A stretch of 64,000 nucleotides of DNA from Methanolobus sediminis (GTDB taxonomy: Archaea > Halobacteriota > Methanosarcinia > Methanosarcinales > Methanosarcinaceae). Position numbers and translations under genes: made by a program. How positions within the stretch are numbered: position 1 is the first letter of the stretch; each line of letters begins with the position of its first letter. The stretch lies in NCBI RefSeq assembly GCF_031312595.1, contig NZ_CP133592.1, positions 2,728,001 to 2,792,000 on the forward strand. The letters run 5' to 3'. The notes beneath the pieces were generated by a model. The model had not been told where the DNA came from, did not search any database, and saw only the letters and a list, made by a program, of their open reading frames with translations. Of the stretch, positions 1 to 64,000 are shown piece by piece.

Positions 1-2
1 TC

Positions 3-809
3 ATTGCAAGATTCTTCACTGGTTTGATCCGTCCGAAGAATAAAGTACTTGGATCAGAGTTCTCCGGAGTCATTGAAGCAATAGGCAGGGACATAAATAG
101 ATTCCAAACAGGTGATAATGTCTTTGGTCACAGTGGCGATAAGTTTGGGACACATGCAGAATATACATGTTTAACAGAAAATGACCCTGTAGTACTTAAG
201 CCTCAGAATATGACCTACGAGGAAGCAGCTTCAGTCTGCGACGGTGCAACGCTGGCATGGACATACCTTAGCAGGGCTGATATTCAGAAAGGATACAAAG
301 TCCTCGTCAACGGGGCATCAGGTTCCATTGGTTCAGCTGCAGTCCAGCTTGCAAAATACTGTGGAGCAGAAGTAACCGGAGTATGCAGTACCGCCAATGT
401 GGAAATGGTTAAAGCTCTTGGAGCAGACCGGGTGATAGATTATACAAAAGATGATTTCACAAAAGATGCCCGGAAATACGAGGTTGTTTTTGATGCGGTA
501 GGAAAAAGTTCATTTTCACGTTGCAAGAACATCATAAAATCCGGTGGGATCTATTTCTCTACCGAACTGGGATTCATGGCCCAAAATCCATTCCTTGATA
601 TTCTGACATCGAAAATTGGTAACAAAAGAGTGATGTTCCCTCTTCCGAAATACAAAAAAGAAGATGTCCTGTTTTTTAAGAAGCTTATTGAAGAAGGTCA
701 TCTAAAAGCTGTAATAGACCGTTCTTATCCACTGGATGATATTGTGGAAGCTTACAGGTATGTTGAAACCGGGCATAAAAAAGGAAATGTTGTAATCACC
801 CTTCAATAA
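3..809 (+). CDS. Zinc-type alcohol dehydrogenase / quinone reductase family protein (5' partial)
   Basis: The reading frame is open from the window edge, and the residues before the first possible start (ARFFTGLIRPKNKVLG) continue the family's N-terminal GroES-like fold, so the real start lies upstream. It is a medium-chain NAD(P)-dependent reductase of the quinone oxidoreductase type. The cofactor-binding glycine motif GASGSIGSAAVQ follows a beta strand (VLVN), and the ending YRYVETGHKKGNVVITL is the usual C-terminus of this group. The catalytic-zinc cysteine/histidine set of true alcohol dehydrogenases is not apparent, which favours an NADPH:quinone or enone reductase. Substrate unknown. 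Confidence 0.85.
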   Translation: MARFFTGLIRPKNKVLGSEFSGVIEAIGRDINRFQTGDNVFGHSGDKFGTHAEYTCLTENDPVVLKPQNMTYEEAASVCDGATLAWTYLSRADIQKGYKVLVNGASGSIGSAAVQLAKYCGAEVTGVCSTANVEMVKALGADRVIDYTKDDFTKDARKYEVVFDAVGKSSFSRCKNIIKSGGIYFSTELGFMAQNPFLDILTSKIGNKRVMFPLPKYKKEDVLFFKKLIEEGHLKAVIDRSYPLDDIVEAYRYVETGHKKGNVVITLQ

Positions 810-922
810 CTGTATTTTCCATATTTTTCAAGAATATGACTTTTGGGTCTTATTTTTTAATTACAATATTTCTAGTCTCACAAGCCTTTTATTCAAAAAA
901 GTTTATTTGCCTGCAAAATTAT

Positions 923-1660
923 ATGGAAGTGAATGTGATAAAAGGAATATTAATAATATTGCTATTTTTGCTGATATCGCCAGTTAATATTGTCTATGCT
1001 GAAACTGGTGTAGATTATGATGCTTACAAAGATAAGTGGGATTTGCTTTATGAAGACAAAAGCAATTGGTTGTGTTTTGATTATTCAATAGATTATGCAA
1101 GAAATCATCCCGGATGGGGTATGGTTATTCTTTCACCGTCACCAGCTTTTAGATTTCAACCTCATATGGTTAATTACAAAATAGAAGGAAATATGCTGTA
1201 TATCCATGAACCACAGGCTAATCTTACATATGAGCTTGAAATTGTAAACGGTTCTATGAATGTTCCTTTATACGACGATTTTCCAAATTCATTCTCTAGC
1301 CAGTGGACACGACCAACTTATTTCTATTTTATTCCCAACGAGTCAGGAGTTCTAAGAACCTATTATTCTTTGCAGGATAATCGTAACGAGTTTTTTGATT
1401 ATGAAAACATAAGCAGCTCTAATATATCTCAAACAATGGAAATAGAGTCGACAATGGAAGAACTGAATCAAAGTTCTGTAATCGTGATGTGTGAAAATAG
1501 TACTGGAAATCAAACAGGAAATAACATTTCTATTATTGAGAATACAAGCAAAGTTTCAATAGGATCAAACAATGATACTCCAGATAATGCAGACACTATT
1601 AAATCTGAAAGTTTTACAGCGAAAATCATTAATTTTGCAAAATCTCTTTTTGGGATCTGA
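923..1660 (+). CDS. Secreted protein of unknown function
   Basis: The frame is open from 836, but the ATG at 923 gives a protein that begins directly with a signal peptide (VIKGILIILLFLLISPVNIVYAE), so this start is preferred. No clear ribosome site decides it. The mature part has an aromatic-rich globular domain of about 120 residues (WLCFDYSIDYARNHPGWG near its start, YYSLQDNRNEFFDYENI near its end), then a Ser/Asn/Thr-rich tail of about 90 residues that looks like a glycosylated linker, and a short hydrophobic end. Probably exported and surface-associated. I do not recognise the family. It stands alone between two unrelated genes. Confidence 0.6.
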   Translation: MEVNVIKGILIILLFLLISPVNIVYAETGVDYDAYKDKWDLLYEDKSNWLCFDYSIDYARNHPGWGMVILSPSPAFRFQPHMVNYKIEGNMLYIHEPQANLTYELEIVNGSMNVPLYDDFPNSFSSQWTRPTYFYFIPNESGVLRTYYSLQDNRNEFFDYENISSSNISQTMEIESTMEELNQSSVIVMCENSTGNQTGNNISIIENTSKVSIGSNNDTPDNADTIKSESFTAKIINFAKSLFGI

Positions 1661-1836
1661 ATACTACGATTCTTTAAGTGAGATCTATTTTTCTTTTTTA
1701 TCTGTTTTTTTATAGATCTCATAAAACAAGTGACAGTTAATTTTAAGTAGTATTAGCTAAGTAAATGACTTCCGTTTACAATCAGAATACTATCAATTCA
1801 ATAACTAGCAAGTAAAATCTGTTCGGAGTAATTATT

Positions 1837-2445
1837 ATGAAAATGCCTACACAAATCAAGCATGCTTTGATAGAAGCAATGATATCACAATACACTGAAG
1901 ATTTTCCTTCATGTAAAATAAACCAGGAACCTCTTACATTCCAGGTTGCTGTAGGCAAAATCCTTGAGGATGCGGAAGTTTTCGGAATCACAGAATCTGA
2001 TATCAAAGAGACAATATCAGCAAACCCGGATTCTCTCTCATTAACTGATGATTCAGAATCAGTACAGTTCATTCCCCCATTTACAAGAGAATGTGATTCT
2101 TACAACAAGCTTCTTGAGTACATGCAGGAAAGCACAAAGGCAAATAAGAAGTTTACAGTAGAATATGATTCTACAATAAAGGAATCCCTGATATACAACT
2201 TCTTTAGCGGAAACATTGTACTCATGGTCCCTGAAGAGATGACAAGCCTTGCACAACTAAGATTTGCACTCATGGCAGGTGGAAGCAAACTCCGTGCCAT
2301 TATGGATGAGACCGGCGGATGGATCTATGTGTTCCCCAAATATATCATGGAATCCATGGAATGTGGCAAAATGCCTTCAAGAGACACAAACGTCAATATG
2401 GTGATTGCAAGCTACCTTGCAGATGTTTTCCCTGAACAGGGCTGA
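1837..2445 (+). CDS. Conserved-looking hypothetical protein, cytoplasmic
   Basis: A 202-residue soluble protein with no signal peptide, membrane segment or metal-binding cysteine cluster. A GGAG-type ribosome site (cggagtaatt) lies just before the ATG. The sequence reads as a mixed alpha/beta protein: a helical N-terminal half (KHALIEAMISQYTEDF) and a C-terminal half with strands and helices (NIVLMVPEEM, LRAIMDETGGWIYVFPKYI). I do not recognise the family. Codon use resembles the neighbours, so it is probably a normal chromosomal gene. Confidence 0.6.
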   Translation: MKMPTQIKHALIEAMISQYTEDFPSCKINQEPLTFQVAVGKILEDAEVFGITESDIKETISANPDSLSLTDDSESVQFIPPFTRECDSYNKLLEYMQESTKANKKFTVEYDSTIKESLIYNFFSGNIVLMVPEEMTSLAQLRFALMAGGSKLRAIMDETGGWIYVFPKYIMESMECGKMPSRDTNVNMVIASYLADVFPEQG

Positions 2446-2522
2446 TCACTCTCTCCTTTTTTCTTTTCTTATTCCAATGTTCGGCTCTGGTCCGTCATAG
2501 GACAATTTAGCGCAAATCCATT

Positions 2523-2556
2523 ACTTTTAGGGAGCTTTTACTTTTAGGGAGCTTTT
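2523..2556 (+). repeat. Two perfect tandem copies of a 17-bp unit upstream of an MFS gene
   Basis: The unit acttttagggagctttt occurs at 2523-2539 and again, with no spacer, at 2540-2556. It runs into a TATA-like tttatacta at about 2555-2563, roughly 25-30 bases before the start codon of the downstream transporter. That position suits regulator binding or a recent slippage duplication. Confidence 0.85.
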
Positions 2557-2585
2557 TATACTATGCAAAAGAGAATAATATCTTG

Positions 2586-3929
2586 ATGACTCCTAGTCCG
2601 GCGGTTTCAGGAGTTACAGAAGGAAAGGTACTGTTTCCTTTGTATATGATCACTTTCATAGGTACTCTGGGTTTTGGAATAATTCTTACATTTCTCATAT
2701 TTCTTGTCGCTGATTTTGGCGGGAATGCAATAGTATACGGATTGCTTGTGTCAACATATCCTGCATTTCAGCTGATAGGTGCTCCTATACTCGGGAAGTG
2801 GTCAGATATCTATGGCAGGAAAAAGATACTACTGCTCAGTCAGATAGGAACAATGATAGCCTGGTTCATCTTCCTTATTGCCCTTTTCCTACCGGTTACC
2901 TCGCTGGTATCTGTAAATTCCGGTCTGCTTGGAACATTTATCATAACTTTACCCTTACTTGTTCTCTTCTTTGCAAGGGCCCTGGATGGTATCACCGGAG
3001 GGAATGTCTCCGTAGCAAATGCTTATCTTGCAGACGTAACACCTGAAGAAGAAAGGAACAAGAACTTTGGCAGGATGTCTGTTGCCTCGAACCTTGGATA
3101 TGTGGCTGGCCCTGCTCTTGCAGGTATTCTGGGAATTACCATATACAGAGAACTGATTCCTGTATCAGCAGCATTTGTCATATCAGTTGCAGGCACTATT
3201 ATCGTTATGTACATGCTACCGGAAACACATATGTGCACCTTGAAAGAATATATAAGACCGGTAGGAATCAAGAAGATACTTGGACAGGAAGCTAAGGAGT
3301 GTTATCAGGTTGAAGGTGTCAGGAATATCTCTTTCAGGGAGATATTCCGTTTGGATCACATCCCATTCATCCTTTCATTATATTTCCTGATATTTCTGGG
3401 CTTTAATATCTATTATACAGCCTTTCCGGCTTTTGCCGTTGATATCCTTGAATGGAACCCTGCACAACTGGGTATCTATTTTTCCATTATCAGTGCAATG
3501 ATGGCATTTATTCAGGGTCCGGTATTGAGCAGACTATCAAAAATATATTCAGAGTCCATTCTATCGATCACAGGTTGTTTTGTTCTTGGACTCCAATTCA
3601 TACTGATAGCCACAGGTAACTTGTTCCTGATCTATCTTGCAGGAGTGTTCTTTGCTTTTGGGAACGGGATAATGTGGCCATCCATTATGTCATTGCTATC
3701 GAAATTTGCGGGAAATGTCTATCAGGGATCCGTACAGGGTTTTGCCATGAGTGGTGGCAGCCTTGCAAGTATAATAGGATTGCTTGTTGGGGGTTTATTA
3801 TACACACAACTGAAAGCAGTATCATTCCTGATAGCCGGTGGAGTGATATATCTGGTATTCCTGCTATCCTTCAGACTAATAAAGGCTGAAAGGAAAAGAG
3901 CGGAAGAGATGATTGACCACAGAACCTGA
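2586..3929 (+). CDS. MFS transporter, 12-TM drug-exporter type
   Basis: A major facilitator superfamily protein with twelve predicted membrane segments and a longer central cytoplasmic loop (about residues 215-255). The family motif GKWSDIYGRKKILL in the loop after segment 2 matches the G-x3-D-x-x-GRR/K signature, and RALDGITGGNVSVANAYLAD resembles segment 4-5 of the tetracycline/multidrug exporters. The ATG at 2586 is preferred over the TTG one codon earlier. A TATA-like box about 25-30 bases upstream implies a leaderless or very short-leader mRNA. Substrate cannot be told from sequence. Confidence 0.9.
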   Translation: MTPSPAVSGVTEGKVLFPLYMITFIGTLGFGIILTFLIFLVADFGGNAIVYGLLVSTYPAFQLIGAPILGKWSDIYGRKKILLLSQIGTMIAWFIFLIALFLPVTSLVSVNSGLLGTFIITLPLLVLFFARALDGITGGNVSVANAYLADVTPEEERNKNFGRMSVASNLGYVAGPALAGILGITIYRELIPVSAAFVISVAGTIIVMYMLPETHMCTLKEYIRPVGIKKILGQEAKECYQVEGVRNISFREIFRLDHIPFILSLYFLIFLGFNIYYTAFPAFAVDILEWNPAQLGIYFSIISAMMAFIQGPVLSRLSKIYSESILSITGCFVLGLQFILIATGNLFLIYLAGVFFAFGNGIMWPSIMSLLSKFAGNVYQGSVQGFAMSGGSLASIIGLLVGGLLYTQLKAVSFLIAGGVIYLVFLLSFRLIKAERKRAEEMIDHRT

Positions 3930-4074
3930 TCATTGGGACTATATACAAAGTTCCAGGACTAAGTAAAACAAAGAACAAATACTCCTGGGAAAATATTTCA
4001 CCAAATAATATTTGTGAACACCCATAATCCCTAAATACAACATTCATTAAATATAGTAACGGAGGTTACAGGAT

Positions 4075-4680
4075 ATGGTTTCATCCATAGTGATACTTAT
4101 TATTTGTCTGGTGGGATTTGCAGCTATTCACAGTTTACTGGCCAGTCTTCCGTTCAAGCGTTTCATCAGACGCTCTCTGGGTTCCCGGGCCGATGAACTG
4201 TACATGCCTGTCTACAATCTCATTGCGGTGATAACCATTATTCCACTGGTATACCTGCTTTACAAGAACCCCGGAGAGTTCCTGTACATAGTACCATCTC
4301 CGTGGCGTTGGTTAATGGTTGGTGGTCAGGTGATAGCTTTAATAGTTGGCCCAAGAGCACTGAGGGATGCACCACACAGGTTCCAGTTAAAGGCCCAGTT
4401 ATCGGCACCAAATTCACCGGATTCGATCCATCTTAACATACATGGTGTTTACAGGTGGATAAGAGATCCATTCCTTCTCTCAGGACTTGTCATTATGTGG
4501 TTAACTCCTTTTATGACAACTAACCTGCTCATTATCTACATACTGACTACGATTTACCTAATTATGGGTTCAATTCATTGGGAAAGCAGATTAGTAGCTC
4601 AGTTTGGAGATGAATACCGTGATTACCAGAAACACGTCCATAGGATTATTCCCCGACTCAAAGCTTATTATGATAAATAA
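4075..4680 (+). CDS. NnrU / isoprenylcysteine methyltransferase-like membrane protein
   Basis: A 201-residue integral membrane protein with five or six hydrophobic segments. The C-terminal region carries the layout of the ICMT/NnrU superfamily: HGVYRWIRDPFLLSG (the R-HP-Y/F-type motif that helps bind S-adenosylmethionine) followed, after a hydrophobic hairpin, by E-x-R-L-x-x-x-F-G-D-E-Y-x-x-Y. The N-terminal half (FAAIHSLLASLPFKRFIRR) is like NnrU proteins. A strong GGAGG ribosome site precedes the ATG. Substrate unknown: members methylate isoprenylcysteine, lipids or small thiols. Confidence 0.75.
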   Translation: MVSSIVILIICLVGFAAIHSLLASLPFKRFIRRSLGSRADELYMPVYNLIAVITIIPLVYLLYKNPGEFLYIVPSPWRWLMVGGQVIALIVGPRALRDAPHRFQLKAQLSAPNSPDSIHLNIHGVYRWIRDPFLLSGLVIMWLTPFMTTNLLIIYILTTIYLIMGSIHWESRLVAQFGDEYRDYQKHVHRIIPRLKAYYDK

Positions 4681-4745
4681 TCCAGTTTGATTTTTTTTGA
4701 AACAGCCTTCCAAAAAATATATACTAGTTAATTACCCATTATCAG

Positions 4746-5039
4746 ATGATTTATATGATGCACGAAGACCGAAGCAAAATGTCAGAAAAGACTTTGAACC
4801 TGAAAAGAGCTATTGATTCTTTAAGAGAAGAACTGGAAGCAATTGACTGGTACAATCAGAGAGTAGATGCTTGCACTGATGAGAACCTTAAGAAAATCCT
4901 TATCCATAACGCAGATGAGGAAAAAGAACACGCAGCAATGCTACTTGAGTGGATCAGACAGCATGATGACGCCTTCGCACATGAGCTAAAAGATTACCTT
5001 TTCTCTGAAGAAGAAGACATAGCAAGCCTTGAAGAATAA
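4746..5039 (+). CDS. Encapsulated-ferritin-like protein (EncFtn family)
   Basis: A 97-residue, mostly helical protein that closely resembles EncFtn, the compact ferritin normally housed inside encapsulin shells, where it oxidises and helps store iron. Signature segments are EELEAIDWYNQRVDACTD (helix 1, with the Glu and Trp of the iron site) and HNADEEKEHAAMLLEW (helix 2, with Glu-Glu and His), then a YLF turn. The short C-terminus (EEDIASLEE) lacks an obvious encapsulin-targeting peptide, and no encapsulin gene is adjacent. Start choice among the ATGs at 4746, 4755 and 4758 is not certain. A T-rich stretch after the stop may terminate transcription. Confidence 0.88.
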   Translation: MIYMMHEDRSKMSEKTLNLKRAIDSLREELEAIDWYNQRVDACTDENLKKILIHNADEEKEHAAMLLEWIRQHDDAFAHELKDYLFSEEEDIASLEE

Positions 5040-5101
5040 GGCTTAATCTTTTTTTTATTAAACTTACTTTTTCCAAAGATCTATTTGATCCTGAAATATG
5101 A

Positions 5102-5127
5102 AAATGGAAGCAAAAAGCCTCCATTTA
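5102..5127. terminator. Hairpin between the convergent encFtn and lon genes
   Basis: An AAATGGA..GC / GC..TCCATTT stem with an A-rich loop lies between two converging genes, immediately after the lon stop codon, and is likely a shared terminator. Confidence 0.5.
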
Positions 5128-5130
5128 AAA

Positions 5131-7527
5131 TTAAATCTCGCTTATTCCATGATGATGCAGATGGCGTCCTGAATAGCATACTACAGGTCTGTGCAGGTCA
5201 ATATCCAGAGCTTCCTTGAGGACATCTTCAATTGTATCTACCGGCACGAATTTCAGCTCATTTCTTACTTCCTCAGGTACATCTTCAAGATCCCTTTCAT
5301 TCTCATGCGGAAGAATGATCTTCTTTATACCAGCTCTGTGTGCTGCAAGCACCTTCTCTTTGATACCTCCGACAGGCAAGACCGCACCACTAAGGGTAAC
5401 TTCACCTGTCATGGCAAGTTTTGAATCAACTGCCTTTCCGGTAATCAGGGATGTCAGTGCAGTAAGCAGCGTTACACCTGCAGACGGACCGTCCTTTGGT
5501 GTAGCTCCTGAAGGCACATGGATATGGATATCACTTTCTGTAAAATCAAAGCTGTTTGCAGTGTTTGCAAGCCTTGACTTTACAAGACTCAGTGAGATCT
5601 GTGCTGATTCCTTCATCACATCACCAAGCTGGCCTGTAAGTGTTAGTTTACCCTTACCCGGCATGAAAGTACCCTCTATGAACAGGATATCTCCTCCAAC
5701 AGGGGTCCATGCAAGTCCGGTTACAACACCAGGTACATTCTCCTTACGTGCCTCATCCTGACGTATCAGTTCTTTGCCAAGTATCTCTTTTAGCATGTCA
5801 GCATGTACAACATATGGAAGTTCTGCATTTCCTGATACTATCTTTTCCGACACGAATCTTGCAGTTCTTGCAAGCTGCTTTTTCAGACCTCGAACACCTG
5901 CTTCCCTTGTATAATGGTCAATGATACCATCCAATGCTTCCTCATCAATCTGAAGCATATTTTCATCAAGCCCGTGATCTTCCAGTATATCCGGAAGCAA
6001 ATGGTCCTTTGCAATTGCAAGTTTCTCATTCTTTGTATAGCCTGATATCTCAATTATCTCCATTCTGTCAAGCAATGGACCTGGAATGGTTGAGAGAGAG
6101 TTGGCAGTTGCTATGAACAATACCTCGGACAGGTCGTATGGGACTTCCAGGTAATGATCAGAGAAAGCATTGTTCTGCTCCGGGTCAAGGACTTCAAGCA
6201 ATGCACTTGCAGGATCTCCGGAGTATGAAGATGAAAGCTTGTCAATTTCATCCAGTATGAACACAGGGTTTCTGGTTCCTGCCTTCTTGATACCCTGAAT
6301 TATCCTTCCAGGCATAGCTCCGATGTACGTCCTGCGATGTCCGCGGATCTCAGCTTCATCCTTGACACCTCCAAGACTTACACGTACATATTCCCTGCCA
6401 AGAGCATCTGCGATACTCTTACCAAGACTGGTCTTTCCTGTACCGGGAGGACCCGTAAAGAGAATTATTGAACCCTGCTTCTCATGCTTTAGTTTCATTA
6501 CAGCAAGGTGCTGGATAATTCTCTCCTTTACTTTCTCAAGGCCATTGTGATTGTTTTCAAGGAATTTGCGTGCTTCGTTGATGTCAATGTCCTTTTTCTC
6601 CCCGGTTGTCCATGGGAGATCAAGCAGAAGGTCAAGGTAATTTCTGATTATGTTGGCTTCAGGACTCTGGGAACCTGCTGATTCCAGTTTTCTCAGTTCT
6701 GAAGTGGCTTTCTTGTGGATCTCTTCAGGCATGCCAGAATTGTCTATTCTTTCCTGATAGCCGCCTTCACCTGATATCGGGTCATCGGTTTCATTGAGTT
6801 CTTCCTTGATCACCTTGATCTGTTCACGCAGCATGGCTTCACGATGCGTCTTGTTCATCTTTTCGCCGACCTTCTTTGCAAGTTCCATCTGAAGTTGGAT
6901 GTTCTCTTTTTGCTTTACCAGTATGTAGAAGAACTTCAAATAGCGTTCACGAATGGAAAGTGTTTCCAGCAGTGCCTGTTTTTCTTCAAGGTCTATAGGC
7001 ATATAAGGTGTGACATATCCCATTATCTGGTCAATCGACTCCATATCATTAATGGGTTTGAGGAAATGTTCTGAGCGCTGGAAATTTTCTCCTATATTGC
7101 TTATAGTACGCTTAATATCATGAAGGACAAATGCATGCATACCCTCATCGAGATCTTCTATATCAGGAAGTTCTTCATATGTTGCATAGAACATTTCATC
7201 TTTCTGATACAAAGAAACGACTTTAATTCTTCCGGCAGATTTTGCAGATATCAGGTAACCTTCACGGGCAGGAGTTACGGATTCGATTTCAAGCAGGTTT
7301 CCTACCCTATAGAGATCATCTTCTCTCATTTCAGTAAGCTTTGCATCCTCTTTTAGGGTCAGGCCTACTGCGTATGTTGTTTCCTGTTCATTCTCCATCT
7401 TTGAGAGCAATATCTCTCCGGCATTTTTATCAGCCAGGAATTTTGTGTGGCTTTCAGGATAGACTACTATCTCAGAGAGCCTGATTATTATACTCTCATT
7501 TTCTATGTTGTTTTTTTGCGTTGTCAT
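5131..7527 (-). CDS. lon: ATP-dependent protease LonA (bacterial type)
   Basis: A 798-residue soluble Lon of the bacterial A type, not the membrane-bound LonB normal in archaea. In order: an N-terminal substrate-binding domain (about 1-200), a coiled-coil arm with KTHREAMLREQIKVIKEEL, an AAA+ module with Walker A GPPGTGKTS near 356-364 and Walker B VFILDEIDKL near 420, and a C-terminal protease domain with catalytic Ser in PKDGPSAGVT (about 679) and Lys in GGIKEKVLAAHRAG (about 722). Length and spacing match the family, so it should be active. The upstream marR gene is co-directional, and both genes carry the same operator-like sequence. Confidence 0.97.
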   Translation of the reverse strand: MTTQKNNIENESIIIRLSEIVVYPESHTKFLADKNAGEILLSKMENEQETTYAVGLTLKEDAKLTEMREDDLYRVGNLLEIESVTPAREGYLISAKSAGRIKVVSLYQKDEMFYATYEELPDIEDLDEGMHAFVLHDIKRTISNIGENFQRSEHFLKPINDMESIDQIMGYVTPYMPIDLEEKQALLETLSIRERYLKFFYILVKQKENIQLQMELAKKVGEKMNKTHREAMLREQIKVIKEELNETDDPISGEGGYQERIDNSGMPEEIHKKATSELRKLESAGSQSPEANIIRNYLDLLLDLPWTTGEKKDIDINEARKFLENNHNGLEKVKERIIQHLAVMKLKHEKQGSIILFTGPPGTGKTSLGKSIADALGREYVRVSLGGVKDEAEIRGHRRTYIGAMPGRIIQGIKKAGTRNPVFILDEIDKLSSSYSGDPASALLEVLDPEQNNAFSDHYLEVPYDLSEVLFIATANSLSTIPGPLLDRMEIIEISGYTKNEKLAIAKDHLLPDILEDHGLDENMLQIDEEALDGIIDHYTREAGVRGLKKQLARTARFVSEKIVSGNAELPYVVHADMLKEILGKELIRQDEARKENVPGVVTGLAWTPVGGDILFIEGTFMPGKGKLTLTGQLGDVMKESAQISLSLVKSRLANTANSFDFTESDIHIHVPSGATPKDGPSAGVTLLTALTSLITGKAVDSKLAMTGEVTLSGAVLPVGGIKEKVLAAHRAGIKKIILPHENERDLEDVPEEVRNELKFVPVDTIEDVLKEALDIDLHRPVVCYSGRHLHHHGISEI

Positions 7528-7568
7528 TATAATAGTCTCTATTTCCAGCTTTTTTGGCTGCTTTGTAG

Positions 7569-7587
7569 TTAGTTAGTCTTTACCTAA
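7569..7587. promoter_or_regulatory. Operator-like site upstream of lon
   Basis: The 19-mer ttagttagtctttacctaa contains an inverted repeat (TTAG-N-TA / TA-N-CTAA) and lies about 40-60 bases before the lon start codon. The same sequence with one base changed lies before marR at 8044-8062. Two such near-identical sites flanking a regulator gene strongly suggest binding by one regulator. Confidence 0.65.
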
Positions 7588-7607
7588 TAAAAGATTTACA
7601 AAAAAAA

Positions 7608-8027
7608 TCATTTTATTTTTTCCAGAATATTTACAAGCACTTTTAACTCCTCTTCGGTTAATGAGTATGCCATTTTTTCAGTTAACTGGAACAAAGCTTT
7701 CTGTTCGCAGCGACATATTGTCTGTCCTTTTTCAGTCAGACAAATATGGAACACCCTACCATCTTCAGAAGATCTTTTTTTATAAACACATTCCATTTGA
7801 ATGAACTTATTGATCATCTCTGAAATTGTGGGCTTGGAGTTACTGGTAACTTCAGCCAGTTTGCTGAATGTTATTTCTCCATACCTGTCTATTATTTTCA
7901 GGTATCCGATCTGTTTCAGGGTAATGTCCGGTAATCCGCATCCACATAGGATATCAGATGAACACTCATTTTTTATTTTGAAAAGATTCTCAAAGATCAA
8001 AAATAAATGTTCTTTATTCCCTGTCAT
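7608..8027 (-). CDS. MarR-family transcriptional regulator
   Basis: A 139-residue winged-helix protein. The recognition region LAEVTSNSKPTISEMINKFIQMECVYKKRSSEDGRVFHICLTEKG is the classic MarR helix-turn-helix plus wing with the conserved DGR. Several cysteines (CSSDILCGCG near the N-terminus, ICRCEQ near 103-108) could make it sensitive to redox state or metal. The gene is co-directional with lon downstream. A shared operator-like 19-mer before both genes suggests autoregulation and control of lon. Signal unknown. Confidence 0.9.
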   Translation of the reverse strand: MTGNKEHLFLIFENLFKIKNECSSDILCGCGLPDITLKQIGYLKIIDRYGEITFSKLAEVTSNSKPTISEMINKFIQMECVYKKRSSEDGRVFHICLTEKGQTICRCEQKALFQLTEKMAYSLTEEELKVLVNILEKIK

Positions 8028-8043
8028 ATCTCAATCTGATTAT

Positions 8044-8062
8044 TTAGTTAGGCTTTACCTAA
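8044..8062. promoter_or_regulatory. Operator-like site upstream of marR
   Basis: The 19-mer ttagttaggctttacctaa lies about 17 bases before the marR start codon and overlaps or abuts its likely promoter (TA-rich aaatatatag). It differs from the site before lon at one central position only. Its ends (TTAGG...CTAA type) also resemble DtxR-family iron boxes, an alternative to MarR binding. Confidence 0.65.
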
Positions 8063-8121
8063 ATATATAGTTTTTGGCTGATTTGCAGGTGAAAATACTT
8101 AAATCAATAATAAGCAAGAAA

Positions 8122-8141
8122 CCACCGATTAAAACCGGTGG
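8122..8141 (-). terminator. Hairpin downstream of the Cache-channel gene
   Basis: A CCACCG/CGGTGG stem with an A/T loop, followed on the minus strand by a T-rich tract (tttcttgcttatt), lies about 50 bases after the stop codon of the gene that ends at 8188. It is likely the terminator for the long minus-strand run of genes. Confidence 0.5.
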
Positions 8142-8187
8142 CAGCTCACTCGTTCAGAATCGATCTGGCAGAGATCTTCAGAGAACA

Positions 8188-10302
8188 TTAGTAAAAGGCA
8201 TATAGTGTAAATATTAGCAGCAAAATCGTTAATACGGGCCAGTATAGCACTTTTATTATGAGGTTGTTCTCATAGTCAATTATCTTTATCTTTCTTTTTG
8301 ATGCAAACAGGATAGAATCCGCTGCAACAGCCAGGATTGCCAGATACATTGCGAAGTAGAAATATTCCAGATAGATTATGCCACCTGTTGAAAGACTATC
8401 TCTAAGTGATACCTGTGCTACGATAAGAACGAATAACAATGCAGCGCAGTGCCCTAATACACCTGAAGAACTGAAACCGTAGTAACTCGCAGCTCCCTCT
8501 TTTTTTGAGATTAACAACAGATCGGCAAATATAAGAAGTGCCACTACTATCAATGGGCTCATGTACGAGACGAATGGATTTATGAAATCCCTTTTCACAA
8601 CCACATTAAAATAGAGCTCCGGCCTGTTTTGATGATTGTAATCTTCCAGTCCAAAATTAGTGTTGTAGCTGTTGTCCCTATAACTGAAATAGCTCTTCTG
8701 GATATCCCATCCCCCGAGTACAAAATCCTTCTCAAGGCCCGGTTTTAATTCTGGAGAGAGTGTGTCATAGGAATCCAGGTCGGGTACAAGAACAACGTTA
8801 TCATCAAATCCTTTATCCCATAACCGGATCCAGATATTTTCTTTATCAAAAGGATATTTGGAATTATCAAATTGCTGGCGCAGTGTGGTCTCGAAATACC
8901 AACCTATAACTCCCTCCGTTTCATATGCTTTTTCAATGCTTGTTCTAATAGTTGTGGATTCAGATTCCGGGAAAATAACTCCGGGGATTATTCCCTCAGT
9001 ATTATTTTTTTGCCAGATGTAGCCTGTTACAGCCACGTTATTAGAACTTGAAAATTCTATGGACTGAAGAAAGATCCCGGTAGGAACTTTTATTGTATCT
9101 TCGGATGCTGCCGTATTATTGGATACTTTATTCAAAGTTACTTCTAAACCGGCCCTGTCGAAAACTTTCGCATCGTAATTTTCCTCAGTGAGCTTATCAC
9201 TCATATTGAGATACCATATGTTTCCTATACCGGCTAAGCACAGAATAGACAGAATAATTGCAACAGCCCAAAGGCTTCTGGAACTACCTGTTTCTACATG
9301 AAAGATGAGAGCGGAAAGGAAAAACACAAAGGCTATAAAAGCCATGGAAATTTTGATCGATGTGTGTTGCTGGAATATCTTTTCCTCTTGCAAGATCTCC
9401 TCTTCGACAAAGGCAACTCCCATTGTCCAGTTTGTTGAGGGAATATTATTGAAGAATACATGGAATTCCTGGCCTGTAAAATCATTGGAATAAGTGAAAT
9501 TATCCACTCCAATAAGCATATTTTTATGTATAGCCTCTAGAGTTTTGTCTGTCTCTGTTAGATCGGATATATTCTGACCAAGGTATTCCTCAATTGGGTA
9601 TGAAACAATGGTTCCATCCTCTGTGATGATAAAACCGTATCCGGTATTCCATAGGTCAAGTGACCCGACGATATTTCTCACACAATCCAGAGAATAGTCA
9701 CCTGTAATAATTCCGGCAGGAGTTTCAGGTACAGATGCATTGTAAAAAGGAAGGGCATATACAACCAATATTTGCTTACTTGTTGTTCCGAAATGAGGTT
9801 CAACCCACCCAGGGCCTTTATCCATCGGTTGGTGATACCATATGGTTCTGATACCAGTTTTATTATCTGGCTGTGTGTAATCGTAATTCTCCTCGATCTG
9901 TTTCAATTGGAGGCCATTCGGTTCCCTTATGACATAGGGAGCATAAAGGCCTGAATCATTCATCAAATGTTTAACAGAGGGATTATATGCAACAGTAATG
10001 CCATAAAATTCCGGATGCTCCTCCAATGTTTCATTTATCTTTTGCACAACCTGATCTTCTTTTATCTCACCAGAACTCAAATCTTCTGCAATTGATGTGG
10101 TGACCTCCATCATGATAGAGAGGCTTTGATCAATATCATCTGCTGCTTCCACAGCTTGATTTTCTGCTTTGATCGTGGCATGTAGTCCGAGTTCCTCAGA
10201 GGTTTCTTGCTCGCTGATCAGATGTACCAGCAACACAAAACTCACTACACAGAGCACTAAGAGGACTCTAAATATTAACTTCTGGAATTTTTCGGGTTGC
10301 AT
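8188..10302 (-). CDS. Predicted Cache-domain / pentameric ligand-gated ion channel fusion
   Basis: A 704-residue membrane protein. A first TM segment (about 9-28) is followed by an extracellular double-Cache-like sensor (about 30-300, with GIITGDYSLDCVRNIV and GYGFIITEDGTIVSYP), two TM segments (about 308-352), and a second extracellular domain of about 210 residues. That domain has the Cys/Pro-loop hallmark QQFDNSKYPFD and ends in FNVVVKRDFINPF just before four TM segments (about 565-704), the arrangement of pentameric ligand-gated channels. The second of these four helices (GHCAALLFVLIVAQVSLRDSL) would line the pore. It lies 80 bases after a co-directional membrane-protein gene at the tail of the CIS cluster. 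The channel call is from motif and topology only. Confidence 0.65.
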   Translation of the reverse strand: MQPEKFQKLIFRVLLVLCVVSFVLLVHLISEQETSEELGLHATIKAENQAVEAADDIDQSLSIMMEVTTSIAEDLSSGEIKEDQVVQKINETLEEHPEFYGITVAYNPSVKHLMNDSGLYAPYVIREPNGLQLKQIEENYDYTQPDNKTGIRTIWYHQPMDKGPGWVEPHFGTTSKQILVVYALPFYNASVPETPAGIITGDYSLDCVRNIVGSLDLWNTGYGFIITEDGTIVSYPIEEYLGQNISDLTETDKTLEAIHKNMLIGVDNFTYSNDFTGQEFHVFFNNIPSTNWTMGVAFVEEEILQEEKIFQQHTSIKISMAFIAFVFFLSALIFHVETGSSRSLWAVAIILSILCLAGIGNIWYLNMSDKLTEENYDAKVFDRAGLEVTLNKVSNNTAASEDTIKVPTGIFLQSIEFSSSNNVAVTGYIWQKNNTEGIIPGVIFPESESTTIRTSIEKAYETEGVIGWYFETTLRQQFDNSKYPFDKENIWIRLWDKGFDDNVVLVPDLDSYDTLSPELKPGLEKDFVLGGWDIQKSYFSYRDNSYNTNFGLEDYNHQNRPELYFNVVVKRDFINPFVSYMSPLIVVALLIFADLLLISKKEGAASYYGFSSSGVLGHCAALLFVLIVAQVSLRDSLSTGGIIYLEYFYFAMYLAILAVAADSILFASKRKIKIIDYENNLIIKVLYWPVLTILLLIFTLYAFY

Positions 10303-10382
10303 CTTTAATTGCTTCCTTTAATTTTACTATTCATTCAACACTGCTATGGCTCATGGTTTGCATAGGAATGGTTGTGTACTGT

Positions 10383-11075
10383 TCAGCAAATCAAACTAAA
10401 AGGAAATATATCTCCGGCACAGTTGCAAAAAGTCATTTCAAGACCAAATGGTAAATACCAGATAATGTAGACAAGTGTAAATCCTGTAATATAGTTACCA
10501 ATTATTCCTTTGGCAGCTTCGATTGCAAGTAATTTGTTTGGATACGTTGCCTCTATCCACATTTTAAAATAAATGGGCACTATGTTTACTATAGCCATAA
10601 CAGAACCAAGCATAAATCCCTTCATATAATATCCTGAAGGAAAAACATCAAACAGCAGCCCAAGAACAAAAACAACAGCCCATAAAATACATTGGATCAA
10701 AATAATAAGATATTGAGGAATTACTTTTTTTGGAACATTTTTCCATTTCTTCAATGCAAGAGGAGCCTCGGGATTTCTACACATTTTTTCAACCGAGGTA
10801 TTTTTGTAAATTACACTTCTATAAGCAAAAAATACAATTGAAGCTACAAATCCTCCAAATATTGTCCTATATATCCCTATATGCAAAATAAAACAAAGTA
10901 ATCTAAACACAAATCCTAAGTCAATACTCAGGTCGACATTCACATCATCAACTAAATACTCATAATCACTAAATGCCGGTGTAAAACCAACAATATGCCA
11001 CACATCAGGATTTGTAATTAGAATCAGGAATATACACAAGAATAATAGTGATCTGAGTGATTTAGTTGGAGGCAT
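10383..11075 (-). CDS. Multi-pass membrane protein of unknown function
   Basis: A 230-residue protein with about five or six hydrophobic segments, including an N-terminal one (SLRSLLFLCIFLILI) that may be a signal anchor, and a basic cytoplasmic loop around KKWKNVPKKVIPQ. No recognisable motif. It lies between the membrane-anchored CIS-linked gene (84 bases upstream) and the Cache-channel gene (80 bases downstream) on the same strand, so it may share their transcript. Function unknown. Confidence 0.6.
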   Translation of the reverse strand: MPPTKSLRSLLFLCIFLILITNPDVWHIVGFTPAFSDYEYLVDDVNVDLSIDLGFVFRLLCFILHIGIYRTIFGGFVASIVFFAYRSVIYKNTSVEKMCRNPEAPLALKKWKNVPKKVIPQYLIILIQCILWAVVFVLGLLFDVFPSGYYMKGFMLGSVMAIVNIVPIYFKMWIEATYPNKLLAIEAAKGIIGNYITGFTLVYIIWYLPFGLEMTFCNCAGDIFPFSLIC

Positions 11076-11158
11076 GGTTTTTCTGATTATCTATTTCTCG
11101 TTAACATCGTGGATATAGAACACTTGCCCACTAAATGTTGAGTAGAAACATTTTATTC

Positions 11159-12313
11159 TTAAACTGCACAGATATCCGGTTGTTGTGGTTCTGTCACTGT
11201 CTTATTATAGTAGTCTGGCAAGTACCAGCTTTCAATCGTTGTATTTATCTTAAACGATGACTCTTTTTTACAGACAAAAACATGGATCATATCTTTACCT
11301 TCATTGTTATATCCCAATGTGATCCTTCCTTCCACAAGCTCGTCTTTTTCTTTGATATTGGACATATTTATTACGAAATATACCTCTCCATCATCAGATC
11401 GACGTTCGTTGGAATCATATTTCTCAGTGCCATCACTGTCACTCCACATCTCGATCCAAGTCTTATCAGACCTCAAAGTCCACCATGGAGCTCCATCACC
11501 TACATTTTTAATAGATATTATGAATTTCTGTGGATCTTCAGATGTAGGCTCAACTGTTATGTCCAGATCCGGTTTTTTCTTTTCATCTGTGACATCAAGG
11601 TTTATTGGCATAGCATCTGCAAAGAATTTCAGATCAATAAAATCAAAAAAATCTAACTTTGTATTGACCAGGTAAAAATTTACTTCTCTTTTTCCAGGGC
11701 TAAACTGGAAATCCGGAGTGAGTAATGTAATTTGAACAGTTTCAGATTTGTTCCCATCTAATTTTGTGCTAGGTTCGTTTCCATCTGATTTATCAAAGAG
11801 TATCCATTGATCTTCAGACTGGAGTTCCCAATTCGGATTTACAAATGGCATCCAATCCCATTTTTTATCGATAGTAACATCTATAGTGACCTTATCATTT
11901 AATCCTACAGTAGTAATATTTGTGTCATACTTTGCTACCGGAGCACTACCAATTAAAATTGCAGCTAAAATTGTAATTATTGCACTGATAATTATAATTC
12001 CATAAACAAATCCCTTTAATGTTGCAAACTTTTCCTTCAAAGCTTCATTTTCTCTCAACAAAAACTTTTTCTCAATTTGATCTTTATCAATAAAGGTACT
12101 GAATGTTTTCTCTTCAAATCCATCCTTTTCAATGATATACTTGAGAGTCTGTCCGATATAATCCTCATCAGACTGAAATTCATAATTTCCATGTTCGTCA
12201 GTGAAAAAAAGAGCTCCTATTTCTTTGTCCCCAACCTTAAGCCTTATCTTTGCAAGCGCTATAGGCTCATTATTCTTTGAATTAAGAATTGTCCCAGATA
12301 TTTTCACATCCAT
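11159..12313 (-). CDS. CIS-linked membrane-anchored protein with carboxypeptidase-regulatory-like domain
   Basis: The 384-residue product has an N-terminal beta-sandwich domain of the carboxypeptidase-regulatory type (about 1-88, ISGTILNSKNNEPIALAKIR), a short charged segment, one strong TM helix (about 103-124, VYGIIIISAIITILAAILIG) and a C-terminal region of about 250 residues rich in beta strands and Trp. Predicted topology is inside N-terminus, outside C-terminus. Its ATG overlaps the stop of the upstream fibre-like gene in a TGATG, so translation is coupled. This suggests a membrane partner that ties the CIS particle to the envelope. No named homologue recognised. Confidence 0.7.
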   Translation of the reverse strand: MDVKISGTILNSKNNEPIALAKIRLKVGDKEIGALFFTDEHGNYEFQSDEDYIGQTLKYIIEKDGFEEKTFSTFIDKDQIEKKFLLRENEALKEKFATLKGFVYGIIIISAIITILAAILIGSAPVAKYDTNITTVGLNDKVTIDVTIDKKWDWMPFVNPNWELQSEDQWILFDKSDGNEPSTKLDGNKSETVQITLLTPDFQFSPGKREVNFYLVNTKLDFFDFIDLKFFADAMPINLDVTDEKKKPDLDITVEPTSEDPQKFIISIKNVGDGAPWWTLRSDKTWIEMWSDSDGTEKYDSNERRSDDGEVYFVINMSNIKEKDELVEGRITLGYNNEGKDMIHVFVCKKESSFKINTTIESWYLPDYYNKTVTEPQQPDICAV

Positions 12314-13527
12314 CACTCCAGAACTTCATAATACCTGAACTCCACTTCCACTTTTTTATTTGAAGCGTTTTTAACAACCAGTACATAAGAAAATTTGTTT
12401 TTGTCGCCTCCCTGAATCTGTACAAACTTCTGTTGAGGAGGATTTTGAGCAGATGAAGATATCATTTCGGTGTCTGGTTGGTTGATACTTTCCTGAGAAG
12501 GAACTGTTCCTGAACGGCCTTTTTTTGAGATCAGTTTGACTGTTTTTTGTTTTAAGCTGGTTATTTGCTGTGCAAATCCGGTTGATATTTTCTTTAAAAA
12601 ATCGATATTTTTATCAAAGTGAACCGAACTGACATCACCTTTTTCCACCTGCCATCTCCATTCAATAATTGAATTCGGAGTGATAGGAATTACACTTGTC
12701 ACAAAAAAACGGTGTTTTGTACCGGGTTCAGTAAAATCCACTTTTGCTTCGGATTTCGGTCCAATTTCGGCAGTGCCGGAAGATTGTATGGTACTCATCC
12801 TGGAAATCGGTACACAGCCTTGCTCTATCTGGTCAGTACCGACCATGTTCTTGCTAAGTTTTCCGGTTAATGTTCCTGAAATATTCAGGTTTCCTGTCAG
12901 TATGGTGTTCTCAGAGATTATCTCCAATCCCGGGCTCACACCGTCCACACTTTTTATTCGGAGGAATTTATCAGGGTCATCTTTTGTTGATAAAGCAAAA
13001 TCAATACTATTAACCTCTATATCCCCACTGATACTTTTTACATTCCTGCGTTCTTCAAGATCGATATAGCTTAGAGTATCTTTTTCCCGGTCAAATATCA
13101 ATTTTGCCAGAATAAGCTTCATTGACAATTCATCAGGTTCATTTGTATCATATTCGATGACACAATCTTCGCTAGTACGGGTATACGCTTTTTCTCCTTC
13201 CCCTTCTCTAAAATCGGTCTGTTCTTCTTTATACGATACTGTGAGATAAAGGGACGTGGCTGTCGATTGGGATAGGTCGATCTCTCTTAATTTGTCAAGT
13301 ACGATCTGTCTTCCCAGACCATCAATGGCCATACCCATACTGATCGTTACATTTTTTGTACCAATCTTTTCAACATTAAGACCCCGTGCAATACCCCATG
13401 TATGTAAATTCCTGTTATGGGACCTGAGCGCATCGACATGATACTGCTGTTCATCCTTGAAATCATCGGCATTTAATAACTGCCCTGTATAATAATTCAA
13501 CCTTTTATGAGATGTTTTATCGGTCAT
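12313..13527 (-). CDS. CIS fibre-like / distal baseplate protein
   Basis: A 404-residue protein. The first 60 residues (NYYTGQLLNADDFKDEQQYH, then HNRNLHTWGIARGLNV) match a conserved N-terminal module seen in extracellular and membrane-linked CIS loci, placed after the baseplate genes. The middle (about 205-240, LTGNLNISGTLTGKL) is a fibre-like beta repeat, and the last 80 residues include a Gln/Ser-rich linker and a C-terminal beta domain. Position after the gpI-like gene agrees with a tail-fibre or receptor-contacting part (Afp13 position). It is translationally coupled to the membrane-anchored protein downstream. Confidence 0.65.
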   Translation of the reverse strand: MTDKTSHKRLNYYTGQLLNADDFKDEQQYHVDALRSHNRNLHTWGIARGLNVEKIGTKNVTISMGMAIDGLGRQIVLDKLREIDLSQSTATSLYLTVSYKEEQTDFREGEGEKAYTRTSEDCVIEYDTNEPDELSMKLILAKLIFDREKDTLSYIDLEERRNVKSISGDIEVNSIDFALSTKDDPDKFLRIKSVDGVSPGLEIISENTILTGNLNISGTLTGKLSKNMVGTDQIEQGCVPISRMSTIQSSGTAEIGPKSEAKVDFTEPGTKHRFFVTSVIPITPNSIIEWRWQVEKGDVSSVHFDKNIDFLKKISTGFAQQITSLKQKTVKLISKKGRSGTVPSQESINQPDTEMISSSAQNPPQQKFVQIQGGDKNKFSYVLVVKNASNKKVEVEFRYYEVLE

Positions 13528-13545
13528 GGAATTCCTCCTCCATTA

Positions 13546-14571
13546 TTATAGCAATGTATTTTCCCCAATATTCGAATTGACACCTAAAGTTATTCTGGGC
13601 TGCTTAATATTCAACCAGTAATCAGTGTGTATCGGTTTTTCTGAGTCTATAATTCTTTCAATTGCCTTCTTTTTGTCCTTCCATTTTTTAATATCAGAAG
13701 CAAGAACATTTTTTCCGTTGTATATTATGACTCCCTCATTCTCCATTTTAACATTCAGTTCACAGCTTTTGCCACCACTTAACACTAATTCGGCTTTTCC
13801 CTTTTCTGCATCAAGCTTTATTTGTGCTGAATTATCATCTCTGCTTATGCTGATGGTTTTACCATCATCAGATTTTTGGAGATCTGCACCTTCTGCCCAG
13901 TCAATACCAAAATCATCTTTGAGATAACTTAACAGTCCCTCACTTTCAACCCCAGGGACATTGTCCCATCTGAACATATACATCACATCTACTTCGACAA
14001 TAAAAAAATGTGAAGGAAATCCACCCACCCTGGAGTTTTTCCCTATGCGGGAAGTTATTCCTACCTGGAACTGTTCCGCTTCTCCAATGATGTTCACGCG
14101 TTTACCCACGTATATACTCAGGTATTCCTCAAGACCTCTTTTTGTTCCACGCATCCTGTAGATAGGAATGATCCTGGCGATAATTTCCCGCTTTTTCTCA
14201 AGTTCCCAGTCATCTTTCAGAACAAGAGCTACCCAGCCAGCCAGCCAGCGTAGAAACTCATCTATACCATCATCCTGTAGGAAATGCTTTTTAAAAGTTA
14301 TTTTTTCATTATCTTTTAAAGGAGGCAAGAACGACATTTCTGCATCATCGAACAGGAAGGAAAATCTGGGATGAAAAATATCAGGAATAATATCAAGTGT
14401 TTCTGAAATCCCTTTTTTTTCATTTATTTCCTCATTTTCAATTCCGCTTATTATAGTTTCGAATATCTTGAGATAACGCTCTAATGATAAACTTCCCCCA
14501 TCCTGCGACCCTTCGCTAAATATTGCCGGGAGAAAACGTAAGTAGCTGGTTTCTGGTCTCACCTGATTCAT
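13546..14571 (-). CDS. Phage tail protein I-like baseplate wedge protein
   Basis: A 341-residue protein. The N-terminal YLRFLPAIFSE, then FLRWLAGWVALVL, EKKREIIARIIPIYRMRGTKRGLEEYL are signature segments of phage P2 gpI-type tail proteins that connect baseplate J proteins to fibres. The C-terminal half is longer than in P2 gpI and includes an unrecognised beta-rich insert (about 200-300). The start ATG overlaps the end of the upstream baseplate J gene by four bases, typical for a coupled structural operon. Confidence 0.8.
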   Translation of the reverse strand: MNQVRPETSYLRFLPAIFSEGSQDGGSLSLERYLKIFETIISGIENEEINEKKGISETLDIIPDIFHPRFSFLFDDAEMSFLPPLKDNEKITFKKHFLQDDGIDEFLRWLAGWVALVLKDDWELEKKREIIARIIPIYRMRGTKRGLEEYLSIYVGKRVNIIGEAEQFQVGITSRIGKNSRVGGFPSHFFIVEVDVMYMFRWDNVPGVESEGLLSYLKDDFGIDWAEGADLQKSDDGKTISISRDDNSAQIKLDAEKGKAELVLSGGKSCELNVKMENEGVIIYNGKNVLASDIKKWKDKKKAIERIIDSEKPIHTDYWLNIKQPRITLGVNSNIGENTLL

Positions 14572-15527
14572 TTCTCCTCCTTCCCAACTTCCACATTCAA
14601 TGAATCAACTTTTATGAGTCCGTTTATCGGTTTGATTTTTAATTTCTTGTTACCATCAAACACTATTGATTCAACTTGTTTGACCCCTTCCGTTTCTTCA
14701 ACAACCTGAGCAATCTCATATATGGAAAGGGATCTTCTGTATGGCCATCCTGTTCTTTCATCCCCTCCAACAAAAGGATCAAGATGCTGTAAGATCCTGT
14801 TCTTAGTATCAGCTTCTATTTTTTCTGCTATTGCATATTGATGACATACAATTTCCAGGTCTATACTAACATCAGAATAAACAGGTTGTTTGACCTTGAT
14901 CTTTGTTCCAATAAGTGTCCTTGGATTCAGGTAATCCATCACATACCCGGTAAGTTCTTTATACCTGCTCTGCTTTTCAGATTCAGCAAGTTCCTCATAT
15001 TGCTTCCATTCACCTGGTATCAGAATTATCTCAACTTTACTTTCATCCAAAGCTTTTTCAACAATAACTCTTCTGACCTCTACCCCGAACATATCAGTAG
15101 CTTCAGCGGCAAGCTGACAAAAATCATCTTCTGTAATTGCCCTGTAGCGTGAATTGAGAAATAGTAAAGCTTCCCTTTTTATATCCGGAATGGGTTTTTC
15201 ATTTCCTTCTTCAATTTCCTTTAAAAATTCAAGGACATTTCTGTGGCACTTGTCTGAGTGAGGATCTTTTAGCAACTTTTCTATTTCATCAATGCCTGAA
15301 GCACCTGCTACAAGTCGTAAAAAATTGACATAGGATTCATTAGGTACTCTATTCATCCTGTAAAGTGTTGCTTCTGCTATCCAGGAAAGCATTTCAAGTA
15401 TCGTTATACCAGGATCTGATGGATTATGGTTTGTCCATCTATCAGTATATTTCGGGATGGATGCAACCATCTCCTCAGAGATCTCCTCATAAGTCTTCGT
15501 ATCAAGATTGGGTAGCTGGATTACCAT
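14568..15527 (-). CDS. Baseplate J/gp47-like protein, short (Afp12-like)
   Basis: A 319-residue protein. The opening LPNLDTKTYEEISEEMVASIPKYTDRWTNHNPSDPGITILEML is the conserved start of CIS baseplate wedge proteins (NPSDPGI motif). Residues about 120-250 form a baseplate J core (REALLFLNSRYRAITEDDFCQLA, EVEIILIPG-like strands), ending with GWPYRRSLSIYEIAQVVEETEGVKQV. It would form the second wedge component with the larger J protein encoded just upstream. Confidence 0.85.
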   Translation of the reverse strand: MVIQLPNLDTKTYEEISEEMVASIPKYTDRWTNHNPSDPGITILEMLSWIAEATLYRMNRVPNESYVNFLRLVAGASGIDEIEKLLKDPHSDKCHRNVLEFLKEIEEGNEKPIPDIKREALLFLNSRYRAITEDDFCQLAAEATDMFGVEVRRVIVEKALDESKVEIILIPGEWKQYEELAESEKQSRYKELTGYVMDYLNPRTLIGTKIKVKQPVYSDVSIDLEIVCHQYAIAEKIEADTKNRILQHLDPFVGGDERTGWPYRRSLSIYEIAQVVEETEGVKQVESIVFDGNKKLKIKPINGLIKVDSLNVEVGKEEK

Positions 15528-15530
15528 ATT

Positions 15531-18500
15531 TTATTCCTCAATTTCCACACTGATAAGTCCGGCACAGGGCAAGGAATCAGGTTCTATCAACAAATGTTCC
15601 ACACCGGCTATCTCTTCTTTTTCTAGACCCGACAATCCTTCAGTTAACTTAATTTCACTGACATAATCCACGCCTTCAATATCCTCAATTACGGCAGCCA
15701 CCTGTGAGGTGGATATGTTCTGTCCAAAATTCCACCCCTTCCCCGTAGGACCACCTTTCAAGGGATGGAAAAATATTTTAAGCGTTTTTTCAACCCTTTT
15801 CAAAACATCAACACTTTCCGTAAGGGATATTGGTCTGACCTTCACATATGCATTTATTTGTGTATAATCAGGACCTATGGTTTTTATTTTGTGAAGAATG
15901 GGGAAAAAAGCCCGATCCTTTAGATACATTTCAACAGATCTTAAAAGTCCAGAATCCGGAAGAGGTGTATGCCCTTCATATTTTGGAACGATAATGACGG
16001 TTATTGTATCGTTTTTTAATACACACTTTGATCTTGCTACATACTGTGAAGCCTCATGTGCAAGCCATTCAAAATCTTCATTGGTGACCGCACGGTCCCT
16101 GTTCTTAATGATATGAGGGAATCTGTCAATTACACTTTCAATATCCTCCATATCCATGCCGCCTGATGATGGAACATGATTGGTTACCGTATCAATTTTC
16201 GGAATGGTTTTCTTTAGCGAAGTAATAGTCTCTGAGGACACATTGCCTCTTGAACCGCCTCCGGAAACATAGTGCCTTGCAATAATATTGTTCTTACCTG
16301 TATGGGGTACCATGCCCCTGTTCCCATCACCAAAAATTATCTTACCGTTTGCCCGATCCAGAACATAATGCCTGCTTAAGGGACCGGATAATGTGAAGTT
16401 GTTTACTTCCACCCATGAGACCCATACTTCTTTTATTTCCCCATATTCCTCTACCACCCTCAAACCATCTAAACCTACTTCAGACTCTATGACCTTTAAT
16501 TCACCTTTAGAAGGAATATTTGATTCTTTTACCTCAACAAGCTGACCTTCAAGCACTGGCCTGTTAGAAAAATTAAATGTCAGATCAGGTTCACCATTTC
16601 CAGAACCAAGTATTTCATTTCTTGAAGTTGTATTGTTCAAAGCCCAAACCGTATTTGGGAAAATACCATTTAATACAGAGCAGGAAAGCCACTTTCCATC
16701 TTTGCTCTCCACCCTGATCCAGTACAGTTCCTTTCCGAACTGTGATGTGGGTTTAATGTCTGAAGGAGCGGAAAAAGATACGATTCCGGCTGTTCTGAAA
16801 GAATCAGATCCATCTTCCACACTGAATTCTTTCCATGAGATGCCATTGTAATATTTCCATACAAGACCGGTCGCTTCGTCATTATCGTTAAAATTATCCT
16901 GATAATCGGATTGTTTGATTCTTACTGGCTCTTCACCGTAGAGCTTATCCTTAACTGCGCAAAAAAGAGTTACTGGCAGTCCTGCAATATCCTCTTCAAA
17001 ACCAAGGTAAAAAACTGGTAATTTTTCCTGACATGTTTCATATATCTTCCCCGGCTCTTCAGGAGCCAGGTCTCTGTATTGAAAATTATTGAATGACCTG
17101 AGCTTTCCAATCCCTACCCCCTCGTAGCTATATGAAATATTAATAGACTGTATGAACGGAGGATTAAAAACAGTTGACTTATCCTGAGAGAATAGATCAG
17201 TTTCATCAAGACTATCCCTTATTTTGTGTGTTGATCTTTTCAATGTAGTGTATAGTGATCCAAAACCATGATCTTCTTCAGATTTGACTCTTCCATCAGT
17301 CTCATATAACTTTTCAGATATGACCCTCATCCTGATCCACTTGTTCAACTGCCCGTTAATTTCGATAGGTGGTATGGAAGGACAGGTTTCAATGAATACC
17401 TGACCGGATCTTGTAAAAGCTTCAGTATTGTCAATAACAGTTAATGGCTCCCAGCCATTTCCATTCCAGTATTCCCATTGGAGTACCAAATTTTTATTTT
17501 CATTCTTTGCTTCATCATATTCAAGTTCAACATCGAATGTTATTGTAGCTCCTTTTTTTGAAAATACCTCTTCTGATCCAATGTACAATGTATCCCTTTT
17601 TTTAGGTACTTCTCCAAAAGGATAAAATCCTTTTTTCATATCAAGCGGGACCACATTGAAAAATGCTGCATCAGGTGTTATATTTTCAACTGTCAGATCC
17701 ATGGATATATTCGATATCGCAGGCAGATCTGTTCCATCAACTATTTTAGTATCATGCGGTTTGACATGTAACCAGAAGCTTTCTATTCCATCTATTGATG
17801 AGCTTTCAAATTTTTGAATACTTTGAATGTCACGAGTTTTATCATTAAAAATGATATCAAGTTTTTTTGCATCCTGACTAGATGTGATTTCAGGATTTTC
17901 AATCAGATTATTGTTGCCATCATACCACAGGTCAAAATACTCTTTAAAAAGATTCTTCCCTTCTAAGTGGAACTTCAATTCAGATGGCAGGTTTTGCATG
18001 TGCAGCAGGATGTCATCACCCATATAGAAAACATGATCAAGAGGTTTTTCATCAGCATCTCCTCCAAATATACAGATCTTTTCTTTTTCACCTGATACAA
18101 CTTTTGAGTGATCAGTGTATTTATCCTCCCAGCTATTCAAAGAAAAAACAGCATTCAATTTTGCAGGAACCACGCTCAATCCCTGTGTTGTTTCAAATAC
18201 CACTTCACTGTCTTCCGATGATACTACCTGAGTACCACGGGGAACAAAACTACCTGAAGAGCCCTCTGCAAGGTAGAATGTTAACGGAACTTTTGAAGGC
18301 TTTGCAGACAGGAGGTTCACTCCCATAAAATCAAAAAATGCAAGACGATGCTTGTCTGGTATTTTGTTAAACTGGGTTATGAGATTTTCAGCCATATCTG
18401 AAAAAAGCCTGAGTATTACCAGACCGGGGTCATCCGGATCAAAATAACCTCTTTTTTGTGGAATAGCTAATTCCGGACAGTAATGTCTTGCAAGCCTTAA

Positions 18501-18560
18501 TGACTGCTCATAAATATCCTCCGAAGTCCTGGTGTCAAGAACAGGAGTTTTAGCAGCCAT
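15531..18560 (-). CDS. Baseplate J/gp47-like protein, long (Afp11-like)
   Basis: A 1009-residue main baseplate wedge protein. The N-terminal part (YCPELAIPQKRGYFDPDDPG) carries the same NPxDPG-type motif as the shorter J protein. Several beta-sandwich inserts follow (WEYWNGNGWEPL and WKYYNGISWKEF are a repeated motif, so two related inserts are present), then the J core (LDRANGKIIFGDGNRGMVPHTG, GGGSRGNVSSETI, DRAVTNEDFEWLAHEAS) and a C-terminal GWNFGQNISTSQVAAVIEDIEGVDYV. Its ATG directly abuts the stop of the gp25-like gene. Length is typical of Afp11-class proteins. Confidence 0.88.
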   Translation of the reverse strand: MAAKTPVLDTRTSEDIYEQSLRLARHYCPELAIPQKRGYFDPDDPGLVILRLFSDMAENLITQFNKIPDKHRLAFFDFMGVNLLSAKPSKVPLTFYLAEGSSGSFVPRGTQVVSSEDSEVVFETTQGLSVVPAKLNAVFSLNSWEDKYTDHSKVVSGEKEKICIFGGDADEKPLDHVFYMGDDILLHMQNLPSELKFHLEGKNLFKEYFDLWYDGNNNLIENPEITSSQDAKKLDIIFNDKTRDIQSIQKFESSSIDGIESFWLHVKPHDTKIVDGTDLPAISNISMDLTVENITPDAAFFNVVPLDMKKGFYPFGEVPKKRDTLYIGSEEVFSKKGATITFDVELEYDEAKNENKNLVLQWEYWNGNGWEPLTVIDNTEAFTRSGQVFIETCPSIPPIEINGQLNKWIRMRVISEKLYETDGRVKSEEDHGFGSLYTTLKRSTHKIRDSLDETDLFSQDKSTVFNPPFIQSINISYSYEGVGIGKLRSFNNFQYRDLAPEEPGKIYETCQEKLPVFYLGFEEDIAGLPVTLFCAVKDKLYGEEPVRIKQSDYQDNFNDNDEATGLVWKYYNGISWKEFSVEDGSDSFRTAGIVSFSAPSDIKPTSQFGKELYWIRVESKDGKWLSCSVLNGIFPNTVWALNNTTSRNEILGSGNGEPDLTFNFSNRPVLEGQLVEVKESNIPSKGELKVIESEVGLDGLRVVEEYGEIKEVWVSWVEVNNFTLSGPLSRHYVLDRANGKIIFGDGNRGMVPHTGKNNIIARHYVSGGGSRGNVSSETITSLKKTIPKIDTVTNHVPSSGGMDMEDIESVIDRFPHIIKNRDRAVTNEDFEWLAHEASQYVARSKCVLKNDTITVIIVPKYEGHTPLPDSGLLRSVEMYLKDRAFFPILHKIKTIGPDYTQINAYVKVRPISLTESVDVLKRVEKTLKIFFHPLKGGPTGKGWNFGQNISTSQVAAVIEDIEGVDYVSEIKLTEGLSGLEKEEIAGVEHLLIEPDSLPCAGLISVEIEE

Positions 18561-18950
18561 TTATTCACTCCCAACATAAAATGGATACACAAGATTGTAC
18601 CTTGTGTTCGATGAAATAATCCTGTACTCAATGCTGATATTCAACCTGTTAAGTTCCTGCTCATCATTATTTGCATCAACCTTGATGAGTTCTATTCTGG
18701 GTTCCCATTTTTTCAAAGCTTCTTCAACGTGAAATATTGCAAAGGAAGCAGTGGATGTATCATTTACAGAGAATGCCAGGTCATGTATCCTGCATCCAAA
18801 ATCAGGTCTCATGACTCTTTCACCTATTGATGTACCAAGGATCAATAGTATCGATTCCCTGATAGAATCCTCATACTTAGACCAGGTAATTTTTCCGTTT
18901 TCAGTTTTCAATGGAAAACTCACGCCAACACCAAGAAAATCCGCATCCAT
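18561..18950 (-). CDS. GPW/gp25-family baseplate protein (Afp9-like)
   Basis: About 129 residues from the ATG at 18950, chosen over an in-frame GTG at 18959 because a GGGTGA ribosome site sits 5 bases before it. The sequence FLGVGVSFPLKTENGKITWSKYEDSIRESILLILGTSIGERVMRPDFG is the gp25 core (GERVMRPDFGC motif). In contractile tails this protein starts sheath assembly at the baseplate. Downstream of the PAAR-like tip gene, overlapping its end. Confidence 0.92.
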   Translation of the reverse strand: MDADFLGVGVSFPLKTENGKITWSKYEDSIRESILLILGTSIGERVMRPDFGCRIHDLAFSVNDTSTASFAIFHVEEALKKWEPRIELIKVDANNDEQELNRLNISIEYRIISSNTRYNLVYPFYVGSE

Positions 18951-18955
18951 TTTCT

Positions 18956-19351
18956 TCACCCTATAAACACGTTACCTGTTGCAACCACTGTTCCTATCGG
19001 CATGTCGGAAGGATCGTTACATGTTATTGCCGTATCCCCATTCCTTGCTGCCGGTTTCCCATTTATTCTCACAGTTGCACTTCCCATGTTTATTGTCGCT
19101 TTATTTGAGGGAGATTTCTGAAAAGGCCCTCCCTGTGGAACGTGATAAGGAGTGTTCGTAGCCGTCGAATCAACTGTTGCAGCAGGCATTCCATCAATCT
19201 TTACATTCCCGCTGAGATTGCCATCTATTATGCCTGTAAACGCATGAGGAACTGGAACAGGAATTGGAGGACCAGGAGGTGCCTGTATCAAAACGATATG
19301 GATATCTGTTGCAATGACCTGATCTCCCTGTTTAGCCGCCGTCATTCCCAT
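18956..19351 (-). CDS. PAAR-like spike-tip protein (Afp10-like)
   Basis: About 131 residues from the ATG at 19351, which has a GGGAG ribosome site; an upstream in-frame TTG at 19381 is less likely. It has the PAAR layout: AAKQGDQVIATDIHIV, then PVPHAFTGIIDGN, GNVKIDGMPAATVDS, VRINGKPAARNGDTAITC and VVATGNVFIG. PAAR proteins form a small cone that sharpens the spike and often carry cargo. No extra effector domain is present here. Confidence 0.9.
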   Translation of the reverse strand: MGMTAAKQGDQVIATDIHIVLIQAPPGPPIPVPVPHAFTGIIDGNLSGNVKIDGMPAATVDSTATNTPYHVPQGGPFQKSPSNKATINMGSATVRINGKPAARNGDTAITCNDPSDMPIGTVVATGNVFIG

Positions 19352-19377
19352 AATTAAACTCCCGATCAATGATCTGA

Positions 19378-20013
19378 TCAATTGAGATCTATTGTAGCTC
19401 CTTTAACAGTCACTTTACCTGACGCTTTCAGGTTCATATCCGATGATGCTTCGATCTTTGTGGCTGCTGATGCTTTAATCTCAATATTTAGTGCATCGAT
19501 AGCAATTTTCCCATTCGGTGCAGACATCTCAATATCCTTGTTTGACACTATGGATATTTTATTATCTTTTGTATCGATCGTGATCATATTTTTTTCAGTT
19601 TTATCTACGATCTCTATTTTTTCGTTGCCCTCTGTGTCATCTATTTTTATCACATGACCACTACGGGACTTCATCATCCTGATATTGTTCTTACCATTAC
19701 TATTCGTTTCAGGAGGGATATCCTTCCCATTCCACAGCGATCCGATGATATATGGCACATTTATATTTCCCTGCTCAAAAACAACAAGAACTTCATCATC
19801 GATTTCCGGCAGGATAAAAATTCCTCTCTCTTTTCCAGCCATAAGTGATGCGACTCTCGCCCAGTTAGACTCATCATCATCGCTAAGCCACGGAAATTTT
19901 ACCCTGATCCGTCCAAGTCCTTCAGGATCCTTGTTGTTTGTCACAATACCTATGACAACACCATAAATCCTTGAATCTGTGCTCTGATCATCAACCAGAT
20001 CCAGTAAACTCAT
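19378..20013 (-). CDS. Baseplate assembly protein V / VgrG C-terminal-like spike protein
   Basis: A 211-residue protein with the gpV/VgrG OB-fold start (GVVIGIVTNNKDPEGLGRIRVKFPWLSDDDESNWARVASLMAG) and the beta-helix needle that follows (repeats such as KNMITIDTKDNKISIVSNKD and KASAATKIEASSDMNLKASG). The ATG overlaps the stop of the preceding gpD-like gene by four bases. In most Afp/PVC systems these two parts are fused in one Afp8/VgrG-like protein; here they are separate and translationally coupled. Confidence 0.88.
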   Translation of the reverse strand: MSLLDLVDDQSTDSRIYGVVIGIVTNNKDPEGLGRIRVKFPWLSDDDESNWARVASLMAGKERGIFILPEIDDEVLVVFEQGNINVPYIIGSLWNGKDIPPETNSNGKNNIRMMKSRSGHVIKIDDTEGNEKIEIVDKTEKNMITIDTKDNKISIVSNKDIEMSAPNGKIAIDALNIEIKASAATKIEASSDMNLKASGKVTVKGATIDLN

Positions 20014-21062
20014 ATCCCGCCCCTCCTGACCTTAAACGATGTTTTGTATCCACTATAATCAATTACATGAGATGTTGAAGTGACATAGTAAGTTCCGCTG
20101 AACCTGCCAATTCCTTTGATCTCAATGGTATTACCAGCTCTCAATTTTGGAATACCTGTACATTTTCCATCACCTGTTACGGACCCTACAAGATGTTTAT
20201 TGTATCTTGCAACTGCAAGTTTTTCTGCATCAAAATTATCAACAGGATGCTCATCTACAATATATGATGAGAATTTACCAAATGCAGACTCAGTCATGTT
20301 TGTTCCGTTATTTTTGACATTCATCGTTGACATGGACCTTTCACTTTTTGATGTTGCAGATACCTGTTTTTTCTTAATGTAATCCCATCCCTGCACCACA
20401 ATTTCATCACCTTCATATCTTGCACTCAAGTCTGCAGAAAACTCTTCCAGGTCAACTCTGTATTCAAGGACCAGGGATGCCGGATCACTCTCTTTTGGTG
20501 ATCGGAAATGTAATGTCCTGTCATCAACAAAAAGCTCGTACCTGATGCGTTTTGCTCGTTGCAATATGAACTCAAGGTCGTTTTGGTTATTTTGATAAAT
20601 ATGCGGATGAACAGTTCCTGTATCTTCCACCTTTGCGCTAAGCCCCCATTCACCGGCAATCGAAGATGCAATGTCACTATCCTTTACATCAACAAATGTG
20701 CGCCTTTTTGTTCCAAAACGAAGCCTGTGCAACCTGTCATAACCTCTGATCTCAATTGTTGAGAAACTTTCACTAAAGGTTGGCTTAAGAGAGGTGACCT
20801 CACCTGCAATCATCAGGACCAGATCATCCATACCCATGTATAATTTGATCTCACTTCCCAGATGAAAATCTTTAAGGTCAACATGTTGCCAGCCCCCTTT
20901 TTCGAAATCGGATGTTGCCAGCTTAAGAATAAACATAGATGCTGTGTTGAGTTCTTCTTCGAATATCACACTTTCAACAGATGCCATAGATTTTGCTGAA
21001 AGCTCGTTGCCATCTACTTTGATCTTAAATATCGGTACTGTGGAAACTATATTTTCTGGCAA
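20010..21062 (-). CDS. Late-control gene D-like protein (VgrG N-terminal part, gpD)
   Basis: A 350-residue protein of the gpD/gp27 hub class. It has VPIFKIKVDGNELS, then IRGYDRLHRLRFGTKRRTFVDVKDSDIASSIAGEWGL, NNQNDLEFILQRAKRIRYELFVDDRTLHFR and a C-terminal GNTIEIKGIGRFSGTYYVTSTSHVID, all standard for phage gpD and CIS hub proteins. Start is TTG with a GGAG ribosome site seven bases upstream. It forms the trimeric hub on which the gpV needle sits. Confidence 0.88.
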   Translation of the reverse strand: MPENIVSTVPIFKIKVDGNELSAKSMASVESVIFEEELNTASMFILKLATSDFEKGGWQHVDLKDFHLGSEIKLYMGMDDLVLMIAGEVTSLKPTFSESFSTIEIRGYDRLHRLRFGTKRRTFVDVKDSDIASSIAGEWGLSAKVEDTGTVHPHIYQNNQNDLEFILQRAKRIRYELFVDDRTLHFRSPKESDPASLVLEYRVDLEEFSADLSARYEGDEIVVQGWDYIKKKQVSATSKSERSMSTMNVKNNGTNMTESAFGKFSSYIVDEHPVDNFDAEKLAVARYNKHLVGSVTGDGKCTGIPKLRAGNTIEIKGIGRFSGTYYVTSTSHVIDYSGYKTSFKVRRGGI

Positions 21063-21081
21063 TTTAAGCTCCTGATAAGGT

Positions 21082-21753
21082 TTAGTCTGGAATTATTATT
21101 ATTTTGCCAATATCATCAGGACCCGGGAAATTCAGTGGATCGTCAATATCATTCAACTCAGCGATCTTACGCCACAATAGTGGATCCTTAAGTTCTTCTG
21201 CTGCTATGATGTCAAGCCTTTCTCCCTGTTTGACCTGTCTGACCTTTCTGCATGCTTCAACACCTTTGAGCTTTAACGCATCCTGTGCATTCACAACCGA
21301 CCTCATTACAACGGTCAACTTCGCACGAACAGGAATTCCAGTTGACATGAACATTGTGAAATTTTGAGAAACTGATTCCACAACTCCTTTAAAATTAAAT
21401 TTACCCCAGCTGAACAAGCATACAGGCGGCTTTTTTGTTTCTTTTCCCTCAGCAGTTGGAACAGCAAGTTCCATGATTCTTTTTGTTCCGGCAACTTTTC
21501 TGACCCTACCGGAAATTGAAACTTCATTATCTTCTCTTACATCAGCACGGATCTCATATGTATCAAAAAATAAATTGAGTGTCAAAGTGCCAAAAGTTGT
21601 TTTTGTGAACTCAGGCATCATACCCCTGTCACCCACCCATGTTGCATTTATGGTGCTTGTATAATCAGTCGGGTTGAACATTACCTCTATGGTCTTGTCC
21701 TTAACAACACCCTTACCCTGATCATCCAGGATGTATATTTTGGCTTTTTCCAT
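21082..21753 (-). CDS. LysM-containing CIS tube/baseplate adaptor protein (Afp7-like)
   Basis: A 223-residue protein with the CIS tube-associated N-terminal domain (IEVMFNPTDYTSTINATWVG, then GTLTLNLFFDT) and a C-terminal LysM domain (about 172-222, VKQGERLDIIAAEELKDPLLWRKIAELN). Afp7/gp53-type proteins link tube, hub and baseplate. Start ATG overlaps the stop of the upstream 453-residue gene by one base. Confidence 0.88.
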   Translation of the reverse strand: MEKAKIYILDDQGKGVVKDKTIEVMFNPTDYTSTINATWVGDRGMMPEFTKTTFGTLTLNLFFDTYEIRADVREDNEVSISGRVRKVAGTKRIMELAVPTAEGKETKKPPVCLFSWGKFNFKGVVESVSQNFTMFMSTGIPVRAKLTVVMRSVVNAQDALKLKGVEACRKVRQVKQGERLDIIAAEELKDPLLWRKIAELNDIDDPLNFPGPDDIGKIIIIPD

Positions 21754-23114
21754 TACCTGAGACCTCTCCGTTCTTTTTCAATTGAAAGTTTAGATTCAAG
21801 AAGTTTGTAGACCCTATCGGCAATGATAGTGATATTATCAATATTCTCAACACTGTTTAGTGACTTGACATTTTTCTCAACAACAGCTGCCTTTTCTGAA
21901 TCTGTTTTGTCTATTCCGGTTGTGATGGCATCAGATTTTACCTTATTGTCAGGCTCTTCGTCTGAATTTTGAACAGCAGATTTTCTTAGAACCAGATCAG
22001 AAGGTATTCTGGAAATGTTACTTGATGAAAGATCAAATGGCACATTAATATCTGTTTGCGCATTCCTTGCATGATGTAAAGAGAGATCACCCTGATTGGA
22101 TAACAGGTTGGGACTAGTTGGAACTTCACCATCCTCAGCCTCCATATCCGCTATCCTCAATCTTGCAATATGTTTATTAGAAACAGACCTGTTTGCAATA
22201 TTCTTTTTTTCAGTCATCAAATACCGTTCTTCTGTTCGCCTGCTAAAATTCTCATATTTTTCATACACAAGTTCATTTCGTTTTTGAACACGTGCCACTA
22301 AGGTATCAATTTTTAAAACAGCCTCATCCGCATGAGTGGAGGAATGCAAAATGATGTCTTTGGCTTTTGTATTTTCATCCACTTTCACTCCTGCAAGCAC
22401 CTGCTTGGTGTATTCATCAAAGGAAGAAATATCAGGTGTCTTTAGATGCTGTAATTTTAACAAATCACCAGTATTTTCGAGCTGTATTTTGTCTGATTGT
22501 GTTTTGAGAAAGATACTTTTCTTGCTCAGGTTGTTTGAAAGAATTAATGGATTTTTCATTTTTTCTCTTTGAGATAGTGTCTTTTCAGATAGTGTTCTCA
22601 CGAGTTCCATTGTTTCCTGGGTCTTTACTGATACAGGCTCAAAAATAAGATTCGGAGTTTGCCGGTCAACTAGCTTCAAGTATCTCATCAAGCGTGGAGT
22701 TACAGGGTGCTTTTTATCTTCCCCTGAACCTGTTTGTATATTCATCTGCTGTTCTAACACATTTTTTCCAGATGATAATTGATTTTTAAACTCAGACTCA
22801 TGGGTAACTACATTTTGTGCTGGCCAACTTGTTAAATGCAAATTCAGATATTGAATTATGCTGGTACTTAATATTTTTTTAATAATATCTTGATTAATGT
22901 TTGTTAATTTGATTGTACCATCGACTGTTTCCAGTAACCTTAAAAATATTAACGACGGAAAATTACCTTGTTTTGTGCCAATAGAATATCGCTGGATAAT
23001 CTGGTTAAAAAGATCAGGTTCATTAACTTTCATTGACGAAATTGTACTTACAGGCAACACTGTTGGTAGCTTCTTTTGCAATATACTGCAATCTGTATGT
23101 AATTGTTCATTCAT
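21753..23114 (-). CDS. CIS-operon protein of unknown function; possible tape-measure-like protein
   Basis: A 453-residue soluble protein between the second tube gene and the LysM adaptor gene, the slot held by Afp6 in Afp-type clusters. Residues about 35-100 look like a small helical domain (IIQRYSIGTKQGNFPSLIFLRLLET). The rest is charged, low in aromatic residues and helical or disordered, ending in a predicted helix (VENIDNITIIADRVYKLLESK). No recognised motif. It could act as tape measure or chaperone, since no other tape-measure candidate lies in the operon. Confidence 0.6.
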   Translation of the reverse strand: MNEQLHTDCSILQKKLPTVLPVSTISSMKVNEPDLFNQIIQRYSIGTKQGNFPSLIFLRLLETVDGTIKLTNINQDIIKKILSTSIIQYLNLHLTSWPAQNVVTHESEFKNQLSSGKNVLEQQMNIQTGSGEDKKHPVTPRLMRYLKLVDRQTPNLIFEPVSVKTQETMELVRTLSEKTLSQREKMKNPLILSNNLSKKSIFLKTQSDKIQLENTGDLLKLQHLKTPDISSFDEYTKQVLAGVKVDENTKAKDIILHSSTHADEAVLKIDTLVARVQKRNELVYEKYENFSRRTEERYLMTEKKNIANRSVSNKHIARLRIADMEAEDGEVPTSPNLLSNQGDLSLHHARNAQTDINVPFDLSSSNISRIPSDLVLRKSAVQNSDEEPDNKVKSDAITTGIDKTDSEKAAVVEKNVKSLNSVENIDNITIIADRVYKLLESKLSIEKERRGLR

Positions 23115-23143
23115 GCTACCACATCAATTAAGTGGAAAATTAG

Positions 23144-23599
23144 TTATGGAATTCTTTTGAGTCCGTGATGAGCCAGGGTCAGAGTCTCAGTTGCAATGGT
23201 ACCGGTTATAGCATTGAGTGATGGGCCATTCAGTTTTATCGGATAAGCATCAACAAAGCTCCATGTTACCAGAGGAGAACCATCCTGATCACAAAGAAAG
23301 ATCAAACCGTCTTTCCTTTTGACCTTTCCATTTATGGCATCATCATACCATCTCCAGATCAGATCATGATCAGTGATCCCGCGCTTTAGAGTTATGTTGG
23401 AATATTTTGTACCTTTAGGGAGCTTATATTCAATGCCATTAGCTCCCCCTTCTCTTATAGTTTCAACTTCCGTTTCGATATCCAGACCGGAGACCTCAGT
23501 AAATCCAGCTGCAGTAAGTCCTTCGATCTCTACAATAAAATTATAGGCACTATAAGGATCGACTCGCTTTTTTCCAGATAATAAATTTGATTTGGGCAA
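23144..23599 (-). CDS. CIS tail tube protein, second copy (Afp5/Afp1-like)
   Basis: A 151-residue T4 gp19-type inner tube protein: DPYSAYNFIVEIEGLTAAGFTEVSGLDIETEVETIREGG, then KYSNITLKRGITDHDLIWRWYDDAINGK and LNAITGTIATETLTLAHHGLKRI. Start is TTG with a strong GGAGG ribosome site. It differs from the first tube protein at 24170-24607 and may form the ring that meets the baseplate. Confidence 0.92.
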   Translation of the reverse strand: MPKSNLLSGKKRVDPYSAYNFIVEIEGLTAAGFTEVSGLDIETEVETIREGGANGIEYKLPKGTKYSNITLKRGITDHDLIWRWYDDAINGKVKRKDGLIFLCDQDGSPLVTWSFVDAYPIKLNGPSLNAITGTIATETLTLAHHGLKRIP

Positions 23600-23625
23600 A
23601 GTTTCCTCCAGGTCTAATTTTGTCC

Positions 23626-23811
23626 TTACATATCCAGAATACTCTTTTCATTAGAATTCGAATTGAGATTCTTGTTTATCTTACTGACCTCTTTACACCA
23701 GAGTTGCCTGTCCCTATGTTCCATGTTCATGATGGTTTCATGGTCCCAGTGGAAATAGTAAGCCAGGAATGCTACCTCCTCAAGCAATTGATTGAGGGGG
23801 TAGCTTAGCAT
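23626..23811 (-). CDS. Small CIS-operon protein (DUF6760-like)
   Basis: A 61-residue protein between the two tube genes. EEVAFLAYYFHWDHETIMNMEHRDRQLWCKEVSKIN matches the short conserved protein that accompanies tube genes in many extracellular CIS loci (DUF6760). Its start overlaps the end of the preceding gene by seven bases, so it is part of the coupled operon. Role unknown; the position suggests tail-assembly help. Confidence 0.75.
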   Translation of the reverse strand: MLSYPLNQLLEEVAFLAYYFHWDHETIMNMEHRDRQLWCKEVSKINKNLNSNSNEKSILDM

Positions 23812-24173
23812 TTCCCCTGATCATTCACCTCGACGTCAAACATGTGTTCACATTTGGGACAAACTGTTTTTATCACGTCTGATCCGTTTTCGTTGATCCG
23901 CTGGTAAAGTTCCTGCAGATAGGCCATATCGGCTATGAACAAATTTTCAATATTCCGTGTATTGATAGAATGCAGAGTGCCCAGCTTTGTGATTACACGG
24001 GATAGCAAGATTACACTCAAGTAAGCCGGATTTGACTGTACTCTTGGATCCTTTAAAGGTAAGATCTCATCTGCTGCAGTTGCAAGACGCATGATCCCAT
24101 CCTTGTGCAGGTTGCCATCTTCATCAACATACCCTTGTGGAAGTGTGAACTCAAATTCTGTCTGAAACGTCAT
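23805..24173 (-). CDS. CIS tail-assembly protein with a C-terminal zinc-ribbon half
   Basis: A 122-residue protein with the conserved opening FTLPQGYVDEDGNLHKDGIMRLATAADEILPLKDPRVQSNPAYL, a helix that carries RVITKLG, and a C-terminal CPKCEHMFDVEV (one CxxC pair). Equivalent small proteins lie between tube genes in other CIS loci and are compared with T4 gp51-type or tail-assembly chaperones. The start overlaps the stop of the first tube gene (four bases). Confidence 0.75.
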   Translation of the reverse strand: MTFQTEFEFTLPQGYVDEDGNLHKDGIMRLATAADEILPLKDPRVQSNPAYLSVILLSRVITKLGTLHSINTRNIENLFIADMAYLQELYQRINENGSDVIKTVCPKCEHMFDVEVNDQGKC

Positions 24174-24607
24174 TGTACCCTGTCCATTCCCTCATGAGCG
24201 ATCTCGATCGTTTCAATAGCTACATCATTTCCCATGGCGTTTAGGTCAGGAGCATTATACTTAACAGGCCATGCTTCCCTGAACTCCCAGCGAGCTGCCG
24301 GATTTCCTCCTTCATCCAGAAGAAGAACAGCAATATTTTTTCTCGCCTCGGCAGTCTTTCCCTGAATTACCTGCTTTCGCCATTCAAATAGCTCGGTAGA
24401 ATCTGTAATTCCCCATTTAAGGGTCAGATTTCCGTATTTAGTTAGCCCCGGAAGCTTTCTGACAGTTGTATCTTCATTTCCTTCCCTGTATTCGATAGAA
24501 TCGGTGGCGATATCCGGGATCGTAACTTCACTGAAACCTGCCTGAATAATTCCATCTATTTCCAGCAGGAACCTGGAATTTCTATAAGGGTCTTTTCTTT
24601 CTGGCAT
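24170..24607 (-). CDS. CIS tail tube protein, first copy (Afp1-like)
   Basis: A 145-residue gp19-type tube protein: DPYRNSRFLLEIDGIIQAGFSEVTIPDIATDSIEYREG, KYGNLTLKWGITDSTELFEWRKQVIQG, and LNAMGNDVAIETIEIAHEGMDRV. It lies just after the sheath gene, the usual order for the main stacking tube subunit. Confidence 0.92.
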   Translation of the reverse strand: MPERKDPYRNSRFLLEIDGIIQAGFSEVTIPDIATDSIEYREGNEDTTVRKLPGLTKYGNLTLKWGITDSTELFEWRKQVIQGKTAEARKNIAVLLLDEGGNPAARWEFREAWPVKYNAPDLNAMGNDVAIETIEIAHEGMDRVQ

Positions 24608-24623
24608 ATTTATTCACTTCCAA

Positions 24624-26165
24624 TTACTCCGTCGCTGAGGATCCGCCTGCCCATTGTGCAATTCTGAAAATAACAAATTCAGCCGGTTTAACCGGAGCAA
24701 TACCTATCTTGACAATGAGTCTTCCGTTATCTATATCGTCCTGGGTCATGGTAGTTCTGTCACACTTGACAAAAAACGCCTCATTCGGAGTCGTACCCAT
24801 GAGAGCACCATCTCTCCATACTGTTGTTAAAAACTGGGTGATCGTTTGTTTTACCCTTGCCCAGAGCCTTTCGTTATTAGGCTCAAAAACAGCCCACTGG
24901 GTTCCCTCTTCAATGGATTCTTCAATGTATAAGAACAGGCGGCGTACATTGACATATTTCCACATTGGGTCGCTGGATGTTGTCCTTGCACCCCATAGTC
25001 TGATACCTCTTCCCGGGAATACGCGAATGCAATTAACTCCTCTGGGATTCAGTATATCCTGCTCTCCTTTGGTAAGAGCAAATTGTACTTCCTGAACTCC
25101 CCGGACAACTTCATTTGCCGGTGCTTTGTGTACTCCTCTCTCAACGTCGCTTCGGGCGTATATTCCGGCAATGTGCCCACCAGGTGGAACCAGTTTTTTA
25201 TTGTTCGTTACGGGATTTACTACATTGATCCATGGATAGTAAAATGCTGCATACTTGGAATCCAGCGGAGGTCTGAGTGCAGAAACATCGCCAGCACTCT
25301 GATCTGCCTGCAATACTGCAAATCTATCTTTCATCTTTTCGCAGTGATCTACTATAATGCCTGTCATACCAACAGAATTCTCATCCGGAACACAGATGAT
25401 ACTGATCTCATCTATCTCTTCAAAGGCAGCCAGACCGGTTCTTTGTCCTGTTGTGGCAATACCCTGATAGTCTGAGAGTTTGGGAGCTTTGTCATTTCCC
25501 CCTACAAGCAGATCTATTACAGAATCAGGTATTCCTTCTCCTTTTTTCTCAACATTTATAAGATTTGATATGCCGTTGATCTTCTTTTCGTAGAAGTCGC
25601 TGCTTGCTTCCTGAGGGGAGAGATTATCGTAGATCTCAACCATTTCAGGATCATTGTTCTTTTTCTTTTGTTCATTTACCTTATCAGCGCCATCTGGATT
25701 CTTCCCTTCTGACTCTAGCATATTTCTCCAGTATTTTACGGTCAGTTTAAAAAGTGGATTTGTATCCTGATGAAGTGTGGCTTTTTCTACAATAACTGCT
25801 ACATTTCCGCCCCATACTCCAGGACCAACTGCAGTTACTTCTATTACACTTACATCTTTTTCGCCTTCGCTACTGGTCAATGTAGCTTTAGCTGTACCTG
25901 AACCTGTACCTGTTATACGACCTATAATACAACGCTGTCCTCCGTTTCTGAAAAAGCCGTCAACCCCATAGGCAAGATACGAATTTTCGATGAATCCTCC
26001 ATATTTGTTCTTGAAATCATCGAAGTTTGTAACAAGCCTTGGACCTGTTGGTCCTCTTTCGGTTTTTCCAAGGAATCCTGCTGTACTGGTGCTTACACCT
26101 TCAATTGGTTTTGCACCTATCTCTATTTCTTCAATGTATACTCCTGGTGCCAAATATTCCGGCAT
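24624..26165 (-). CDS. CIS contractile tail sheath protein (Afp2/3/4-like)
   Basis: A 513-residue sheath protein with the family's N-terminal LAPGVYIEEIEIGAKPIEGVSTSTAGFLGKTERGP and C-terminal NNERLWARVKQTITQFLTTVWRDGALMG followed by GRLIVKIGIAPVKPAEFVIFRIAQW. It forms the outer contractile cylinder; only one sheath gene is present. A perfect AAAGGAGG ribosome site precedes the ATG, as expected for a highly made protein, and a perfect 20-bp palindrome lies just upstream. Confidence 0.95.
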   Translation of the reverse strand: MPEYLAPGVYIEEIEIGAKPIEGVSTSTAGFLGKTERGPTGPRLVTNFDDFKNKYGGFIENSYLAYGVDGFFRNGGQRCIIGRITGTGSGTAKATLTSSEGEKDVSVIEVTAVGPGVWGGNVAVIVEKATLHQDTNPLFKLTVKYWRNMLESEGKNPDGADKVNEQKKKNNDPEMVEIYDNLSPQEASSDFYEKKINGISNLINVEKKGEGIPDSVIDLLVGGNDKAPKLSDYQGIATTGQRTGLAAFEEIDEISIICVPDENSVGMTGIIVDHCEKMKDRFAVLQADQSAGDVSALRPPLDSKYAAFYYPWINVVNPVTNNKKLVPPGGHIAGIYARSDVERGVHKAPANEVVRGVQEVQFALTKGEQDILNPRGVNCIRVFPGRGIRLWGARTTSSDPMWKYVNVRRLFLYIEESIEEGTQWAVFEPNNERLWARVKQTITQFLTTVWRDGALMGTTPNEAFFVKCDRTTMTQDDIDNGRLIVKIGIAPVKPAEFVIFRIAQWAGGSSATE

Positions 26166-26200
26166 TCACTAAAACCTCCTTTGATTATATGATGAATATC

Positions 26201-26220
26201 ATTCCTGAAATTTCAGGAAT
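26201..26220 (-). promoter_or_regulatory. Perfect 20-bp palindrome between the 204-residue gene and the sheath gene
   Basis: The sequence attcctgaaatttcaggaat is a perfect palindrome that includes the stop codon of the gene upstream and ends about 35 bases before the sheath start codon. In RNA it would form a hairpin. It may be a processing or protection site that adjusts sheath mRNA, or a partial terminator; no U-tract follows it. Confidence 0.5.
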
Positions 26221-26827
26221 AAATGAGTGTGAATGATGTGGTTTTTCCTTCCTCTGTTTCCAGAGATTTCGTTTTTTTCTTGTGATCTGGAAACTGGATC
26301 TCAATGACGGGATTTTTTTCTTTTATTTTCACAAGCTTCTTACCGTCTATTGTTGTAACATCATCTTTTTTCAAATTCTTGAAATAGATGACAAATTCTC
26401 CTTTTTCCGTTGTTTTTGTCTCTATGTCCCTTTCTTTAACCTTCAGCGATGCTTCAAATATTCCCATACCTTTGGAACTTTGCAGGCATCCTCTTATTAA
26501 AGTGGCAGACGTTGAGAATGGATAAGAAGGAGCAGGTTTGAGGATAATATTTATAATCGGATTTTTATCCTGATCTGTCAGTTTTACATCCTCTTCTTCA
26601 TCAAAATAGTATTCTCCACCTTGTATCTGGACTGTATAGCTACCTTTCGGTATATCCAGGAATATGTAATACCCACTGGGATTTCTAACCGGTTCAATTC
26701 TCTTGCCTTTTAAAGACACTTCCACATTACCGATAATTTTGTCAGTGGTATAATCATCGATAAGATTAACAACCAGCGAAAATTTTTCAGTAAAGCCTAC
26801 AGAAGATAATTCTATTATTTGGCTCAT
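26213..26827 (-). CDS. CIS-operon beta-sandwich protein (carboxypeptidase-regulatory-like)
   Basis: A 204-residue soluble protein with two predicted beta-sandwich domains: YTTDKIIGNVEVSLKGKRIEPVRNPSGYYIFLDIPKGSYTVQIQGG (about 25-80) and GCLQSSKGMGIFEASLKVKERDIETKTTEKGEFVIYFKNL (about 110-150). The fold type is shared with the N-terminal part of the protein at 11159-12313. It lies between the cap and sheath genes. Function unknown; a particle decoration or effector carrier is possible. Confidence 0.6.
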   Translation of the reverse strand: MSQIIELSSVGFTEKFSLVVNLIDDYTTDKIIGNVEVSLKGKRIEPVRNPSGYYIFLDIPKGSYTVQIQGGEYYFDEEEDVKLTDQDKNPIINIILKPAPSYPFSTSATLIRGCLQSSKGMGIFEASLKVKERDIETKTTEKGEFVIYFKNLKKDDVTTIDGKKLVKIKEKNPVIEIQFPDHKKKTKSLETEEGKTTSFTLIYS

Positions 26828-26831
26828 CTTT

Positions 26832-27428
26832 TTACCTGATTAGAGATTTTTCCAGTTTTCTTTCAGTGACCCGTTTATCTTCTTTCTGCCGAGTAGATTC
26901 TACCTTCACCGGAGTCACCAGATAACAAACTGAAGGCCTGTAAGGTTTATTCTGAAACGTGCTCCATATCCTGGTAATATCATCCAGGCTAATAGGAGCT
27001 ATATTTAAATGCAACTCCTCATTACATTCGGCCAGACTTCCCCTCAAAGCCGAACCTTTCAGGATGGAATTATCGTTTAAGATTTGTATGGCTCTGCCCA
27101 GCAAGCTGTGTTCTTCTTTTGCTCTTTCAGTCTTGTCCTGAATGGTATTTGACGGGTAGGATGTTAGCACATAATACAGATCAAGGTTCAGGGGTGGCAA
27201 CCTAAGTCTAGTGGGATCAAATGGATCATTTGCTTGCATCTCCTGATTTTTCAAATATGTATTTTCAGTAATCTGATAGAGGAAAAGAGATAATCGTATG
27301 TTGTCACCTGTTTCGATCTCTCCAGGAGATATCAGAACTATTGAGTCACGAACACGTGAATCTAAATTGTCTCTTAAAAGATCGATTAGTGTTTCTCCCA
27401 CTTCTGCTATTGATGTATAATCGCCCAT
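26832..27428 (-). CDS. Pvc16/DUF4255-like CIS tail-terminator (cap) protein (Afp16-like)
   Basis: About 198 residues from the ATG at 27428, with a GAGGAT ribosome site; a TTG one codon earlier is less likely. The sequence IAEVGETLIDLLRDNL, then IRLSLFLYQITENTYLKNQ and PPLNLDLYYVLTSYPSN match the DUF4255/Pvc16 N-terminal domain that caps the sheath-tube end in Afp and PVC particles. It is the second gene in the operon. Confidence 0.88.
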   Translation of the reverse strand: MGDYTSIAEVGETLIDLLRDNLDSRVRDSIVLISPGEIETGDNIRLSLFLYQITENTYLKNQEMQANDPFDPTRLRLPPLNLDLYYVLTSYPSNTIQDKTERAKEEHSLLGRAIQILNDNSILKGSALRGSLAECNEELHLNIAPISLDDITRIWSTFQNKPYRPSVCYLVTPVKVESTRQKEDKRVTERKLEKSLIR

Positions 27429-27460
27429 CAATTAATCCTCTTAAATGTGTAATTTTAATT

Positions 27461-27778
27461 TTAATTCGATAGGTTTTCATATGCTGTGAGAATAACTTTA
27501 TAATCAGGCATGTTTCCACAAGACTTTAGCCTATCAACTTCCAGCAAAAATCTTCCAGTCATTTCCTGAGTCATATTATTTTGTTTTGCAAAGCGTCCAG
27601 CCAGAACTTTCAATTCTTTTTTTGAAGAAAATTTTTTAGCGATATTATCATCAAAAAAGTTGAATATCATACCACATTTTTCGTGGCCGATTGCTCTAGT
27701 AGAAGGACTTAGTGAAGAAGGTACATAGTCTTTAAATGTTGAATTTTTTACTAATTCTCCACATTCACATAAAATCAT
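27461..27778 (-). CDS. First CIS-operon gene; small cysteine-containing protein of unknown function
   Basis: A 105-residue soluble protein with an N-terminal CECG and a further C in HEKCGMIFNFFDD that could form a small metal site, then a helical half (KELKVLAGRFAKQNNMTQEMTGRFLLEVDRL). A GGTGA ribosome site precedes the ATG. It is the leading gene of the minus-strand run, after the predicted promoter and leader hairpin. It may be an assembly or regulatory factor; family not recognised. Confidence 0.6.
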   Translation of the reverse strand: MILCECGELVKNSTFKDYVPSSLSPSTRAIGHEKCGMIFNFFDDNIAKKFSSKKELKVLAGRFAKQNNMTQEMTGRFLLEVDRLKSCGNMPDYKVILTAYENLSN

Positions 27779-27818
27779 TTAATCACCTTGATAATAAAAT
27801 AAAGACTCCGCTAACCAA

Positions 27819-27851
27819 AAGGAGTTGTCATCGCCCCATTGCTCGCTCCTT
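27819..27851 (-). promoter_or_regulatory. Leader hairpin of the CIS operon
   Basis: An AAGGAG/CTCCTT stem lies in the leader between the predicted TATA box (about 27869-27880) and the first start codon at 27778. The stem hides a Shine-Dalgarno-like GGAG. It may modulate operon expression, or simply be a chance pairing. Confidence 0.35.
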
Positions 27852-27868
27852 AAATTAAAATATACTGG

Positions 27869-27880
27869 ATATATATTATA
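27869..27880 (-). promoter_or_regulatory. Predicted TATA box of the CIS operon
   Basis: The minus-strand sequence tataatatatat is the only strong archaeal TATA-like element upstream of the first CIS gene. With a start site about 25 bases downstream the leader would be roughly 70 bases. The rest of 27881-28313 is AT-rich and shows no gene that I can support. Confidence 0.4.
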
Positions 27881-28313
27881 AGTCCAATTTTATTTGGATG
27901 TTAAAGTATATAATAATATGCATAATACTGAATATGGTTAGTATTCACAAATGTCTATTAATTTATCAACAAGGAATAGAAAGACCACCAAATTTATACT
28001 CACATTAAATCATAGATTTAGTTAAAGTTCCAGTTTTCTAGATTGGAATAAAAAGATAAATTTAGCTAAACTGAAAAGTAGAAAAACAATACTATTCATT
28101 TTAAGTTCCTCATGACTGCCAAATTAATATCATGGTACCAAAGATATATTTTGCTAAAGATATGTTAGATGAAGATAGTATATTATGAGGTGTTTCTTTA
28201 TAAAGAAGTCATTGAAAAATTAAGGTTCCTGAAGAATTATCAATACAATAATAACTAAAGATTGTCTTATACTATATTCTGCCTTATCAAATCAAATATC
28301 TGGAAAAAATCAA

Positions 28314-28973
28314 ATGTCAGTCACTGAAAACATAACTTTGATCCTGAATGAGCTTGGAAACACAAAACTCATCTGTGTTACAAAAACCGTTGACCCTGAT
28401 AGAATAAATGAAGCAATTAAAGCAGGTGCAACTATAATCGGAGAGAACAGGGTTCAGGAGTTCGAGGAAAAAGCTGACAGACTTCTTTCATGTGAAAAAC
28501 ACATGATAGGACATTTGCAGTCTAATAAAGTAAAAAAGGCTGTTGAGTATTTTGATGTGATTCAGTCAGTAGATTCTCTGAAAGTGGCTCAGGAAATAGA
28601 TAATAGAGCAGAGGATTTCAACAAGATCCAGGAAATCTATCTTCAGATTAACATTGGCAGTGAGCCACAAAAGTCTGGTTTTGACCTTGATGATATCAGG
28701 CAGGAAATTGATAAAATCGCATTATTCAAGAATGTCAGGGTTACAGGAATGATGTGTATTCCACCTTATGTTTCTCCAGAGCAGGCACGTCCGTATTTCA
28801 GGAAAATGAAGGCACTTTTTGATGAATTAAAAGCAGAAACACATGGAAAATATAGCAATATTGATCTAAAAGAACTTTCCATGGGAATGTCTGGTGATTA
28901 CAGGGTTGCCATTGAAGAAGGTGCTACCACGGTTCGCATTGGTTCAGCTATTTTTGGTGAGCGGAATTATTGA
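28314..28973 (+). CDS. yggS: YggS/PLPBP-family pyridoxal-phosphate homeostasis protein
   Basis: A 219-residue alanine-racemase-fold PLP-binding protein. The PLP lysine is in ICVTKTVD (about residue 24); IIGENRVQEFEEK, MIGHLQSNKVKKAVEYFDVIQSVDS and LSMGMSGDYRVAIEEGATTVRIGSAIFG are the family signatures. These proteins buffer free PLP and have no racemase activity. Length is typical. It is divergent from the CIS operon, separated by a 535-base AT-rich spacer. Confidence 0.95.
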   Translation: MSVTENITLILNELGNTKLICVTKTVDPDRINEAIKAGATIIGENRVQEFEEKADRLLSCEKHMIGHLQSNKVKKAVEYFDVIQSVDSLKVAQEIDNRAEDFNKIQEIYLQINIGSEPQKSGFDLDDIRQEIDKIALFKNVRVTGMMCIPPYVSPEQARPYFRKMKALFDELKAETHGKYSNIDLKELSMGMSGDYRVAIEEGATTVRIGSAIFGERNY

Positions 28974-29057
28974 ATAATTCCGATTTAAATCTCAGTTATC
29001 AGTGTATCATCCTTTTCGTAAAAGTCGCAAAGGTTCTTCGCCCATTTGTTATGTCGC

Positions 29058-29576
29058 TTATTCTATCTCAATATCATACACGTTTAGAAGAGAAATAACC
29101 TCAGGAACAGAGAACTTTGTTTTTTTGAGGAAATTGTTGTTAGGGTCTATAGAATAATTTCTTGCATTCCTGAATGATGTATGGCTCATATTCGTATTCC
29201 TGAAAAGACTATTTGTAAGATCAGAACCTTCAAAATTTGTATTTTTAAGACTCGTATTTACAAAATCACAATCAAAGACCTGACAGTTTGTAAAGTCTGT
29301 ATTTTCAAGGTCCATGTCTGAAAAGATGCAATAGGAAAGGTAACAATTATCAAAACCGATGCTGAATATGAAGCCATTGCATTTTGAAAAATCCAGACCT
29401 ACAATTTTACAGTTAGTAAATTTCACATCCTGTAATCTGCTATTATTCAAATCAACATTTGATAATTTACAGTTATCAAAAACGCAATCAATAAATCTAG
29501 TGTTCTTGAATGATTCATCTGCAAGATCAATATCTTTGAAAGTTTGTTCTTCAAATTCTTCATTATTGTATTCCAT
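29058..29576 (-). CDS. Pentapeptide-repeat protein
   Basis: A 172-residue protein consisting almost wholly of consecutive pentapeptide repeats (for example FIDCVFDNCKLSNVDLNNSR, then DFVNTSLKNTNFEGSDLTNS) with Leu or Phe at every fifth position, giving a right-handed quadrilateral beta helix. Only the last 30 residues depart from the repeat. No other domain. Role unknown; some members mimic DNA, many have no known job. Confidence 0.9.
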   Translation of the reverse strand: MEYNNEEFEEQTFKDIDLADESFKNTRFIDCVFDNCKLSNVDLNNSRLQDVKFTNCKIVGLDFSKCNGFIFSIGFDNCYLSYCIFSDMDLENTDFTNCQVFDCDFVNTSLKNTNFEGSDLTNSLFRNTNMSHTSFRNARNYSIDPNNNFLKKTKFSVPEVISLLNVYDIEIE

Positions 29577-29838
29577 GGATCATTAGAGGAGATAATAAGT
29601 TATAAAGAATTTTCTAAATGACAATTAGAAAGAAATCAAAGTATTAATTAAAACCAGATAGCAACAGTTATTGCTAATCCAATAAGAAATACAGTTCAAT
29701 TCATGGGAGTCAGGTTTTACATATTAAACAATAATATACAGTCCTCCTAATTTTTTTGAACACCTATTAATATCTGTAATACCAATGTACTATAAAATCA
29801 TTTGAATGCATAGGTCTTTTTTGAGAAAAAGGTGGTGT

Positions 29839-31536
29839 ATGAATACTGAATTGATAATATCCCTCATAAATAATGCAGCTTTGCTTCTTGCTATAGGTGT
29901 CCTATACGAAGTTTTTTTCTACAATATAACTATGAAAGCATGCTCGAAAAGTGTAACTGTAGGGATTATCATTGGTCTAATAGGCATTGCCTTGATGTTG
30001 AATCCATGGGAACTTTCACCAGGAATATTCTTCGATACCCGTACTATTCTTTTAAGCACAGTCGCCCTCTTCTTTGGATTTATTCCTGCAGTCGTTGGAG
30101 CACTCATCATCATTTCTTACCGCCTTTATGTAGGTGGTGTTGGAATGGTTGCTGGTGTTGCTACAACGGTAAGTTCTGTTATATTGGGTCTGCTGTGGAG
30201 AAAATACCATGAAAGGCTCCAAAATCTCTTCGGTATGTTTGATCTATACGTTTTGGGAATACTGGTTCATATTGTCATGCTTATGTGTATGCTTCTGCTG
30301 CCTTGGCCCTTCGCCTTCGAAGTTCTAAGTCGTATCAGTTTTCCAGTAATGTTGATTTATCCTATTGGAACCGTGTTACTTGGAAACCTTCTAAAAAACC
30401 AAATATCCCGTAAAAGAATTCAAGATGCTCTTAAAGAGAATGAGGCACAGCTTCAAAACTTCATAGATAATGTCCCGGTGGGAATTTACCGCACAAATTA
30501 TGAAGGAAAAATGCTTCAGACAAATCCTGAAATGGCTCATATTTTAGGTATGAATAGCCCAAAGGAAGCAATTAATTACTTCAGGAATATGGATGAACGA
30601 TATATTAGTCCCAATCGTCGTAAAGAACTAATAACCATCCTTAAAAAACAGGGGTATGTTAATAATTTTGAATGTGAGCTTTTACGTGCAGATGGCAAGC
30701 ATATATGGTTGTTAATTCATGCGAGAACTAGCGGTGATATAAAAGGAGACAAATTCACAATCGATGGTTTCGCTGTTGATATCACTGAACACAAGGAGAC
30801 TGAAATAGCTCTGGTTAAAGCCAAAATCCTTGCTGAAGAATCAAACCGTACTAAATCGGAATTTTTAGCAAATATGAGCCATGAGTTACGCACACCGCTT
30901 AATTCAGTCCTTGGGTTTTCTCATATTTTGATGGATAAGACTTTTGGTGACTTGAATGATAAACAGATGAAATATGTTGATCACATTCTAAAGAGTGGAA
31001 CCCATCTGCTGGAAGTAATCAATGATATACTCGACATTTCTAAAATTGAATCAGGTAACATGAACTATGAACCTGAATATATAAACCTACAACAAGTGAT
31101 TAATGAAGTTGTCTTGACAATGGAGCCTATGATAAAATCGAAATTTATTGATTTTAAATTCGATATGGAATCGGAAAATCTTGAAGTATATGCTGACAAG
31201 ACAAAATTTAAACAAATTATATTCAATCTTCTCAGTAACGCAGTTAAATTCACACCCAATAATGGAAAAGTATGGGTCACTACAAAAATTGTGAATAACA
31301 ATATCTCAGTATCCATATCTGATACTGGCATTGGTATTTCTCCAAAGGAACAAGAACTCATATTTAAGCCTTTTAAGCAAGTAGATTCATTTTATAATCG
31401 TTCTTATGAAGGCACTGGATTGGGACTTGCGATCGTTAAACATTATGTAGGGATGCATTCCGGAGAAATGCAGGTTGAAAGTGAAGTTGGGAAGGGAAGT
31501 ACCTTCACTTTTACCATGCCTATAGATTCCATTTAA
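29839..31536 (+). CDS. Hybrid membrane sensor histidine kinase (5TM-5TMR-LYT, PAS, HisKA, HATPase)
   Basis: About 565 residues from the ATG at 29839, chosen over an upstream ATG at 29806 because a GGTGGTG ribosome site precedes it. An N-terminal region of about 190 residues has five or six TM helices of the 5TM-LytS receptor type (NPWELSPGIFFDTRTILLS, GFIPAVVGALIIISYRLYVGG). A PAS domain follows (NFIDNVPVGIYRTNYEGKM), then HisKA with phosphoacceptor His in FLANMSHELRTPLNSV, and HATPase with N box FNLLSNAVKFTP and G boxes DTGIGIS and GTGLGLAIVK. No response regulator gene is adjacent, so its partner lies elsewhere. Confidence 0.95.
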   Translation: MNTELIISLINNAALLLAIGVLYEVFFYNITMKACSKSVTVGIIIGLIGIALMLNPWELSPGIFFDTRTILLSTVALFFGFIPAVVGALIIISYRLYVGGVGMVAGVATTVSSVILGLLWRKYHERLQNLFGMFDLYVLGILVHIVMLMCMLLLPWPFAFEVLSRISFPVMLIYPIGTVLLGNLLKNQISRKRIQDALKENEAQLQNFIDNVPVGIYRTNYEGKMLQTNPEMAHILGMNSPKEAINYFRNMDERYISPNRRKELITILKKQGYVNNFECELLRADGKHIWLLIHARTSGDIKGDKFTIDGFAVDITEHKETEIALVKAKILAEESNRTKSEFLANMSHELRTPLNSVLGFSHILMDKTFGDLNDKQMKYVDHILKSGTHLLEVINDILDISKIESGNMNYEPEYINLQQVINEVVLTMEPMIKSKFIDFKFDMESENLEVYADKTKFKQIIFNLLSNAVKFTPNNGKVWVTTKIVNNNISVSISDTGIGISPKEQELIFKPFKQVDSFYNRSYEGTGLGLAIVKHYVGMHSGEMQVESEVGKGSTFTFTMPIDSI

Positions 31537-31650
31537 GTTTATTATGGAAATAATGCTCTGTAGAAAACCAACTTTCAAAGTGCTGCATCTCAGAAAATTA
31601 TAAAATGAGTAACTGAAATACTAAAATAAAGACAATAGTGGAGTTTATGT

Positions 31651-32184
31651 ATGAAATACAAATTCATTCTGGGATTAGTTTTACTAACAAGCCTACTGGT
31701 TTTTTCTGTGATAACTGTTACTGCAAGACCTGATTACATGGCGGCATTCATGAAGCAATATGATGTAACTGGCACAAGACTTGCAACATGTGACATGTGT
31801 CATATAAATCCTAATGGCGGAGGTCCCCGGGATAGCTATGGCCTGGCTTATGCTGGAAACGGAAAAAACTTTAGTGCAATAGAAGAGCTTGATTCAGATG
31901 GGGATGGGTTCACAAATATTGAAGAAATAAGTGCACTGACATTTCCAGGCGATTCAGACGACTATCCAGTAATAGCAGAACTTTATGAAACAGGAACTAT
32001 CAATCCTGACAACGCATCTGTTAATATTACAAATAAAACAGACACAATTGTTAATAGTGGAATTTCAACAGAAGTTGGCAGCGAATCAAATATAAAAACA
32101 ACAGCAACAGAAGTGCAATCTCCGGGCTTTGGAGCAATGCTTGCGGTTTTTGGAATAATAACAGCTTTCTATGCAAAAAGGTAA
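31651..32184 (+). CDS. Exported CxxCH protein with PGF-type C-terminal anchor
   Basis: A 177-residue protein: signal peptide (KFILGLVLLTSLLVFSVITVTA), a domain with one heme-type CxxCH (CDMCH at 47-51, followed by INPNGGGP), an EF-hand-like loop (DSDGDGFTNIEE), a Thr/Ser/Asn-rich spacer and a C-terminal SPGFGAMLAVFGII with a basic end. The last element resembles PGF-CTERM archaeosortase signals for attachment at the cell surface. A single CxxCH could bind one c-type heme or a metal. No cytochrome maturation genes in the window. Confidence 0.75.
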   Translation: MKYKFILGLVLLTSLLVFSVITVTARPDYMAAFMKQYDVTGTRLATCDMCHINPNGGGPRDSYGLAYAGNGKNFSAIEELDSDGDGFTNIEEISALTFPGDSDDYPVIAELYETGTINPDNASVNITNKTDTIVNSGISTEVGSESNIKTTATEVQSPGFGAMLAVFGIITAFYAKR

Positions 32185-32188
32185 AAAC

Positions 32189-32364
32189 ATGAGTGTAGAG
32201 AGAAAAACGGTATAAATGTATCAAAGGACGGTCCCAGTCATTGCATGGCACTTTGCAGATGTGGTAAATCTAAAAATAAACCTTTTTGCGACGGGACAAA
32301 TATTGAACAGAGTTTAAAGACAGGATCAACTGAATCCTGCTTTTTGTCTGGAAATTTCCTTTGA
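32189..32364 (+). pseudogene. CDGSH iron-sulfur protein, apparently frameshifted
   Basis: The reading frame encodes VSKDGPSHC then ALCRCGKSKNKPFCDGTN, the ligand motif of CDGSH-type [2Fe-2S] proteins (three Cys present, with Asn where the fourth ligand His is normal). The natural ATG at 32189 is in another frame; adding one A to the AAAAA run near 32205 would join MSVERK to the rest. Without that, only a 39-residue ORF from the ATG at 32245 remains. The His-to-Asn change also argues for decay. A sequencing error in the A run is possible. Confidence 0.6.
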
Positions 32365-32366
32365 AA

Positions 32367-32843
32367 TCAGAAAGCACCCTTGAATTTTGAGACCACATTA
32401 TCAGAAATAATGTGCACCTCTATTGAAAGTACCATTCCTGCAATAGTTGATATCATCAGATTAGAAGGTATTACCTCATAATTGATTCCCATTATGAGAA
32501 AAACTGCAGCAACTATCACCAGCAGGTTTGATACAATGGACAAAGGCCCGATAACAGGATGATGCGACAGGCCTCGGTGTTTGAATAATTCTTTGTAGGG
32601 CCACCAGATTATCCTGAGAAATCCCCATCTTTTGTAGGGTTTACTGTTTATGTCAAGATCAGGACTAAGGAAGAATGTGGCAAATATATAGGCTACTGAA
32701 AAGGCTACTATTGTATAACCATCCAGATAAGTAATGACAGGACCAATTCCTTCCCTGAACGCATAGTAAAAACCAGCCAGTACTACTGTCAGCACTGCTG
32801 CATTTATAGCATCGTGTGTTTTTCCGTCTGGAATACGTTTCAT
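32367..32843 (-). CDS. DUF2227-like metal-binding membrane protein
   Basis: A 158-residue protein with three or four TM segments and the conserved ligand pattern of the DUF2227 family: THDAINAA near the start, PDLDINSKPYKRWG in the middle, LFKHRGLSHHPVIGP and HIISDNVVS at the end. These His/Asp motifs probably bind metal as in LexA-like membrane hydrolases. The exact reaction is unknown. It is convergent with the CDGSH fragment. Confidence 0.8.
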   Translation of the reverse strand: MKRIPDGKTHDAINAAVLTVVLAGFYYAFREGIGPVITYLDGYTIVAFSVAYIFATFFLSPDLDINSKPYKRWGFLRIIWWPYKELFKHRGLSHHPVIGPLSIVSNLLVIVAAVFLIMGINYEVIPSNLMISTIAGMVLSIEVHIISDNVVSKFKGAF

Positions 32844-32927
32844 CCCCTGAGTTAGTGCTCATAAAAGATATTAACCGGATAATATATAATCTTCTTCCAT
32901 TTATGGTGAAATTCAGGAGGTTAAAAG

Positions 32928-33407
32928 TTGAGGCTGACAGACAAAGTGACAAAAACATTACTGATTCTGGCCATGATCACAATGGCAATTTTAGTTTCTG
33001 CCTGTATGGAAAAAGATCTGAGCAGGGAAAATGATGCAGATAAGTTGGTAACTAATACAGGAAACATTTCTAATGTAACGTGGGAGTGGACCGGTACAAT
33101 TGAAGTAGATGCAAAAACACCGTTAGTTGTTCCTGATTCAAAGAAGTACACTATCAAATTCATGGAAGATGGCACATATTACATTGTTGCGGACTGCAAT
33201 ACTGGAAGTGGAACCTATGTACTTGATAACGGCAATATGACGTTAAATCCCGGACCAATGACACTTATGGCATGTGGGGAAGGTTCTGTTACCAACAAGT
33301 ATCTTGCATATCTTGGAAATGTGGATTCTGTGGTACTTGAGGGAGAGCAATTAAAACTATACCTGAAAGACAGTGATGACAGAATGCTCTTTTCACTGCA
33401 GTATTGA
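32928..33407 (+). CDS. META-domain lipoprotein
   Basis: A 159-residue exported protein. The TTG start is supported by a GGAGGT ribosome site about five bases upstream. A signal peptide with lipobox (AILVSAC, Cys about 26) is followed by a META/HslJ-like domain (WEWTGTIEVD, YTIKFMEDGTYYIVADCNTGSGTYV, GPMTLMAC, YLAYLGNVDSVVLEGEQL), a small beta barrel found in heat-shock and resistance lipoproteins. Probably membrane-anchored outside the cell. Confidence 0.85.
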   Translation: MRLTDKVTKTLLILAMITMAILVSACMEKDLSRENDADKLVTNTGNISNVTWEWTGTIEVDAKTPLVVPDSKKYTIKFMEDGTYYIVADCNTGSGTYVLDNGNMTLNPGPMTLMACGEGSVTNKYLAYLGNVDSVVLEGEQLKLYLKDSDDRMLFSLQY

Positions 33408-33462
33408 AAATCTGAAATTAATGCATAAAATATAATGCTGTTAATTACCATTCTAGTATCAA

Positions 33463-34248
33463 ATGGATGAAGAGAAATTCAATGAACTGAAAACATGGTT
33501 CTATGACTATGTCAGCTCATTTTACACGGACGATTGTTTCATTCAGCAGAATGTAAAACTAAAAGAAGAACATAGTATCAGGGTTTGTGAAAATGCATCC
33601 CTGATAGCTATTTCTGAAAAACTTGATAATGACAATTATTTTCTTGCAAAGACAATTGCACTTCTCCATGACGTGGGACGCTTTAAGCAGATAAGCAAAT
33701 ACAGGACTTTTAAAGACAGTGAATCCGAGAACCATGCAGTTTTGGGTGTAAAGGTCATGAAAGCCGGGAATGTACTTTCAAAGCTCCCAATAGACGAACA
33801 GCGTTTAATCCTGCTTGCCATTGTTAATCATAATAGGTTTCAAATAAAAGGCAATCTGGATGAAAGAACTCTTTTTCATGCAAAACTCATAAGAGATGCA
33901 GACAAACTCGACATCTATAATGTGCTGCTTGAACACCATTATCAAAAAGATGAAATCCCCAATCCTGCTCTGGAATTGGGATTGCCTGATAAAACCGAGT
34001 ACTCTCCGATAATCGTGAAGGAAATCATGGAGAACAAAATAGCAAGTGTTGACCTTGTAAAAACCTGCAATGATATGAACCTCACCCGACTGGCATGGCT
34101 TTTTGATCTGAACTTCAGGGAAACGTTTCGTCTTGTTAAAGAACGTGGATTTATTGATAAACTGATAGCAACACTACCAGATAATGAAGAGATCAGGTCT
34201 CTTCAAACTCATCTGAATGAATACATAGTTCAGGTTCTGAGAAATTGA
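33463..34248 (+). CDS. HD-domain phosphohydrolase
   Basis: A 261-residue soluble protein with the HD metal-binding set: H in EEHSIRVCENA, the HD pair in LLHDVGRFKQ, further His in ENHAVLGVKVM and NHNRF, and D in IRDADKLDIYNVL. This matches HD-superfamily phosphohydrolases that act on nucleotides or RNA. Substrate unknown. It follows the META gene by 55 bases and may share its transcript. Confidence 0.88.
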   Translation: MDEEKFNELKTWFYDYVSSFYTDDCFIQQNVKLKEEHSIRVCENASLIAISEKLDNDNYFLAKTIALLHDVGRFKQISKYRTFKDSESENHAVLGVKVMKAGNVLSKLPIDEQRLILLAIVNHNRFQIKGNLDERTLFHAKLIRDADKLDIYNVLLEHHYQKDEIPNPALELGLPDKTEYSPIIVKEIMENKIASVDLVKTCNDMNLTRLAWLFDLNFRETFRLVKERGFIDKLIATLPDNEEIRSLQTHLNEYIVQVLRN

Positions 34249-34411
34249 ATTATCTAACTGCTGAACCTGAATTTTATTTTTTATTGTTCAGGAAAGCTTT
34301 TATTTAATAAAACATGAAAGATATCATCCGATTTAATTTCAAATACTATTTGCAATATTCAAGTCTCTGGCATTCCATAGAAAACTCAAATATCTTCAGC
34401 AATAACAGCAG

Positions 34412-35818
34412 GTGATTTTTATCCAGAGGGACATCAGGTTTTTGGCAGTATTTCTAATTATCACTCTTCTAGTTGTAACTTCTTCTGGCTGTACTGATAC
34501 ACAAACACAGGAAGTATCTGAAGATAAAGATATGGAGCAAAATGCCAGTATGAACCAGACCATTGATTCTGAACCGGTTAGTTTCACCCTGACACTCAAA
34601 AAAGCAGCAGTGTTGGAAATAGATAATGGATACTCTCTGAAAGTTCTGGAGATAAGCAAGCAAAGCAGAGATGTTCGCATCTCTTTCAGAAAAGATGGGA
34701 ATGAATATACTACTGGTACATTGTCTGAGAATAAAACATACAGTATAAAAGACACAAATGGGGAAAATACCATATACAACATCCAGATAGTCAGGATATC
34801 TGACAACAGTTTCTCTGTTGAACTGAGCTATACTATCAATCCTGCAATATTCCTTGAAACCGAAATATATGAAGGTGAAATTACACACACAGATGTGAAA
34901 ATTAACAGCAACACCATAATAAGGTCGTATCGCTGGGAATACGATAATACGGATTTTTCAGTTGAATATGAATATGATACGGATGCATATGACGCATATT
35001 CACAAAGGAGTCGAAACCGAGATTTCAGTCATTTTGTAAATGACCCTTATGATGACGAACTTATATCCATGATAACAGAACAGATGGCTGAGCTTGCAGA
35101 GTCTAATGGTTATAACAGGGATGAGGTTCCTTATATTGTAATGGCTTTTGTGCAGTCACTTCCCTATGTAAGTGACAGTGCTTCTGCAGGTTACGATGAA
35201 TATCCACGTTTTCCCTTTGAAACCCTTTATCATGGAGGAGGGGACTGTGAGGACTCATCCATTTTACTTGCAGCTCTGCTTTATGATATGGGATATGGTG
35301 TGGCACTGGTTGAGTTCCCAGGACATATGGGTGTAGGTGTTAAAGGTGCAGATGGCCTGGAAGGCAGCTATTTTGATTATTCAGGAATCCGCTACTATTA
35401 TCTTGAAACAACGAATTCTGGATGGGAAGTAGGTGTGATACCTGATGAATATGCCAGTCTTGAAGCTTCAGTTCAACCTGTTCTAAGCTCATATCCACAA
35501 CTCCAGATAGGATTCAGTGGCAGTGCACGAGGAAATAATTATGTAACCTATGCAGACCTTGAGGTCGAAGTGACTAATGTAGGTTCAGATGTTGCTGAAG
35601 ATCTAGTTATTTATTCAGCCCTTGAAAGCACAACCCCAAATATGGTATGGGATAATCTCAGAACTGATACTCATGAGAATTTGGATGTTGATGAAACCGT
35701 GACCTACACAATATCCAATCTAAAGGTTCCTTATGGAGAAGTCTATCGTGTGGGAATAAGGGCTTGGAGCTCAAACTCTGAGACCGAATACGTTTATAGT
35801 GATTGGGCAACAGCCTGA
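34412..35818 (+). CDS. Transglutaminase-like surface lipoprotein
   Basis: A 468-residue exported protein with a lipobox (VVTSSGC), a beta-rich N-terminal half, a transglutaminase-like cysteine-peptidase core with Cys in GGGDCEDSS (about 279) and His in GHMGVGV (about 305), and a C-terminal CARDB-like beta domain. The catalytic Cys/His are present, the third residue is likely the downstream Asp in SYFDYSG. The exact start is unsettled (GTG at 34412 or the TTG near 34442). Probably a surface-anchored enzyme. Confidence 0.8.
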   Translation: MIFIQRDIRFLAVFLIITLLVVTSSGCTDTQTQEVSEDKDMEQNASMNQTIDSEPVSFTLTLKKAAVLEIDNGYSLKVLEISKQSRDVRISFRKDGNEYTTGTLSENKTYSIKDTNGENTIYNIQIVRISDNSFSVELSYTINPAIFLETEIYEGEITHTDVKINSNTIIRSYRWEYDNTDFSVEYEYDTDAYDAYSQRSRNRDFSHFVNDPYDDELISMITEQMAELAESNGYNRDEVPYIVMAFVQSLPYVSDSASAGYDEYPRFPFETLYHGGGDCEDSSILLAALLYDMGYGVALVEFPGHMGVGVKGADGLEGSYFDYSGIRYYYLETTNSGWEVGVIPDEYASLEASVQPVLSSYPQLQIGFSGSARGNNYVTYADLEVEVTNVGSDVAEDLVIYSALESTTPNMVWDNLRTDTHENLDVDETVTYTISNLKVPYGEVYRVGIRAWSSNSETEYVYSDWATA

Positions 35819-35847
35819 AATTGTAGGTTAAAAACGAAAAGTAAAGT

Positions 35848-35869
35848 AAAGAAGGATTTTTCCTTCTTT
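35848..35869. terminator. Shared terminator between the transglutaminase and decarboxylase genes
   Basis: AAAGAAGGA/TCCTTCTTT stem with a four-T loop, followed by T-rich (plus) or A-rich sequence on both sides, lies between two converging genes. Symmetry fits a bidirectional terminator. Confidence 0.65.
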
Positions 35870-37044
35870 TATCTCATAATATATGCTTTCAAAGGCGGTA
35901 AGCCGTTAAAAGCAATGGAACTGTAACTCTGTGTATAAGCTCCGGTAGTGAATATGTAAAGTCTTTCATTTTCATGCAGGCTTTCAGGGAACACATATTT
36001 GTGATCTTCGTAAAGAATATCCATGCTATCACATGTGGGGCCTGCAAGAATCACTTCTTCTTCGTATCCTTCACTTTCTGAATAGATAGGATACTTAATG
36101 CATTCGTCAAGTGTTTCAATGAGTCCACCGAACTTTCCTATATCAAGATATACCCAGTGATACTGGTTCAGCTTTGCTTTCTTCGATATCATTATGACCT
36201 CTGTCACAATGACACCTGCATCAGCAACCAATGACCTGCCAGGCTCTATTATAATCTCCGGATGGTCCTCACCAAAGTCTTCCTGTATGAAACGAAGAAT
36301 CTCGTGTGCATATGTTTCGAGTTCATTAGCAGGTGACATATATTTAGCAGGGAACCCTCCACCAAGATTTATCATTTTAAGCTTAATACCCTCGAGGGCT
36401 ACTGCCTCAAAGAGGTATTTGCATTTTGAAAGGGCATTATCCCATTGTCCTATATCACGCTGCTGCGAACCGACATGGAAAGAAAGACCATATGGTTCAA
36501 GTCCCATATTATGTGCTTCAATTATCAATTCATAAATAACATCAGGGTGGGCTCCGAATTTTCTTGATAACGGCCAGTCTGCACCATCACTTTCAGTGAG
36601 CAGACGGAAGAAGACGCGTGATCCAGGAGCATTTCTTGCGATCTTATGCAGGTCACTCTCTGAATCTGTTGCAAACATCCTGACGCCTTTTTGATATGCA
36701 TATGCAATATCTTTTTCCTTCTTAATGGTGTTACCATAGCTGATCCTCTCTGGCTGGACACCAAGTCTCAGAAGCTGGTCAATCTCATATACAGTTGCTG
36801 CATCGAAATTGGACCCTTTATCTCGAAGGGAGGAAATGACTTCATCAAGGGGATTTGCCTTTACTGCATAGTATATTTTTACATAAGGCATATTTTTGAC
36901 AAGTTTATCATACATTTTCTCCACTTTGGACAGGTCTACTATAAGAAACGGAGTCTCTTTATCTTTAGAAAACTCTTTAATCTTCTTAAAGTCAGCCTCT
37001 GATGTGAAATCACTCAGAGGAAAGTCATATTGCACTTTTCTCAT
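35869..37044 (-). CDS. Ornithine-decarboxylase-like PLP enzyme (group IV / fold III)
   Basis: A 391-residue fold-type III decarboxylase. The PLP lysine lies in YAVKANP (residue 62), the phosphate-binding loop in MINLGGGFPAKY, then EPGRSLVADAGV, and the catalytic Cys in GPTCDSMD (about 336). These are the signatures of eukaryotic-type ornithine decarboxylase and related lysine/diaminopimelate or carboxynorspermidine decarboxylases. Substrate choice cannot be fixed from sequence, but ornithine is most likely. It would make putrescine for polyamines. Confidence 0.85.
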   Translation of the reverse strand: MRKVQYDFPLSDFTSEADFKKIKEFSKDKETPFLIVDLSKVEKMYDKLVKNMPYVKIYYAVKANPLDEVISSLRDKGSNFDAATVYEIDQLLRLGVQPERISYGNTIKKEKDIAYAYQKGVRMFATDSESDLHKIARNAPGSRVFFRLLTESDGADWPLSRKFGAHPDVIYELIIEAHNMGLEPYGLSFHVGSQQRDIGQWDNALSKCKYLFEAVALEGIKLKMINLGGGFPAKYMSPANELETYAHEILRFIQEDFGEDHPEIIIEPGRSLVADAGVIVTEVIMISKKAKLNQYHWVYLDIGKFGGLIETLDECIKYPIYSESEGYEEEVILAGPTCDSMDILYEDHKYVFPESLHENERLYIFTTGAYTQSYSSIAFNGLPPLKAYIMR

Positions 37045-37446
37045 ATCTACTCCTTTTAGGTTTCTAAATAAGCATTATTTATGAATATTAAGACTAACAA
37101 ACAGTTTTAAATTAATATTTCAAATAAATACTTGATAAATCTCCCCTATTATCATTTTAAGTATTTAAAACTGATTCTTCATTGTTTTAAATGAAATGTA
37201 TTCTGAAAAAATAGATATATACCAGGTTGGTTCAGTATTTAAGAAAAACAACAGTTGATACCCATACAATATGAGAATTATACTGATTATTTCAATGAAA
37301 ATTGAAATTCATACCTTATTTAAAAGGATGGTGGAAAAAACTTACTAATTACTCTTATTATGCTTTTGGCCCGATGTTACCCTTGTACTTGCGTGTTGAA
37401 GAACATCTATCTGGTAAAATGGGCCAAAAAATCTATTTAAAATCAA

Positions 37447-38188
37447 TTAATCGCTGGCATTCTCTTCACTGTAAGGAAATGAAGCCAATTCAAAGGTTGT
37501 ATTTACAAGAATCTGCTGGCTTAATGGCATTGTTATTAAAACGCCTATTATATAGATCAATAAATTGAAAGCAATGGGCCATCCCAAAAATAAACCTGCA
37601 TAATATGGAAGCACACCTACCAGAGCCACAAAACCTACTATCAGACTTATTATCACACTTGTTATGATATTTCCCTTTACAATTCCTGCGCTTTCAGACA
37701 AAGCATCTGTCACATCATATCCTTTGATAACATAAAGAGGAAGCATATAGAACATGAAAAACACAGGAATCAGAATTATACAAAAAAACTGCAAGATAAA
37801 GAATGCCTGCTATTGCCAGAGTTACTGATTCAGGTATAGAGGAACTGGAAGAACCTAGAGTAAATATAATGCCAAATGAAAGTATTCCGACAAAAAATAA
37901 CAATATCATTGCCACAATTGAGAGCAAAACAGCGATTATCATCACAAAAAGCATGTATTTCCAGCTACGAACAAAATTTCCGTCTCTAAATCCATCCAGA
38001 ACATCCATTCCGTTAACCATTTCATTTCTTGCACCTTTTGCAATCATCATAACAAACCCATAGAGCAGTGGGGGAGCTGTGACAAAAAGTATGGACCCAA
38101 AACTCATAATTACTGTTGCGATTGCATAGGCGACAAAATTATTCAAAACTGCTTTAAATGAATTACCTAAGAGATTACCATATTCCAT
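37447..38188 (-). pseudogene. DUF4013 membrane protein split by a frameshift
   Basis: The N-terminal frame (38188 to about 37790) encodes MEYGNLLGNSFKAVLNNF and several TM segments; the C-terminal frame (about 37794 to 37447) continues with FFCIILIPVFFMFYMLPLYV and VTDALSESAGIVKGNIITS. Joined they give a protein of about 245 residues, normal for DUF4013 multi-pass proteins. The switch occurs at a TTTTTTT run (minus strand), so slippage, sequencing error or true decay are all possible. The spacer 37045-37446 is AT-rich without a supported gene. Confidence 0.75.
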
Positions 38189-38408
38189 CTGATCACTTTT
38201 CTTCTATTCTTTCAAAAAATATGAATGATTAATAAATAACTTATATTCTATTAAATGTTATGTAAATAAGTATACATATAATTGAAATAAATAGAAGTGA
38301 AATATAAAAACAGAAGAAGAAGAAACGATCAAAGCTTCATCGCCTCAATTCATTCTTTTGAAATTGTTCTTCTTCTTATTGTTCCTGGATTTTCCCAAGA
38401 ACTCCCTG

Positions 38409-39146
38409 TTACTTAATGATATAAGTGACCTGTACAGTCATTGAAACAGTTGATTCACCCGGACTGATTGGTGTTGAAGTTCCCTCAGCTACCGGCATTT
38501 CTTGTGCTATGCTATAAATTGCTGAGACACCACTATTATCATTTACAGATGAAGTTTTCACGCCTGTGATCTTTACATTCAGAGTACTTGCAAGCGTATC
38601 TGCTTTTGAGCGTGAATCGTTTACAGCTTCTGAAATAAGCTCATCACGAAGTTGTTTCTGCATTGCACCTGATACGGAGAATGACAGACTGCCGATCTGA
38701 TTAGCTCCGGCTGCAGCAGACCTGTCAATGATCTCGTTGATCATGTCCAGTTTTTGAGTGGTTATTTCCACACTATTATAAGCTGAATAGCCGGTTATGG
38801 TTCTTCCGCCAGTGTAATTATATATCGGTGATACTGAAACATAAGAAGTTTGCATTTCCTTATCTTCTAAGCCTATAGCCTTTAATTCATTAACTACCGC
38901 ATTCATTATTGCAGCATTTTCGTTGCTTGATCCGTTTGCCGTTTTGGCCTGGGTCACAACCCCAATACTAATTGATGCAGTATCAGGCACGACTTTCTGC
39001 TCCGCATATCCACTCATAAAAATTGTATTCTCTGTATTTTGTTGTGCTGTTCTCTGTGATTCTGCGTATAATGCTGCTGCCATCAGTGCCAGAGCTATTG
39101 CAAGAACCAGAATTAAATAAAATTGTTTATTGTTTTCCTGTGACAA
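38409..39146 (-). CDS. SIMPL (DUF541) exported protein
   Basis: About 245 residues from the TTG at 39146, preferred over an in-frame ATG 39 codons upstream because GGGAGTG lies just ahead and the N-terminus then becomes a signal anchor (FYLILVLAIALALMAAALYAES). Core SIMPL segments are ISIGVVTQAKTANGSSNENAAIMNAVVNELKAIGLEDKEMQTSYVSVSPIYN and ITGYSAYNSVEITTQKLDMINEIIDRSAAAGANQIGSLSFS. SIMPL proteins occur in the envelope of bacteria and archaea; function unresolved. Confidence 0.88.
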   Translation of the reverse strand: MSQENNKQFYLILVLAIALALMAAALYAESQRTAQQNTENTIFMSGYAEQKVVPDTASISIGVVTQAKTANGSSNENAAIMNAVVNELKAIGLEDKEMQTSYVSVSPIYNYTGGRTITGYSAYNSVEITTQKLDMINEIIDRSAAAGANQIGSLSFSVSGAMQKQLRDELISEAVNDSRSKADTLASTLNVKITGVKTSSVNDNSGVSAIYSIAQEMPVAEGTSTPISPGESTVSMTVQVTYIIK

Positions 39147-39296
39147 ATTACACACTCCCTTTAATTTCACTTTATTATTCTTTATTAATCCTAATATAAC
39201 CTTGTCCCATTCGTTTTTCTTTAGAATAACATTATCAGGTATTCTGGTGTTGTTACCTGCCAAAAACTAAAATACATTGCATGCTCTTTTCATTAT

Positions 39297-40736
39297 ATGA
39301 GTTCAATTCACGAAGATCTGGTCAAATCGCTCAACTCCAAACAGGAAGCATATGTTAATCTGGAATTGCCTGATCCGACAAACGGTGAATATCTCCTTGG
39401 TGTTTTCCATCTGAGACCCGGTGGAAAATTCAATATTCTGCAGGCAGCTGCTGAAGTTGCAGCTGAATCATCAACAGGTACTAATTTTAAGGTAAATACA
39501 GAGACTTCATTTTCCAGAGTTATGAATGCCCTGGTTTACCAGCTTGATCTGGAACGTGAACTCATATGGATCGCATATCCCTGGAGACTTTTTGACAGGG
39601 GAGGAAATGTACAGAACATTCTCACCTATATTGTAGGTAATATCCTCGGAATGAAGGAAGTAGCAGCCCTGAAACTCCTGGATGTATGGTTCCCTCCATC
39701 TATGCTTGAACAGTATGACGGTCCAAGCTATACGGTCGATGACATGAGGAAGTACCTTGATGTCTATGACAGGCCAATTCTCGGAACTATAGTCAAGCCA
39801 AAAATGGGACTTACATCTGCTGAGTATGCAGAAGTCTGTTATGATTTCTGGGTTGGTGGCGGTGATTTTGTCAAGAACGATGAACCACAGGCCAATCAGG
39901 ATTTCTGTCCATATGACAAGATGGTAAAACATGTGAAGGAAGCAATGGATAAAGCTGTTCGTGAAACAGGACACAAAAAGGTACATTCATTTAACGTATC
40001 AGCTGCTGATTTTGACACCATGATCGAAAGGTGTGAAATGATAGTCAATGCAGGTTTTGAGCCTGGAAGCTATGCATTCCTCATTGATGGAATTACAGCA
40101 GGCTGGATGGCTGTTCAGACACTCAGAAGAAGATACCCGGGCGTTTTCATTCACTTCCACAGGGCAGCACATGGAGCATTCACAAGACCTGAAAATCCAC
40201 TGGGCTTCTCAGTACTTGTCCTGTCCAAATTCGCAAGGCTTGCCGGTGCTTCAGGAATCCACACAGGAACTGCAGGTGTTGGAAAAATGCAGGGTACACC
40301 TGAAGAGGATGTGGTTGCAGCACATGGGATACAATACATGAGTGCTGAAGGACACTTCTTCAAACAGAGCTGGTCCAAGATACCTGATACCGATAAAGAT
40401 GCTATTAATATTGTAAATATAGATATGGCACACCATGTAGTGCTTGAAGATGATAGCTGGAGAGGTATGAAAAAATGCTGTCCAATCGTCTCAGGTGGAC
40501 TTAATCCTGTAAGACTTAAGCCTTTTATTGATGTCATGGGAAATGTTGATTTCATAACCACAATGGGATCCGGGGTACATGCTCACCCGGGAAGTACACA
40601 GGACGGAGCTAAAGCCCTTGTACAGGCATGTGATGCATATCTACAGAAGATCGATATTGAAGAATATGCAAAGAGCCATAAGGAACTGGCACAGGCAATT
40701 GAATACTTCACTAAAGCATCAAAGGATGCAATGTGA
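39297..40736 (+). CDS. rbcL: RuBisCO large subunit, form II/III (Methanococcoides burtonii type)
   Basis: A 479-residue RuBisCO. Catalytic residues are intact: KPK at 167-169, carbamylated Lys in GGGDFVKNDEPQ at 193, His in FHFHRAAHGA-like loop, the SGGLNP and TTMGSGVHAHPG phosphate loops. The sequence closely follows the M. burtonii enzyme, including the extra segment around SKIPDTDKDAINIVNIDMAH and WRGMKKCCPIVSG. In archaea this enzyme usually takes part in AMP/nucleotide salvage with AMP phosphorylase and ribose-1,5-bisphosphate isomerase, neither of which is in the window. Upstream spacer is short with a TATA-like taaaatac, so the mRNA may be leaderless. Confidence 0.97.
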   Translation: MSSIHEDLVKSLNSKQEAYVNLELPDPTNGEYLLGVFHLRPGGKFNILQAAAEVAAESSTGTNFKVNTETSFSRVMNALVYQLDLERELIWIAYPWRLFDRGGNVQNILTYIVGNILGMKEVAALKLLDVWFPPSMLEQYDGPSYTVDDMRKYLDVYDRPILGTIVKPKMGLTSAEYAEVCYDFWVGGGDFVKNDEPQANQDFCPYDKMVKHVKEAMDKAVRETGHKKVHSFNVSAADFDTMIERCEMIVNAGFEPGSYAFLIDGITAGWMAVQTLRRRYPGVFIHFHRAAHGAFTRPENPLGFSVLVLSKFARLAGASGIHTGTAGVGKMQGTPEEDVVAAHGIQYMSAEGHFFKQSWSKIPDTDKDAINIVNIDMAHHVVLEDDSWRGMKKCCPIVSGGLNPVRLKPFIDVMGNVDFITTMGSGVHAHPGSTQDGAKALVQACDAYLQKIDIEEYAKSHKELAQAIEYFTKASKDAM

Positions 40737-40764
40737 TTATTAATATAATTTAAGGCTGGCAGGA

Positions 40765-41544
40765 ATGAAATTCAGGGATATAAGAGACATTGTAGACTGG
40801 AATGTCTACTGGCTGCTGTTCATGCTGGCTGAGTTTTCATTGCTTGCAGCACTACCTTATGCAATTACAATGTCAGGTGATGCACTGTATGATATGGCCA
40901 TGGCAATTCCTACCATTCTGGCTGCACAGTTTGCCAGGTCAACAGTGATCCTTCTGATCGGTATTTTCACAGGTTTATACCTTGGAAAAAAGGTCGGTCT
41001 GAAAACACCTGTTCTTAGTTCTTTTTTTGAAGACAGGCAGTTACCTTCCAATTTCAAACCAGCTTTTAAGTTATCTGTTATATTTGGTGTAATTATATCT
41101 CTGCTAATTCTGATTTTGGACATATTCGTATTTGCAAGAGATTCAGAACCATTGTTGGTTTATCTGGCAACACCTCCACTTTGGCAGCGATTTATGTATT
41201 CATTTTATGTAGGAGTCACTGAAGAAGTCGTATTAAGGCTCTTTCTAATGACATTTCTGGTATGGATCACCTGGAAAATTAAGAAGAACTCAGAAGGAAA
41301 AGCTACTGATGCTGGTGCCTGGCTATCGATTATAATTGTAAGCTCAATTTATAGTATTATTTACCTGTTTTTTTCCAGAGAAAACATAGACCCTGCGATT
41401 GCTATGTCTATTGCTGTTTCTAATTGGATTGCAGGCACTGCCTTTGGATGGATTTACTGGAAAAAAGGACTGGAATATTCTATCATAGCTAATCTCACTG
41501 CTACTATGATGCTTTTTGTGGTATTCGGGTCACTGGTTCATTAG
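40765..41544 (+). CDS. CPBP-family intramembrane metalloprotease-like protein
   Basis: A 259-residue membrane protein with about six or seven TM segments. GVTEEVVLRLFLMT carries the EExxxR motif of CPBP/CAAX-type intramembrane proteases; SIIYLFFSR and ISNWIAGTAFGWIYWKKG resemble the later conserved segments. It starts only 28 bases after the RuBisCO stop, so the two may be co-transcribed, but a functional connection is not evident. Confidence 0.7.
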   Translation: MKFRDIRDIVDWNVYWLLFMLAEFSLLAALPYAITMSGDALYDMAMAIPTILAAQFARSTVILLIGIFTGLYLGKKVGLKTPVLSSFFEDRQLPSNFKPAFKLSVIFGVIISLLILILDIFVFARDSEPLLVYLATPPLWQRFMYSFYVGVTEEVVLRLFLMTFLVWITWKIKKNSEGKATDAGAWLSIIIVSSIYSIIYLFFSRENIDPAIAMSIAVSNWIAGTAFGWIYWKKGLEYSIIANLTATMMLFVVFGSLVH

Positions 41545-41684
41545 ACAGACAAAACACATTTTACCAATCATTCTACCTATGAACTCTCATTTTACAAGTC
41601 GAAAAATAAAATTAAACTAAAGATAAGAAAAAACAAACAAAAATAAAGAGAAGGCTAGTGGGAATTCTTAATGACAATAACCCC

Positions 41685-41879
41685 GGTCTTAAAGACCTGA
41701 ATCCCCTTTGCTCATACTCCATGAATCTGAATAACTAAAGATTACTAAAGCCTGAACGTAACAAACCTAATGTGTGTGGTTGTGGGAGTAATGTGGCAGG
41801 TTTGTTATCGTTCATGTGCTTTTGTACGTTTCGCTTTAGTTTCTTTCAATCAAAGGCCATATCGTACCACCGTATATGG
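41685..41879. other. Structured intergenic region with three inverted repeats
   Basis: In the 480-base spacer between the CPBP and FKBP genes lie GGTCTT/AAGACC (41685-41697), a 15-16-bp imperfect stem TGAACGTAACAAACCT (41753-41768) with AGGTTTGTTATCGTTCA (41798-41814), and CCATATCG/CGTATATGG (41857-41879). No credible coding frame covers them. The layout fits a small RNA, an untranslated leader, or the end of a decayed IS200/605-type element. Confidence 0.45.
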
Positions 41880-42024
41880 TCATGCAATCTTTCGCATATT
41901 CAGCTTGTGACTGCAATTCCTAATATATTTTTCTACTATATAAATATATGTTTACTTTAATGTATAATGAGTATCATCATCATTATATGTTTGATTTAGA
42001 CAGTTATAATATAAAATGATATAA

Positions 42025-42450
42025 TTATACTTCAACCACTATGATCTTGAATGTCAGAGCCTTGCCTGCAAGCGGATGGTTAAGATCAAAAGTAACTTCA
42101 TCTTCTGTAAGATCAACGATCTTTGCTGGGATTGTCTGTCCATGAGGAGACTGAACCCAGAATGTCTTACCTACTTCCATTTCCATGTCAGACCTTACAA
42201 GATCCCTTGACACTGTATCCTTGAGTGCTGCATTGTATTCCCCATAAGCATCTTTAGCTTCGATCCTGAACTCTTTCTCATCTCCAACTTCAAGGCCTTT
42301 AACCGCTTCATCAAAGCCTTTAATCACATTACCAGCACCAACTGTGAACTCCAGTGGCTGACCATGTGTTTCAGATGCATCAAAAACTGAACCATCATCA
42401 AGTAATCCAACATATTCTATCTTTACTGTATCTCCATCTTTAATTGCCAT
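42025..42450 (-). CDS. FKBP-type peptidyl-prolyl cis-trans isomerase (SlyD-like)
   Basis: About 141 residues from the ATG at 42450; a longer open frame upstream lacks family sequence. FKBP halves DTVKIEYVGLLDDGSVFDAS and PLEFTVGAGNVIKGFDEAVKGLEVGDEKEF flank an insert-in-flap domain (AKDAYGEYNAALKDTVSRDL, then DLNHPLAGKALTFKIIVVEV), as in archaeal short-type FKBPs with chaperone activity. Confidence 0.93.
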   Translation of the reverse strand: MAIKDGDTVKIEYVGLLDDGSVFDASETHGQPLEFTVGAGNVIKGFDEAVKGLEVGDEKEFRIEAKDAYGEYNAALKDTVSRDLVRSDMEMEVGKTFWVQSPHGQTIPAKIVDLTEDEVTFDLNHPLAGKALTFKIIVVEV

Positions 42451-42611
42451 AATTATCAACTCAGTTAAACTCAATTCTGTAAACTTTAGTGCATCGGAGG
42501 CGACAACAATACTTAGGTGTTTTGGTGATAAACACATATTAAAACTGAACAAAATATTGCAATAACTGTATGCTATTTATAACAGGAATCCTCTAATTCT
42601 CAATAAAACTC

Positions 42612-44081
42612 ATGGACCCAAACATGGTAGCAACAACCAATGGCATTACTCTGTCATCAAAAGATGCGGAGAATTATCAGATATCTCAAAAATCACCTTT
42701 AGCTGATAAAACACAGAAACAGATAGTTCTGCTCATAGCCATACTGGCAGGTTTTATCACTCCCTTTGACGGTTCGGCAGTGAATATAGCTTTACCTACC
42801 ATGGGGGCAGAGTTCAATATGAATGCTATCTCACTTTCCTGGGTAGCTACAGCTTATCTTCTTTCTTCGGCAGTGTTCCTTGTGCCTTTCGGAAAACTCG
42901 CTGATATATACGGAAGAAAAAAGGTCTTTCTTTATGGAATAATCATCTTCAGTCTGGCGTCTCTGACGTTGACCATGGTTCCTACAGAAGGGATGCTCAT
43001 CGGTATCCGTGTTATTCAGGGTCTGGGAAGTGCCATGATCTTTGGTACAGGAGCTGCAATTATCACATCTGTATTTCCCCCCGGAGAAAGGGGTGGAGCT
43101 CTTGGCATATATATCACTGCAGTCTACGTAGGACTTTCCATGGGTCCGTTCCTTGGAGGAATAATGACTCAGCACCTTGGCTGGAGAAGCATTTTCCTTG
43201 TCAATGTCCCAATAGGTGCTATTGCAGTTTTGCTTGTACTCTGGAAACTCAAAGGTGAATGGGCCGAGTGCCGTGGAGAGAAATTCGACCTTGCAGGCTC
43301 GTTGATCTATGGTTCTGCTGTTATTGCAGTGATGCACGGTTTCTCAACCCTTCCTGAGATCAAGGGTGCAGCCCTTATAGCTTTAGGACTTCTGGGTGTC
43401 GGCCTCTTTGCTCTTTATGAAATGCGTATACCCACACCCGTACTTGATATCAGGCTTCTCACAAGAAACCGTGTCTTTGCACTATCCAACATGTCTGCAC
43501 TTATCAATTACAGTGCAACCTATGCAGTTACATTTCTCCTGAGTCTTGACCTGCAGTACACTAAAGGATTCACTCCGGAGCATGCAGGTATGATCCTTAT
43601 CGCACAGCCTGTTATCCAGGCAATAATATCACCTGTTGCCGGAAGACTTTCTGACCGTATTGAACCCCGCTTGATTGCATCAACCGGAATGGGACTTACA
43701 GCAATCGGACTGTTCTTGTTGACTTTTGTTACGGAAATAACGCCTCTATGGTATGTCATCGGAACACTTGTGCTGCTTGGTGTCGGATTCGGTTTGTTCT
43801 CATCACCAAATACTAATGTTATCATGAGTTCGGTGGACAAAAGGTTCTATGGTGTTGCATCCGGAATGAACGGTACCATGAGACTGCTTGGGCAGATGCT
43901 CTCAATGGGTATTGCCATGATGTTATTCTCCGTTGTAATCGGCCCTGTGGTAATTACTTCTGAGTATTATCCTCAGTTCGTTGCCAGCATGCATTATGCA
44001 TTCATCCTGTTCACGATCTTCTGTATAATAGGAATATTTGCATCTCTTGCAAGAGGAAAGAGTTCTGCAAATAACCATTGA
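42612..44081 (+). CDS. MFS transporter, DHA2 (14-TM, EmrB/QacA-like)
   Basis: A 489-residue membrane protein with about fourteen TM segments. Motifs include TPFDGSAVNIALPTMG (segment 1, DHA2 motif D1), LADIYGRKKVFLYG (motif A), IRVIQGLGSAMIFGTGAAIITSVFPPGERGGALGI (motifs B/C region) and LGWRSIFLVNVPIG. The N-terminal 35 residues are hydrophilic. Predicted proton-driven drug or metabolite exporter. Confidence 0.93.
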   Translation: MDPNMVATTNGITLSSKDAENYQISQKSPLADKTQKQIVLLIAILAGFITPFDGSAVNIALPTMGAEFNMNAISLSWVATAYLLSSAVFLVPFGKLADIYGRKKVFLYGIIIFSLASLTLTMVPTEGMLIGIRVIQGLGSAMIFGTGAAIITSVFPPGERGGALGIYITAVYVGLSMGPFLGGIMTQHLGWRSIFLVNVPIGAIAVLLVLWKLKGEWAECRGEKFDLAGSLIYGSAVIAVMHGFSTLPEIKGAALIALGLLGVGLFALYEMRIPTPVLDIRLLTRNRVFALSNMSALINYSATYAVTFLLSLDLQYTKGFTPEHAGMILIAQPVIQAIISPVAGRLSDRIEPRLIASTGMGLTAIGLFLLTFVTEITPLWYVIGTLVLLGVGFGLFSSPNTNVIMSSVDKRFYGVASGMNGTMRLLGQMLSMGIAMMLFSVVIGPVVITSEYYPQFVASMHYAFILFTIFCIIGIFASLARGKSSANNH

Positions 44082-44098
44082 ACTCTTTTTACTGCTGA

Positions 44099-46435
44099 TC
44101 AGGTTGTTATCCTTTTATACAAGACCGGAAGAGTCTCGGGAAGCGAACTTGCATCATCTATTATAGTGTACTCTGAATCGGAAAAAATATTTTCAAGATA
44201 CTTGCCGGGGTCAGGATCAACTGTTATACAGAAAAAGTCAATTCCTTTTGTCTTGCATTCCTGAATTGCAATTCTGGTGTCTTCCTCAGCAATCGTTTCT
44301 TTGTATGCAGTTTCTCCATGGGAAATGTCAAAGGGTTCACCATCAGATAATAGTATTATTATCTTTGTTTTCGCGTCTACTTTTTCCAGTTTCCTTATGG
44401 AATGTCGGATTGCAGGTCCGAGTCTTGTATTGGATACCGGTTCCAGCAGGCTTATCCTGCGTGCAACGGTATCTGATAATTCTTCATCGAAATCTTTTAT
44501 GACAAAGTATTCAACATCATCCCTGTCCTTCCCGGAAAAAGCGTAAATAGCATAGTTATCACCAATGCTTTCAAGAGCCTGGGTCATTATGATAAGAGAA
44601 TCTTTTTCAACATCCAGTATGCTTTTTTCCTCATAATTTAGCATTTTGTGAGTCGAATAACTGACATCTACAAGGAAAAGAGTTGCAACATCCCTTTCAT
44701 GCTTGTCCCATCTAATATAGAGCCTGTCATCAGGATTTACGCCGCATCTTTTCTGGATAAGGGAATCGATGAAGGCATCAATATCAATCTCTGTGCCATC
44801 TGCCTGCTCTTTCATCCTACGGAACGTTTCAGGCTTCATTCTGTTGAATATCTGCTTGATAAGAGCTATCTCGTTCCTGTATTGTTCTGATGCCTCATGA
44901 TAATAGTCGCTTGACATGCCAAAAGGCTCAACTTCGTTTATTATACACCAGTCTGCTTTATAGTCACTGATGACAGCATCCCACTCATCATAGATATAAC
45001 TGCCAAGTATGTTCCAGTTCTTTTTTTCAGCATAAGTAGGACGGCGTTTAATTCTTTCTTCCTGTGATGGCTCATTTTCTTCTGTAAGCTCAACTTTGCT
45101 TTCAGGAATGAATTGCCTGATAATATTCTCATGTGAATTAGTTGAAAGTGAATCTTTATTGTTATAGGCTCCAATGCTCACAGCACGGTAATCAAGGTTT
45201 TTCAGTACCTCATACTCTTTCTGGCTTAACGGACCTTCATATTCATCAAGTAATTTATATATCCTGAAGGTGGTTTTAAGGGAATCAAGTACAGATGAAT
45301 CTTTCCTGAAAATACTTTCCTTCAGCATTGGTTCTATCTGATCCAGAAGGGTCTTTGTTACTTTGTTTAAATCATAAACATGCTCACCGATAGATATCCT
45401 CAGAAGTGATTCCATGAACTCCTGGATGTTATCGGAGGGTAGAGGTCTTGCCAGAAGCATCTGATTTCTTATTCTTTCAAGATCTGTCTTTACTCCCCTG
45501 TAGCGTTCCATTATCCTGTATTCTATCCTTGCATCCTCCAGAATGCCAAGTATTGTTCCTGCCAGTGCCTGGTTTGGGAACAGGGCTATGACATCAGCAA
45601 TTCCAATGATGCCGTTTGCCTGCATTCCCGGAATAGGGAGCCTCTTTTTCATGGTAGAGTATCTTTTTCTGATATCTGCCATTAATTCCGCTGCACCATC
45701 ATGATCCAGCTCATTGGAACTGAAACGTATATGGCCAACTTCATGCATGATGCTCAGTTTGTAGACCTTGTAGTTATCCTCAAAATCACCATATTTCCTG
45801 ATCCTGGGTGCAAGATAAATTGTATTGCCTGCGATCACAGGATTTATAGAATTCAGGTCATCTTTTGGTTCCAGCGTTCTGAGGGACATTATATTGAAGT
45901 TAACTCCTGACAATCCAAGAGCATAGTATCTGAGCACGTTGATGATCTCACTGAGTGCTACAGAACCTTTTAAATTTTCAGCAAATTCCTTTGATTTTTC
46001 GGATTTCAGGGAAAAATAAGGTCGTCCTTGTGATGGATTCTCTTCAAAAACAGTAATACCTTTTAAAGCCCACTCTTCCAGTTCACTGGCATTCAGATCC
46101 TTTAAAAGAGGAGCCGAGAAGGAAAAATAATCAATTGCAAGATCATTATCCAGATCAAATATCTTTAAGCCGGTTCCCGCCCATTTTCTGATGCCTTCCA
46201 AATTGGTGTTCTCTGCTGCTACGGGAATGTTTTCAAAGAAAAGTCCTGCCATCATCCAGTCCTTATCGAGCAAAAGCCGGGCAGTTCTGAGAAATTCAGC
46301 ATGATGAGGGAAACTGCCCATTTTTAAAACACTTAGCAAATTACCATGGTAATTTCTTCCAGGGAATCTGGATTCTATTAGCTGGAGCAGTTCTTTTTTA
46401 GTAATAGCTTCATGCTCAGTGTTTTTGTTTGACAA
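44099..46435 (-). CDS. NorD-like VWA-domain protein
   Basis: A 778-residue soluble protein. The N-terminal half is helical, with an HExxH-type sequence MHEVGHIRFSSNELDHDG near residue 230. The C-terminal 200 residues form a von Willebrand A domain with the MIDAS start LFLVDVSYSTHK, then IIILLSDGEPFD. This is the layout of NorD/CoxE-type partners of MoxR AAA+ ATPases. No norQ/moxR-like gene is nearby, so the partner would be elsewhere. Confidence 0.8.
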   Translation of the reverse strand: MSNKNTEHEAITKKELLQLIESRFPGRNYHGNLLSVLKMGSFPHHAEFLRTARLLLDKDWMMAGLFFENIPVAAENTNLEGIRKWAGTGLKIFDLDNDLAIDYFSFSAPLLKDLNASELEEWALKGITVFEENPSQGRPYFSLKSEKSKEFAENLKGSVALSEIINVLRYYALGLSGVNFNIMSLRTLEPKDDLNSINPVIAGNTIYLAPRIRKYGDFEDNYKVYKLSIMHEVGHIRFSSNELDHDGAAELMADIRKRYSTMKKRLPIPGMQANGIIGIADVIALFPNQALAGTILGILEDARIEYRIMERYRGVKTDLERIRNQMLLARPLPSDNIQEFMESLLRISIGEHVYDLNKVTKTLLDQIEPMLKESIFRKDSSVLDSLKTTFRIYKLLDEYEGPLSQKEYEVLKNLDYRAVSIGAYNNKDSLSTNSHENIIRQFIPESKVELTEENEPSQEERIKRRPTYAEKKNWNILGSYIYDEWDAVISDYKADWCIINEVEPFGMSSDYYHEASEQYRNEIALIKQIFNRMKPETFRRMKEQADGTEIDIDAFIDSLIQKRCGVNPDDRLYIRWDKHERDVATLFLVDVSYSTHKMLNYEEKSILDVEKDSLIIMTQALESIGDNYAIYAFSGKDRDDVEYFVIKDFDEELSDTVARRISLLEPVSNTRLGPAIRHSIRKLEKVDAKTKIIILLSDGEPFDISHGETAYKETIAEEDTRIAIQECKTKGIDFFCITVDPDPGKYLENIFSDSEYTIIDDASSLPETLPVLYKRITT

Positions 46436-46567
46436 AATATATCCTCACTTGCGGATTCTCAGCTGTGATGTCATTGCTAGTATTCAAATTGTTCCTAATT
46501 CTTTATATCAACTATGCAGCTGGTCATGGTGAAAATATATATAATTTAAATGCTAAGAGGACGCCTG

Positions 46568-47287
46568 ATGGCAGAAAACGATAACGATCACAGAGCAAGG
46601 GTATATACCTTACAGAATGAAACCATCGAAGTATTGTATAATGCCCAGAAAGAAACAAAAGCGACTGTCAGGGAGATAAATTCCCATCTTGGAAATATCA
46701 TACCTTCTACAAGCCGGCAGTCCTTGTACCTGTTTCCTTTTACTAATTCTGTGAATCTCAATATTCCTATTAAAGCCATCAAGGAAATATTCCTGAATCA
46801 GATCATTCAAATCGAAAGTAACAATTGCCTTAAGATTTCCATTGACTATGACAGCGTTCTGGACTTTATTGATAATATGGAAACCTATGATGCTTTTAAG
46901 ATAGCAGAACACGTCAAAAACGAGTATATCCAGAACGATGAACACATTCTAAAGAGGATTAAAAGCGATTGCAGACGTCTTATTCCTATTGCCAGCCATT
47001 CATCCTCAGAATACATGGAAAAAAGAAATGGAATGGCTATCAAACTAAAAGCATTAAAAAACCCGGAACAATCACTTGATTGTCTTGAAAGTCTCGGAAA
47101 ACTTGTCGATATTACTCTGAACAGCACTCCCCCCTCAAAAGCAAGAGGAATTAAGATTGAGCCAGGGCAATCTCATATCGATGAGAATATGAGGCTCTAT
47201 TATTTTAAGAACGGGAATATTCGGCTTATATTCGATGAAGCTGAGAATACTGAGAAAGTGATTGGGGCGCTGGAATTAGTATTTTAA
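46568..47287 (+). CDS. Hypothetical protein
   Basis: About 239 residues from the ATG at 46568, which follows an AGAGGA ribosome-like site; another in-frame ATG lies 6 codons upstream. It is soluble, mixed alpha/beta, with a helical centre (YDSVLDFIDNMETYDAFKIAEHVKNEYI) and a beta-rich end (MRLYYFKNGNIRLIFDEAENTEKVIGALELVF). Divergent from the NorD-like gene. Family not recognised. Confidence 0.55.
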   Translation: MAENDNDHRARVYTLQNETIEVLYNAQKETKATVREINSHLGNIIPSTSRQSLYLFPFTNSVNLNIPIKAIKEIFLNQIIQIESNNCLKISIDYDSVLDFIDNMETYDAFKIAEHVKNEYIQNDEHILKRIKSDCRRLIPIASHSSSEYMEKRNGMAIKLKALKNPEQSLDCLESLGKLVDITLNSTPPSKARGIKIEPGQSHIDENMRLYYFKNGNIRLIFDEAENTEKVIGALELVF

Positions 47288-47359
47288 GTATATCGTTGTG
47301 GGTATCACCAAGTGACTTTTGAGGAGCTAGGAAGATCGTTTGTCCGCCACAGTCTACAA

Positions 47360-48082
47360 TTACCGAATACTGATTAAGTCATGTAATTTTATAAACATTC
47401 TCAAACATTCATTAAATTCATCAGAACCAAATTCTATTTTTGTAGTTGAATATGGTAATGTTTCATTAGTTTTCCAGTTTCTAATATGAGGTTTTATTAT
47501 GAATATTTTTGAATCTCTATCTAGTTTGATGTCATAAAATCCACCATATGTGGGGTTTCCTTGATCGGTGTATACGTTCCTGTCAATGTCGTCTAAAGAA
47601 CGACAATCGCATTCGAGATCAAAGCTACTGGTAGCAAAATTAAGGTATCGTCCAGTATTTTGTATAAAAAGATAGGCTATATCTAGTGCATCTTCTACTT
47701 TTTCTTTATCAGGAATTTGGTATGAATGTTCTAGTAAGTTTCTGGTTTTATTAATTTTTGTTAAAATTCGTGGGGAAAGAATTCCCATATCATTTAAAAT
47801 TTCTATTTTAGCGGGGAATCCTAAGTTTTTCTTTTTTGCCATACTATAAAGGCATAAATACATCAACAAAGAATCTATTTGACATTCAATTGCTCTTTTG
47901 GTGTTTGAAAGGCAGTCAAGCAAACCATGAGGAGTATTTTCATTCAAATTACATTCTGCATAGTGCAAAAATTCGTCAGGTTTTATACTAAATGGAATTT
48001 CAAATGTTCCAGGAGATAAACTAACAATAAGTCCAAATTTATTGAATTCTTTCAGTACCTCTACATTTAGTTCATTATGCAT
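47360..48082 (-). CDS. Hypothetical protein with a HEPN-like motif
   Basis: A 240-residue protein. Its centre holds NKTRNLLEHSYQIPDKEKVEDALDIAYLFI, in which RNLLEH fits the Rx4-6H motif and helical context of HEPN RNases or RNA-binding proteins, preceded by long helices (DSLLMYLCLYSMAKKKNL). The C-terminal third is beta-rich (GGFYDIKLDRDSKIFIIKPHI). No antitoxin gene is obvious next to it. It is AT-rich compared with neighbours and lies near a tRNA, so it may be acquired. Confidence 0.5.
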   Translation of the reverse strand: MHNELNVEVLKEFNKFGLIVSLSPGTFEIPFSIKPDEFLHYAECNLNENTPHGLLDCLSNTKRAIECQIDSLLMYLCLYSMAKKKNLGFPAKIEILNDMGILSPRILTKINKTRNLLEHSYQIPDKEKVEDALDIAYLFIQNTGRYLNFATSSFDLECDCRSLDDIDRNVYTDQGNPTYGGFYDIKLDRDSKIFIIKPHIRNWKTNETLPYSTTKIEFGSDEFNECLRMFIKLHDLISIR

Positions 48083-48201
48083 AGAATAAACTTTTATTGT
48101 AAATATTAATAGATATTTGTTTTGACATGAATTCTAACTATTAATGCAAACTCACAAAGAAATGATTTCAACCCAACCTTCCTATGCACATAATCAATAC
48201 C

Positions 48202-48348
48202 TTACGCCTTCGTAACCTCCCAAAAAACAATGCTTATTATGTATGCAAGAGTGACAATTCCTAAATTATCCCAATTACCAGTATAATACAAAATAAGGAT
48301 AATTATTGCATATGTTATAGCTTCTGATACTACTTTTTTTAATTTCAT
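48202..48348 (-). CDS. Small two-TM membrane protein (48 residues)
   Basis: A short ORF starting MKLKKVVSEAITYAIIILILYYTG with a second hydrophobic stretch (IVTLAYIISIVFWEV) and a basic end. A GGTGTGG-type ribosome site precedes the ATG and a T-rich region with TATA-like sequence lies upstream. No family recognised. Confidence 0.5.
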   Translation of the reverse strand: MKLKKVVSEAITYAIIILILYYTGNWDNLGIVTLAYIISIVFWEVTKA

Positions 48349-48504
48349 AACCACACCCAAATTTAATTTAGGTGTTTTGTAAGCATTTAACTATATAAAA
48401 ATTACTGTTTTGTTTTTCGGTACAAAAAACAGAAGTAGTGACACAATAGATTACGTATAATCAATAATTGCAATAGTGTAGAAATGAAGTTTAAAAAAGT
48501 TATT

Positions 48505-48580
48505 TGGTAGCCCGGCACGGATTCGAACCGAGGTTGCGGGATCCAGAGTCCTGCATGATTGACCACTACACTACCGGGCT
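48505..48580 (-). tRNA. tRNA-Gln (anticodon CTG) with encoded CCA
   Basis: On the minus strand, acceptor stem AGCCCGG/CCGGGCT, D-arm GTGT...ATGC, anticodon loop CTCTGGA with anticodon CTG, T-loop TTCGAAT, discriminator A and genomic CCA at 48505-48507. Two stem mismatches are seen: an A-C pair in the anticodon stem (28-42) and a T-T pair in the T stem (50-64). Confidence 0.9.
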
Positions 48581-48637
48581 ACGGTGAATGCATCTCCTTA
48601 ATTGTAAAGCTTGTATATTAAGGTATCGGACGGATGG

Positions 48638-49042
48638 TTATTCAAGTCCTTCCGGATTCTCATTGAGGACTGCGGTCCACCACCACCTGGCCATGTCAAC
48701 AAGGTCCTTGCTGAACTGACCTGACAGGCGATATTCATGATCCTTGTGAGTAATGAGGCCGGCGCCTAGCAGTTTATTGCGCATGGCGTAGAATGAGGCA
48801 CGGCCTATATCGAGTTCCTGAAGAAGAGCTTCCCACTCACTGGTCTTGATGGGACTTCCTGCTTTTTGACGATCTTCGACCATCATGAGAAACTTCTGGC
48901 CGCGAATGGCAGTTGCCTCTTCCTGAAAGAGTCGTCTCATCAGGTTATAATACGGGTCTCTGGAATGAGTTATACGGGAATTGGAATCCGACCGTATGAC
49001 AATCGTAGTAGATGTACGCGGTGCGTTTTTTACTATAGACAT
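48638..49042 (-). CDS. Winged-helix DNA-binding protein
   Basis: A 134-residue protein whose centre (TSEWEALLQELDIGRASFYAMRNKLLGAGLITHKDHEYRLS) is a helix-turn-helix with a wing. The N-terminus is basic and Ser/Thr/Arg-rich, the end is acidic. It lies downstream of the DUF2551-like gene on the same strand (34 bases apart) and between the tRNA and that gene. Could be a regulator linked to a mobile or local gene set. Confidence 0.6.
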   Translation of the reverse strand: MSIVKNAPRTSTTIVIRSDSNSRITHSRDPYYNLMRRLFQEEATAIRGQKFLMMVEDRQKAGSPIKTSEWEALLQELDIGRASFYAMRNKLLGAGLITHKDHEYRLSGQFSKDLVDMARWWWTAVLNENPEGLE

Positions 49043-49076
49043 TTCAATCAGGTTTGTTAAGGCGTTGTTAACGAGT

Positions 49077-49400
49077 TTAACAGCCTGATGATGATGGTTT
49101 TCCTTCCAGAGCAGATCTTATCAGATCCTCATATTCTTCTTTCAAAGAATATACTATAGGGGTTTTGTAAGATTCTTTGTGAGATCTGAGCACACCCAAT
49201 TTGGAGTAGATATAACCTACCATGGATGCCACTGCACTGCGTGAAATATCATACTTTTCAGCGATATTTGCATGCAGCTCATCTACTGTTGTCTCTTTTA
49301 CTTTTAAGAAAATGGATAGTATATGACTGCGGAGTCCATTTACGTCTAATTCAACGAACTTCTGCAATCTTCGTTTTATTTTTGCGCGAATTGAGTCCAT
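49077..49400 (-). CDS. DUF2551-like winged-helix protein
   Basis: A 107-residue protein. The sequence FVELDVNGLRSHILSIFLKVKETTVDELHANIAEKYDISRSAVASMVGYIYSKLGVLRSHKESYKTP matches a small archaeal winged-helix family of methanogens (DUF2551). It probably binds DNA. Co-directional with the next winged-helix gene. Confidence 0.7.
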   Translation of the reverse strand: MDSIRAKIKRRLQKFVELDVNGLRSHILSIFLKVKETTVDELHANIAEKYDISRSAVASMVGYIYSKLGVLRSHKESYKTPIVYSLKEEYEDLIRSALEGKPSSSGC

Positions 49401-49556
49401 AACTTCACCTCAGGCATAGCACAAAATTTTATATGTATTTCAATCTATATATATGTTTTTAAAGTTTTATAATATGAAGCTAATAATAAGTAGAAAGAAG
49501 TAAAGGACTAATACGATAAATGCATTAATCCAACTCTCAATTTTTCCGGTGACGAT

Positions 49557-50006
49557 ATGAATATAAAATACGATGTGGAAAATAACGTTATGCAGATCGA
49601 TGATGTTGACCTGTATCCCGAAAACCTTGACCGTAACTTTATAGGGATCTGCAATTCTTGCAATTCAGATGTCACCAGTCTCAGTTATCATGTCCATGAC
49701 AATGGTATGGTAGTTGCAGGTAAATGCACAGCATGCGGCGTACTGTATGCAATATTCTACGATACAGAATGGAATTGGCAGGGAGAAGAAACTATTGTAG
49801 ACTTCTTCAATATCAATAGCAGTAACAATATTCGATTTCTGGACAGCATTGATAGAAAAAAACTTGAAACCGTTTTTACTCCTGCTGAAACCACTGCAAT
49901 GTATGCAAAAGCAAGAGGAGAGAAATATGTCAGACAATACCTGTATCGTGCCAGAAAAAAATATAATGACTTTTATGAACTGTTTGGAATACAAATTAAC
50001 ATATGA
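49557..50006 (+). CDS. Small zinc-binding hypothetical protein
   Basis: A 149-residue protein with two CxxC pairs (ICNSCNSD near 31-36 and KCTACGVLY near 57-62) that form a probable zinc ribbon, then a mixed region and a C-terminal basic helix (ARGEKYVRQYLYRARKKYNDF). A GGTGACG ribosome site precedes the ATG. Divergent from the winged-helix pair. Family not recognised. Confidence 0.6.
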   Translation: MNIKYDVENNVMQIDDVDLYPENLDRNFIGICNSCNSDVTSLSYHVHDNGMVVAGKCTACGVLYAIFYDTEWNWQGEETIVDFFNINSSNNIRFLDSIDRKKLETVFTPAETTAMYAKARGEKYVRQYLYRARKKYNDFYELFGIQINI

Positions 50007-50334
50007 ATATAATATAATAAGTTAACAAGACAGTGTATGAAGTCCAGGCAATGTAGTAATTTTTATAGATATTAAATAAATAAATACTCAATGTTTGATA
50101 ATATATAATACTATATTTATAAATAGTAACATTAATTGAAAGTGATAGAGGTTTTGAATCATAAATAGTCAGAAAAATCTATCTGCACTAAATCACACTT
50201 TTGTACTATTTTTTTTAACTGTGATAATAACTTTAATGAATATTACTGCAAATGTCAGAAATAATAATTAATAATTAAAATTAAATTATATAGACAACAG
50301 TCATAAATAGCAACATTTACATACGTGTAACCAG

Positions 50335-50419
50335 TGAGGGAATAAATTTCAATTTACCTAATAGAGCTATATAACACCCACTAACCATCTATATTGTACC
50401 ACCAATATTTATTCCCTCA
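50335..50419 (+). ncRNA. Candidate small RNA / long hairpin 1
   Basis: Perfect 13-bp stem TGAGGGAATAAAT (50335-50347) with ATTTATTCCCTCA (50407-50419) around a loop of 59 bases rich in A/C (cccactaacc). A TATA-like aaattatata lies about 45 bases before it. No ORF. First of four similar elements. Strand is uncertain; plus is suggested by the TATA placement. Confidence 0.35.
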
Positions 50420-50590
50420 TATTAGCAAGGTTTATATCCATTATTCTTTAAATGTGATTTAGGTCATATTTATTAATTGAAAGAGCACACTTCTTGAAAA
50501 TATGCAGTGATTATATTAATAAACAAAACTATTCTTGTTAAATTATATATAATATCACATAAAAAGTAACTGTTGCATAGTGCAGGAGAG

Positions 50591-50680
50591 AATAAATCGT
50601 AAATCCTCCTTGGGCCTGTAAGGATGAACACTAACTGCCTAACCTAACCCTAACATGTCCCTATCAGGCCTTTATTTATT
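50591..50680 (+). ncRNA. Candidate small RNA / long hairpin 2
   Basis: Nested stems AATAAAT/ATTTATT (50591-50597, 50674-50680) and GGCCTG/CAGGCC (50613-50618, 50665-50670) enclose a C/A-rich loop with ctaacctaaccctaac. The 5' side holds aatcctcctt, complementary to Shine-Dalgarno sequences. A TATA-like aattatatataa lies about 40 bases upstream and a T6 run (50687-50692) downstream. No ORF. Confidence 0.4.
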
Positions 50681-50870
50681 ACACTATTTTTTACCAAGGC
50701 ACATGCAGAATTTGGATCATGAAATGTTTATTAACCTGTGCATCCTGTCGCCTGATAAGTATTGAGCGCCGAATAAAATACATGATCATTTGCTACGATC
50801 AAAACTCATATTTCTAAACATAGCTTCCTGTCATCATAAATATGTGTAAAATATAATTCCTATTAACCAT

Positions 50871-50931
50871 TAGGCATTAGTGGTTACCTTATGGGGCAAT
50901 TACCCATTACCCAACCTTCATTTTGCCCCAT
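50871..50931 (+). ncRNA. Candidate small RNA / hairpin 3
   Basis: A small stem TAACCA/TGGTTA is followed by a perfect 9-bp stem ATGGGGCAA (50891-50899) with TTGCCCCAT (50923-50931) around a loop ttacccattacccaaccttc of the same C/A-rich type. TATA-like aaaatataat is about 25 bases ahead. No ORF. Confidence 0.35.
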
Positions 50932-51257
50932 CAGGACTTCTTGCTTGTTCTACTTTTTCAGTATCAAGTGGGAAAAAGGATTATTTATCAAGATCTGCTG
51001 AAACTAACAATAATCAAGAGCAGTAAGCAGTTAACTTGGCCAAGTAATATCTAATGTCAATAGCATTGAAAATAATAACGTCGTTGTTTATTCAAATGTT
51101 GTAGTGAATAAAAATGCAATTTTTTTAAATAATTAATTAACCATAGAATGAATAGGAGTACAGGACTAAGCGTGCTGGGGAGTGGCTTAGATATTAATCA
51201 TATAACAAAAACCAAATTAGGTGGTGCAAATTGTTATAAGATTAATGCTTCAATATA

Positions 51258-51320
51258 GTCTGATAGAGGATCTAAATACATCATACCAACCAATGTGCTC
51301 TATACCTCCCTCTATCAGAC
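51258..51320 (+). ncRNA. Candidate small RNA / hairpin 4
   Basis: Perfect 12-bp stem GTCTGATAGAGG (51258-51269) with CCTCTATCAGAC (51309-51320) around a 39-base A/C-rich loop that includes ataccaaccaatg. The element ends about 90 bases before the metzincin start codon, so it might alternatively be part of that gene's leader. Confidence 0.35.
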
Positions 51321-51407
51321 TTGACATTAATAGTTGCCTCATGTTACAACCCTATCCAACCAAGCTCTCATTTTCTTCACAAGGCAACTTTTAATTATGA
51401 AGGTGCA

Positions 51408-51764
51408 ATGATGTATGAAGTTAAAATCATGGGCCTGCTTTCTTTTTTCCTCTACAGGTGGAAACGTGAAGGCAGGAAAATCTTTAAGCTGACTGATAGC
51501 GGTTACCCGTCCTTTTTAGCTCTTGGATACTGCAACCACCCTAATAAGGAAATAGTGATCTGTCGGGTTCTTAACTGGAAGCTCCGGTTATTGCATGAGA
51601 TGGGGCACGAGTTTGGCCTACAGCACATCAAGGAAAAAGGGCATGTAATGCACCCGTGGGGATTCCTGAGAGGGCCTATTATCGACCCTTCAGAGTGTGA
51701 CCCGGACACGTATCTTAAAATGAAAGAAAGATATCAAGAGGCTTTAAATGAGCAGGGCCTTTAA
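51408..51764 (+). CDS. Small metzincin-like metalloprotease (phage-like)
   Basis: A 118-residue protein from the ATG at 51408, which has an AAGGTG ribosome site; an open frame upstream to 51321 is unsupported. It has the full metzincin zinc motif HEMGHEFGLQH (63-73) and a Met-turn-like VMHPWG (80-85). That is short for a free protease. It is the first of three overlapping small genes, with two small membrane proteins next, an arrangement typical of virus lysis or accessory cassettes. Confidence 0.7.
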   Translation: MMYEVKIMGLLSFFLYRWKREGRKIFKLTDSGYPSFLALGYCNHPNKEIVICRVLNWKLRLLHEMGHEFGLQHIKEKGHVMHPWGFLRGPIIDPSECDPDTYLKMKERYQEALNEQGL

Positions 51765-51924
51765 ACTACCTAAAAGAAGCATACGTGCGGCACTGGCTCT
51801 TTTGTTGGTGCTGGCTAGTATCGGTTTCACAGCTTTTCAAATACCATGCTCGGAAATATTGACACTCACAGGCTCAGTAGTGGCTTATTACTTTGCAACG
51901 GGTGAGCAAGATGCAGGGTCTTGA
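51748..51924 (+). CDS. Small membrane protein 1 of the phage-like cassette
   Basis: A 58-residue ORF overlapping the metzincin end by 17 bases. Basic start MSRAFKLPKRSIR, then two hydrophobic stretches (AALALLLVLASIGFTAF and ILTLTGSVVAYYFATG), the second typical for small virus or provirus membrane proteins of holin-like size. Not in any larger annotated frame. Confidence 0.6.
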   Translation: MSRAFKLPKRSIRAALALLLVLASIGFTAFQIPCSEILTLTGSVVAYYFATGEQDAGS

Positions 51925-52048
51925 AGTAATCCTGTCTATTGTCTCAGGTGCAAGTTTAATAATTAATGCATCTATATGGTATAAGTTAGGAAGTATCGAA
52001 AAGCAAATGAATTCCTGCGAAAACTCCAAAGTGTCACCAAAAAAGTAA
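51911..52048 (+). CDS. Small membrane protein 2 of the phage-like cassette
   Basis: A 45-residue ORF that overlaps the previous one by 14 bases, with a GGTGA ribosome site. One N-terminal hydrophobic helix (EVILSIVSGASLIINASIWY) and a charged tail (KLGSIEKQMNSCENSKVSP), the usual form of small anchored spanin- or holin-partner proteins. Function inferred from layout only. Confidence 0.55.
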   Translation: MQGLEVILSIVSGASLIINASIWYKLGSIEKQMNSCENSKVSPKK

Positions 52049-52799
52049 GATGTAACTAAATATAGTTATATCCATCTTATGCTTTTGTATATATTGCAAT
52101 GTAATAATATAATGTTACACATATAATATACAATTTAGAGAAATAAATTAATACATTAGATTGCATTTATAAAAATAGACATAATTAATTAGTCTTTTCG
52201 CACAAATACGAACAAAAATACCATTTTTGGCTATTTTAGAGGATTTAGTGAACAAAATATGTGAAATATAATAAATTAGATGCTGAGATATAACTAAAAG
52301 TAATAATGCAACCGAGTTCCAAATTAATGTTAAAAGTTAATGGAAAAAAGCTAGTACTATAAATAATAATTATATAAGTTGATACAACATTCCATTATAA
52401 TTTTAATTGTCTGCTTACAGTGCATTATATTTTACTATGTGCAGTCGATACAAAACCTATTATATTTAGCTATTTTTATTTAATAGTTTTTGACACGTTT
52501 ACTCTGGAGTCACAGCGCTGAAAACACCAATCTAAAATCTGCGCGGATTTTCTGAACAAGCCGCCAAAAATGAGCTTACTTCAAATTAAAAGTTATAAAG
52601 TGTAAGCTCTGTTTTCTGTGATCTTAAACAAAAATATCCATATTCTTATAGACTATAGAAATGAAAATTAGTTTTTTCAAAAATTGCCAAAAAGGGTATG
52701 TTTTTCTGAAATCGGTTGTTCCAGAGTATATAGGAATATGGGTGTTCCGAACTCCAACCCTAGGATGATCTGCACAAAAATACCTGAGAAAATCAGAGT

Positions 52800-52838
52800 A
52801 ATTACAGCATACACTATATTCATATAGTGTCTGTAATT
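52800..52838. other. Strong bipartite hairpin in a 1.45-kb gene-free AT-rich region
   Basis: AATTACAG/CTGTAATT (8 bp) encloses ACACTATA/TATAGTGT (8 bp) with a 3-base bulge (cat) and a 4-base loop (ttca). The stretch 52049-53499 is AT-rich and holds no gene I can support; another small palindrome AAAATC/GATTTT lies at 52534-52551. The hairpin could belong to a small RNA, a terminator or a recombination site. Confidence 0.55.
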
Positions 52839-53499
52839 TAAGAGATTATTCCACAATCAAACAAATGGAGATAAAAAACGAGATCTAGCTACTGATTTAT
52901 ATTTTATTGCATGTATGGTTGAACGCTAACTCAACTAATTGGAACAAACTTTTAAGCAACCCTGCTATTTAGAAGTGTGAATTCAATACAAATATGTCAA
53001 CTTCTCACACATTAAATATTATTATTGATAGTTAGCATCATTTTAAATTTAAAAAGTATTTTATTTATTTTTTACTGCTTTTGTGTAAAGTATTTATTAA
53101 AGTATAATTTAATTAAACATATTTTTATAAAATAATTATTGTAACTTTTAGTCTATACTAAACATACTGAAAGATAATAAATAAAAATAGACTTATAATA
53201 AAACAACATTCAAAATAAAATTTACAGTTTGCAACTGAAAATAAATAGTTAATAATAAAAATTTAAACAGATTGTATAACACATATATTTTAGCATACAA
53301 TTATAGATAAATTTTGACTGTTATCATCTTGTTTAATTCTTGCTAATATCATAACCTATACTATAGTATATAATTCGGATTTAATGTAACAGGTTGCAAA
53401 TTCATCTACTAATGATGTCCTATATAATACTACGCAAATTGCTTGTCAAAACTTAAAACTAAATAACATGTAAAAGATAATCCTTCCCGAAGGAATCCT

Positions 53500-54672
53500 A
53501 TGACAAAAGAACGTTTTTTTATTTACTCCACCGTATTCCTTATTATGGGTTTATCCAATTCGGTTATTCCCGTATTGCCAGAGATTGCCTCTGGGTCCTC
53601 CGTAGAACCAGGCACCATTGAATACACCTTACTTTTTTCCGGATACTTTATTGGAGCATTATTATCTTTGATACCGTTCGGATTTATAGCAGACAGATAC
53701 AATCACCTGAAACTGATTATTCTTGCTATTTCCCTTACTGCAATATCCGGCATAATGCTCACACTAACCAGCAATGCCTACATAATGATACTTGCAAGAA
53801 TAGTGGAAGGTAGTGCTTGTGGTGCATTTTTCCCACCTGCATACGCAATGCTTGCAGAATATCAAAAAAAGAGCCGATATCTTGGAGAATTCAATTTCCT
53901 TCTTAACGCAGGACTTGCATCAGGAGCAATAGCTGCAGGATTTCTAGCAAATGGATACATTAAAGGAGCAGTTATACTTTTCACAGTGCTTTCATTAATA
54001 TTACTCACCTTCGGACTTATTAGAACAAGAGCTTACCAAAACAGAAGCAAACGTATAAACAATTCAACCCGGAAAACAGGAAGAGAAACACATCTGGAAG
54101 GCACATTCCTGAATGAAACTAGAAATATACTCAATATAGCATTAAATCCAACTTACATCAGAACATGGATAATTGCATTCTTCATTTTTGGAATAACAGG
54201 AGTAATGCTTGCTTATTATCCCCAGTACAGTAGCGGAATGCTTAGTAAACCAGAGCTTGGTATTGTAATAGCTATTGTATATATTAGTTCCATGGCCACC
54301 AATCTCATCGCAGGAAGAACAAGTATCAATTACAAGATAATGATAAATGCAGGAATAATTCTTGCTGCTGCCGGAGTCTTTTTATCCATTATACAACCCC
54401 TCCCTGGTTTTACACTCCTTGGCATAGGTTCCGGAATGGGTATGATAGGTTTACCAATAGCAGTCTCCCATATGAATATCGACAGGAAAAATAAAGGGCT
54501 GAGCATGGGCATCTTTACTACATATACATATATGGGACTTGCATTCTTACCCATGATAATGGGATACTTTACCAAATTCGGATACAGCACAATGTTTGCA
54601 GGAACTGCATTGCTTATGATACTTACTATTTTACTAAAAGGTAGCACCAAAAATAAAAGTAAATCCAAATAA
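53500..54672 (+). CDS. MFS transporter
   Basis: A 390-residue membrane protein with about twelve TM segments. FIADRYNHLKLIILA (motif A region), ARIVEGSACGAFFPPAYAMLAEY (segment 4 area) and a symmetrical second half place it in the major facilitator superfamily. A GAAGGAAT ribosome site precedes the ATG. Downstream sits the surface phosphatase-like gene, only 55 bases from its stop. Substrate unknown. Confidence 0.88.
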   Translation: MTKERFFIYSTVFLIMGLSNSVIPVLPEIASGSSVEPGTIEYTLLFSGYFIGALLSLIPFGFIADRYNHLKLIILAISLTAISGIMLTLTSNAYIMILARIVEGSACGAFFPPAYAMLAEYQKKSRYLGEFNFLLNAGLASGAIAAGFLANGYIKGAVILFTVLSLILLTFGLIRTRAYQNRSKRINNSTRKTGRETHLEGTFLNETRNILNIALNPTYIRTWIIAFFIFGITGVMLAYYPQYSSGMLSKPELGIVIAIVYISSMATNLIAGRTSINYKIMINAGIILAAAGVFLSIIQPLPGFTLLGIGSGMGMIGLPIAVSHMNIDRKNKGLSMGIFTTYTYMGLAFLPMIMGYFTKFGYSTMFAGTALLMILTILLKGSTKNKSKSK

Positions 54673-54727
54673 ACTAATCAGAACTAAATAGAAAATTTAT
54701 TATGTAGCTATCTTGTTCCTTAGACAG

Positions 54728-56206
54728 ATGGTACCAATAAAAAACGTAAAAACAATTACCCCTGAAAGAAAAACTGATACAGTACACCTATCTTCAATGT
54801 GTTGTGTTCTTCTACTGATGCTGTATTTTTTTACAGCTCAGGCAGGAGCAAATACAGTTGCAGAAATAGGATCAGTTAATACTCCCCATGGTGTTGTCAT
54901 TCTCATTGTTGACGGTTTAAGTTCATATTATACATATCCGGAATACACTCCCTGTGCAATAGACGGATCAGTGCTTAAAAAAGCAGACGTTCCTAAAATG
55001 CAGGAAATGTTTAACAACAGTTGCAGGATACTGGATGTGACAGTTCCTCAGACATTCACAGAAGGAGGGCACTCTGTGATTGCTACAGGATATTCCAGAG
55101 CCGATTCCGAGCTTACAGGCTCATCAGGAACAACAATCTTTGACATTGCCCATGATTACAATTACCTTACTTTTGCGATCATGGAAAAGGGAGATTCATA
55201 TGGATTTTGCAACAAGCAAAATGTAGTGATGCATGATACGGAGAACTCCATAAATGAACCTGAAATGGTCATTGAAACAAATATGCTTACGGAAAATACC
55301 AAAACTATTTCATTTGAAATTACAGACCAAATGCAATCTCATTCTTCTAAATTACAGGAAAAACTCGACCAGTATCCCGAAGGTTCAATTGAACGTTACA
55401 ATGAATACAATAACTGGATCATAGAAACAGGAATTGATATTATTGAATACATGGAAAAAGAGTATCCTGAACAGAACTACATACTTACAATAAATGCAGG
55501 TGCTGTAGATAGTGCTGGCCATTACAAAAAGAACAGTGGTTACGTTGCATGCATTGAGGGATTAGACAACGCAAGCTACTCACTTTATGAAACATGTCTT
55601 GAAAATAACCTGGCTTTTGTACTTACAGGAGATCATGGGATGGCATTCCCTACTGACGATTCAAAAGGAGGACATCAGGCTGAAAAATATTCCGTGATGA
55701 CCGAATCACAAAAAGTTCCACTGGTAATAGCAGCAAACGACATCGAAAATGTTGTAGTGGATAAAGAAGTAGGCCAGGAAGATATCGCACCAACAATCCT
55801 TGAAGTACTAAATATTCCTGGAAAACTGAGACTTGCTGATGGAAAGGCAATTACATTGAAAGAATACACAAATGTTGAAGTAATAATTCCTGAAGAAGGA
55901 GAATTAGTCCTGAGCAAAAATGATGAAATTCTCTTCAGAGATGATGTCAGGGAAAATATTGCATTTCAGGGGCTGGAGCCAGATAATGAATATAAGCTAG
56001 TATTTAAACCCTTTTCTGATCCAGATAATACCGTTCAGCAATTTTTCAATGCAGGATCTGATATTTCACTTAAATTATTAACATCAGAACAGCGTTCCAA
56101 AAGTGATAAATCATATCAAAACTCTCGTTATATAGTAGGAGGAATTCTGATAGGAGCCGTGAATCTTACAGGATTGCTGTTGATACGTAAAGTACTGAAG
56201 GAATAA
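54728..56206 (+). CDS. Alkaline-phosphatase-superfamily membrane/surface protein
   Basis: About 492 residues from the ATG at 54728; a TTG 5 codons upstream is possible. An N-terminal hydrophobic stretch (SSMCCVLLLMLYFFTAQAG) is an export signal. The catalytic domain has the metal-binding VVILIVDGLSS, TFTEGGHSVIATG (nucleophile Thr/Ser region), AVDSAGHY, and LTGDHGMAFP plus GGHQAEKY, as in alkaline phosphatase/sulfatase folds. A beta-sandwich region and a C-terminal TM helix (YIVGGILIGAVNLTGLLLI) follow. Likely a surface-anchored phosphoesterase or phosphoglycan-modifying enzyme. Confidence 0.8.
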   Translation: MVPIKNVKTITPERKTDTVHLSSMCCVLLLMLYFFTAQAGANTVAEIGSVNTPHGVVILIVDGLSSYYTYPEYTPCAIDGSVLKKADVPKMQEMFNNSCRILDVTVPQTFTEGGHSVIATGYSRADSELTGSSGTTIFDIAHDYNYLTFAIMEKGDSYGFCNKQNVVMHDTENSINEPEMVIETNMLTENTKTISFEITDQMQSHSSKLQEKLDQYPEGSIERYNEYNNWIIETGIDIIEYMEKEYPEQNYILTINAGAVDSAGHYKKNSGYVACIEGLDNASYSLYETCLENNLAFVLTGDHGMAFPTDDSKGGHQAEKYSVMTESQKVPLVIAANDIENVVVDKEVGQEDIAPTILEVLNIPGKLRLADGKAITLKEYTNVEVIIPEEGELVLSKNDEILFRDDVRENIAFQGLEPDNEYKLVFKPFSDPDNTVQQFFNAGSDISLKLLTSEQRSKSDKSYQNSRYIVGGILIGAVNLTGLLLIRKVLKE

Positions 56207-56262
56207 TCTATCAACACACTCAAAGGCACTACTGCTATAGAGTTGCTAAAGGGATTGATACC

Positions 56263-57060
56263 ATGAAGCAAGAGCTACACAGACTTTTGCAGAATACATA
56301 TGAGATCTTCAATTCAGAAGAAGCGCTGGTACGCATAAACTCATCGAAAGCCCTGATAGTTGGAGATATTCATGGGAATCGGGAAGCTCTTGAATTTATC
56401 CTATACATTCGCAAAGCACTGAAATGTGACCATATTGTGTTTCTTGGAGATTATGTAGACAAAGGCCCACATTCTACCCAAGTTCTGGAAAGGATCCTGG
56501 AATTGAAATTGTGTGAACCTGAATCTTTTATTTTACTAAGAGGAAACCATGAAACAAGAGAAATGAACAGGTTTCATGGTTTTTATGATGAAATAAAGGA
56601 CGAGGAATTATTTCAGGAAGCAAACCGCACATTTGATAAAATGCCGATTTCTGCCGTAATTAATGATTCCATTTTCTGCGTGCACGGCGGTATTCCAGGA
56701 CCTGTTGGCCTGGATGCCATAAACAAAGAGGAATCTTTTCATTTTTTGTGGAACGACCCAAGCGGCTGTGATGGTATAAGTGCATCTTTTCGTGGATCAC
56801 GTCCACAATGTTTTGGTGAAGATATTTTCACCGAATTCATGGATAAAAATGAGCTATCCCTGATGATACGTGGACATACAGCCCTATTTACAGGACATGC
56901 ATGGTGCTTTGATAGAAAAATGCTTTCAATATTTTCCTGTCCGGAATACATTGGAAAAAACAACAATGCATCATTTGCCATGTTAAAGGATGATGAGTTA
57001 TCAATATTCACATTTGGAAGAACAGAGGATTGTTATTCACTGATGCATAATAATTCCTGA
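56263..57060 (+). CDS. PPP-family serine/threonine protein phosphatase
   Basis: A 265-residue soluble phosphatase with the PPP metal signatures GDIHGN, GDYVDKG and RGNHE, then HGGIPG (the HGG motif), and a conserved second His in IRGHTALF. Length matches short archaeal/bacterial PPP enzymes. It lies 56 bases after the surface phosphatase gene and could share its transcript. Confidence 0.93.
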   Translation: MKQELHRLLQNTYEIFNSEEALVRINSSKALIVGDIHGNREALEFILYIRKALKCDHIVFLGDYVDKGPHSTQVLERILELKLCEPESFILLRGNHETREMNRFHGFYDEIKDEELFQEANRTFDKMPISAVINDSIFCVHGGIPGPVGLDAINKEESFHFLWNDPSGCDGISASFRGSRPQCFGEDIFTEFMDKNELSLMIRGHTALFTGHAWCFDRKMLSIFSCPEYIGKNNNASFAMLKDDELSIFTFGRTEDCYSLMHNNS

Positions 57061-57142
57061 TTCACAATTGTTAAATACAGTTAGAGAACATATATACTTC
57101 TAATAATGTGTATCTTCAGAAATCGGAATATGGGGAAAACAG

Positions 57143-57367
57143 ATGACAGAAACTAACATCGATGTGAGAGGGCAGACTTGTCCTGTCCCTCTTGTAGAGT
57201 GCCGTAAAGCAATACGAAAAGCTGCCCCTGGCGATGAAATAGTAATCATGGGTACGCATCCTGCATCCAAAAAGGAAATACCCATGGCTTGTGAAGCAAT
57301 GGGACTTGAAGTTCTAGAAGTTGATGAAAACAATAACAAAGAGTGGAAGATTCGTATCAAAAAGTGA
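57143..57367 (+). CDS. tusA: TusA-family sulfurtransferase
   Basis: A 74-residue protein with the TusA motif DVRGQTCPVPLVECRKAI; C13 is the sulfur-carrying cysteine in the CPxP box. TusA relays persulfide sulfur between enzymes. First gene of a four-gene sulfur operon: DsrE-like, IscS-like, IscU-DUF59. Confidence 0.95.
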   Translation: MTETNIDVRGQTCPVPLVECRKAIRKAAPGDEIVIMGTHPASKKEIPMACEAMGLEVLEVDENNNKEWKIRIKK

Positions 57368-57393
57368 AATAATGACGGGGAATGGGTGAATGT

Positions 57394-57813
57394 ATGACAG
57401 ATAAAGCAGTGATAATAGCACATAGTGGCGATCTTGACAAAATATATAGTGCACTTATAGTAGCGAATGGTGCACTTGCCATGGGAATGGATGCTTCTAT
57501 CTTTTTCACATTCTGGGGCCTTCAGTGCCTTAAAAAGAACGGACTTGACAAAGGTCCTCTTTCAAAAATGAATTTACTCGGACTTGGAAAATGGATGGTA
57601 AAAAGCAGAATGAAAAAGGCCAATGTCGTTTCACTTGAAAAGCTGATGGAAGACTACAAAGAACTTGGTGGAAAAGTGATTGCCTGTGAGATGACAATGG
57701 AGATCATGGGAATCAAAGAAGAAGAGCTGGACAGACAGTGGATAGATGAATACGGTGCTGTTGGCACATATATAATGGAAGCAAAGGATGCTAAAATAAC
57801 TCTATTTATCTAA
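57394..57813 (+). CDS. DsrE/DsrF/DrsH-like sulfur-relay protein
   Basis: About 139 residues from the ATG at 57394, which has a GGGTGA ribosome site; the upstream ATG at 57382 is less likely. The fold signature is AVIIAHSGDLDKIYSALIVANGALAMGMDASIFFTFWG and KVIACEMTMEIMGI. Proteins of this class often carry a persulfide on a conserved Cys; here C in VIACEMTM is a candidate. It comes 26 bases after tusA. Confidence 0.88.
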   Translation: MTDKAVIIAHSGDLDKIYSALIVANGALAMGMDASIFFTFWGLQCLKKNGLDKGPLSKMNLLGLGKWMVKSRMKKANVVSLEKLMEDYKELGGKVIACEMTMEIMGIKEEELDRQWIDEYGAVGTYIMEAKDAKITLFI

Positions 57814-57852
57814 GTTTCCTCGAATTTACAAAATGCAAGCAAGGAGTAATAT

Positions 57853-59019
57853 ATGTTAGACAAGATGATTTACCTTGACAATTCAGCTAGTACCCGCCTG
57901 GACGAAAAAGTCCTGGATGCAATGAAACCATATTATTTTGATACCTATGCCGTAGCAACATCCGAATTCGGTTATTCCATGGGTATTGATGCAAAGGAAG
58001 GACTGGAAGAAGCCAGGAAGATAATTGCATCCTCGATTGGTGCAACAGCAGAGGAAATTGTGTTCACATCAGGTGAAACAGAGTCCAGCAACATGGCGAT
58101 CAAAGGTGTTGTCGCAGCTCTTAAGAAAAAGAAGGGCGAACACATAATCGTATCTAAATTAGAGGATTTTGCTGTCCTGAATACTGCTAAGAACCTCGAG
58201 AAACAAGGTTACAGTGTGGATTACATTAGTGTTGATGCAGAAGGTATCGTGGACCTTGAAGAACTCAAAAGCAAGATACGGGAAGATACTGTCCTTGTAT
58301 CCATCCAGCATGCAAACCAGGAAATAGGTACCCTTCAGGATCTGGATGCTATCGCAAAGATATGCAAAGAAAAGGATGTACTGTTCCATACCGATGCAAC
58401 ACACAGCTACGTGAGAGTAGCGATCGATGTCTCAAAAACACCCGTCGATCTGATCAGTATGTCAGCACACACAATCCATGGACCAAGAGGTGTAGGTGCA
58501 TTGTATGTCCGCAAAGGGACCCCCCTCATCAAATGGATGGATGGTGGATATCAGGAAACCGACCGTCGTGCAGGACTTGAGAATATTCCAGGTGCAGTAG
58601 GATTTGCAAAAGCAGTTGAACTTGTTACTGAAAAAGAGACTAAGTTCCTTGAATCACTCAGGGATTATACTATAGAGAGAGTCTTTGAAGAGATACCACA
58701 TGTAACCCTAAACGGAAGCAAAACACAGAGGACACCACAAAATGCAAACATCACATTCCACTATGTAGAAGGTGAATCCATGACACTGCACCTTGATATG
58801 AGAGGTTTTGCAGTAAGTACAGGTTCAGCATGTTTCAGCCGTTCACTTGAAGCCAGCCATGTAATACTTGGTATCGGTGGTGACCATGAAAGAGCACACG
58901 GCTCCATTAGATTCACATTTGGGCGTTATAACAGCATGGACGACGTAGATGCTGTTGTTGATGCAATCAAGGAAATAGTTAGTCAGCTAAGGGCAATCAG
59001 TCCCCTGTACAACAAATGA
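57853..59019 (+). CDS. IscS/NifS-like cysteine-desulfurase homologue lacking the PLP lysine
   Basis: A 388-residue class V aminotransferase fold: YLDNSASTRLDEKVLDAM, FTSGETESSNMAIKG, VSIQHANQEIGTLQ, FHTDATHSYVRVAID, and C327 in the loop STGSACFSRSLEASHVIL. At the position where functional desulfurases have SAHK (the Schiff-base lysine), this reads SAHTIHGPRGVGALY, with Thr at residue 207. Without this lysine PLP chemistry is unlikely. A. fulgidus IscS is also known to lack it (Asp) and to act with IscU by means of its cysteine. The surrounding TusA/DsrE genes suggest another sulfur source. Confidence 0.92.
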   Translation: MLDKMIYLDNSASTRLDEKVLDAMKPYYFDTYAVATSEFGYSMGIDAKEGLEEARKIIASSIGATAEEIVFTSGETESSNMAIKGVVAALKKKKGEHIIVSKLEDFAVLNTAKNLEKQGYSVDYISVDAEGIVDLEELKSKIREDTVLVSIQHANQEIGTLQDLDAIAKICKEKDVLFHTDATHSYVRVAIDVSKTPVDLISMSAHTIHGPRGVGALYVRKGTPLIKWMDGGYQETDRRAGLENIPGAVGFAKAVELVTEKETKFLESLRDYTIERVFEEIPHVTLNGSKTQRTPQNANITFHYVEGESMTLHLDMRGFAVSTGSACFSRSLEASHVILGIGGDHERAHGSIRFTFGRYNSMDDVDAVVDAIKEIVSQLRAISPLYNK

Positions 59020-59028
59020 GGTGAGAGA

Positions 59029-59664
59029 ATGAAATTCCCGTACACAGAAAAGGTACTTGAACATTTTAAGAATCCACGTAATGTAGGCAAGCTGGAGAAT
59101 CCTGATGGAAAAGGACTTGAAGGTAGTCCAGCCTGTGGTGACATGGTTGCTGTTTACCTGCAGGTTAATCCTGATACACAGATAATTGAGGATATAAAAT
59201 TTGAGTCATACGGATGTGCTTCTAATATTGCAACAGCTTCCATAATCACTGAGCTTGCTAAAGGCAAGACAATTGAGGAAGCAAAAAAGATCAGCTGGCA
59301 GGAAGCTACTGAAGAACTTGGAGGACTTCCACCTGTGAAAGCCCATTGTTCAGTACTTGCTGTAGAAGGACTTCGTGCCGCCATCAGAGATTATGAGGAA
59401 AAGCATGGTCTTGTAAGCGAACAGGAACCAACCACTGTTGATGTGATCAGAAGCAGGCTCAAACATGTCATGAACCCAATGGCCGGACTTGACATTATCA
59501 GGACCGAGCTGGTCACTAAAATGGAGATCAATGACGGGGTTGTCAGGGTGCTTATTGACCTGCCGTCAAACCACCAGTTTGCAGCAAACATCAAAGAGGA
59601 GGTCACCGAGAAGCTTGAATCTCTCTGGGATGTTAATGAGGTAAATGTTGTCTTTACTGAGTAA
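59029..59664 (+). CDS. iscU: IscU scaffold fused to a DUF59/MIP18-like domain
   Basis: A 211-residue protein. The N-terminal IscU domain (about 1-126) has the cluster residues C36 with D38 (SPACGD), C63 (SYGCASN) and C107 (HCSVLA). The C-terminal part (about 137-211, VDVIRSRLKHVMNPMAGLDIIRTELV and INDGVVRVLIDLPSNHQF) resembles DUF59/MIP18 iron-sulfur assembly proteins, though its usual DPE motif is NPM here. Ten bases after the IscS-like gene, so the two are co-expressed. Confidence 0.9.
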   Translation: MKFPYTEKVLEHFKNPRNVGKLENPDGKGLEGSPACGDMVAVYLQVNPDTQIIEDIKFESYGCASNIATASIITELAKGKTIEEAKKISWQEATEELGGLPPVKAHCSVLAVEGLRAAIRDYEEKHGLVSEQEPTTVDVIRSRLKHVMNPMAGLDIIRTELVTKMEINDGVVRVLIDLPSNHQFAANIKEEVTEKLESLWDVNEVNVVFTE

Positions 59665-59672
59665 AGAAAAAA

Positions 59673-59697
59673 GAAGTGGTGCCTTACTTACCACTTC
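59673..59697 (+). terminator. Terminator of the sulfur operon
   Basis: GAAGTGGT/ACCACTTC stem with a 9-base loop directly after the stop codon of the IscU gene. Confidence 0.55.
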
Positions 59698-59774
59698 TCA
59701 TTCATTATCCTAATTCAACTTTTTTAATGCCACTTATGAAAAACCAGGACATCGTTAGTAATTGAGGAATTGCT

Positions 59775-60194
59775 ATGAAATTAAGTATCACAATTCAGGC
59801 AATCATAAAAGCCCCTGTAGAAGATGTTTGGAAATATTATACAGAACCGGAGCACATTATAAAATGGAACTCTGCTTCAGACGACTGGCATACGCCAAAA
59901 GCAGAAAACAATCTGAAGATAGGAGGGGAATTCAATTCACGGATGGAAGCGAAAGATGGCAGTGCTGGATTTAATTTCAAAGGAACATACACAAATGTTA
60001 AGGAAAACGAATTAATCGAGTATGTCATGGAAGAAGATAATAGAAAAGTTAAAATCGAGTTTCGTTCCATTGAAGAAGGAACAGAAATCATATTAATTTT
60101 TGAGCCAGAAACTGAGCTGCCTATTGAGATGCAACGTGATGGATGGCAATCTATTCTAAATAACTTTAAAAAATATGTTGAGGAAAATAATTAA
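59775..60194 (+). CDS. SRPBCC/AHSA1-like protein
   Basis: A 139-residue protein with the START-like helix-grip fold of the AHSA1/SRPBCC group: IQAIIKAPVEDVWKYYTEPEHIIKWNSASDDWHTPKAENNLKIGGEFNSRMEAKDGSAGF and ETELPIEMQRDGWQSILNNFKKYVEE. Members bind hydrophobic ligands or act as Hsp90-activator-like proteins. No operon partner. Confidence 0.9.
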   Translation: MKLSITIQAIIKAPVEDVWKYYTEPEHIIKWNSASDDWHTPKAENNLKIGGEFNSRMEAKDGSAGFNFKGTYTNVKENELIEYVMEEDNRKVKIEFRSIEEGTEIILIFEPETELPIEMQRDGWQSILNNFKKYVEENN

Positions 60195-60324
60195 AACTAA
60201 TATTTCTCCTTTAACTACCCTTTCATTTTCAAATCGGAAAAATTAAATTCTAAAGAATTAGAGAGGGATATTTGATAACTAAAAATGATTCATGCTGAAA
60301 GCATCCATATAGTTTTTACATTTA

Positions 60325-60792
60325 TCACCCAATTTCTGCTATAATGACAACGTAGTTTTTCCCATATTTTTTTGCGCATTTTGGGCAGGTAGTATACCAC
60401 ATGAACCATTTCTTTATTTTATACTCCTGCTCCTTTGCATAGACTTCAAAATCATCACACCATTTTTTAGTATCCTTGAACGGGCCTTCATAGACTTTGC
60501 TTAAGAACTTTCCACTCAGAAGTACATTATTGGCAGCAGGAATGTGTTTGTTGACTGCAAGATACAGATCCATGTTCCATTTTGATGTATGATCCGAAAG
60601 GCAGAGATTATCAACTATGCCTGCGCCTGCATCCCTGACTTTTCGGTCAAGTTTTCTCATCACTCCGCCAAAATTGACTGGCATATAGAAAAGCGTTAAC
60701 ACTTTGTCTTTTATGAATTTCTTGTTATCCCACTCGATTACTTTTCCATCCCAAGGTGCCGGATCGAATCTTGGACAGCATTCATCTTCCAT
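60325..60792 (-). CDS. Hypothetical protein, CCPxFDP type
   Basis: A 155-residue protein starting MEDECCPRFDPAPWDGK, which matches a widely found short protein called hydrolase in some annotations. Other notable parts are FYMPVNFGG and a C-terminal CPKCAKKYGKNYVV zinc-ribbon-like knuckle. Function not established. Confidence 0.65.
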   Translation of the reverse strand: MEDECCPRFDPAPWDGKVIEWDNKKFIKDKVLTLFYMPVNFGGVMRKLDRKVRDAGAGIVDNLCLSDHTSKWNMDLYLAVNKHIPAANNVLLSGKFLSKVYEGPFKDTKKWCDDFEVYAKEQEYKIKKWFMWYTTCPKCAKKYGKNYVVIIAEIG

Positions 60793-60971
60793 GCGACATC
60801 ACCCCCAATTTTATTAATTTAAGTTCTAGCATACAGATATAAAAAGTAGTGCGTTTTAATTATGGAGATTTGGAGATTTTTTGATGATTTACCGTATAAA
60901 TAGACAAATCATAGTGACTGGCAGCATTGCGATTATTTTTTAAACGATTATGCTCAACTAAATATTATAAG

Positions 60972-61508
60972 ATGAAGGCAGAAGTACAACCACTATTAAA
61001 CAAAGCAGAAGAACTGGGCCTTTCAGCTTACATGCTGGATGCCTCTGATATTGATGTTGAGAACAGGGCCAGGCTGAAATGTGCATATGGATGTAGGGGT
61101 TATGGCAAAAGGCTGAGTTGTCCACCGCATATTATTTCCATCGACGAGTTCAGGAAGATACTCAGCGAATATAGCTCAGCAATCCTGCTTATAGAAGAGC
61201 ATGATACATCGGCCGAAGACGACATATTCAAAGCATGGTCCAGGTTGCGTAAGGGCTCTTTCCACAAGATGCTGGAACTTGAGCATATGGCTTTCAGGCA
61301 TGGTTTTATTTATGCCCAACTGCTGCGTCCGGGTGCATGTAATGAATGTGATACCTGTGGCAATATATGTAATAAACCGGAAATCAGACGTTTTCCACCT
61401 GAAGCAGTAGGAATTAATCTATCAAAGCTTATGGAAAATACCGGCATGGAGATGGAATACTGTAATTTTAGCAGGGTTAAATGTATTGGAATACTTCTTC
61501 TGGAATAA
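60972..61508 (+). CDS. DUF2284 metal-binding protein
   Basis: About 178 residues from the ATG at 60972; the open frame extends upstream to 60927 but without family sequence. The Cys-rich pattern CAYGCRGYGKRLSCPPH and CNECDTCGNICNKPEIRRFPPEAVGIN fits DUF2284, a predicted iron-sulfur or zinc protein, often in methanogens and sulfate reducers. Reaction unknown. Confidence 0.88.
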   Translation: MKAEVQPLLNKAEELGLSAYMLDASDIDVENRARLKCAYGCRGYGKRLSCPPHIISIDEFRKILSEYSSAILLIEEHDTSAEDDIFKAWSRLRKGSFHKMLELEHMAFRHGFIYAQLLRPGACNECDTCGNICNKPEIRRFPPEAVGINLSKLMENTGMEMEYCNFSRVKCIGILLLE

Positions 61509-61580
61509 GCAGGTTTCAAGCAGGTTTTAAACAAGCTCCTAGAAAATAAGAACTATTATGATGAAAAATGAGGGGAAAAA

Positions 61581-62408
61581 GTGAGAGTTTATTCTGATCT
61601 TACTGTTAATGGCGATGACCTTGAAGAATTCCAGGAGATCATTGGTTTCAAATTCAAAGACAAAAGCTACCTTATACAGGCGCTCTTGCATGGTTCACTT
61701 TTTAGCGGAGATAAGGAAAAACTGAGTGCTTTCAGGAAAGTTAACGGACTGGAAAATAAAGACTACGAGAAACTTGAGTACCTGGGAGATTCTGTTCTTG
61801 GGTTAATTATCGCAGAACATGCATTTCATGATAATAGCATAAATAAGTATGCCAGGTCAGGAGGACTCACAATAGAAGGAGTTGCTACTAAAATCAGGAC
61901 AGTGCTGGCCTCTAATGAAAGCCTGAAACCTGTAGCCAGAAAGATCAAACTTTCCCGTTTTGTCCTTTCCGAAGGACATGTGAATATCGACGGAAAGCTA
62001 TCTGACATTATGGAAGCACTTATTGGTGCTATTTACGTTGATGGAGGACTGGACAATGCTAACAGGAACACTGAAACTGAAGGAAACTATCCTGCTGCAA
62101 AGGATTTTGTTTACCGGTTCTTTGAAATTGACAGTGCCCTGGAAAAAATTGCCGATTTTAATCCGAAGGGTATGATACAGGAAATATTTCACCAGAACGG
62201 ACTTGATAATCCATGCTACAAAGTGCTCGAAGAAGAAGGACCTGACCATGAAAAACAATTTACAGTGGGTCTTTACCTGAAGGATAAATTACTTGCAATT
62301 GGTTCCGGGAACAGTAAGAGGAAAGCAGAGAAAGCTGCTGCTGAATTACATTTGAAGCATTTACAGGAAGAACATCAAGAAAGTTCATCTTATAATAAGA
62401 CTGATTAA
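61581..62408 (+). CDS. rnc: Ribonuclease III (bacterial type)
   Basis: A 275-residue RNase III with an endonuclease domain and a C-terminal double-stranded RNA-binding domain. The signature YEKLEYLGDSVLGL (62-75) supplies E63, E66 and D70, and DIMEALIGAIYVDGG supplies D142 and E145, the full metal-binding set. The dsRBD is GMIQEIFHQNGLDNPCYKVLEEEGPDHEKQFTV through SKRKAEKAAAELHL. RNase III is uncommon in archaea, so this suggests horizontal gain. Confidence 0.95.
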   Translation: MRVYSDLTVNGDDLEEFQEIIGFKFKDKSYLIQALLHGSLFSGDKEKLSAFRKVNGLENKDYEKLEYLGDSVLGLIIAEHAFHDNSINKYARSGGLTIEGVATKIRTVLASNESLKPVARKIKLSRFVLSEGHVNIDGKLSDIMEALIGAIYVDGGLDNANRNTETEGNYPAAKDFVYRFFEIDSALEKIADFNPKGMIQEIFHQNGLDNPCYKVLEEEGPDHEKQFTVGLYLKDKLLAIGSGNSKRKAEKAAAELHLKHLQEEHQESSSYNKTD

Positions 62409-62425
62409 CTTCAACACTTGAAGAA

Positions 62426-62668
62426 CTAGTATTCATTTTTCATTTTATACACCAGAAGAGAAAATGCCAGCGATACTGATATGAAATTGGCAATGACCAG
62501 TGCATTATCATGGATGAGGTATCCATGTACAAGCCACAATGCCATTCCTGAAGTGGAACATATAAGCATTAAAAGTGAGACATCTTTTGTAGATTTGGTT
62601 TTTAGTGCCTTCAGCAATTGAGGAGCAAAAGCAATTGTAGTTAAAGTTCCTGCAATATAGCCTATCAT
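62426..62668 (-). CDS. SemiSWEET-like (PQ-loop) small transporter
   Basis: An 80-residue membrane protein with three TM helices: GYIAGTLTTIAFAPQLLKALKTKST (with the PQ motif), VSLLMLICSTSGMALWLVHG and ALVIANFISVSLAFSLLVY. SemiSWEETs dimerise to form sugar channels. Substrate not predictable. Convergent with rnc, 17 bases apart. Confidence 0.9.
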   Translation of the reverse strand: MIGYIAGTLTTIAFAPQLLKALKTKSTKDVSLLMLICSTSGMALWLVHGYLIHDNALVIANFISVSLAFSLLVYKMKNEY

Positions 62669-62929
62669 AAGATCATCCTTTAGTCAATATTTTTGGTGAT
62701 TCTGTATTTTTAAGAAATTAAAGCTTCTTGTTGGAAATAAGATAAAATCAAAAATAGGTTAATTGATTCTTTTTATGAGAAATCATTTCTAGCAATAATT
62801 ATAAATAATTTATCACTATTTATCATTACAATGTTTCGACTAGTAGTCACTATAAATGTGCAGAAGAAGGCATAGATTGTATATCTGTACATTTGAAACA
62901 TGCATTTAATTGAAGGTGGTAATGAAAAA

Positions 62930-63478
62930 ATGCTTTATCCAAACCCAAAAAACCAACATCCGAAGATAAGTGAAACAGCATGGATCTCTGAAAATGCAGT
63001 CATCGTAGGTGATGTTACTATAGGAGATAATGTTTACGTGGCTCATAATGTTATTATCAGGGCTGATGAACCGGGGTCATCTATTGTAATAGGAGATAAT
63101 TGTAATGTCCAGGATGCTGTAATCATACATGGACTTGGGGGATCAAAAGTTGAAGTAAAAAACAATACATCCCTTGCGCATGGCTGCATCGTACATGGAC
63201 CCTGCACAATAGGAGAAGGATGTTTTGTGGGTTTTGGAGCAGTTGTTTTTGACTGCAAAATCGGAGATGATGTGATCATTCTTCATAATTCGACAGTCCG
63301 TGCAGTGGACATACCTTCATGTAAGGTCGTGACTGATGGACAGGTTATTACGGAACAGGCCAAGGTTGGAGAACTTGAAGATATATGTCCTGACCTTAAA
63401 AAATTCAAGAAATCTGTTATAAATGCAAATCTTAAACTTGTAGAAGGATACACCAATCTGGCACAGGACACAAATTGA
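62930..63478 (+). CDS. Gamma-class carbonic anhydrase homologue (CamH-like)
   Basis: About 182 residues from the ATG at 62930, with a GAAGGTGGT ribosome site; an ATG 10 codons upstream is less likely. A left-handed beta-helix hexapeptide protein with the three metal His in DAVIIHG, SLAHGC and IVHGP. It lacks the acidic loop and the signal peptide of archetypal Cam, so it fits the CamH subgroup. Activity uncertain. Confidence 0.88.
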   Translation: MLYPNPKNQHPKISETAWISENAVIVGDVTIGDNVYVAHNVIIRADEPGSSIVIGDNCNVQDAVIIHGLGGSKVEVKNNTSLAHGCIVHGPCTIGEGCFVGFGAVVFDCKIGDDVIILHNSTVRAVDIPSCKVVTDGQVITEQAKVGELEDICPDLKKFKKSVINANLKLVEGYTNLAQDTN

Positions 63479-63507
63479 GAATAGAAAATAATTATTTAAG
63501 CAATGAA

Positions 63508-63530
63508 TGTCCCTGAAAATTTCAGAGACA
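63508..63530 (+). terminator. Hairpin after the carbonic anhydrase homologue
   Basis: TGTC/GACA with CTGA/TCAG stem and short A/T loop about 30 bases after the stop, probably a terminator. Confidence 0.45.
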
Positions 63531-63615
63531 ATTATTGCTGGTTGTTGGTACGAAACACTATCAAGCAGAACCTATATACAAACGAAGTTTGTGGAAACTG
63601 GAATTCGCGGCTTTT

Positions 63616-63909
63616 TTAGATGAATTTGCCATCCATTTCCCTTATGACGTTTCTTCCCATGTCGGTCAAGATGTATTTTTTCCATGTATTTTTTGCAGGA
63701 TTGATACATTCTATAAGTCCTCTGCCTTCGAATTCTTTCATGGCACGACTCATGTTCTGGGTTGATCTCCTGGTAACCTGAGCTACATCGGAAGCTTTGC
63801 CAACTATATTTTTTTTCATGTATTCCAGCAGAACAATTCTGCGGTCAACACTTAATATCCATCTAACATGGTCATTAGTGTCTGTATTTATTGCTATTTG
63901 ACACCTCAT
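63616..63909 (-). CDS. Winged-helix transcriptional regulator
   Basis: About 97 residues from the ATG at 63909, with a GAGGTGA ribosome site; an upstream start at 63945 is less likely. WILSVDRRIVLLEYMKKNIVGKASDVAQVTRRSTQNMSRAMKEFEGRGLIECINPAKNTWKKYILTDMGRNVI is a compact winged helix of the archaeal MarR/ArsR-like type. Target unknown. Confidence 0.85.
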   Translation of the reverse strand: MRCQIAINTDTNDHVRWILSVDRRIVLLEYMKKNIVGKASDVAQVTRRSTQNMSRAMKEFEGRGLIECINPAKNTWKKYILTDMGRNVIREMDGKFI

Positions 63910-64000
63910 GTTTTTCACCTCGTTTTTGTCCACACGTTTATGCAAGTGTAAAATGTGCGGAGTGTTGTTCGTTTTTCTTTCAGGTTCTACCTTGTTAAAG

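Follow-up and report, generated by a model that had tools for sequence, protein, structure and literature searches.

What might a sensor fused to a neurotransmitter-receptor-like channel be doing directly after the genes of a contractile injection system (CIS) in an archaeon? The pentameric ligand-gated ion channels (pLGICs) are the family of fast nerve signalling, and little is known of what the prokaryotic members do physiologically. A recurrent genomic link between such a channel and an injection machine gives the channel a concrete, testable role, and it may show how archaeal injection systems know when to fire. The gene that raises the question lies on the minus strand of the window, by which we mean the whole 64,000-nucleotide stretch of Methanolobus sediminis DNA that was analysed. 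Its product is, on sequence evidence, a real Cache-pLGIC of a kind known since 2004, and the conserved tie to the CIS is the part worth following.

Domain architecture and the Cache sensor

The open reading frame at 8188–10302 is uninterrupted, starts with an ATG preceded by AAAGGAAG, and encodes 704 amino acids. An earlier note on this DNA had read the protein as a double Cache domain followed by a pair of transmembrane (TM) helices, another extracellular domain, and a final set of four TM helices, and the profiles and hydropathy agree with this order. The loop motif QQFDNSKYPFD that it singled out is present (Y483, P484, F485, and D486), and the CIS cluster that it placed ahead of the gene was found on the same strand at 11159–27778. 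The features are as follows.

8188–10302, minus strand: whole gene, Cache sensor fused to a pLGIC core, 704 amino acids (ORF, Pfam, PDB profile search, and hhalign)
10222–10278, minus strand: TM1, residues 9–27, N-terminus inside (hydropathy)
9385–10197, minus strand: double Cache, extracellular, residues ~36–306, with the conserved aromatic pair W155 and Y156 (profile matches and alignment)
9295–9351, minus strand: TM2, residues 318–336 (hydropathy)
9217–9273, minus strand: TM3, residues 344–362; the TM2–TM3 hairpin joins the sensor to the channel module (hydropathy)
8590–9198, minus strand: pLGIC-like extracellular (ligand-binding) domain, residues ~369–571, with beta9 Trp532 and pre-M1 Lys570-Arg571 (PDB profile search and hhalign)
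8845–8856, minus strand: Pro-loop signature Y483-P484-F485-D486 (alignment; signature definition from PMC4795631)
8191–8589, minus strand: channel helices M1–M4, residues 572–704, with M1 Pro583 (profile match and hydropathy)
10383–11075, minus strand: five-helix membrane protein between the CIS and the channel gene (a homologue with 71% identity occupies the same place in genome G110)
11159–12316, minus strand: CIS-linked protein with a carboxypeptidase-regulatory-like domain and one TM helix (Pfam and neighbourhood comparison)
12313–27778, minus strand: contractile injection system, comprising a Tail_P2_I protein, baseplate J, gp25, PAAR, spike (Phage_base_V), hub, CIS_tube, two tail-tube genes, sheath, Pvc16_N, and unnamed CIS genes (Pfam and neighbourhood)

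Hydropathy placed TM helices near residues 9–27, 318–336, 344–362, 581–599, 615–633, 642–666, and 681–699, that is, a single N-terminal helix, a hairpin separating the Cache from the second extracellular domain, and four helices in the C-terminal part, with positive charge on the predicted inner loops. The four helices that follow the ligand-binding domain (LBD) are indicated by both the hydropathy peaks and the loop charges and also appeared in low-confidence structural models.

The N-terminal region matched two Pfam sensor families, dCache_1 (PF02743; E 1.4e-11, at 44.8 bits just under the cutoff of 45) and MCP-like_PDC_1 (PF22673; E 4.9e-10, above the cutoff), and a PDB search matched solved Cache and dCache sensor domains down to E 1.5e-8. 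The profile match extends over the double Cache, as in members of the dCache_1 sensor domains. With the PctA/PctB-type dCache sensors the domain shares this profile match, the aromatic pair W155-Y156, and D202, whereas Thr153 stands at the position of the Arg of the amino-acid motif (PctB alignment), the residue at the binding Asp (D202) varies between D, E, V, and S across the relatives, and no known ligand motif is conserved. Because the Arg position is occupied by Thr153 and the Asp varies among the relatives, the ligand is not predicted by the known amino-acid or amine motifs; assignment to the dCache_1AA (amino-acid) or dCache_1AM (amine) subfamily was rejected on these non-conserved contact residues.

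Identity of the C-terminal half

The Pfam channel models (Neur_chan) matched neither the 704-residue protein nor any of the 16 members of its family, and a single-sequence PDB search with the channel half returned nothing relevant. We report two alignments, a profile of the 16 channel halves of the window family including homologues (A1) and an alignment of five other archaeal channels found independently with Pfam Neur_chan_LBD (A2). When A1 was searched against all PDB sequences with hmmsearch, the best match had an E of 0.0044, and all 60 matches listed were GLIC, the proton-gated channel of Gloeobacter, or GLIC chimeras; in the alignments given with these matches, the register is kept from the Pro-loop as far as M3. 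Comparison of A1 with A2 by hhalign gave a probability of 96 and an E of 1.8e-9, and the extracellular domain alone, with the helices removed, gave an E of 4.1e-7; reversed and shuffled control targets gave 0.06–0.6, and the four helices alone were not significant in the same comparison. When the A2 profile was searched against the whole genome, the gene at 8188–10302 was the only match (E 2.6e-4), and the same profile also picked out the orthologue in another genome. The profile search proposed in the earlier note thus succeeded with family-profile and profile–profile comparisons and failed with the Pfam channel models.

Seven residues are the most conserved in the Pro-loop superfamily, among them those of an [F/Y]PxD Pro-loop with an invariant Pro (PMC4795631), and six of the seven are present in the window protein (Y483, P484, D486, W532, R571, and P583). 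Across the family, the Pro-loop Pro (P484) and the beta9 Trp (W532) occur in 16/16 members, the pre-M1 Arg (R571), preceded by an invariant Lys, in 14/16, and the M1 Pro (P583) in 13/16. The residue that is absent is the M2–M3 loop Pro, which aligns with Ser638 and is found in six of the 16 members; this Pro occurs in 88% of the superfamily and is therefore not a required feature, since 12% of accepted members also lack it (PMC4795631). In one homologue (L015, genome G074), the Pro-loop Asp is replaced by Asn and the pre-M1 Arg by Gly within the same protein, a joint loss that is expected because the two residues form a paired salt bridge in known channels.

Structure prediction was less informative. 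AlphaFold2, run on two sequences (those of the window and of Syntrophus) for both the channel half and the full length, gave models with a pLDDT of 39, too poor to count for or against the pLGIC reading; with such a model, many pLGICs were among the best Foldseek matches (E of at least 0.048), and in VIA-align pLGICs were frequent at non-significant scores, with helical bundles ranked higher. Taken on its profile matches and signature residues, the Cache and pLGIC identity put forward in the earlier note is supported, and membership of the 704-residue protein in the Pro-loop receptors (pLGICs) is well supported at the sequence level. It is very improbable that the C-terminal half is another beta-sandwich and four-helix membrane protein that resembles a pLGIC by chance, as the empty Neur_chan and single-sequence searches might suggest, given profile evidence in both directions with controls and the signature residues that are present.

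Homologues and the conserved CIS neighbourhood

Homologues of the Cache-pLGIC protein were found in 15 of the 112 genomes of the family and in one Syntrophus MAG, and viral contigs contained no relatives. The copies in Methanosarcina-type genomes (L013–L015) are 50–52% identical to the window protein over the channel half, and all belong to the same family. Fusions of MCP-N and Cache domains to an LBD-4TM core were described in Methanosarcina, Cytophaga, and Microbulbifer by Tasneem et al. (2004; PMC549065), who suggested a chemotaxis-receptor role for them. The Cache-pLGIC architecture is not new but has been known from Methanosarcina since 2004, and L013–L015 are very likely the Methanosarcina proteins described there.

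Several other copies are of interest in their own right. A full-length homologue, 33% identical, comes from a Syntrophus MAG (L028:6882–9065), where it shares its contig with bacterial housekeeping genes, suggesting on sequence grounds that transfer may have occurred between a syntrophic bacterium and methanogens. In L010 (G008:C41), the channel homologue forms part of an open frame of 1276 amino acids with an enlarged N-terminal region, which apparently holds an extra Cache-like sequence. Broken or fragmented copies (L116:127–2366, L122:4161–6039, and several G090 contigs) suggest frequent decay of the gene. Archaeal pLGICs in which other N-terminal domains replace the Cache, reminiscent of DeCLIC, were seen at L029–L032, and the stretches read around these contained no homologues of the window CIS genes.

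In the window, the channel gene lies directly after a full CIS on the same strand, with the gene of the five-helix protein between them. This five-helix protein is possibly a further CIS membrane part. A search of the window's own genome for eCIS_core cargo gave no match, but the control likewise matched nowhere, so the empty result does not establish absence. The channel follows the CIS on the same strand and in the same order in the window and in G110, G002, G388, and G389, which represent four genera and two families. The whole block recurs in G110, where the CIS proteins are 47–93%, the five-helix protein 71%, and the channel 51% identical to those of the window. A 209-residue protein with an HELGH motif, possibly metallopeptidase-like, is encoded there between the five-helix protein and the channel (L043:5667–6293). 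In G002 the order is CIS, an eCIS_core protein, and then the channel, and in G388 and G389, from the second family, it is CIS, eCIS_core genes, and then the channel; the G389 copy is frameshifted, which counts against the model that we favour below. G106 has its CIS at one contig end and its channel at another, in matching orientation, which is consistent with linkage across a contig break. G105 has a CIS of the same lineage with an IS66 transposase in the slot and no channel found, which also counts against that model. Elsewhere, a channel remnant lies near an eCIS_core gene in G373.

Among the seven genomes with the window CIS lineage, CIS and channel are thus adjacent on five contigs, consistent with adjacency across a contig break in one, and without a channel in one. 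Across the 238 genomes of the class, a channel was present in 6/7 of those with the close CIS lineage and in 13/231 of the others (Fisher 8e-7), a value that overstates the association because the genomes are related. Many relatives have the channel without a CIS nearby, so the channel can do without one, a further point against that model; no CIS lies within ~7 kb of the Methanosarcina-type copies, except that in G097 the channel adjoins eCIS_core genes, ~12 kb from a sheath and on the opposite strand. The CIS neighbourhood, a side remark in the earlier note, is conserved and is the less expected part, compared with the fusion itself. In the literature searched, which covered few subscription journals, no report linked an injection system with a ligand-gated channel, and the CIS-linked setting of the Cache-pLGIC gene seems to be the new part.

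The two components do not share one history. By its CIS core, the window falls together with G110 and G106, at 81% identity to G110, whereas a tree uniting the channels of the window, G110, and G106 was rejected (AU p 2e-4 for the whole protein and 4e-6 for the channel part). The same grouping is compatible with the Cache part (p 0.15). The channel part leans towards three copies without a CIS nearby, two of them in the window's own genus (support 93/93). Because the histories of the CIS core and the channel differ, the link is more than a block handed down intact. One reading is that the channel was recombined or replaced at the CIS slot, and another is that fast evolution produced the conflict between the trees; under either, the pairing of CIS and channel was kept while its parts changed.

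Possible working and comparison with known systems

The closest precedent for a role with the CIS is a membrane protein of the Streptomyces coelicolor system: CisA, encoded downstream of the baseplate genes, has an outside solute-binding-like domain, is a predicted pentamer, is required for firing, and has been proposed as a sensor (PMC12237407). Starting from what was observed here, namely the order of domains, the homology, and a gene neighbourhood that is conserved, we give about even credence to the window protein being a Pro-loop (Cys-loop) pLGIC subunit with an outside double-Cache sensor, the conserved companion of one archaeal CIS lineage and a membrane sensor for it. By homology, five subunits would form the pore. 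An outside small molecule would bind the Cache, the channel's own extracellular domain, or both, and the signal may run via the TM2–TM3 hairpin and the Pro-loop to M2, so that the pore opens; the coupling of an outside ligand to membrane current that the earlier note envisaged would take this form. In the weakest step, the ion flux, or the membrane-bound channel itself, might inform or dock the CIS in a CisA-like manner. The bolder proposal, in which a neurotransmitter-receptor-type channel acts as receptor or trigger for an archaeal CIS and turns an outside chemical signal into firing via ion flux or docking, is rather unlikely at present.

The channel may instead be a sensory device on its own, for chemosensing or ion homeostasis, roles that Tasneem et al. 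put forward for prokaryotic relatives, with the CIS adjacency due to island co-transfer or a permissive insertion site. We regard this as possible, if somewhat doubtful: most Methanosarcina-type copies and several same-genus relatives have no CIS nearby, the Syntrophus MAG copy has none in the 15 kb read, and the 3' end of the CIS clusters is variable (eCIS_core genes, IS66, and IS110), but the same slot and strand recur in four genera and two families whose CIS proteins are mostly 60–80% identical, and a single frozen island does not explain the linkage because the CIS and channel trees conflict. An improbable alternative is a sensor without a conducting pore, in which the pLGIC-derived helices oligomerise and hold the CIS at the membrane in a CisA-like way, with ion flow lost or of no importance. 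The missing M2–M3 proline, an M2 register and pre-M2 charge for which no match with the GLIC pattern could be made, the requirement for the membrane protein CisA in firing, and the conserved six-helix putative anchor of haloarchaeal CIS with a T6SS mode (PMC11566945) would fit it, whereas the protein retains the gating-interface pair D486–R571, the Pro-loop, and the beta9 Trp, as would be expected of a working channel.

For the favoured reading, a CIS-associated sensory channel, CisA offers an analogy of position and design only: the two share the place after baseplate genes, an outside sensor-like domain, and a predicted pentamer, whereas CisA spans the membrane with a single helix and has not been described as a channel, and no homology is claimed. 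The authors of the haloarchaeal study state that methanogen CIS have not been explored (PMC11566945), and ANME genomes also carry CIS clusters, with no channel mentioned alongside them in the part of that report consulted (PMC9012536). GLIC, the closest solved relative by profile, shares the Pro-loop, beta9 Trp, pre-M1 Arg, and M1 Pro, but lacks both the Cache and the TM hairpin ahead of the LBD, and its M2–M3 Pro is absent from the window protein. The Methanosarcina ART-LGIC has the same order of parts, an N-terminal Cache sensor and then the LBD and four TM helices, although a CIS is not mentioned in the portion of the article consulted (PMC549065). DeCLIC of Desulfofustis is also a pLGIC with an additional extracellular N-terminal domain (PMC9897478), and the word Cache does not occur in the papers about it; in the window protein, this additional domain is a Cache, and two TM helices stand between it and the LBD.

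Follow-up and report, generated by a model that had tools for sequence, protein, structure and literature searches.

In the chromosome of Methanolobus sediminis, an AT-rich gap of 1.4 kb between two genes contains five hairpins on the + strand, which we assign to a lineage-restricted, tandemly expanded and diversified family of putative RNAs (the whole stretch of DNA that was analysed, 64,000 nucleotides from position 2,728,001 of NZ_CP133592.1, is called the window, and window coordinates count from its first base). This assignment is well supported by sequence comparison, since the units keep one slot and one strand, have conserved blocks with compensatory changes, and match no known family; with the changes in copy number and the T-rich DNA 3' of the hairpins, the original prediction of a diversified small RNA family is supported. 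Our preferred reading, to which we give a probability of about 0.55, is that the gap contains small non-coding RNA genes in tandem, each transcribed separately, whose loops base-pair with other RNAs in trans. Each unit would have a promoter of its own and a 5' part that is structured but variable, followed by a hairpin at the 3' end; compensatory change would preserve the stem of this hairpin, and its C-rich, G-poor loop would lie just ahead of a T-rich stop region. Units would be gained and lost inside a single slot of the chromosome, and some copies would lie at other sites.

All four hairpins of the original prediction are present, with limits corrected to 50334–50420, 50612–50671, 50887–50935 and 51257–51321 (all +), and their loops are indeed poor in G and rich in C; a fifth hairpin in the same gap (51326–51395, +) had been overlooked. 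The start-to-start distances are 277, 275 and 370 bases, so the even spacing claimed for the four is limited to the first three. The elements are more than simple hairpins: each forms the 3' terminus of a conserved unit that is longer. Unit 1 has a TATA-like box at 50302–50310 (CATAAATAG, with ATAAATA kept in most of five orthologues), and its hairpin has a stem of 13–14 bp and a 59-nt loop with CACCCACTAACC and TTGTACCACCA, both nearly invariant across five species. Unit 2 has a TATA-like box at 50543–50552 (TTATATATAA; orthologues are similar), a leader (50585–50609) in which GGAG (50585–50588) can pair with CCTCC (50605–50609), both kept in most of six orthologues, and a hairpin with orthologues, loop ACTAACTGCCTAACCTAACCCTAACATG, and a stem of 6 bp followed by a 2x2 internal loop and further pairs inside. 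In unit 3, a TATA-like box at 50835–50842 (CATAAATA, identical in four orthologues) precedes a leader hairpin at 50865–50886 (AACCATTAGGCATTAGTGGTTA, identical in four species and complementary to the unit 2 loop) and the C-rich hairpin, which has 13 stem positions, one mismatch and a 23-nt loop. Unit 4 (of the kind we call type-4) has a TATA-like stretch at 51124–51136, found in the alignment of 11 type-4 loci (or, alternatively, one at 51231–51240), a core at 51154–51264 with helices P2 (51166–51171 with 51185–51190) and P3 (51193–51246), and a C-rich hairpin with 13 bp and a 39-nt loop; all these features lie on the + strand. A hairpin with TTGCC/GGCAA-type arms comes after many type-4 units. 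The TATA-like boxes claimed upstream of the four hairpins were thus found, as was CCTCC in two of them, 5' of the unit 2 stem and at the loop end of unit 4 (51305–51309). Directly 3' of the array lies a small metalloprotease-like gene (51411–51764, +; HEMGHEFGLQH) with weak Pfam similarity to M54/M10, and a partial relative of it is also found near the array of one other genome (G009). Elsewhere in the window are a run of genes (11159–27431, −) resembling sheath, tube, spike and baseplate-like proteins, a putative contractile injection system, and a gene that by eye resembles the RuBisCO large subunit (39297–40736).

We scanned for such hairpins with a stem score of at least 25, a loop of 18–65, C of at least 25% and G of at most 10%, thresholds that were picked after the elements had been seen. 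Under these post hoc thresholds the window has 4 matches, all inside the 1.1 kb region, namely the hairpins of units 1, 3 and 4 and the fifth hairpin; that of unit 2 is below the threshold because its stem is interrupted. By comparison, 20 stretches spaced evenly over the same genome, in total 400,000 bases or about 14% of it, contain 7 matches, and dinucleotide shuffles of the region give a mean of 0.02 matches and a maximum of 1 (n = 200).

The gap is a conserved slot with the order DUF2551 gene, 149-aa gene, hairpin array and MFS gene (in G009 the MFS end lies beyond the stretch examined, and G024 was checked for the left gene alone). The 149-aa gene (49557–50006, +), which forms the left edge, has close orthologues (at least 64% identity) in 14 of 27 Methanolobus genomes including its own, and its Pfam and PHROG searches gave no match. 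Clear family hairpins are found in the slot in 9 of these 14 genomes and one doubtful hairpin in G014, while the slots of G008 (899 bases only), G011, G002 and G004 show no family hairpin in up to 1.5 kb. Searching 40 genomes with the region gave matches in 6, that of the window counted, and arrays were read in G019, G001, G006, G009, M. vulcani PL 12/M (G040), M. vulcani B1d (G022), M. profundi Mob M (G016) and G024. By one criterion throughout, the number of hairpins per slot ranges from 0 to 10 in nine slots: window 4, G019 8, G001 10, G006 2, G009 4, M. vulcani PL 12/M 6, M. vulcani B1d 2, M. profundi 2 and MAG M17C 0. These make 38 hairpins in the same orientation as the 149-aa gene vs 0 in the opposite one; because the criterion demands a C-rich loop, any hairpin is countable on one strand only, and the result is to be read as a shared direction of all hairpins. 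In the G009 slot, a frame that we named by eye as an IS200/IS605-like TnpA transposase (4343–4780 of locus L016, −) adjoins unit 2. Outside the slot, the window genome has an extra copy at 273 kb, with GCACAGT...ACTGTGC, CTCCT, and next a stem (GCCTGATAA) whose loop is C-rich, a two-part design that occurs in the arrays too.

Conservation follows the proposed units. In a structure-free alignment of six orthologous units, mean pairwise identity is 0.90 and 0.92 in the two arms, 0.84 in the loop and 0.76 in the 80-nt leader, as compared to 0.54 far upstream, 0.53 in the next 25 nt downstream and 0.40 beyond, so that the conserved blocks stop just 3' of the hairpin, ahead of T-rich DNA (T fraction 0.435 over the first 30 nt vs 0.345 over the following 60). 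Among 59 hairpins that we listed manually, a strict TATA motif occurs in the 150 nt upstream of 34 and is absent there from 25; the 150 nt downstream contain one in 20 cases, and the promoter of the next unit often falls in that stretch. These patterns suggest that the units are transcribed. It is very improbable that the units are short coding genes or encode leader peptides, as single-base gaps within the conserved loops break any shared frame; in favour one could cite GGAG ahead of some units and two overlapping frames, one of 52 aa on the opposite strand over unit 2 and one of 57 aa, starting with GTG, that spans parts of unit 4 and the fifth hairpin. DNA elements without a product (origin, operator or terminator palindromes) are improbable as well: the region has a high AT content and numerous inverted repeats, the DNA after the hairpins is T-rich, and the cumulative GC skew of the window has its minimum near 55 kb, but loops and leaders show conservation and all of them share one strand. 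A replication origin in particular was rejected, since both orc1/cdc6 genes that exceed the cut-off are remote from the array: they map to 1.38 and 1.85 Mb, the array to 2.78 Mb.

Several compensatory changes point to a structured RNA. Among orthologues, the unit 1 stem has a stepwise change through T-A, T-G and C-G, and in M. vulcani PL 12/M both bases of one unit 3 stem pair differ (G-C to A-T). The pair counts of our alignment A1 (25 rows, 93.5% of cells paired) are circular because its rows were picked for folding. For the type-4 unit, we used an unfitted MAFFT alignment of 11 copies, in which 92.8% of the cells of 22 pairs are paired; 9 pairs have double changes, and in helix P3 8 of 16 pairs are altered on both sides. 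Covariation is 0.309 vs 0.168 in shuffles, with 0 of 500 shuffles as high and a best value of 0.119 when slid, while a measure of further pair types is not above shuffles (167/500). We conclude from these alignments that element 4 is part of a longer, predicted multi-hairpin RNA with compensatory changes. Pairing of the P3 loop with the C-rich loop inside type-4 units was rejected, as most of the 12 units examined did no better than shuffles (the best, L017, had 10/300). Two type-4 units (2989–3201 of L059 in G004 and 2417–2629 of L061 in G024) lie just upstream of the same short gene, helix-turn-helix-like by eye. L059 also has a hairpin at 2473–2538 with a GC-rich 9-bp stem, whose loop CCACTCCCACACTAACCCCCACTCCCC is complementary to GGGGAGTGGG, common in type-4 units.

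Model searches restrict the family to one genus. The original prediction had proposed a model search across methanogen genomes, and a wide family of this kind did not emerge: R2, the model of the type-4 core, matches 8 of 237 genomes of the class, in one of 39 genera (Methanolobus only). The window core scores 88.8 bits as one of the R2 training sequences, and in G014, which is outside the training, an R2 match (E 1.9e-7) is followed after 14 nt by a match to our other model, R1; the predicted type-4 RNA of G014 is not unusually stable (z −1.55). R1 matches the hairpins of units 2 and 4 in the window (that of unit 4 is a training sequence), and at E 0.01 it has matches in 11 of 27 Methanolobus genomes, six of them outside the training set, with 8 matches in M. 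vulcani PL 12/M, which is absent from that set. Matches in G032 and G059 have E values of 0.012 and 0.036, and a stretch in G020 (E 0.05) contains no clear family hairpin in one scan. We counted the R1 matches in G041 and G015 as false because they are near-identical to each other and the G041 one lies inside a 175-aa reading frame. In G041, which we take to be M. psychrophilus R15, there is no R1 match at E 0.01 and no R2 match. Neither model has a match in the searched Methanosarcinaceae outside Methanolobus (for R2, among the 237 class genomes).

Loops are kept among orthologues and differ among paralogues, which fits trans-acting base-pairing RNAs, the reading that we prefer with moderate confidence. 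The exposed loops would most likely pair with G-rich stretches of other RNAs, and every paralogue would have its own loop, so its own partners. The same pattern fits RNAs with loop-specific partners and, likewise, a protein sponge. CsrB is a single RNA with repeated GGA motifs in single-stranded loops for CsrA; the family resembles it in having repeated loop motifs and differs in that these are of ACC type and spread across separate units. That the units are sponges for an RNA-binding protein reading single-stranded ACC-type motifs, i.e. CsrB-like with another motif, is possible but unlikely. ACC, CCTAA and GTACC are common to paralogues, and in 25 representative loops we found ACC in 25, CCAA in 21, CCTAA in 10 (2.7 expected) and GTACC in 6 (1.0 expected), and multiple copies sharing motifs would suit titration. 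However, ACC hardly exceeds its shuffle expectation of 21.9, the conservation of orthologous loops extends along much of the loop, beyond what a short motif needs, and the recurrence of CTAAC, CCTAA and GTACC above shuffles is confounded by common descent, which can also give shared motifs.

Base pairing in trans remains our preferred mechanism, suggested by the loops but weakly supported, and no target was found for it. The proposed pairing of the elements with ribosome-binding sites was not supported: over 362 start regions, taken from about 464 kb or about 17% of the genome, dinucleotide-shuffled loops pair just as well as the C-rich ones. For units 1 and 2, sequences complementary to the loop are no commoner than reversed-pattern controls and revealed no shared target; most of the places examined that match loop-complement patterns are in coding genes, and a few are unexplained. 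Within the array, a possible pairing between the unit 2 loop and the unit 3 leader was first noticed by eye; it would involve 19 base pairs, interrupted by two single-base bulges, and in three relatives its energy is about −24 kcal/mol (0 of 1000 shuffles either way). One may therefore ask if the units regulate each other, the loop of one RNA pairing with the leader of another in a small RNA-RNA circuit. We regard this as doubtful: in the window the pairing is weaker (−17.8; 45 and 7 of 1000 shuffles) and shows no compensating change, G006 and G009 have unit 2 and no unit 3 in the slot stretches examined, and when 42 loops were each compared with the rest of their array, only 4 reached at most 5 of 200 shuffles (about 1 expected). 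Doubtful too is a gene-like birth-and-death RNA family, in which the slot would be a nursery, loops would diversify for new partners, and units 2 and 3 would pair as a self-contained circuit.

At the gathering threshold, Rfam 15 finds only tRNA in the window and seven relative loci, and the plasmid and phage collections contain no match to the family. Viral spread was considered and rejected: the GCCTGATAAG palindromes of six viral contigs are GC-rich, unrelated hairpins, and the type-4 stem was not found in viral contigs. The closest working analogue is LhrC of Listeria, with five homologous G-poor sRNA copies and a proven target, whose C-rich UCCC loop motifs pair with a G-rich translation start (PMC4132741). 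As far as that source describes LhrC, the likeness lies in several homologous copies per genome (here seen as DNA) that are G-poor and have C-rich loops; the Methanolobus paralogues differ in that their loops and 5' parts vary, their host is archaeal and no target was found for them. In another methanogen of the Methanosarcinaceae, Methanosarcina mazei, the intergenic, trans-acting sRNA154 and sRNA41 mask ribosome-binding sites, and sRNA162/sRNA171 are likewise intergenic and trans-acting, sRNA162 having three stem-loops and a homologue (PMC3510493, PMC5867862); the parts of these reports cited here do not describe arrays of diversified units, and our comparison with these sRNAs was via the models only. 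Methanolobus psychrophilus R15 has cold-induced, conserved intergenic sRNAs with a 'cold box' upstream of their promoters, and 43 of its intergenic regions hold at least two sRNAs (PMC5378194). They share genus, conservation and intergenic position with our family and, compared by their description in that source, may or may not include relatives of it.

Few archaeal small RNAs have a known function, and in the literature searched we came across no archaeal cluster of sRNAs that are both tandem and diversified. With a fixed slot that contains 0 to 10 units, comparison of Methanolobus species may help to show how new regulatory RNAs arise and gain targets.

Follow-up and report, generated by a model that had tools for sequence, protein, structure and literature searches.

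A TusA/DsrE-linked operon of a lysine-less IscS homologue and an IscU-DUF59 fusion in Methanolobus sediminis, a candidate PLP-independent branch of Fe-S cluster assembly

We identified in Methanolobus sediminis a compact operon for a TusA protein, a DsrE-like protein, an IscS homologue that has lost its catalytic lysine and an IscU scaffold fused to a DUF59 domain. On balance, it probably serves as a PLP-independent ISC-type branch in which persulfide on TusA (and the DsrE-like protein) reaches IscU-DUF59 through the IscS homologue as a platform. We refer to IscS proteins with Thr for the PLP lysine as T-type, to the Lys-less class of Archaeoglobus fulgidus as D-type and to Lys-containing proteins as K-type. 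The operon occupies positions 57143-59664 (+ strand) of the window, the whole 64,000-nucleotide stretch of DNA that was analysed, with the following features:

57088..57098, + strand: TATA-box-like stretch (acatatatact), read by eye, a possible archaeal promoter
57143..57367, + strand: tusA, sulfur carrier with catalytic Cys13 in CPVP (PF01206, 80.3 bits against a cut-off of 28.6)
57394..57813, + strand: dsrE-like (DrsE_2) sulfur carrier with Cys98 in ACEMTMEIMG (PF13686, 126.4 bits against a cut-off of 25); alternative upstream ATG at 57382
57853..59019, + strand: T-type IscS homologue (PF00266, E 2.8e-77)
58471-58473, + strand: codon of Thr207, the PLP-Lys site of the IscS homologue
58831-58833, + strand: codon of loop Cys327 of the IscS homologue
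59029..59664, + strand: IscU scaffold fused to DUF59/FeS_assembly_P (PF01592, 152.2 bits; PF01883, 46.1 bits)
59672..59698, + strand: 10-bp hairpin 3' of the operon, a weak terminator candidate (hairpin scan, fold z -2.65)

The tight four-gene operon described in an earlier note on this DNA was confirmed: all four reading frames lie on the + strand, are separated by 26, 39 and 9 bases and match the families named. The grouping exceeds chance because the same genes recur together within the family and outside it. The terminator proposed in the same note is less secure, since the hairpin is followed by CATTCATTAT and not by a clean T run, and the scan returned 4 such sites when 2.2 were expected in shuffles.

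The IscS homologue (IscS1) carries SAHT where the paralogue of the same genome has SSHK, in agreement with the earlier description of a lysine-less protein. Solved IscS relatives align at the same PLP-lysine site as Thr207, and Thr occupies this site at all 66 loci of the family (window included). We counted residues in 74 T, 45 D and 65 K rows (the latter comprising 64 from the phylum set and one from L129), leaving out duplicates from genome contigs (L111-L127, L138, L141), L142, L205 and rows shorter than 330 aa. His104, Asn155, Gln183 and Thr243' are residues that we take to contact PLP in IscS. The first three are replaced by Asp, Gln and His, each in 74/74 T rows, and the Thr243' site is L/V/I in 70/74; Thr76 (73/74), Asp180 (74/74), Ser203 (62/74) and His205 (72/74) are retained. 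Family rows have Asp105 (65/65), Gln156 (66/66), His184 (66/66) and Cys327 (65/65), one row being cut at two of these sites. The window protein therefore lacks the Schiff-base lysine and PLP-contact residues of a PLP cysteine desulfurase but keeps the persulfide Cys of the mobile loop (STGSAC327F), and its sequence predicts that it is no PLP desulfurase. Its best NCBIfam match, NifS (447 bits), falls under the cut-off of 530.75. A fold search returned the IscS fold, with E. coli IscS (3lvm) as best match, and the IscU-contacting helix positions 309, 311 and 312 are kept in 74/74 T and 45/45 D rows. The pocket geometry of the AlphaFold model was set aside (mean pLDDT 71.6; residues 1-3, 32-42, 74-81, 207-212 and 318-349 below 50). 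Without its catalytic Lys and with several PLP contacts gone, IscS1 might also be a decaying, functionless paralogue. We find this scarcely credible for a protein that is 69-95% identical within the family, whose replacement residues are invariant and which, in the nine genomes of one genus (g5), forms with IscU the only IscS/IscU-type pair found.

Cysteines are likewise conserved in the three partners. The TusA protein has the CPxP Cys of its family, which is present in 55/55 family rows and, duplicates included, in 82/82 T and 43/43 D rows. The DsrE-like protein belongs to the wider PF13686/PF02635 families and stays short of the NCBIfam DsrE2 model (NF047629; 73.6 vs 210 bits). Its Cys98 is found in 55/55 family rows; a strict motif detected it in 79/80 T and 28/33 D frames, and inspection by eye recovered the Cys in all six misses except L150. 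The IscU protein combines NifU_N (residues 5-126) with FeS_assembly_P/DUF59 (139-207), carries ACGD and LPPVK, and has the three cluster cysteines and the CGD Asp of a scaffold, with Cys36, Cys63 and Cys107 in 65/65 family rows. The window TusA resembles tRNA-thiolation TusA and YedF, under the cut-off of both, and could be thought to work with DsrE in tRNA thiolation or a selenium relay, as in TusABCD or YedF, the IscS homologue being a docking partner. Such a role is very improbable, because IscU adjoins IscS in T-type loci wherever the contig extends far enough and in 28/30 of the D-type loci L148-L177. Further, selD was over its cut-off in only 1 of 63 genomes with T- or D-type IscS (the M. 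sediminis genome was below it), and for this reason a YedF-like selenium relay was rejected as the main role.

Linkage to TusA and DsrE is a trait of the two Lys-less IscS classes that the Lys-containing class does not share. In the family, 54/65 loci have TusA, DsrE or both no more than 1.6 kb from the T-type gene and on its strand. For the other classes we used the best 110 D and K matches of a longer list, down to E 1.8e-119 (45 D-type and 65 K-type distinct loci). Among these matches, the same arrangement was seen in 44/45 D-type loci from 12 family labels (28 with both genes, 13 with TusA only, 3 with DsrE only and 1 with none) and in 0/65 K-type loci; a search at maximum sensitivity found no further TusA adjoining K-type genes. 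T-type cassettes also occur outside the family, including in Chloroflexi-labelled MAGs, two of which (L134, L139) have the same four genes rearranged as IscS-IscU-TusA-DsrE. The earlier note had proposed conservation of the operon in related species with the same IscS-like protein as a check on its reading. The genes stay together in most family loci, and one genome in 66 (G088) keeps IscS1-IscU with neither TusA nor DsrE found in the genome. In genus g5 the operon is split in 9/9 genomes, yet both halves are retained, TusA and DsrE remaining adjacent to each other at ~110-185 kb from IscS1-IscU in the seven genomes with both on one contig. The nine family genomes without IscS1 have also lost the other operon genes, a co-loss that we rejected as strong evidence because a contiguous operon can vanish in one deletion.

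These patterns bear on a model published for A. fulgidus, whose IscS-IscU has solved structures (4eb5, 4eb7), in which the inactive IscS is proposed to act only as a cluster ligand, a role also discussed and suggested for M. acetivorans IscS1 according to the sections of PMC7585200 cited here. The Lys-less IscS would merely lend its loop Cys as a temporary [2Fe-2S] ligand, the cluster would form on IscU from free sulfide, and TusA and DsrE would have another sulfur task and simply share the operon. G088, which does without TusA-DsrE, fits this model. The class-specific linkage and the retention of both halves of split operons argue against it, as does the TusA-contact position described below, and we consider it unlikely.

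T- and D-types form separate clades (SH-aLRT 99-100), and the window protein, with His-Thr, differs from the A. fulgidus-type D clade, which has Asp at the Lys site preceded by Asn. The first tree was built from 26 chosen T rows, 45 D rows and 34 K rows (every other full-length one); a later tree additionally dropped L139, L142 and L209. In the free tree, K was placed between T and D, but a constrained tree with T+D as one clade had a higher likelihood and was not rejected (p-AU 0.83), so we withdrew a reading of two independent lysine losses. As T and D are possibly one clade, the linkage could go back to a single old association, and the loci cannot be counted as independent cases.

Residues at the TusA interface also differ by class. 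The W45R substitution in E. coli IscS abolishes TusA binding, as stated in the cited part of PMC2854127. In the set with the best 110 D and K matches, position 45 is hydrophobic in T 74/74 and D 41/45 rows (Lys-less, 115/119) and in only 6/65 K rows, and it is Arg in 33/65 K rows. At this mapped contact position, the IscS classes differ in the direction expected of a TusA partner. The TusA31-IscS49 pair is basic-acidic in T 62/62, whereas in D-type pairs among the best 110 matches TusA31 is acidic (39/41) and IscS49, a variable position in this class, is non-acidic (35/41). IscS position 52 did not discriminate among the three classes. Against TusA docking at this site, the E. coli TusA residues packed against Trp45 are not conserved here: position 55 is Ala in T and mostly Trp in D, position 58 is Ala/Ser in T and Arg/Lys/His in D, and the Asp45 site of TusA is His in 62/62 T-type proteins.

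The suggestion in the earlier note that the operon may replace cysteine desulfuration went too far. The same genome encodes a Lys-containing IscS2 adjoining IscU2, and a protein that passes the SufS-family cut-off (516 bits); thus, cysteine desulfuration is not replaced in the cell, and the operon system is a parallel one. Its companion idea, that TusA/DsrE feed cluster assembly, gains from the class-specific linkage and the TusA-contact position and is weakened by G088. Sulfur could still come indirectly from cysteine if a normal desulfurase (IscS2 or SufS) loaded TusA and the operon only distributed it to a second scaffold, a route for which the enzymes are at hand in M. sediminis and perhaps in g5, where a protein of genome G019 passes the SufS-family cut-off and all nine genomes have further IscS2 matches (~30% identity). 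We regard this route as rather improbable, given the Arg at the TusA-contact position of K-type archaeal IscS in the best 110 matches (above) and given A. fulgidus: this archaeon has the same gene set with a pair of D-type IscS copies, and beyond these IscS2 matched nothing there better than E 1e-11; the same search picks up SufS-like proteins elsewhere at ~E 1e-33.

For M. acetivorans, both the loss of the lysine and the gene pair iscS1-iscU1 (MA0808-MA0807) have already been published (Deere et al., 2020; PMC7585200). The cited sections describe a Lys-less IscS1 with STGSACFS and a 24.2-kDa IscU1, like the window proteins, clustered with four more genes of unknown function; IscS1 gave inclusion bodies, and consistent detection in the proteome is stated for IscS2 and IscU2 alone, which speaks against the branch proposed here. 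The main text of that paper does not mention TusA, DUF59, DsrE, SirA, 'sulfurtransferase' or 'sulfur carrier', nor does it propose a sulfur relay. A search of titles and abstract openings in the open literature did not find the linkage rule itself. A. fulgidus IscS-IscU (PDB 4eb5, 4eb7, 4hvk, 4r5f) also comprises a Lys-less IscS that keeps the loop Cys and adjoins IscU, and TusA-DsrE precede IscS-IscU in one of its two copies. It differs from the window proteins in clade, in Asn-Asp at the His-Lys site, in Ala for Gln183 and a kept His104, and in its IscU, which at 156 aa leaves no room for a fused DUF59. MIS (MisS-MisU) shares the two-protein archaeal IscS-IscU core but is described, in the parts of PMC12192291 and PMC12442378 used here, with a cysteine desulfurase, whereas the window protein lacks the catalytic Lys and is linked to sulfur carriers. 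As proposed here, E. coli TusA binds close to the loop Cys of IscS, but there IscS is an active PLP enzyme and sulfur flows from it to TusA for tRNA thiolation (PMC2854127, same part). DsrE-type proteins pass sulfur groups to TusA in Metallosphaera (DsrE3A-TusA) and in sulfur oxidisers (tusA-dsrE2), although these serve sulfur oxidation with Hdr, and the cited part of PMC8551704 names no IscS/IscU.

In the PLP-independent branch that we favor, TusA, aided where present by the DsrE-like protein, would carry sulfane sulfur as a persulfide and dock on the IscS homologue at the site used by TusA on E. coli IscS; the sulfur on TusA may come from sulfide, polysulfide or another desulfurase. Sulfur would then move opposite to its direction in E. 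coli, onto the mobile-loop Cys327 or straight to IscU. IscU-DUF59 would build the cluster and hand it on through the fused DUF59 domain. The IscS homologue, presumably no longer forming persulfide from cysteine, would have been retained as a platform for docking and an acceptor of persulfide, and possibly as a ligand of the cluster.

More tentatively, Lys-less IscS could represent a separate mode of sulfur input, common to Archaeoglobus, many methanogens and some Chloroflexota and perhaps old, in which inorganic sulfur becomes persulfide on TusA (and DsrE) and reaches a PLP-free IscS by reversal of the IscS-to-TusA transfer; the former PLP pocket of T-type proteins (Asp105, His184 and His206, near Cys327) may be a metal or persulfide site. 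The observations bear on how sulfur is supplied to Fe-S assembly in archaea without, or beside, cysteine desulfurases; the factors directing sulfide to the Fe-S machinery of Methanococcus are said to be unknown in the cited sections of PMC7585200. The class-specific linkage names TusA and DsrE as likely sulfur donors for Lys-less IscS, in a small four-protein system amenable to in vitro work and to genetics in M. acetivorans. A Lys-less IscS with two sulfur carriers, recurring in many archaea and some bacteria, may explain how sulfur is obtained without cysteine breakdown.

Four genes on the plus strand, separated by gaps of 26, 39 and 9 bases, form the tight operon of TusA, DsrE-like, lysine-less IscS-like and IscU-DUF59 genes described in the earlier note.

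Features of the operon (window coordinates)
57143-59664, +, gene 1 of 4: TusA, 74 aa
57143-59664, +, gene 2 of 4: DsrE/DrsE_2 protein, 139 aa
57143-59664, +, gene 3 of 4: IscS homologue (IscS1), 388 aa
57143-59664, +, gene 4 of 4: IscU-DUF59 fusion, 211 aa
59672-59698, 3' of the operon: hairpin without a clean T run

A hairpin thus exists where that note had placed a terminator, but the missing T run and its background (4 sites of this sort vs. 2.2 in shuffles) weaken the assignment. An alkaline-phosphatase-superfamily protein (PF01676/PF00884; 54713-56203), membrane-anchored by visual inspection, is encoded ahead of the operon here and again in genomes of genera g1 and g8.

At the PLP-lysine site IscS1 reads SAHT, against SSHK in the genome's own Lys-containing paralogue; its loop Cys, within GSACF, is retained. 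Throughout the family (Methanosarcinaceae) the Lys site is Thr (66/66 rows), the PLP-stacking His site is Asp (65/65, one row being cut) and the Gln183 site is His (66/66); the loop Cys is conserved in 65/65 rows. Mapping of this Thr-bearing class (T-type) to E. coli IscS yielded 74 rows, 63 from the family and 11 from outside, with Gln at the Asn155 site in all 74 and Leu, Val or Ile at the Thr243' site in 70. Other pocket positions were mostly unchanged (Thr76 in 73, Asp180 in 74, Ser203 in 62 and His205 in 72). Cysteines are also invariant in the family's TusA (Cys13, 55/55), DsrE (Cys98, 55/55) and IscU (Cys36, Cys63 and Cys107, 65/65) rows. We read the T-type pocket as changed in function rather than decayed, because a decaying enzyme would not carry identical replacements throughout.

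Among 149 genomes of the order Methanosarcinales, the window's own included, close IscS1 relatives (69-95% identity) were confined to the family, where 66 of 75 genomes, M. sediminis among them, have one (two matches truncated by contig ends); the next-best matches reached at most 52% identity. The IscU-DUF59 fusion occurs in the same 66 genomes and DsrE in 64 of them, and, save a 42-residue, 33% match in genome G139, DsrE was found in none of the nine family genomes without IscS1. Of the 66, 64 have TusA proteins, as do two of the nine genomes without IscS1 (G106 and G139). The earlier note's expectation of an operon conserved in related species with the same IscS-like protein stood for 53 of the relatives' 65 loci, where TusA and DsrE lie beside IscS1 on the same strand. 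Genome G144 has only TusA there, with DsrE about 4 kb from the iscS1 start on the other side. Neither gene is nearby in 11 loci, namely those of G088, of G123, whose contig begins within iscS1, and of nine genomes from genus g5. All nine g5 genomes have TusA and DsrE adjacent to each other elsewhere, approximately 110-185 kb from the IscS1 part in the seven with both on one contig. The expectation failed in G088, the single real counterexample to the association. In this draft assembly TusA and DsrE genes are absent genome-wide, and roughly 150 bases separate iscS1 from the end of its PGM-like upstream neighbour. In the G088 loci L104 and L124 the PPase-TusA-DsrE segment is missing and the PGM-like gene adjoins iscS1, through natural loss or draft-assembly error. 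Additional TusA genes were also noted: several genomes of g3 and g5 share another pair, spaced some 9-14 kb (G019:C1:261637 and 274297, for example), and the window's genome has one more TusA-family match outside the operon, within an open frame of 175 aa (C1:184011-184223).

A named-genome scan with the window IscS as query, which reaches close relatives only, returned 37 loci, 31 of them T-type, with TusA and DsrE nearby in 25, TusA only in two, DsrE only in one and neither in three. Twelve of the 31, mostly MAGs whose taxon titles may be wrong, are titled outside the family, as archaea (Methanomassiliicoccaceae (3), Altiarchaeales, Methanofastidiosia, Methanothrix and unclassified Euryarchaeota) or as bacteria (n = 5; Chloroflexi (3), Dehalococcoidales (1) and Thermoflexia (1)). 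TusA is adjacent in nine of the twelve and DsrE too in seven; in the remaining three, a contig end falls no more than 160 bases from IscS. Gene order is IscS-IscU-TusA-DsrE in loci L134 and L139 and IscS-IscU-TusA in L132 and L135. The window's other neighbour genes were not found beside these outside-family cassettes and, therefore, the four-gene set is the unit. The Altiarchaeales-titled contig of L129 carries, besides its T-type operon, a Lys-containing IscS with IscU, beginning 2.7 kb past the start of the T-type IscS.

Searching 294 genomes of the phylum with A. fulgidus IscS added two classes to the window's T-type, the Lys-less D-type of A. fulgidus and the Lys-containing K-type; the best 110 matches, taken with their flanks, comprised 45 D and 65 K loci (the L156/L205 overlap counted once). 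D-type proteins retain His104, have Ala at Gln183 and, in nearly all, Asn-Asp in place of His-Lys. Among these 110 matches, TusA and/or DsrE lay within 1.6 kb on the same strand of 44 of the 45 D-type genes (28 both, 13 TusA only, 3 DsrE only, 1 none), across 12 family labels, and of none of the 65 K-type genes. Scanning at maximum sensitivity turned up no additional TusA beside K-type genes, one of the 65 loci having less than 1 kb of upstream sequence. TusA is, then, the more constant partner of Lys-less IscS, and DsrE is accessory. At L205 (G305:C105) a Lys-containing IscS is faced, on the opposite strand, by a D-type TusA-DsrE-IscS operon. Genome G253, taken as A. fulgidus from one IscS copy 100% identical to the 4eb5 sequence, has the order TusA-DsrE-IscS-IscU at one copy and a shortened DsrE without adjacent TusA at the other. 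A second DsrE-like protein (PF13686; L292:5190-5585, minus strand) lies downstream of IscU in one copy. A. fulgidus seems to be without a Lys-containing IscS or SufS, because no protein besides its two D-type copies matches the Lys-containing paralogue IscS2 better than E 1e-11.

The T and D classes each form one clade (SH-aLRT 99-100); one tree was built with five trait columns excluded. K rows fell between them in an unconstrained quick search, and a tree constrained to T+D scored 18.8 log units better than the free one and was not rejected (p-AU 0.83). A single ancestral Lys-less operon is thus no less likely than two losses, and the loci counted do not represent independent events.

In E. 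coli, the IscS substitutions W45R, E49A and D52R each abolish TusA binding, and TusA Arg27/Arg31 bridge to IscS Glu49 and Asp52 (PMC2854127); we chose the contact positions from this source ahead of counting. Position 45 is hydrophobic in 74/74 T, 41/45 D and 6/65 K rows (Arg in 33/65 K), and position 49 is acidic in 74/74, 8/45 and 37/65, respectively. Position 52 is acidic in most rows of every class (60/74, 43/45 and 54/65) and therefore uninformative. The TusA31-IscS49 pair is basic-acidic in 62/62 T-type cases; D-type pairs have an acidic TusA31 in 39/41 and a non-acidic IscS49 in 35/41 (basic in 18/41), a class-level change of both partners, perhaps in a single event. Speaking against a conserved interface, TusA positions 55 and 58 are unlike those of E. 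coli TusA, and the Asp45 site is occupied by His in 62/62 T-type TusA rows. On the IscU-contacting helix of E. coli IscS (PMC2854127), positions 309, 311 and 312 are conserved in every T and D row.

In the relay that we propose, TusA would be the sulfur donor, with either IscU or the loop Cys of IscS as acceptor, DsrE would be a helper upstream of TusA, and IscU-DUF59 would be a scaffold carrying a built-in delivery domain. Loading of TusA is its weakest step. The DsrE3A-to-TusA transfer of a sulfur group in Metallosphaera, which does not run in reverse (PMC8551704), is a precedent for the DsrE/TusA relay, and work on SMS and methanococci supports sulfide as a source for cluster assembly (PMC12192291, PMC12584684). 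The main rival, the A. fulgidus model, has the loop Cys of Lys-less IscS serve solely as a cluster ligand (PMC7585200), and is compatible with much of the present evidence. The same source already describes the Lys loss and the iscS1-iscU1 gene pair of M. acetivorans; its table marks IscS1 as detected in the proteome, and consistent detection is stated for IscS2 and IscU2 only. Its main text does not mention TusA, DsrE or DUF59. The class-specific association of TusA/DsrE with Lys-less IscS across archaea and bacteria, the fixed T-type pocket and the altered TusA-contact face did not turn up in the openly accessible papers searched.

The suggestion in the earlier note that the operon may replace cysteine desulfuration does not hold for the M. 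sediminis genome (2.80 Mb, 99.97% complete). A Lys-containing IscS (1639149) directly precedes a second IscU (1640327), another IscS-like protein with Lys is encoded at 914906, and a SufS-family protein scores above its cut-off. Because these proteins are present, the operon adds to cysteine desulfuration in M. sediminis rather than substituting for it.
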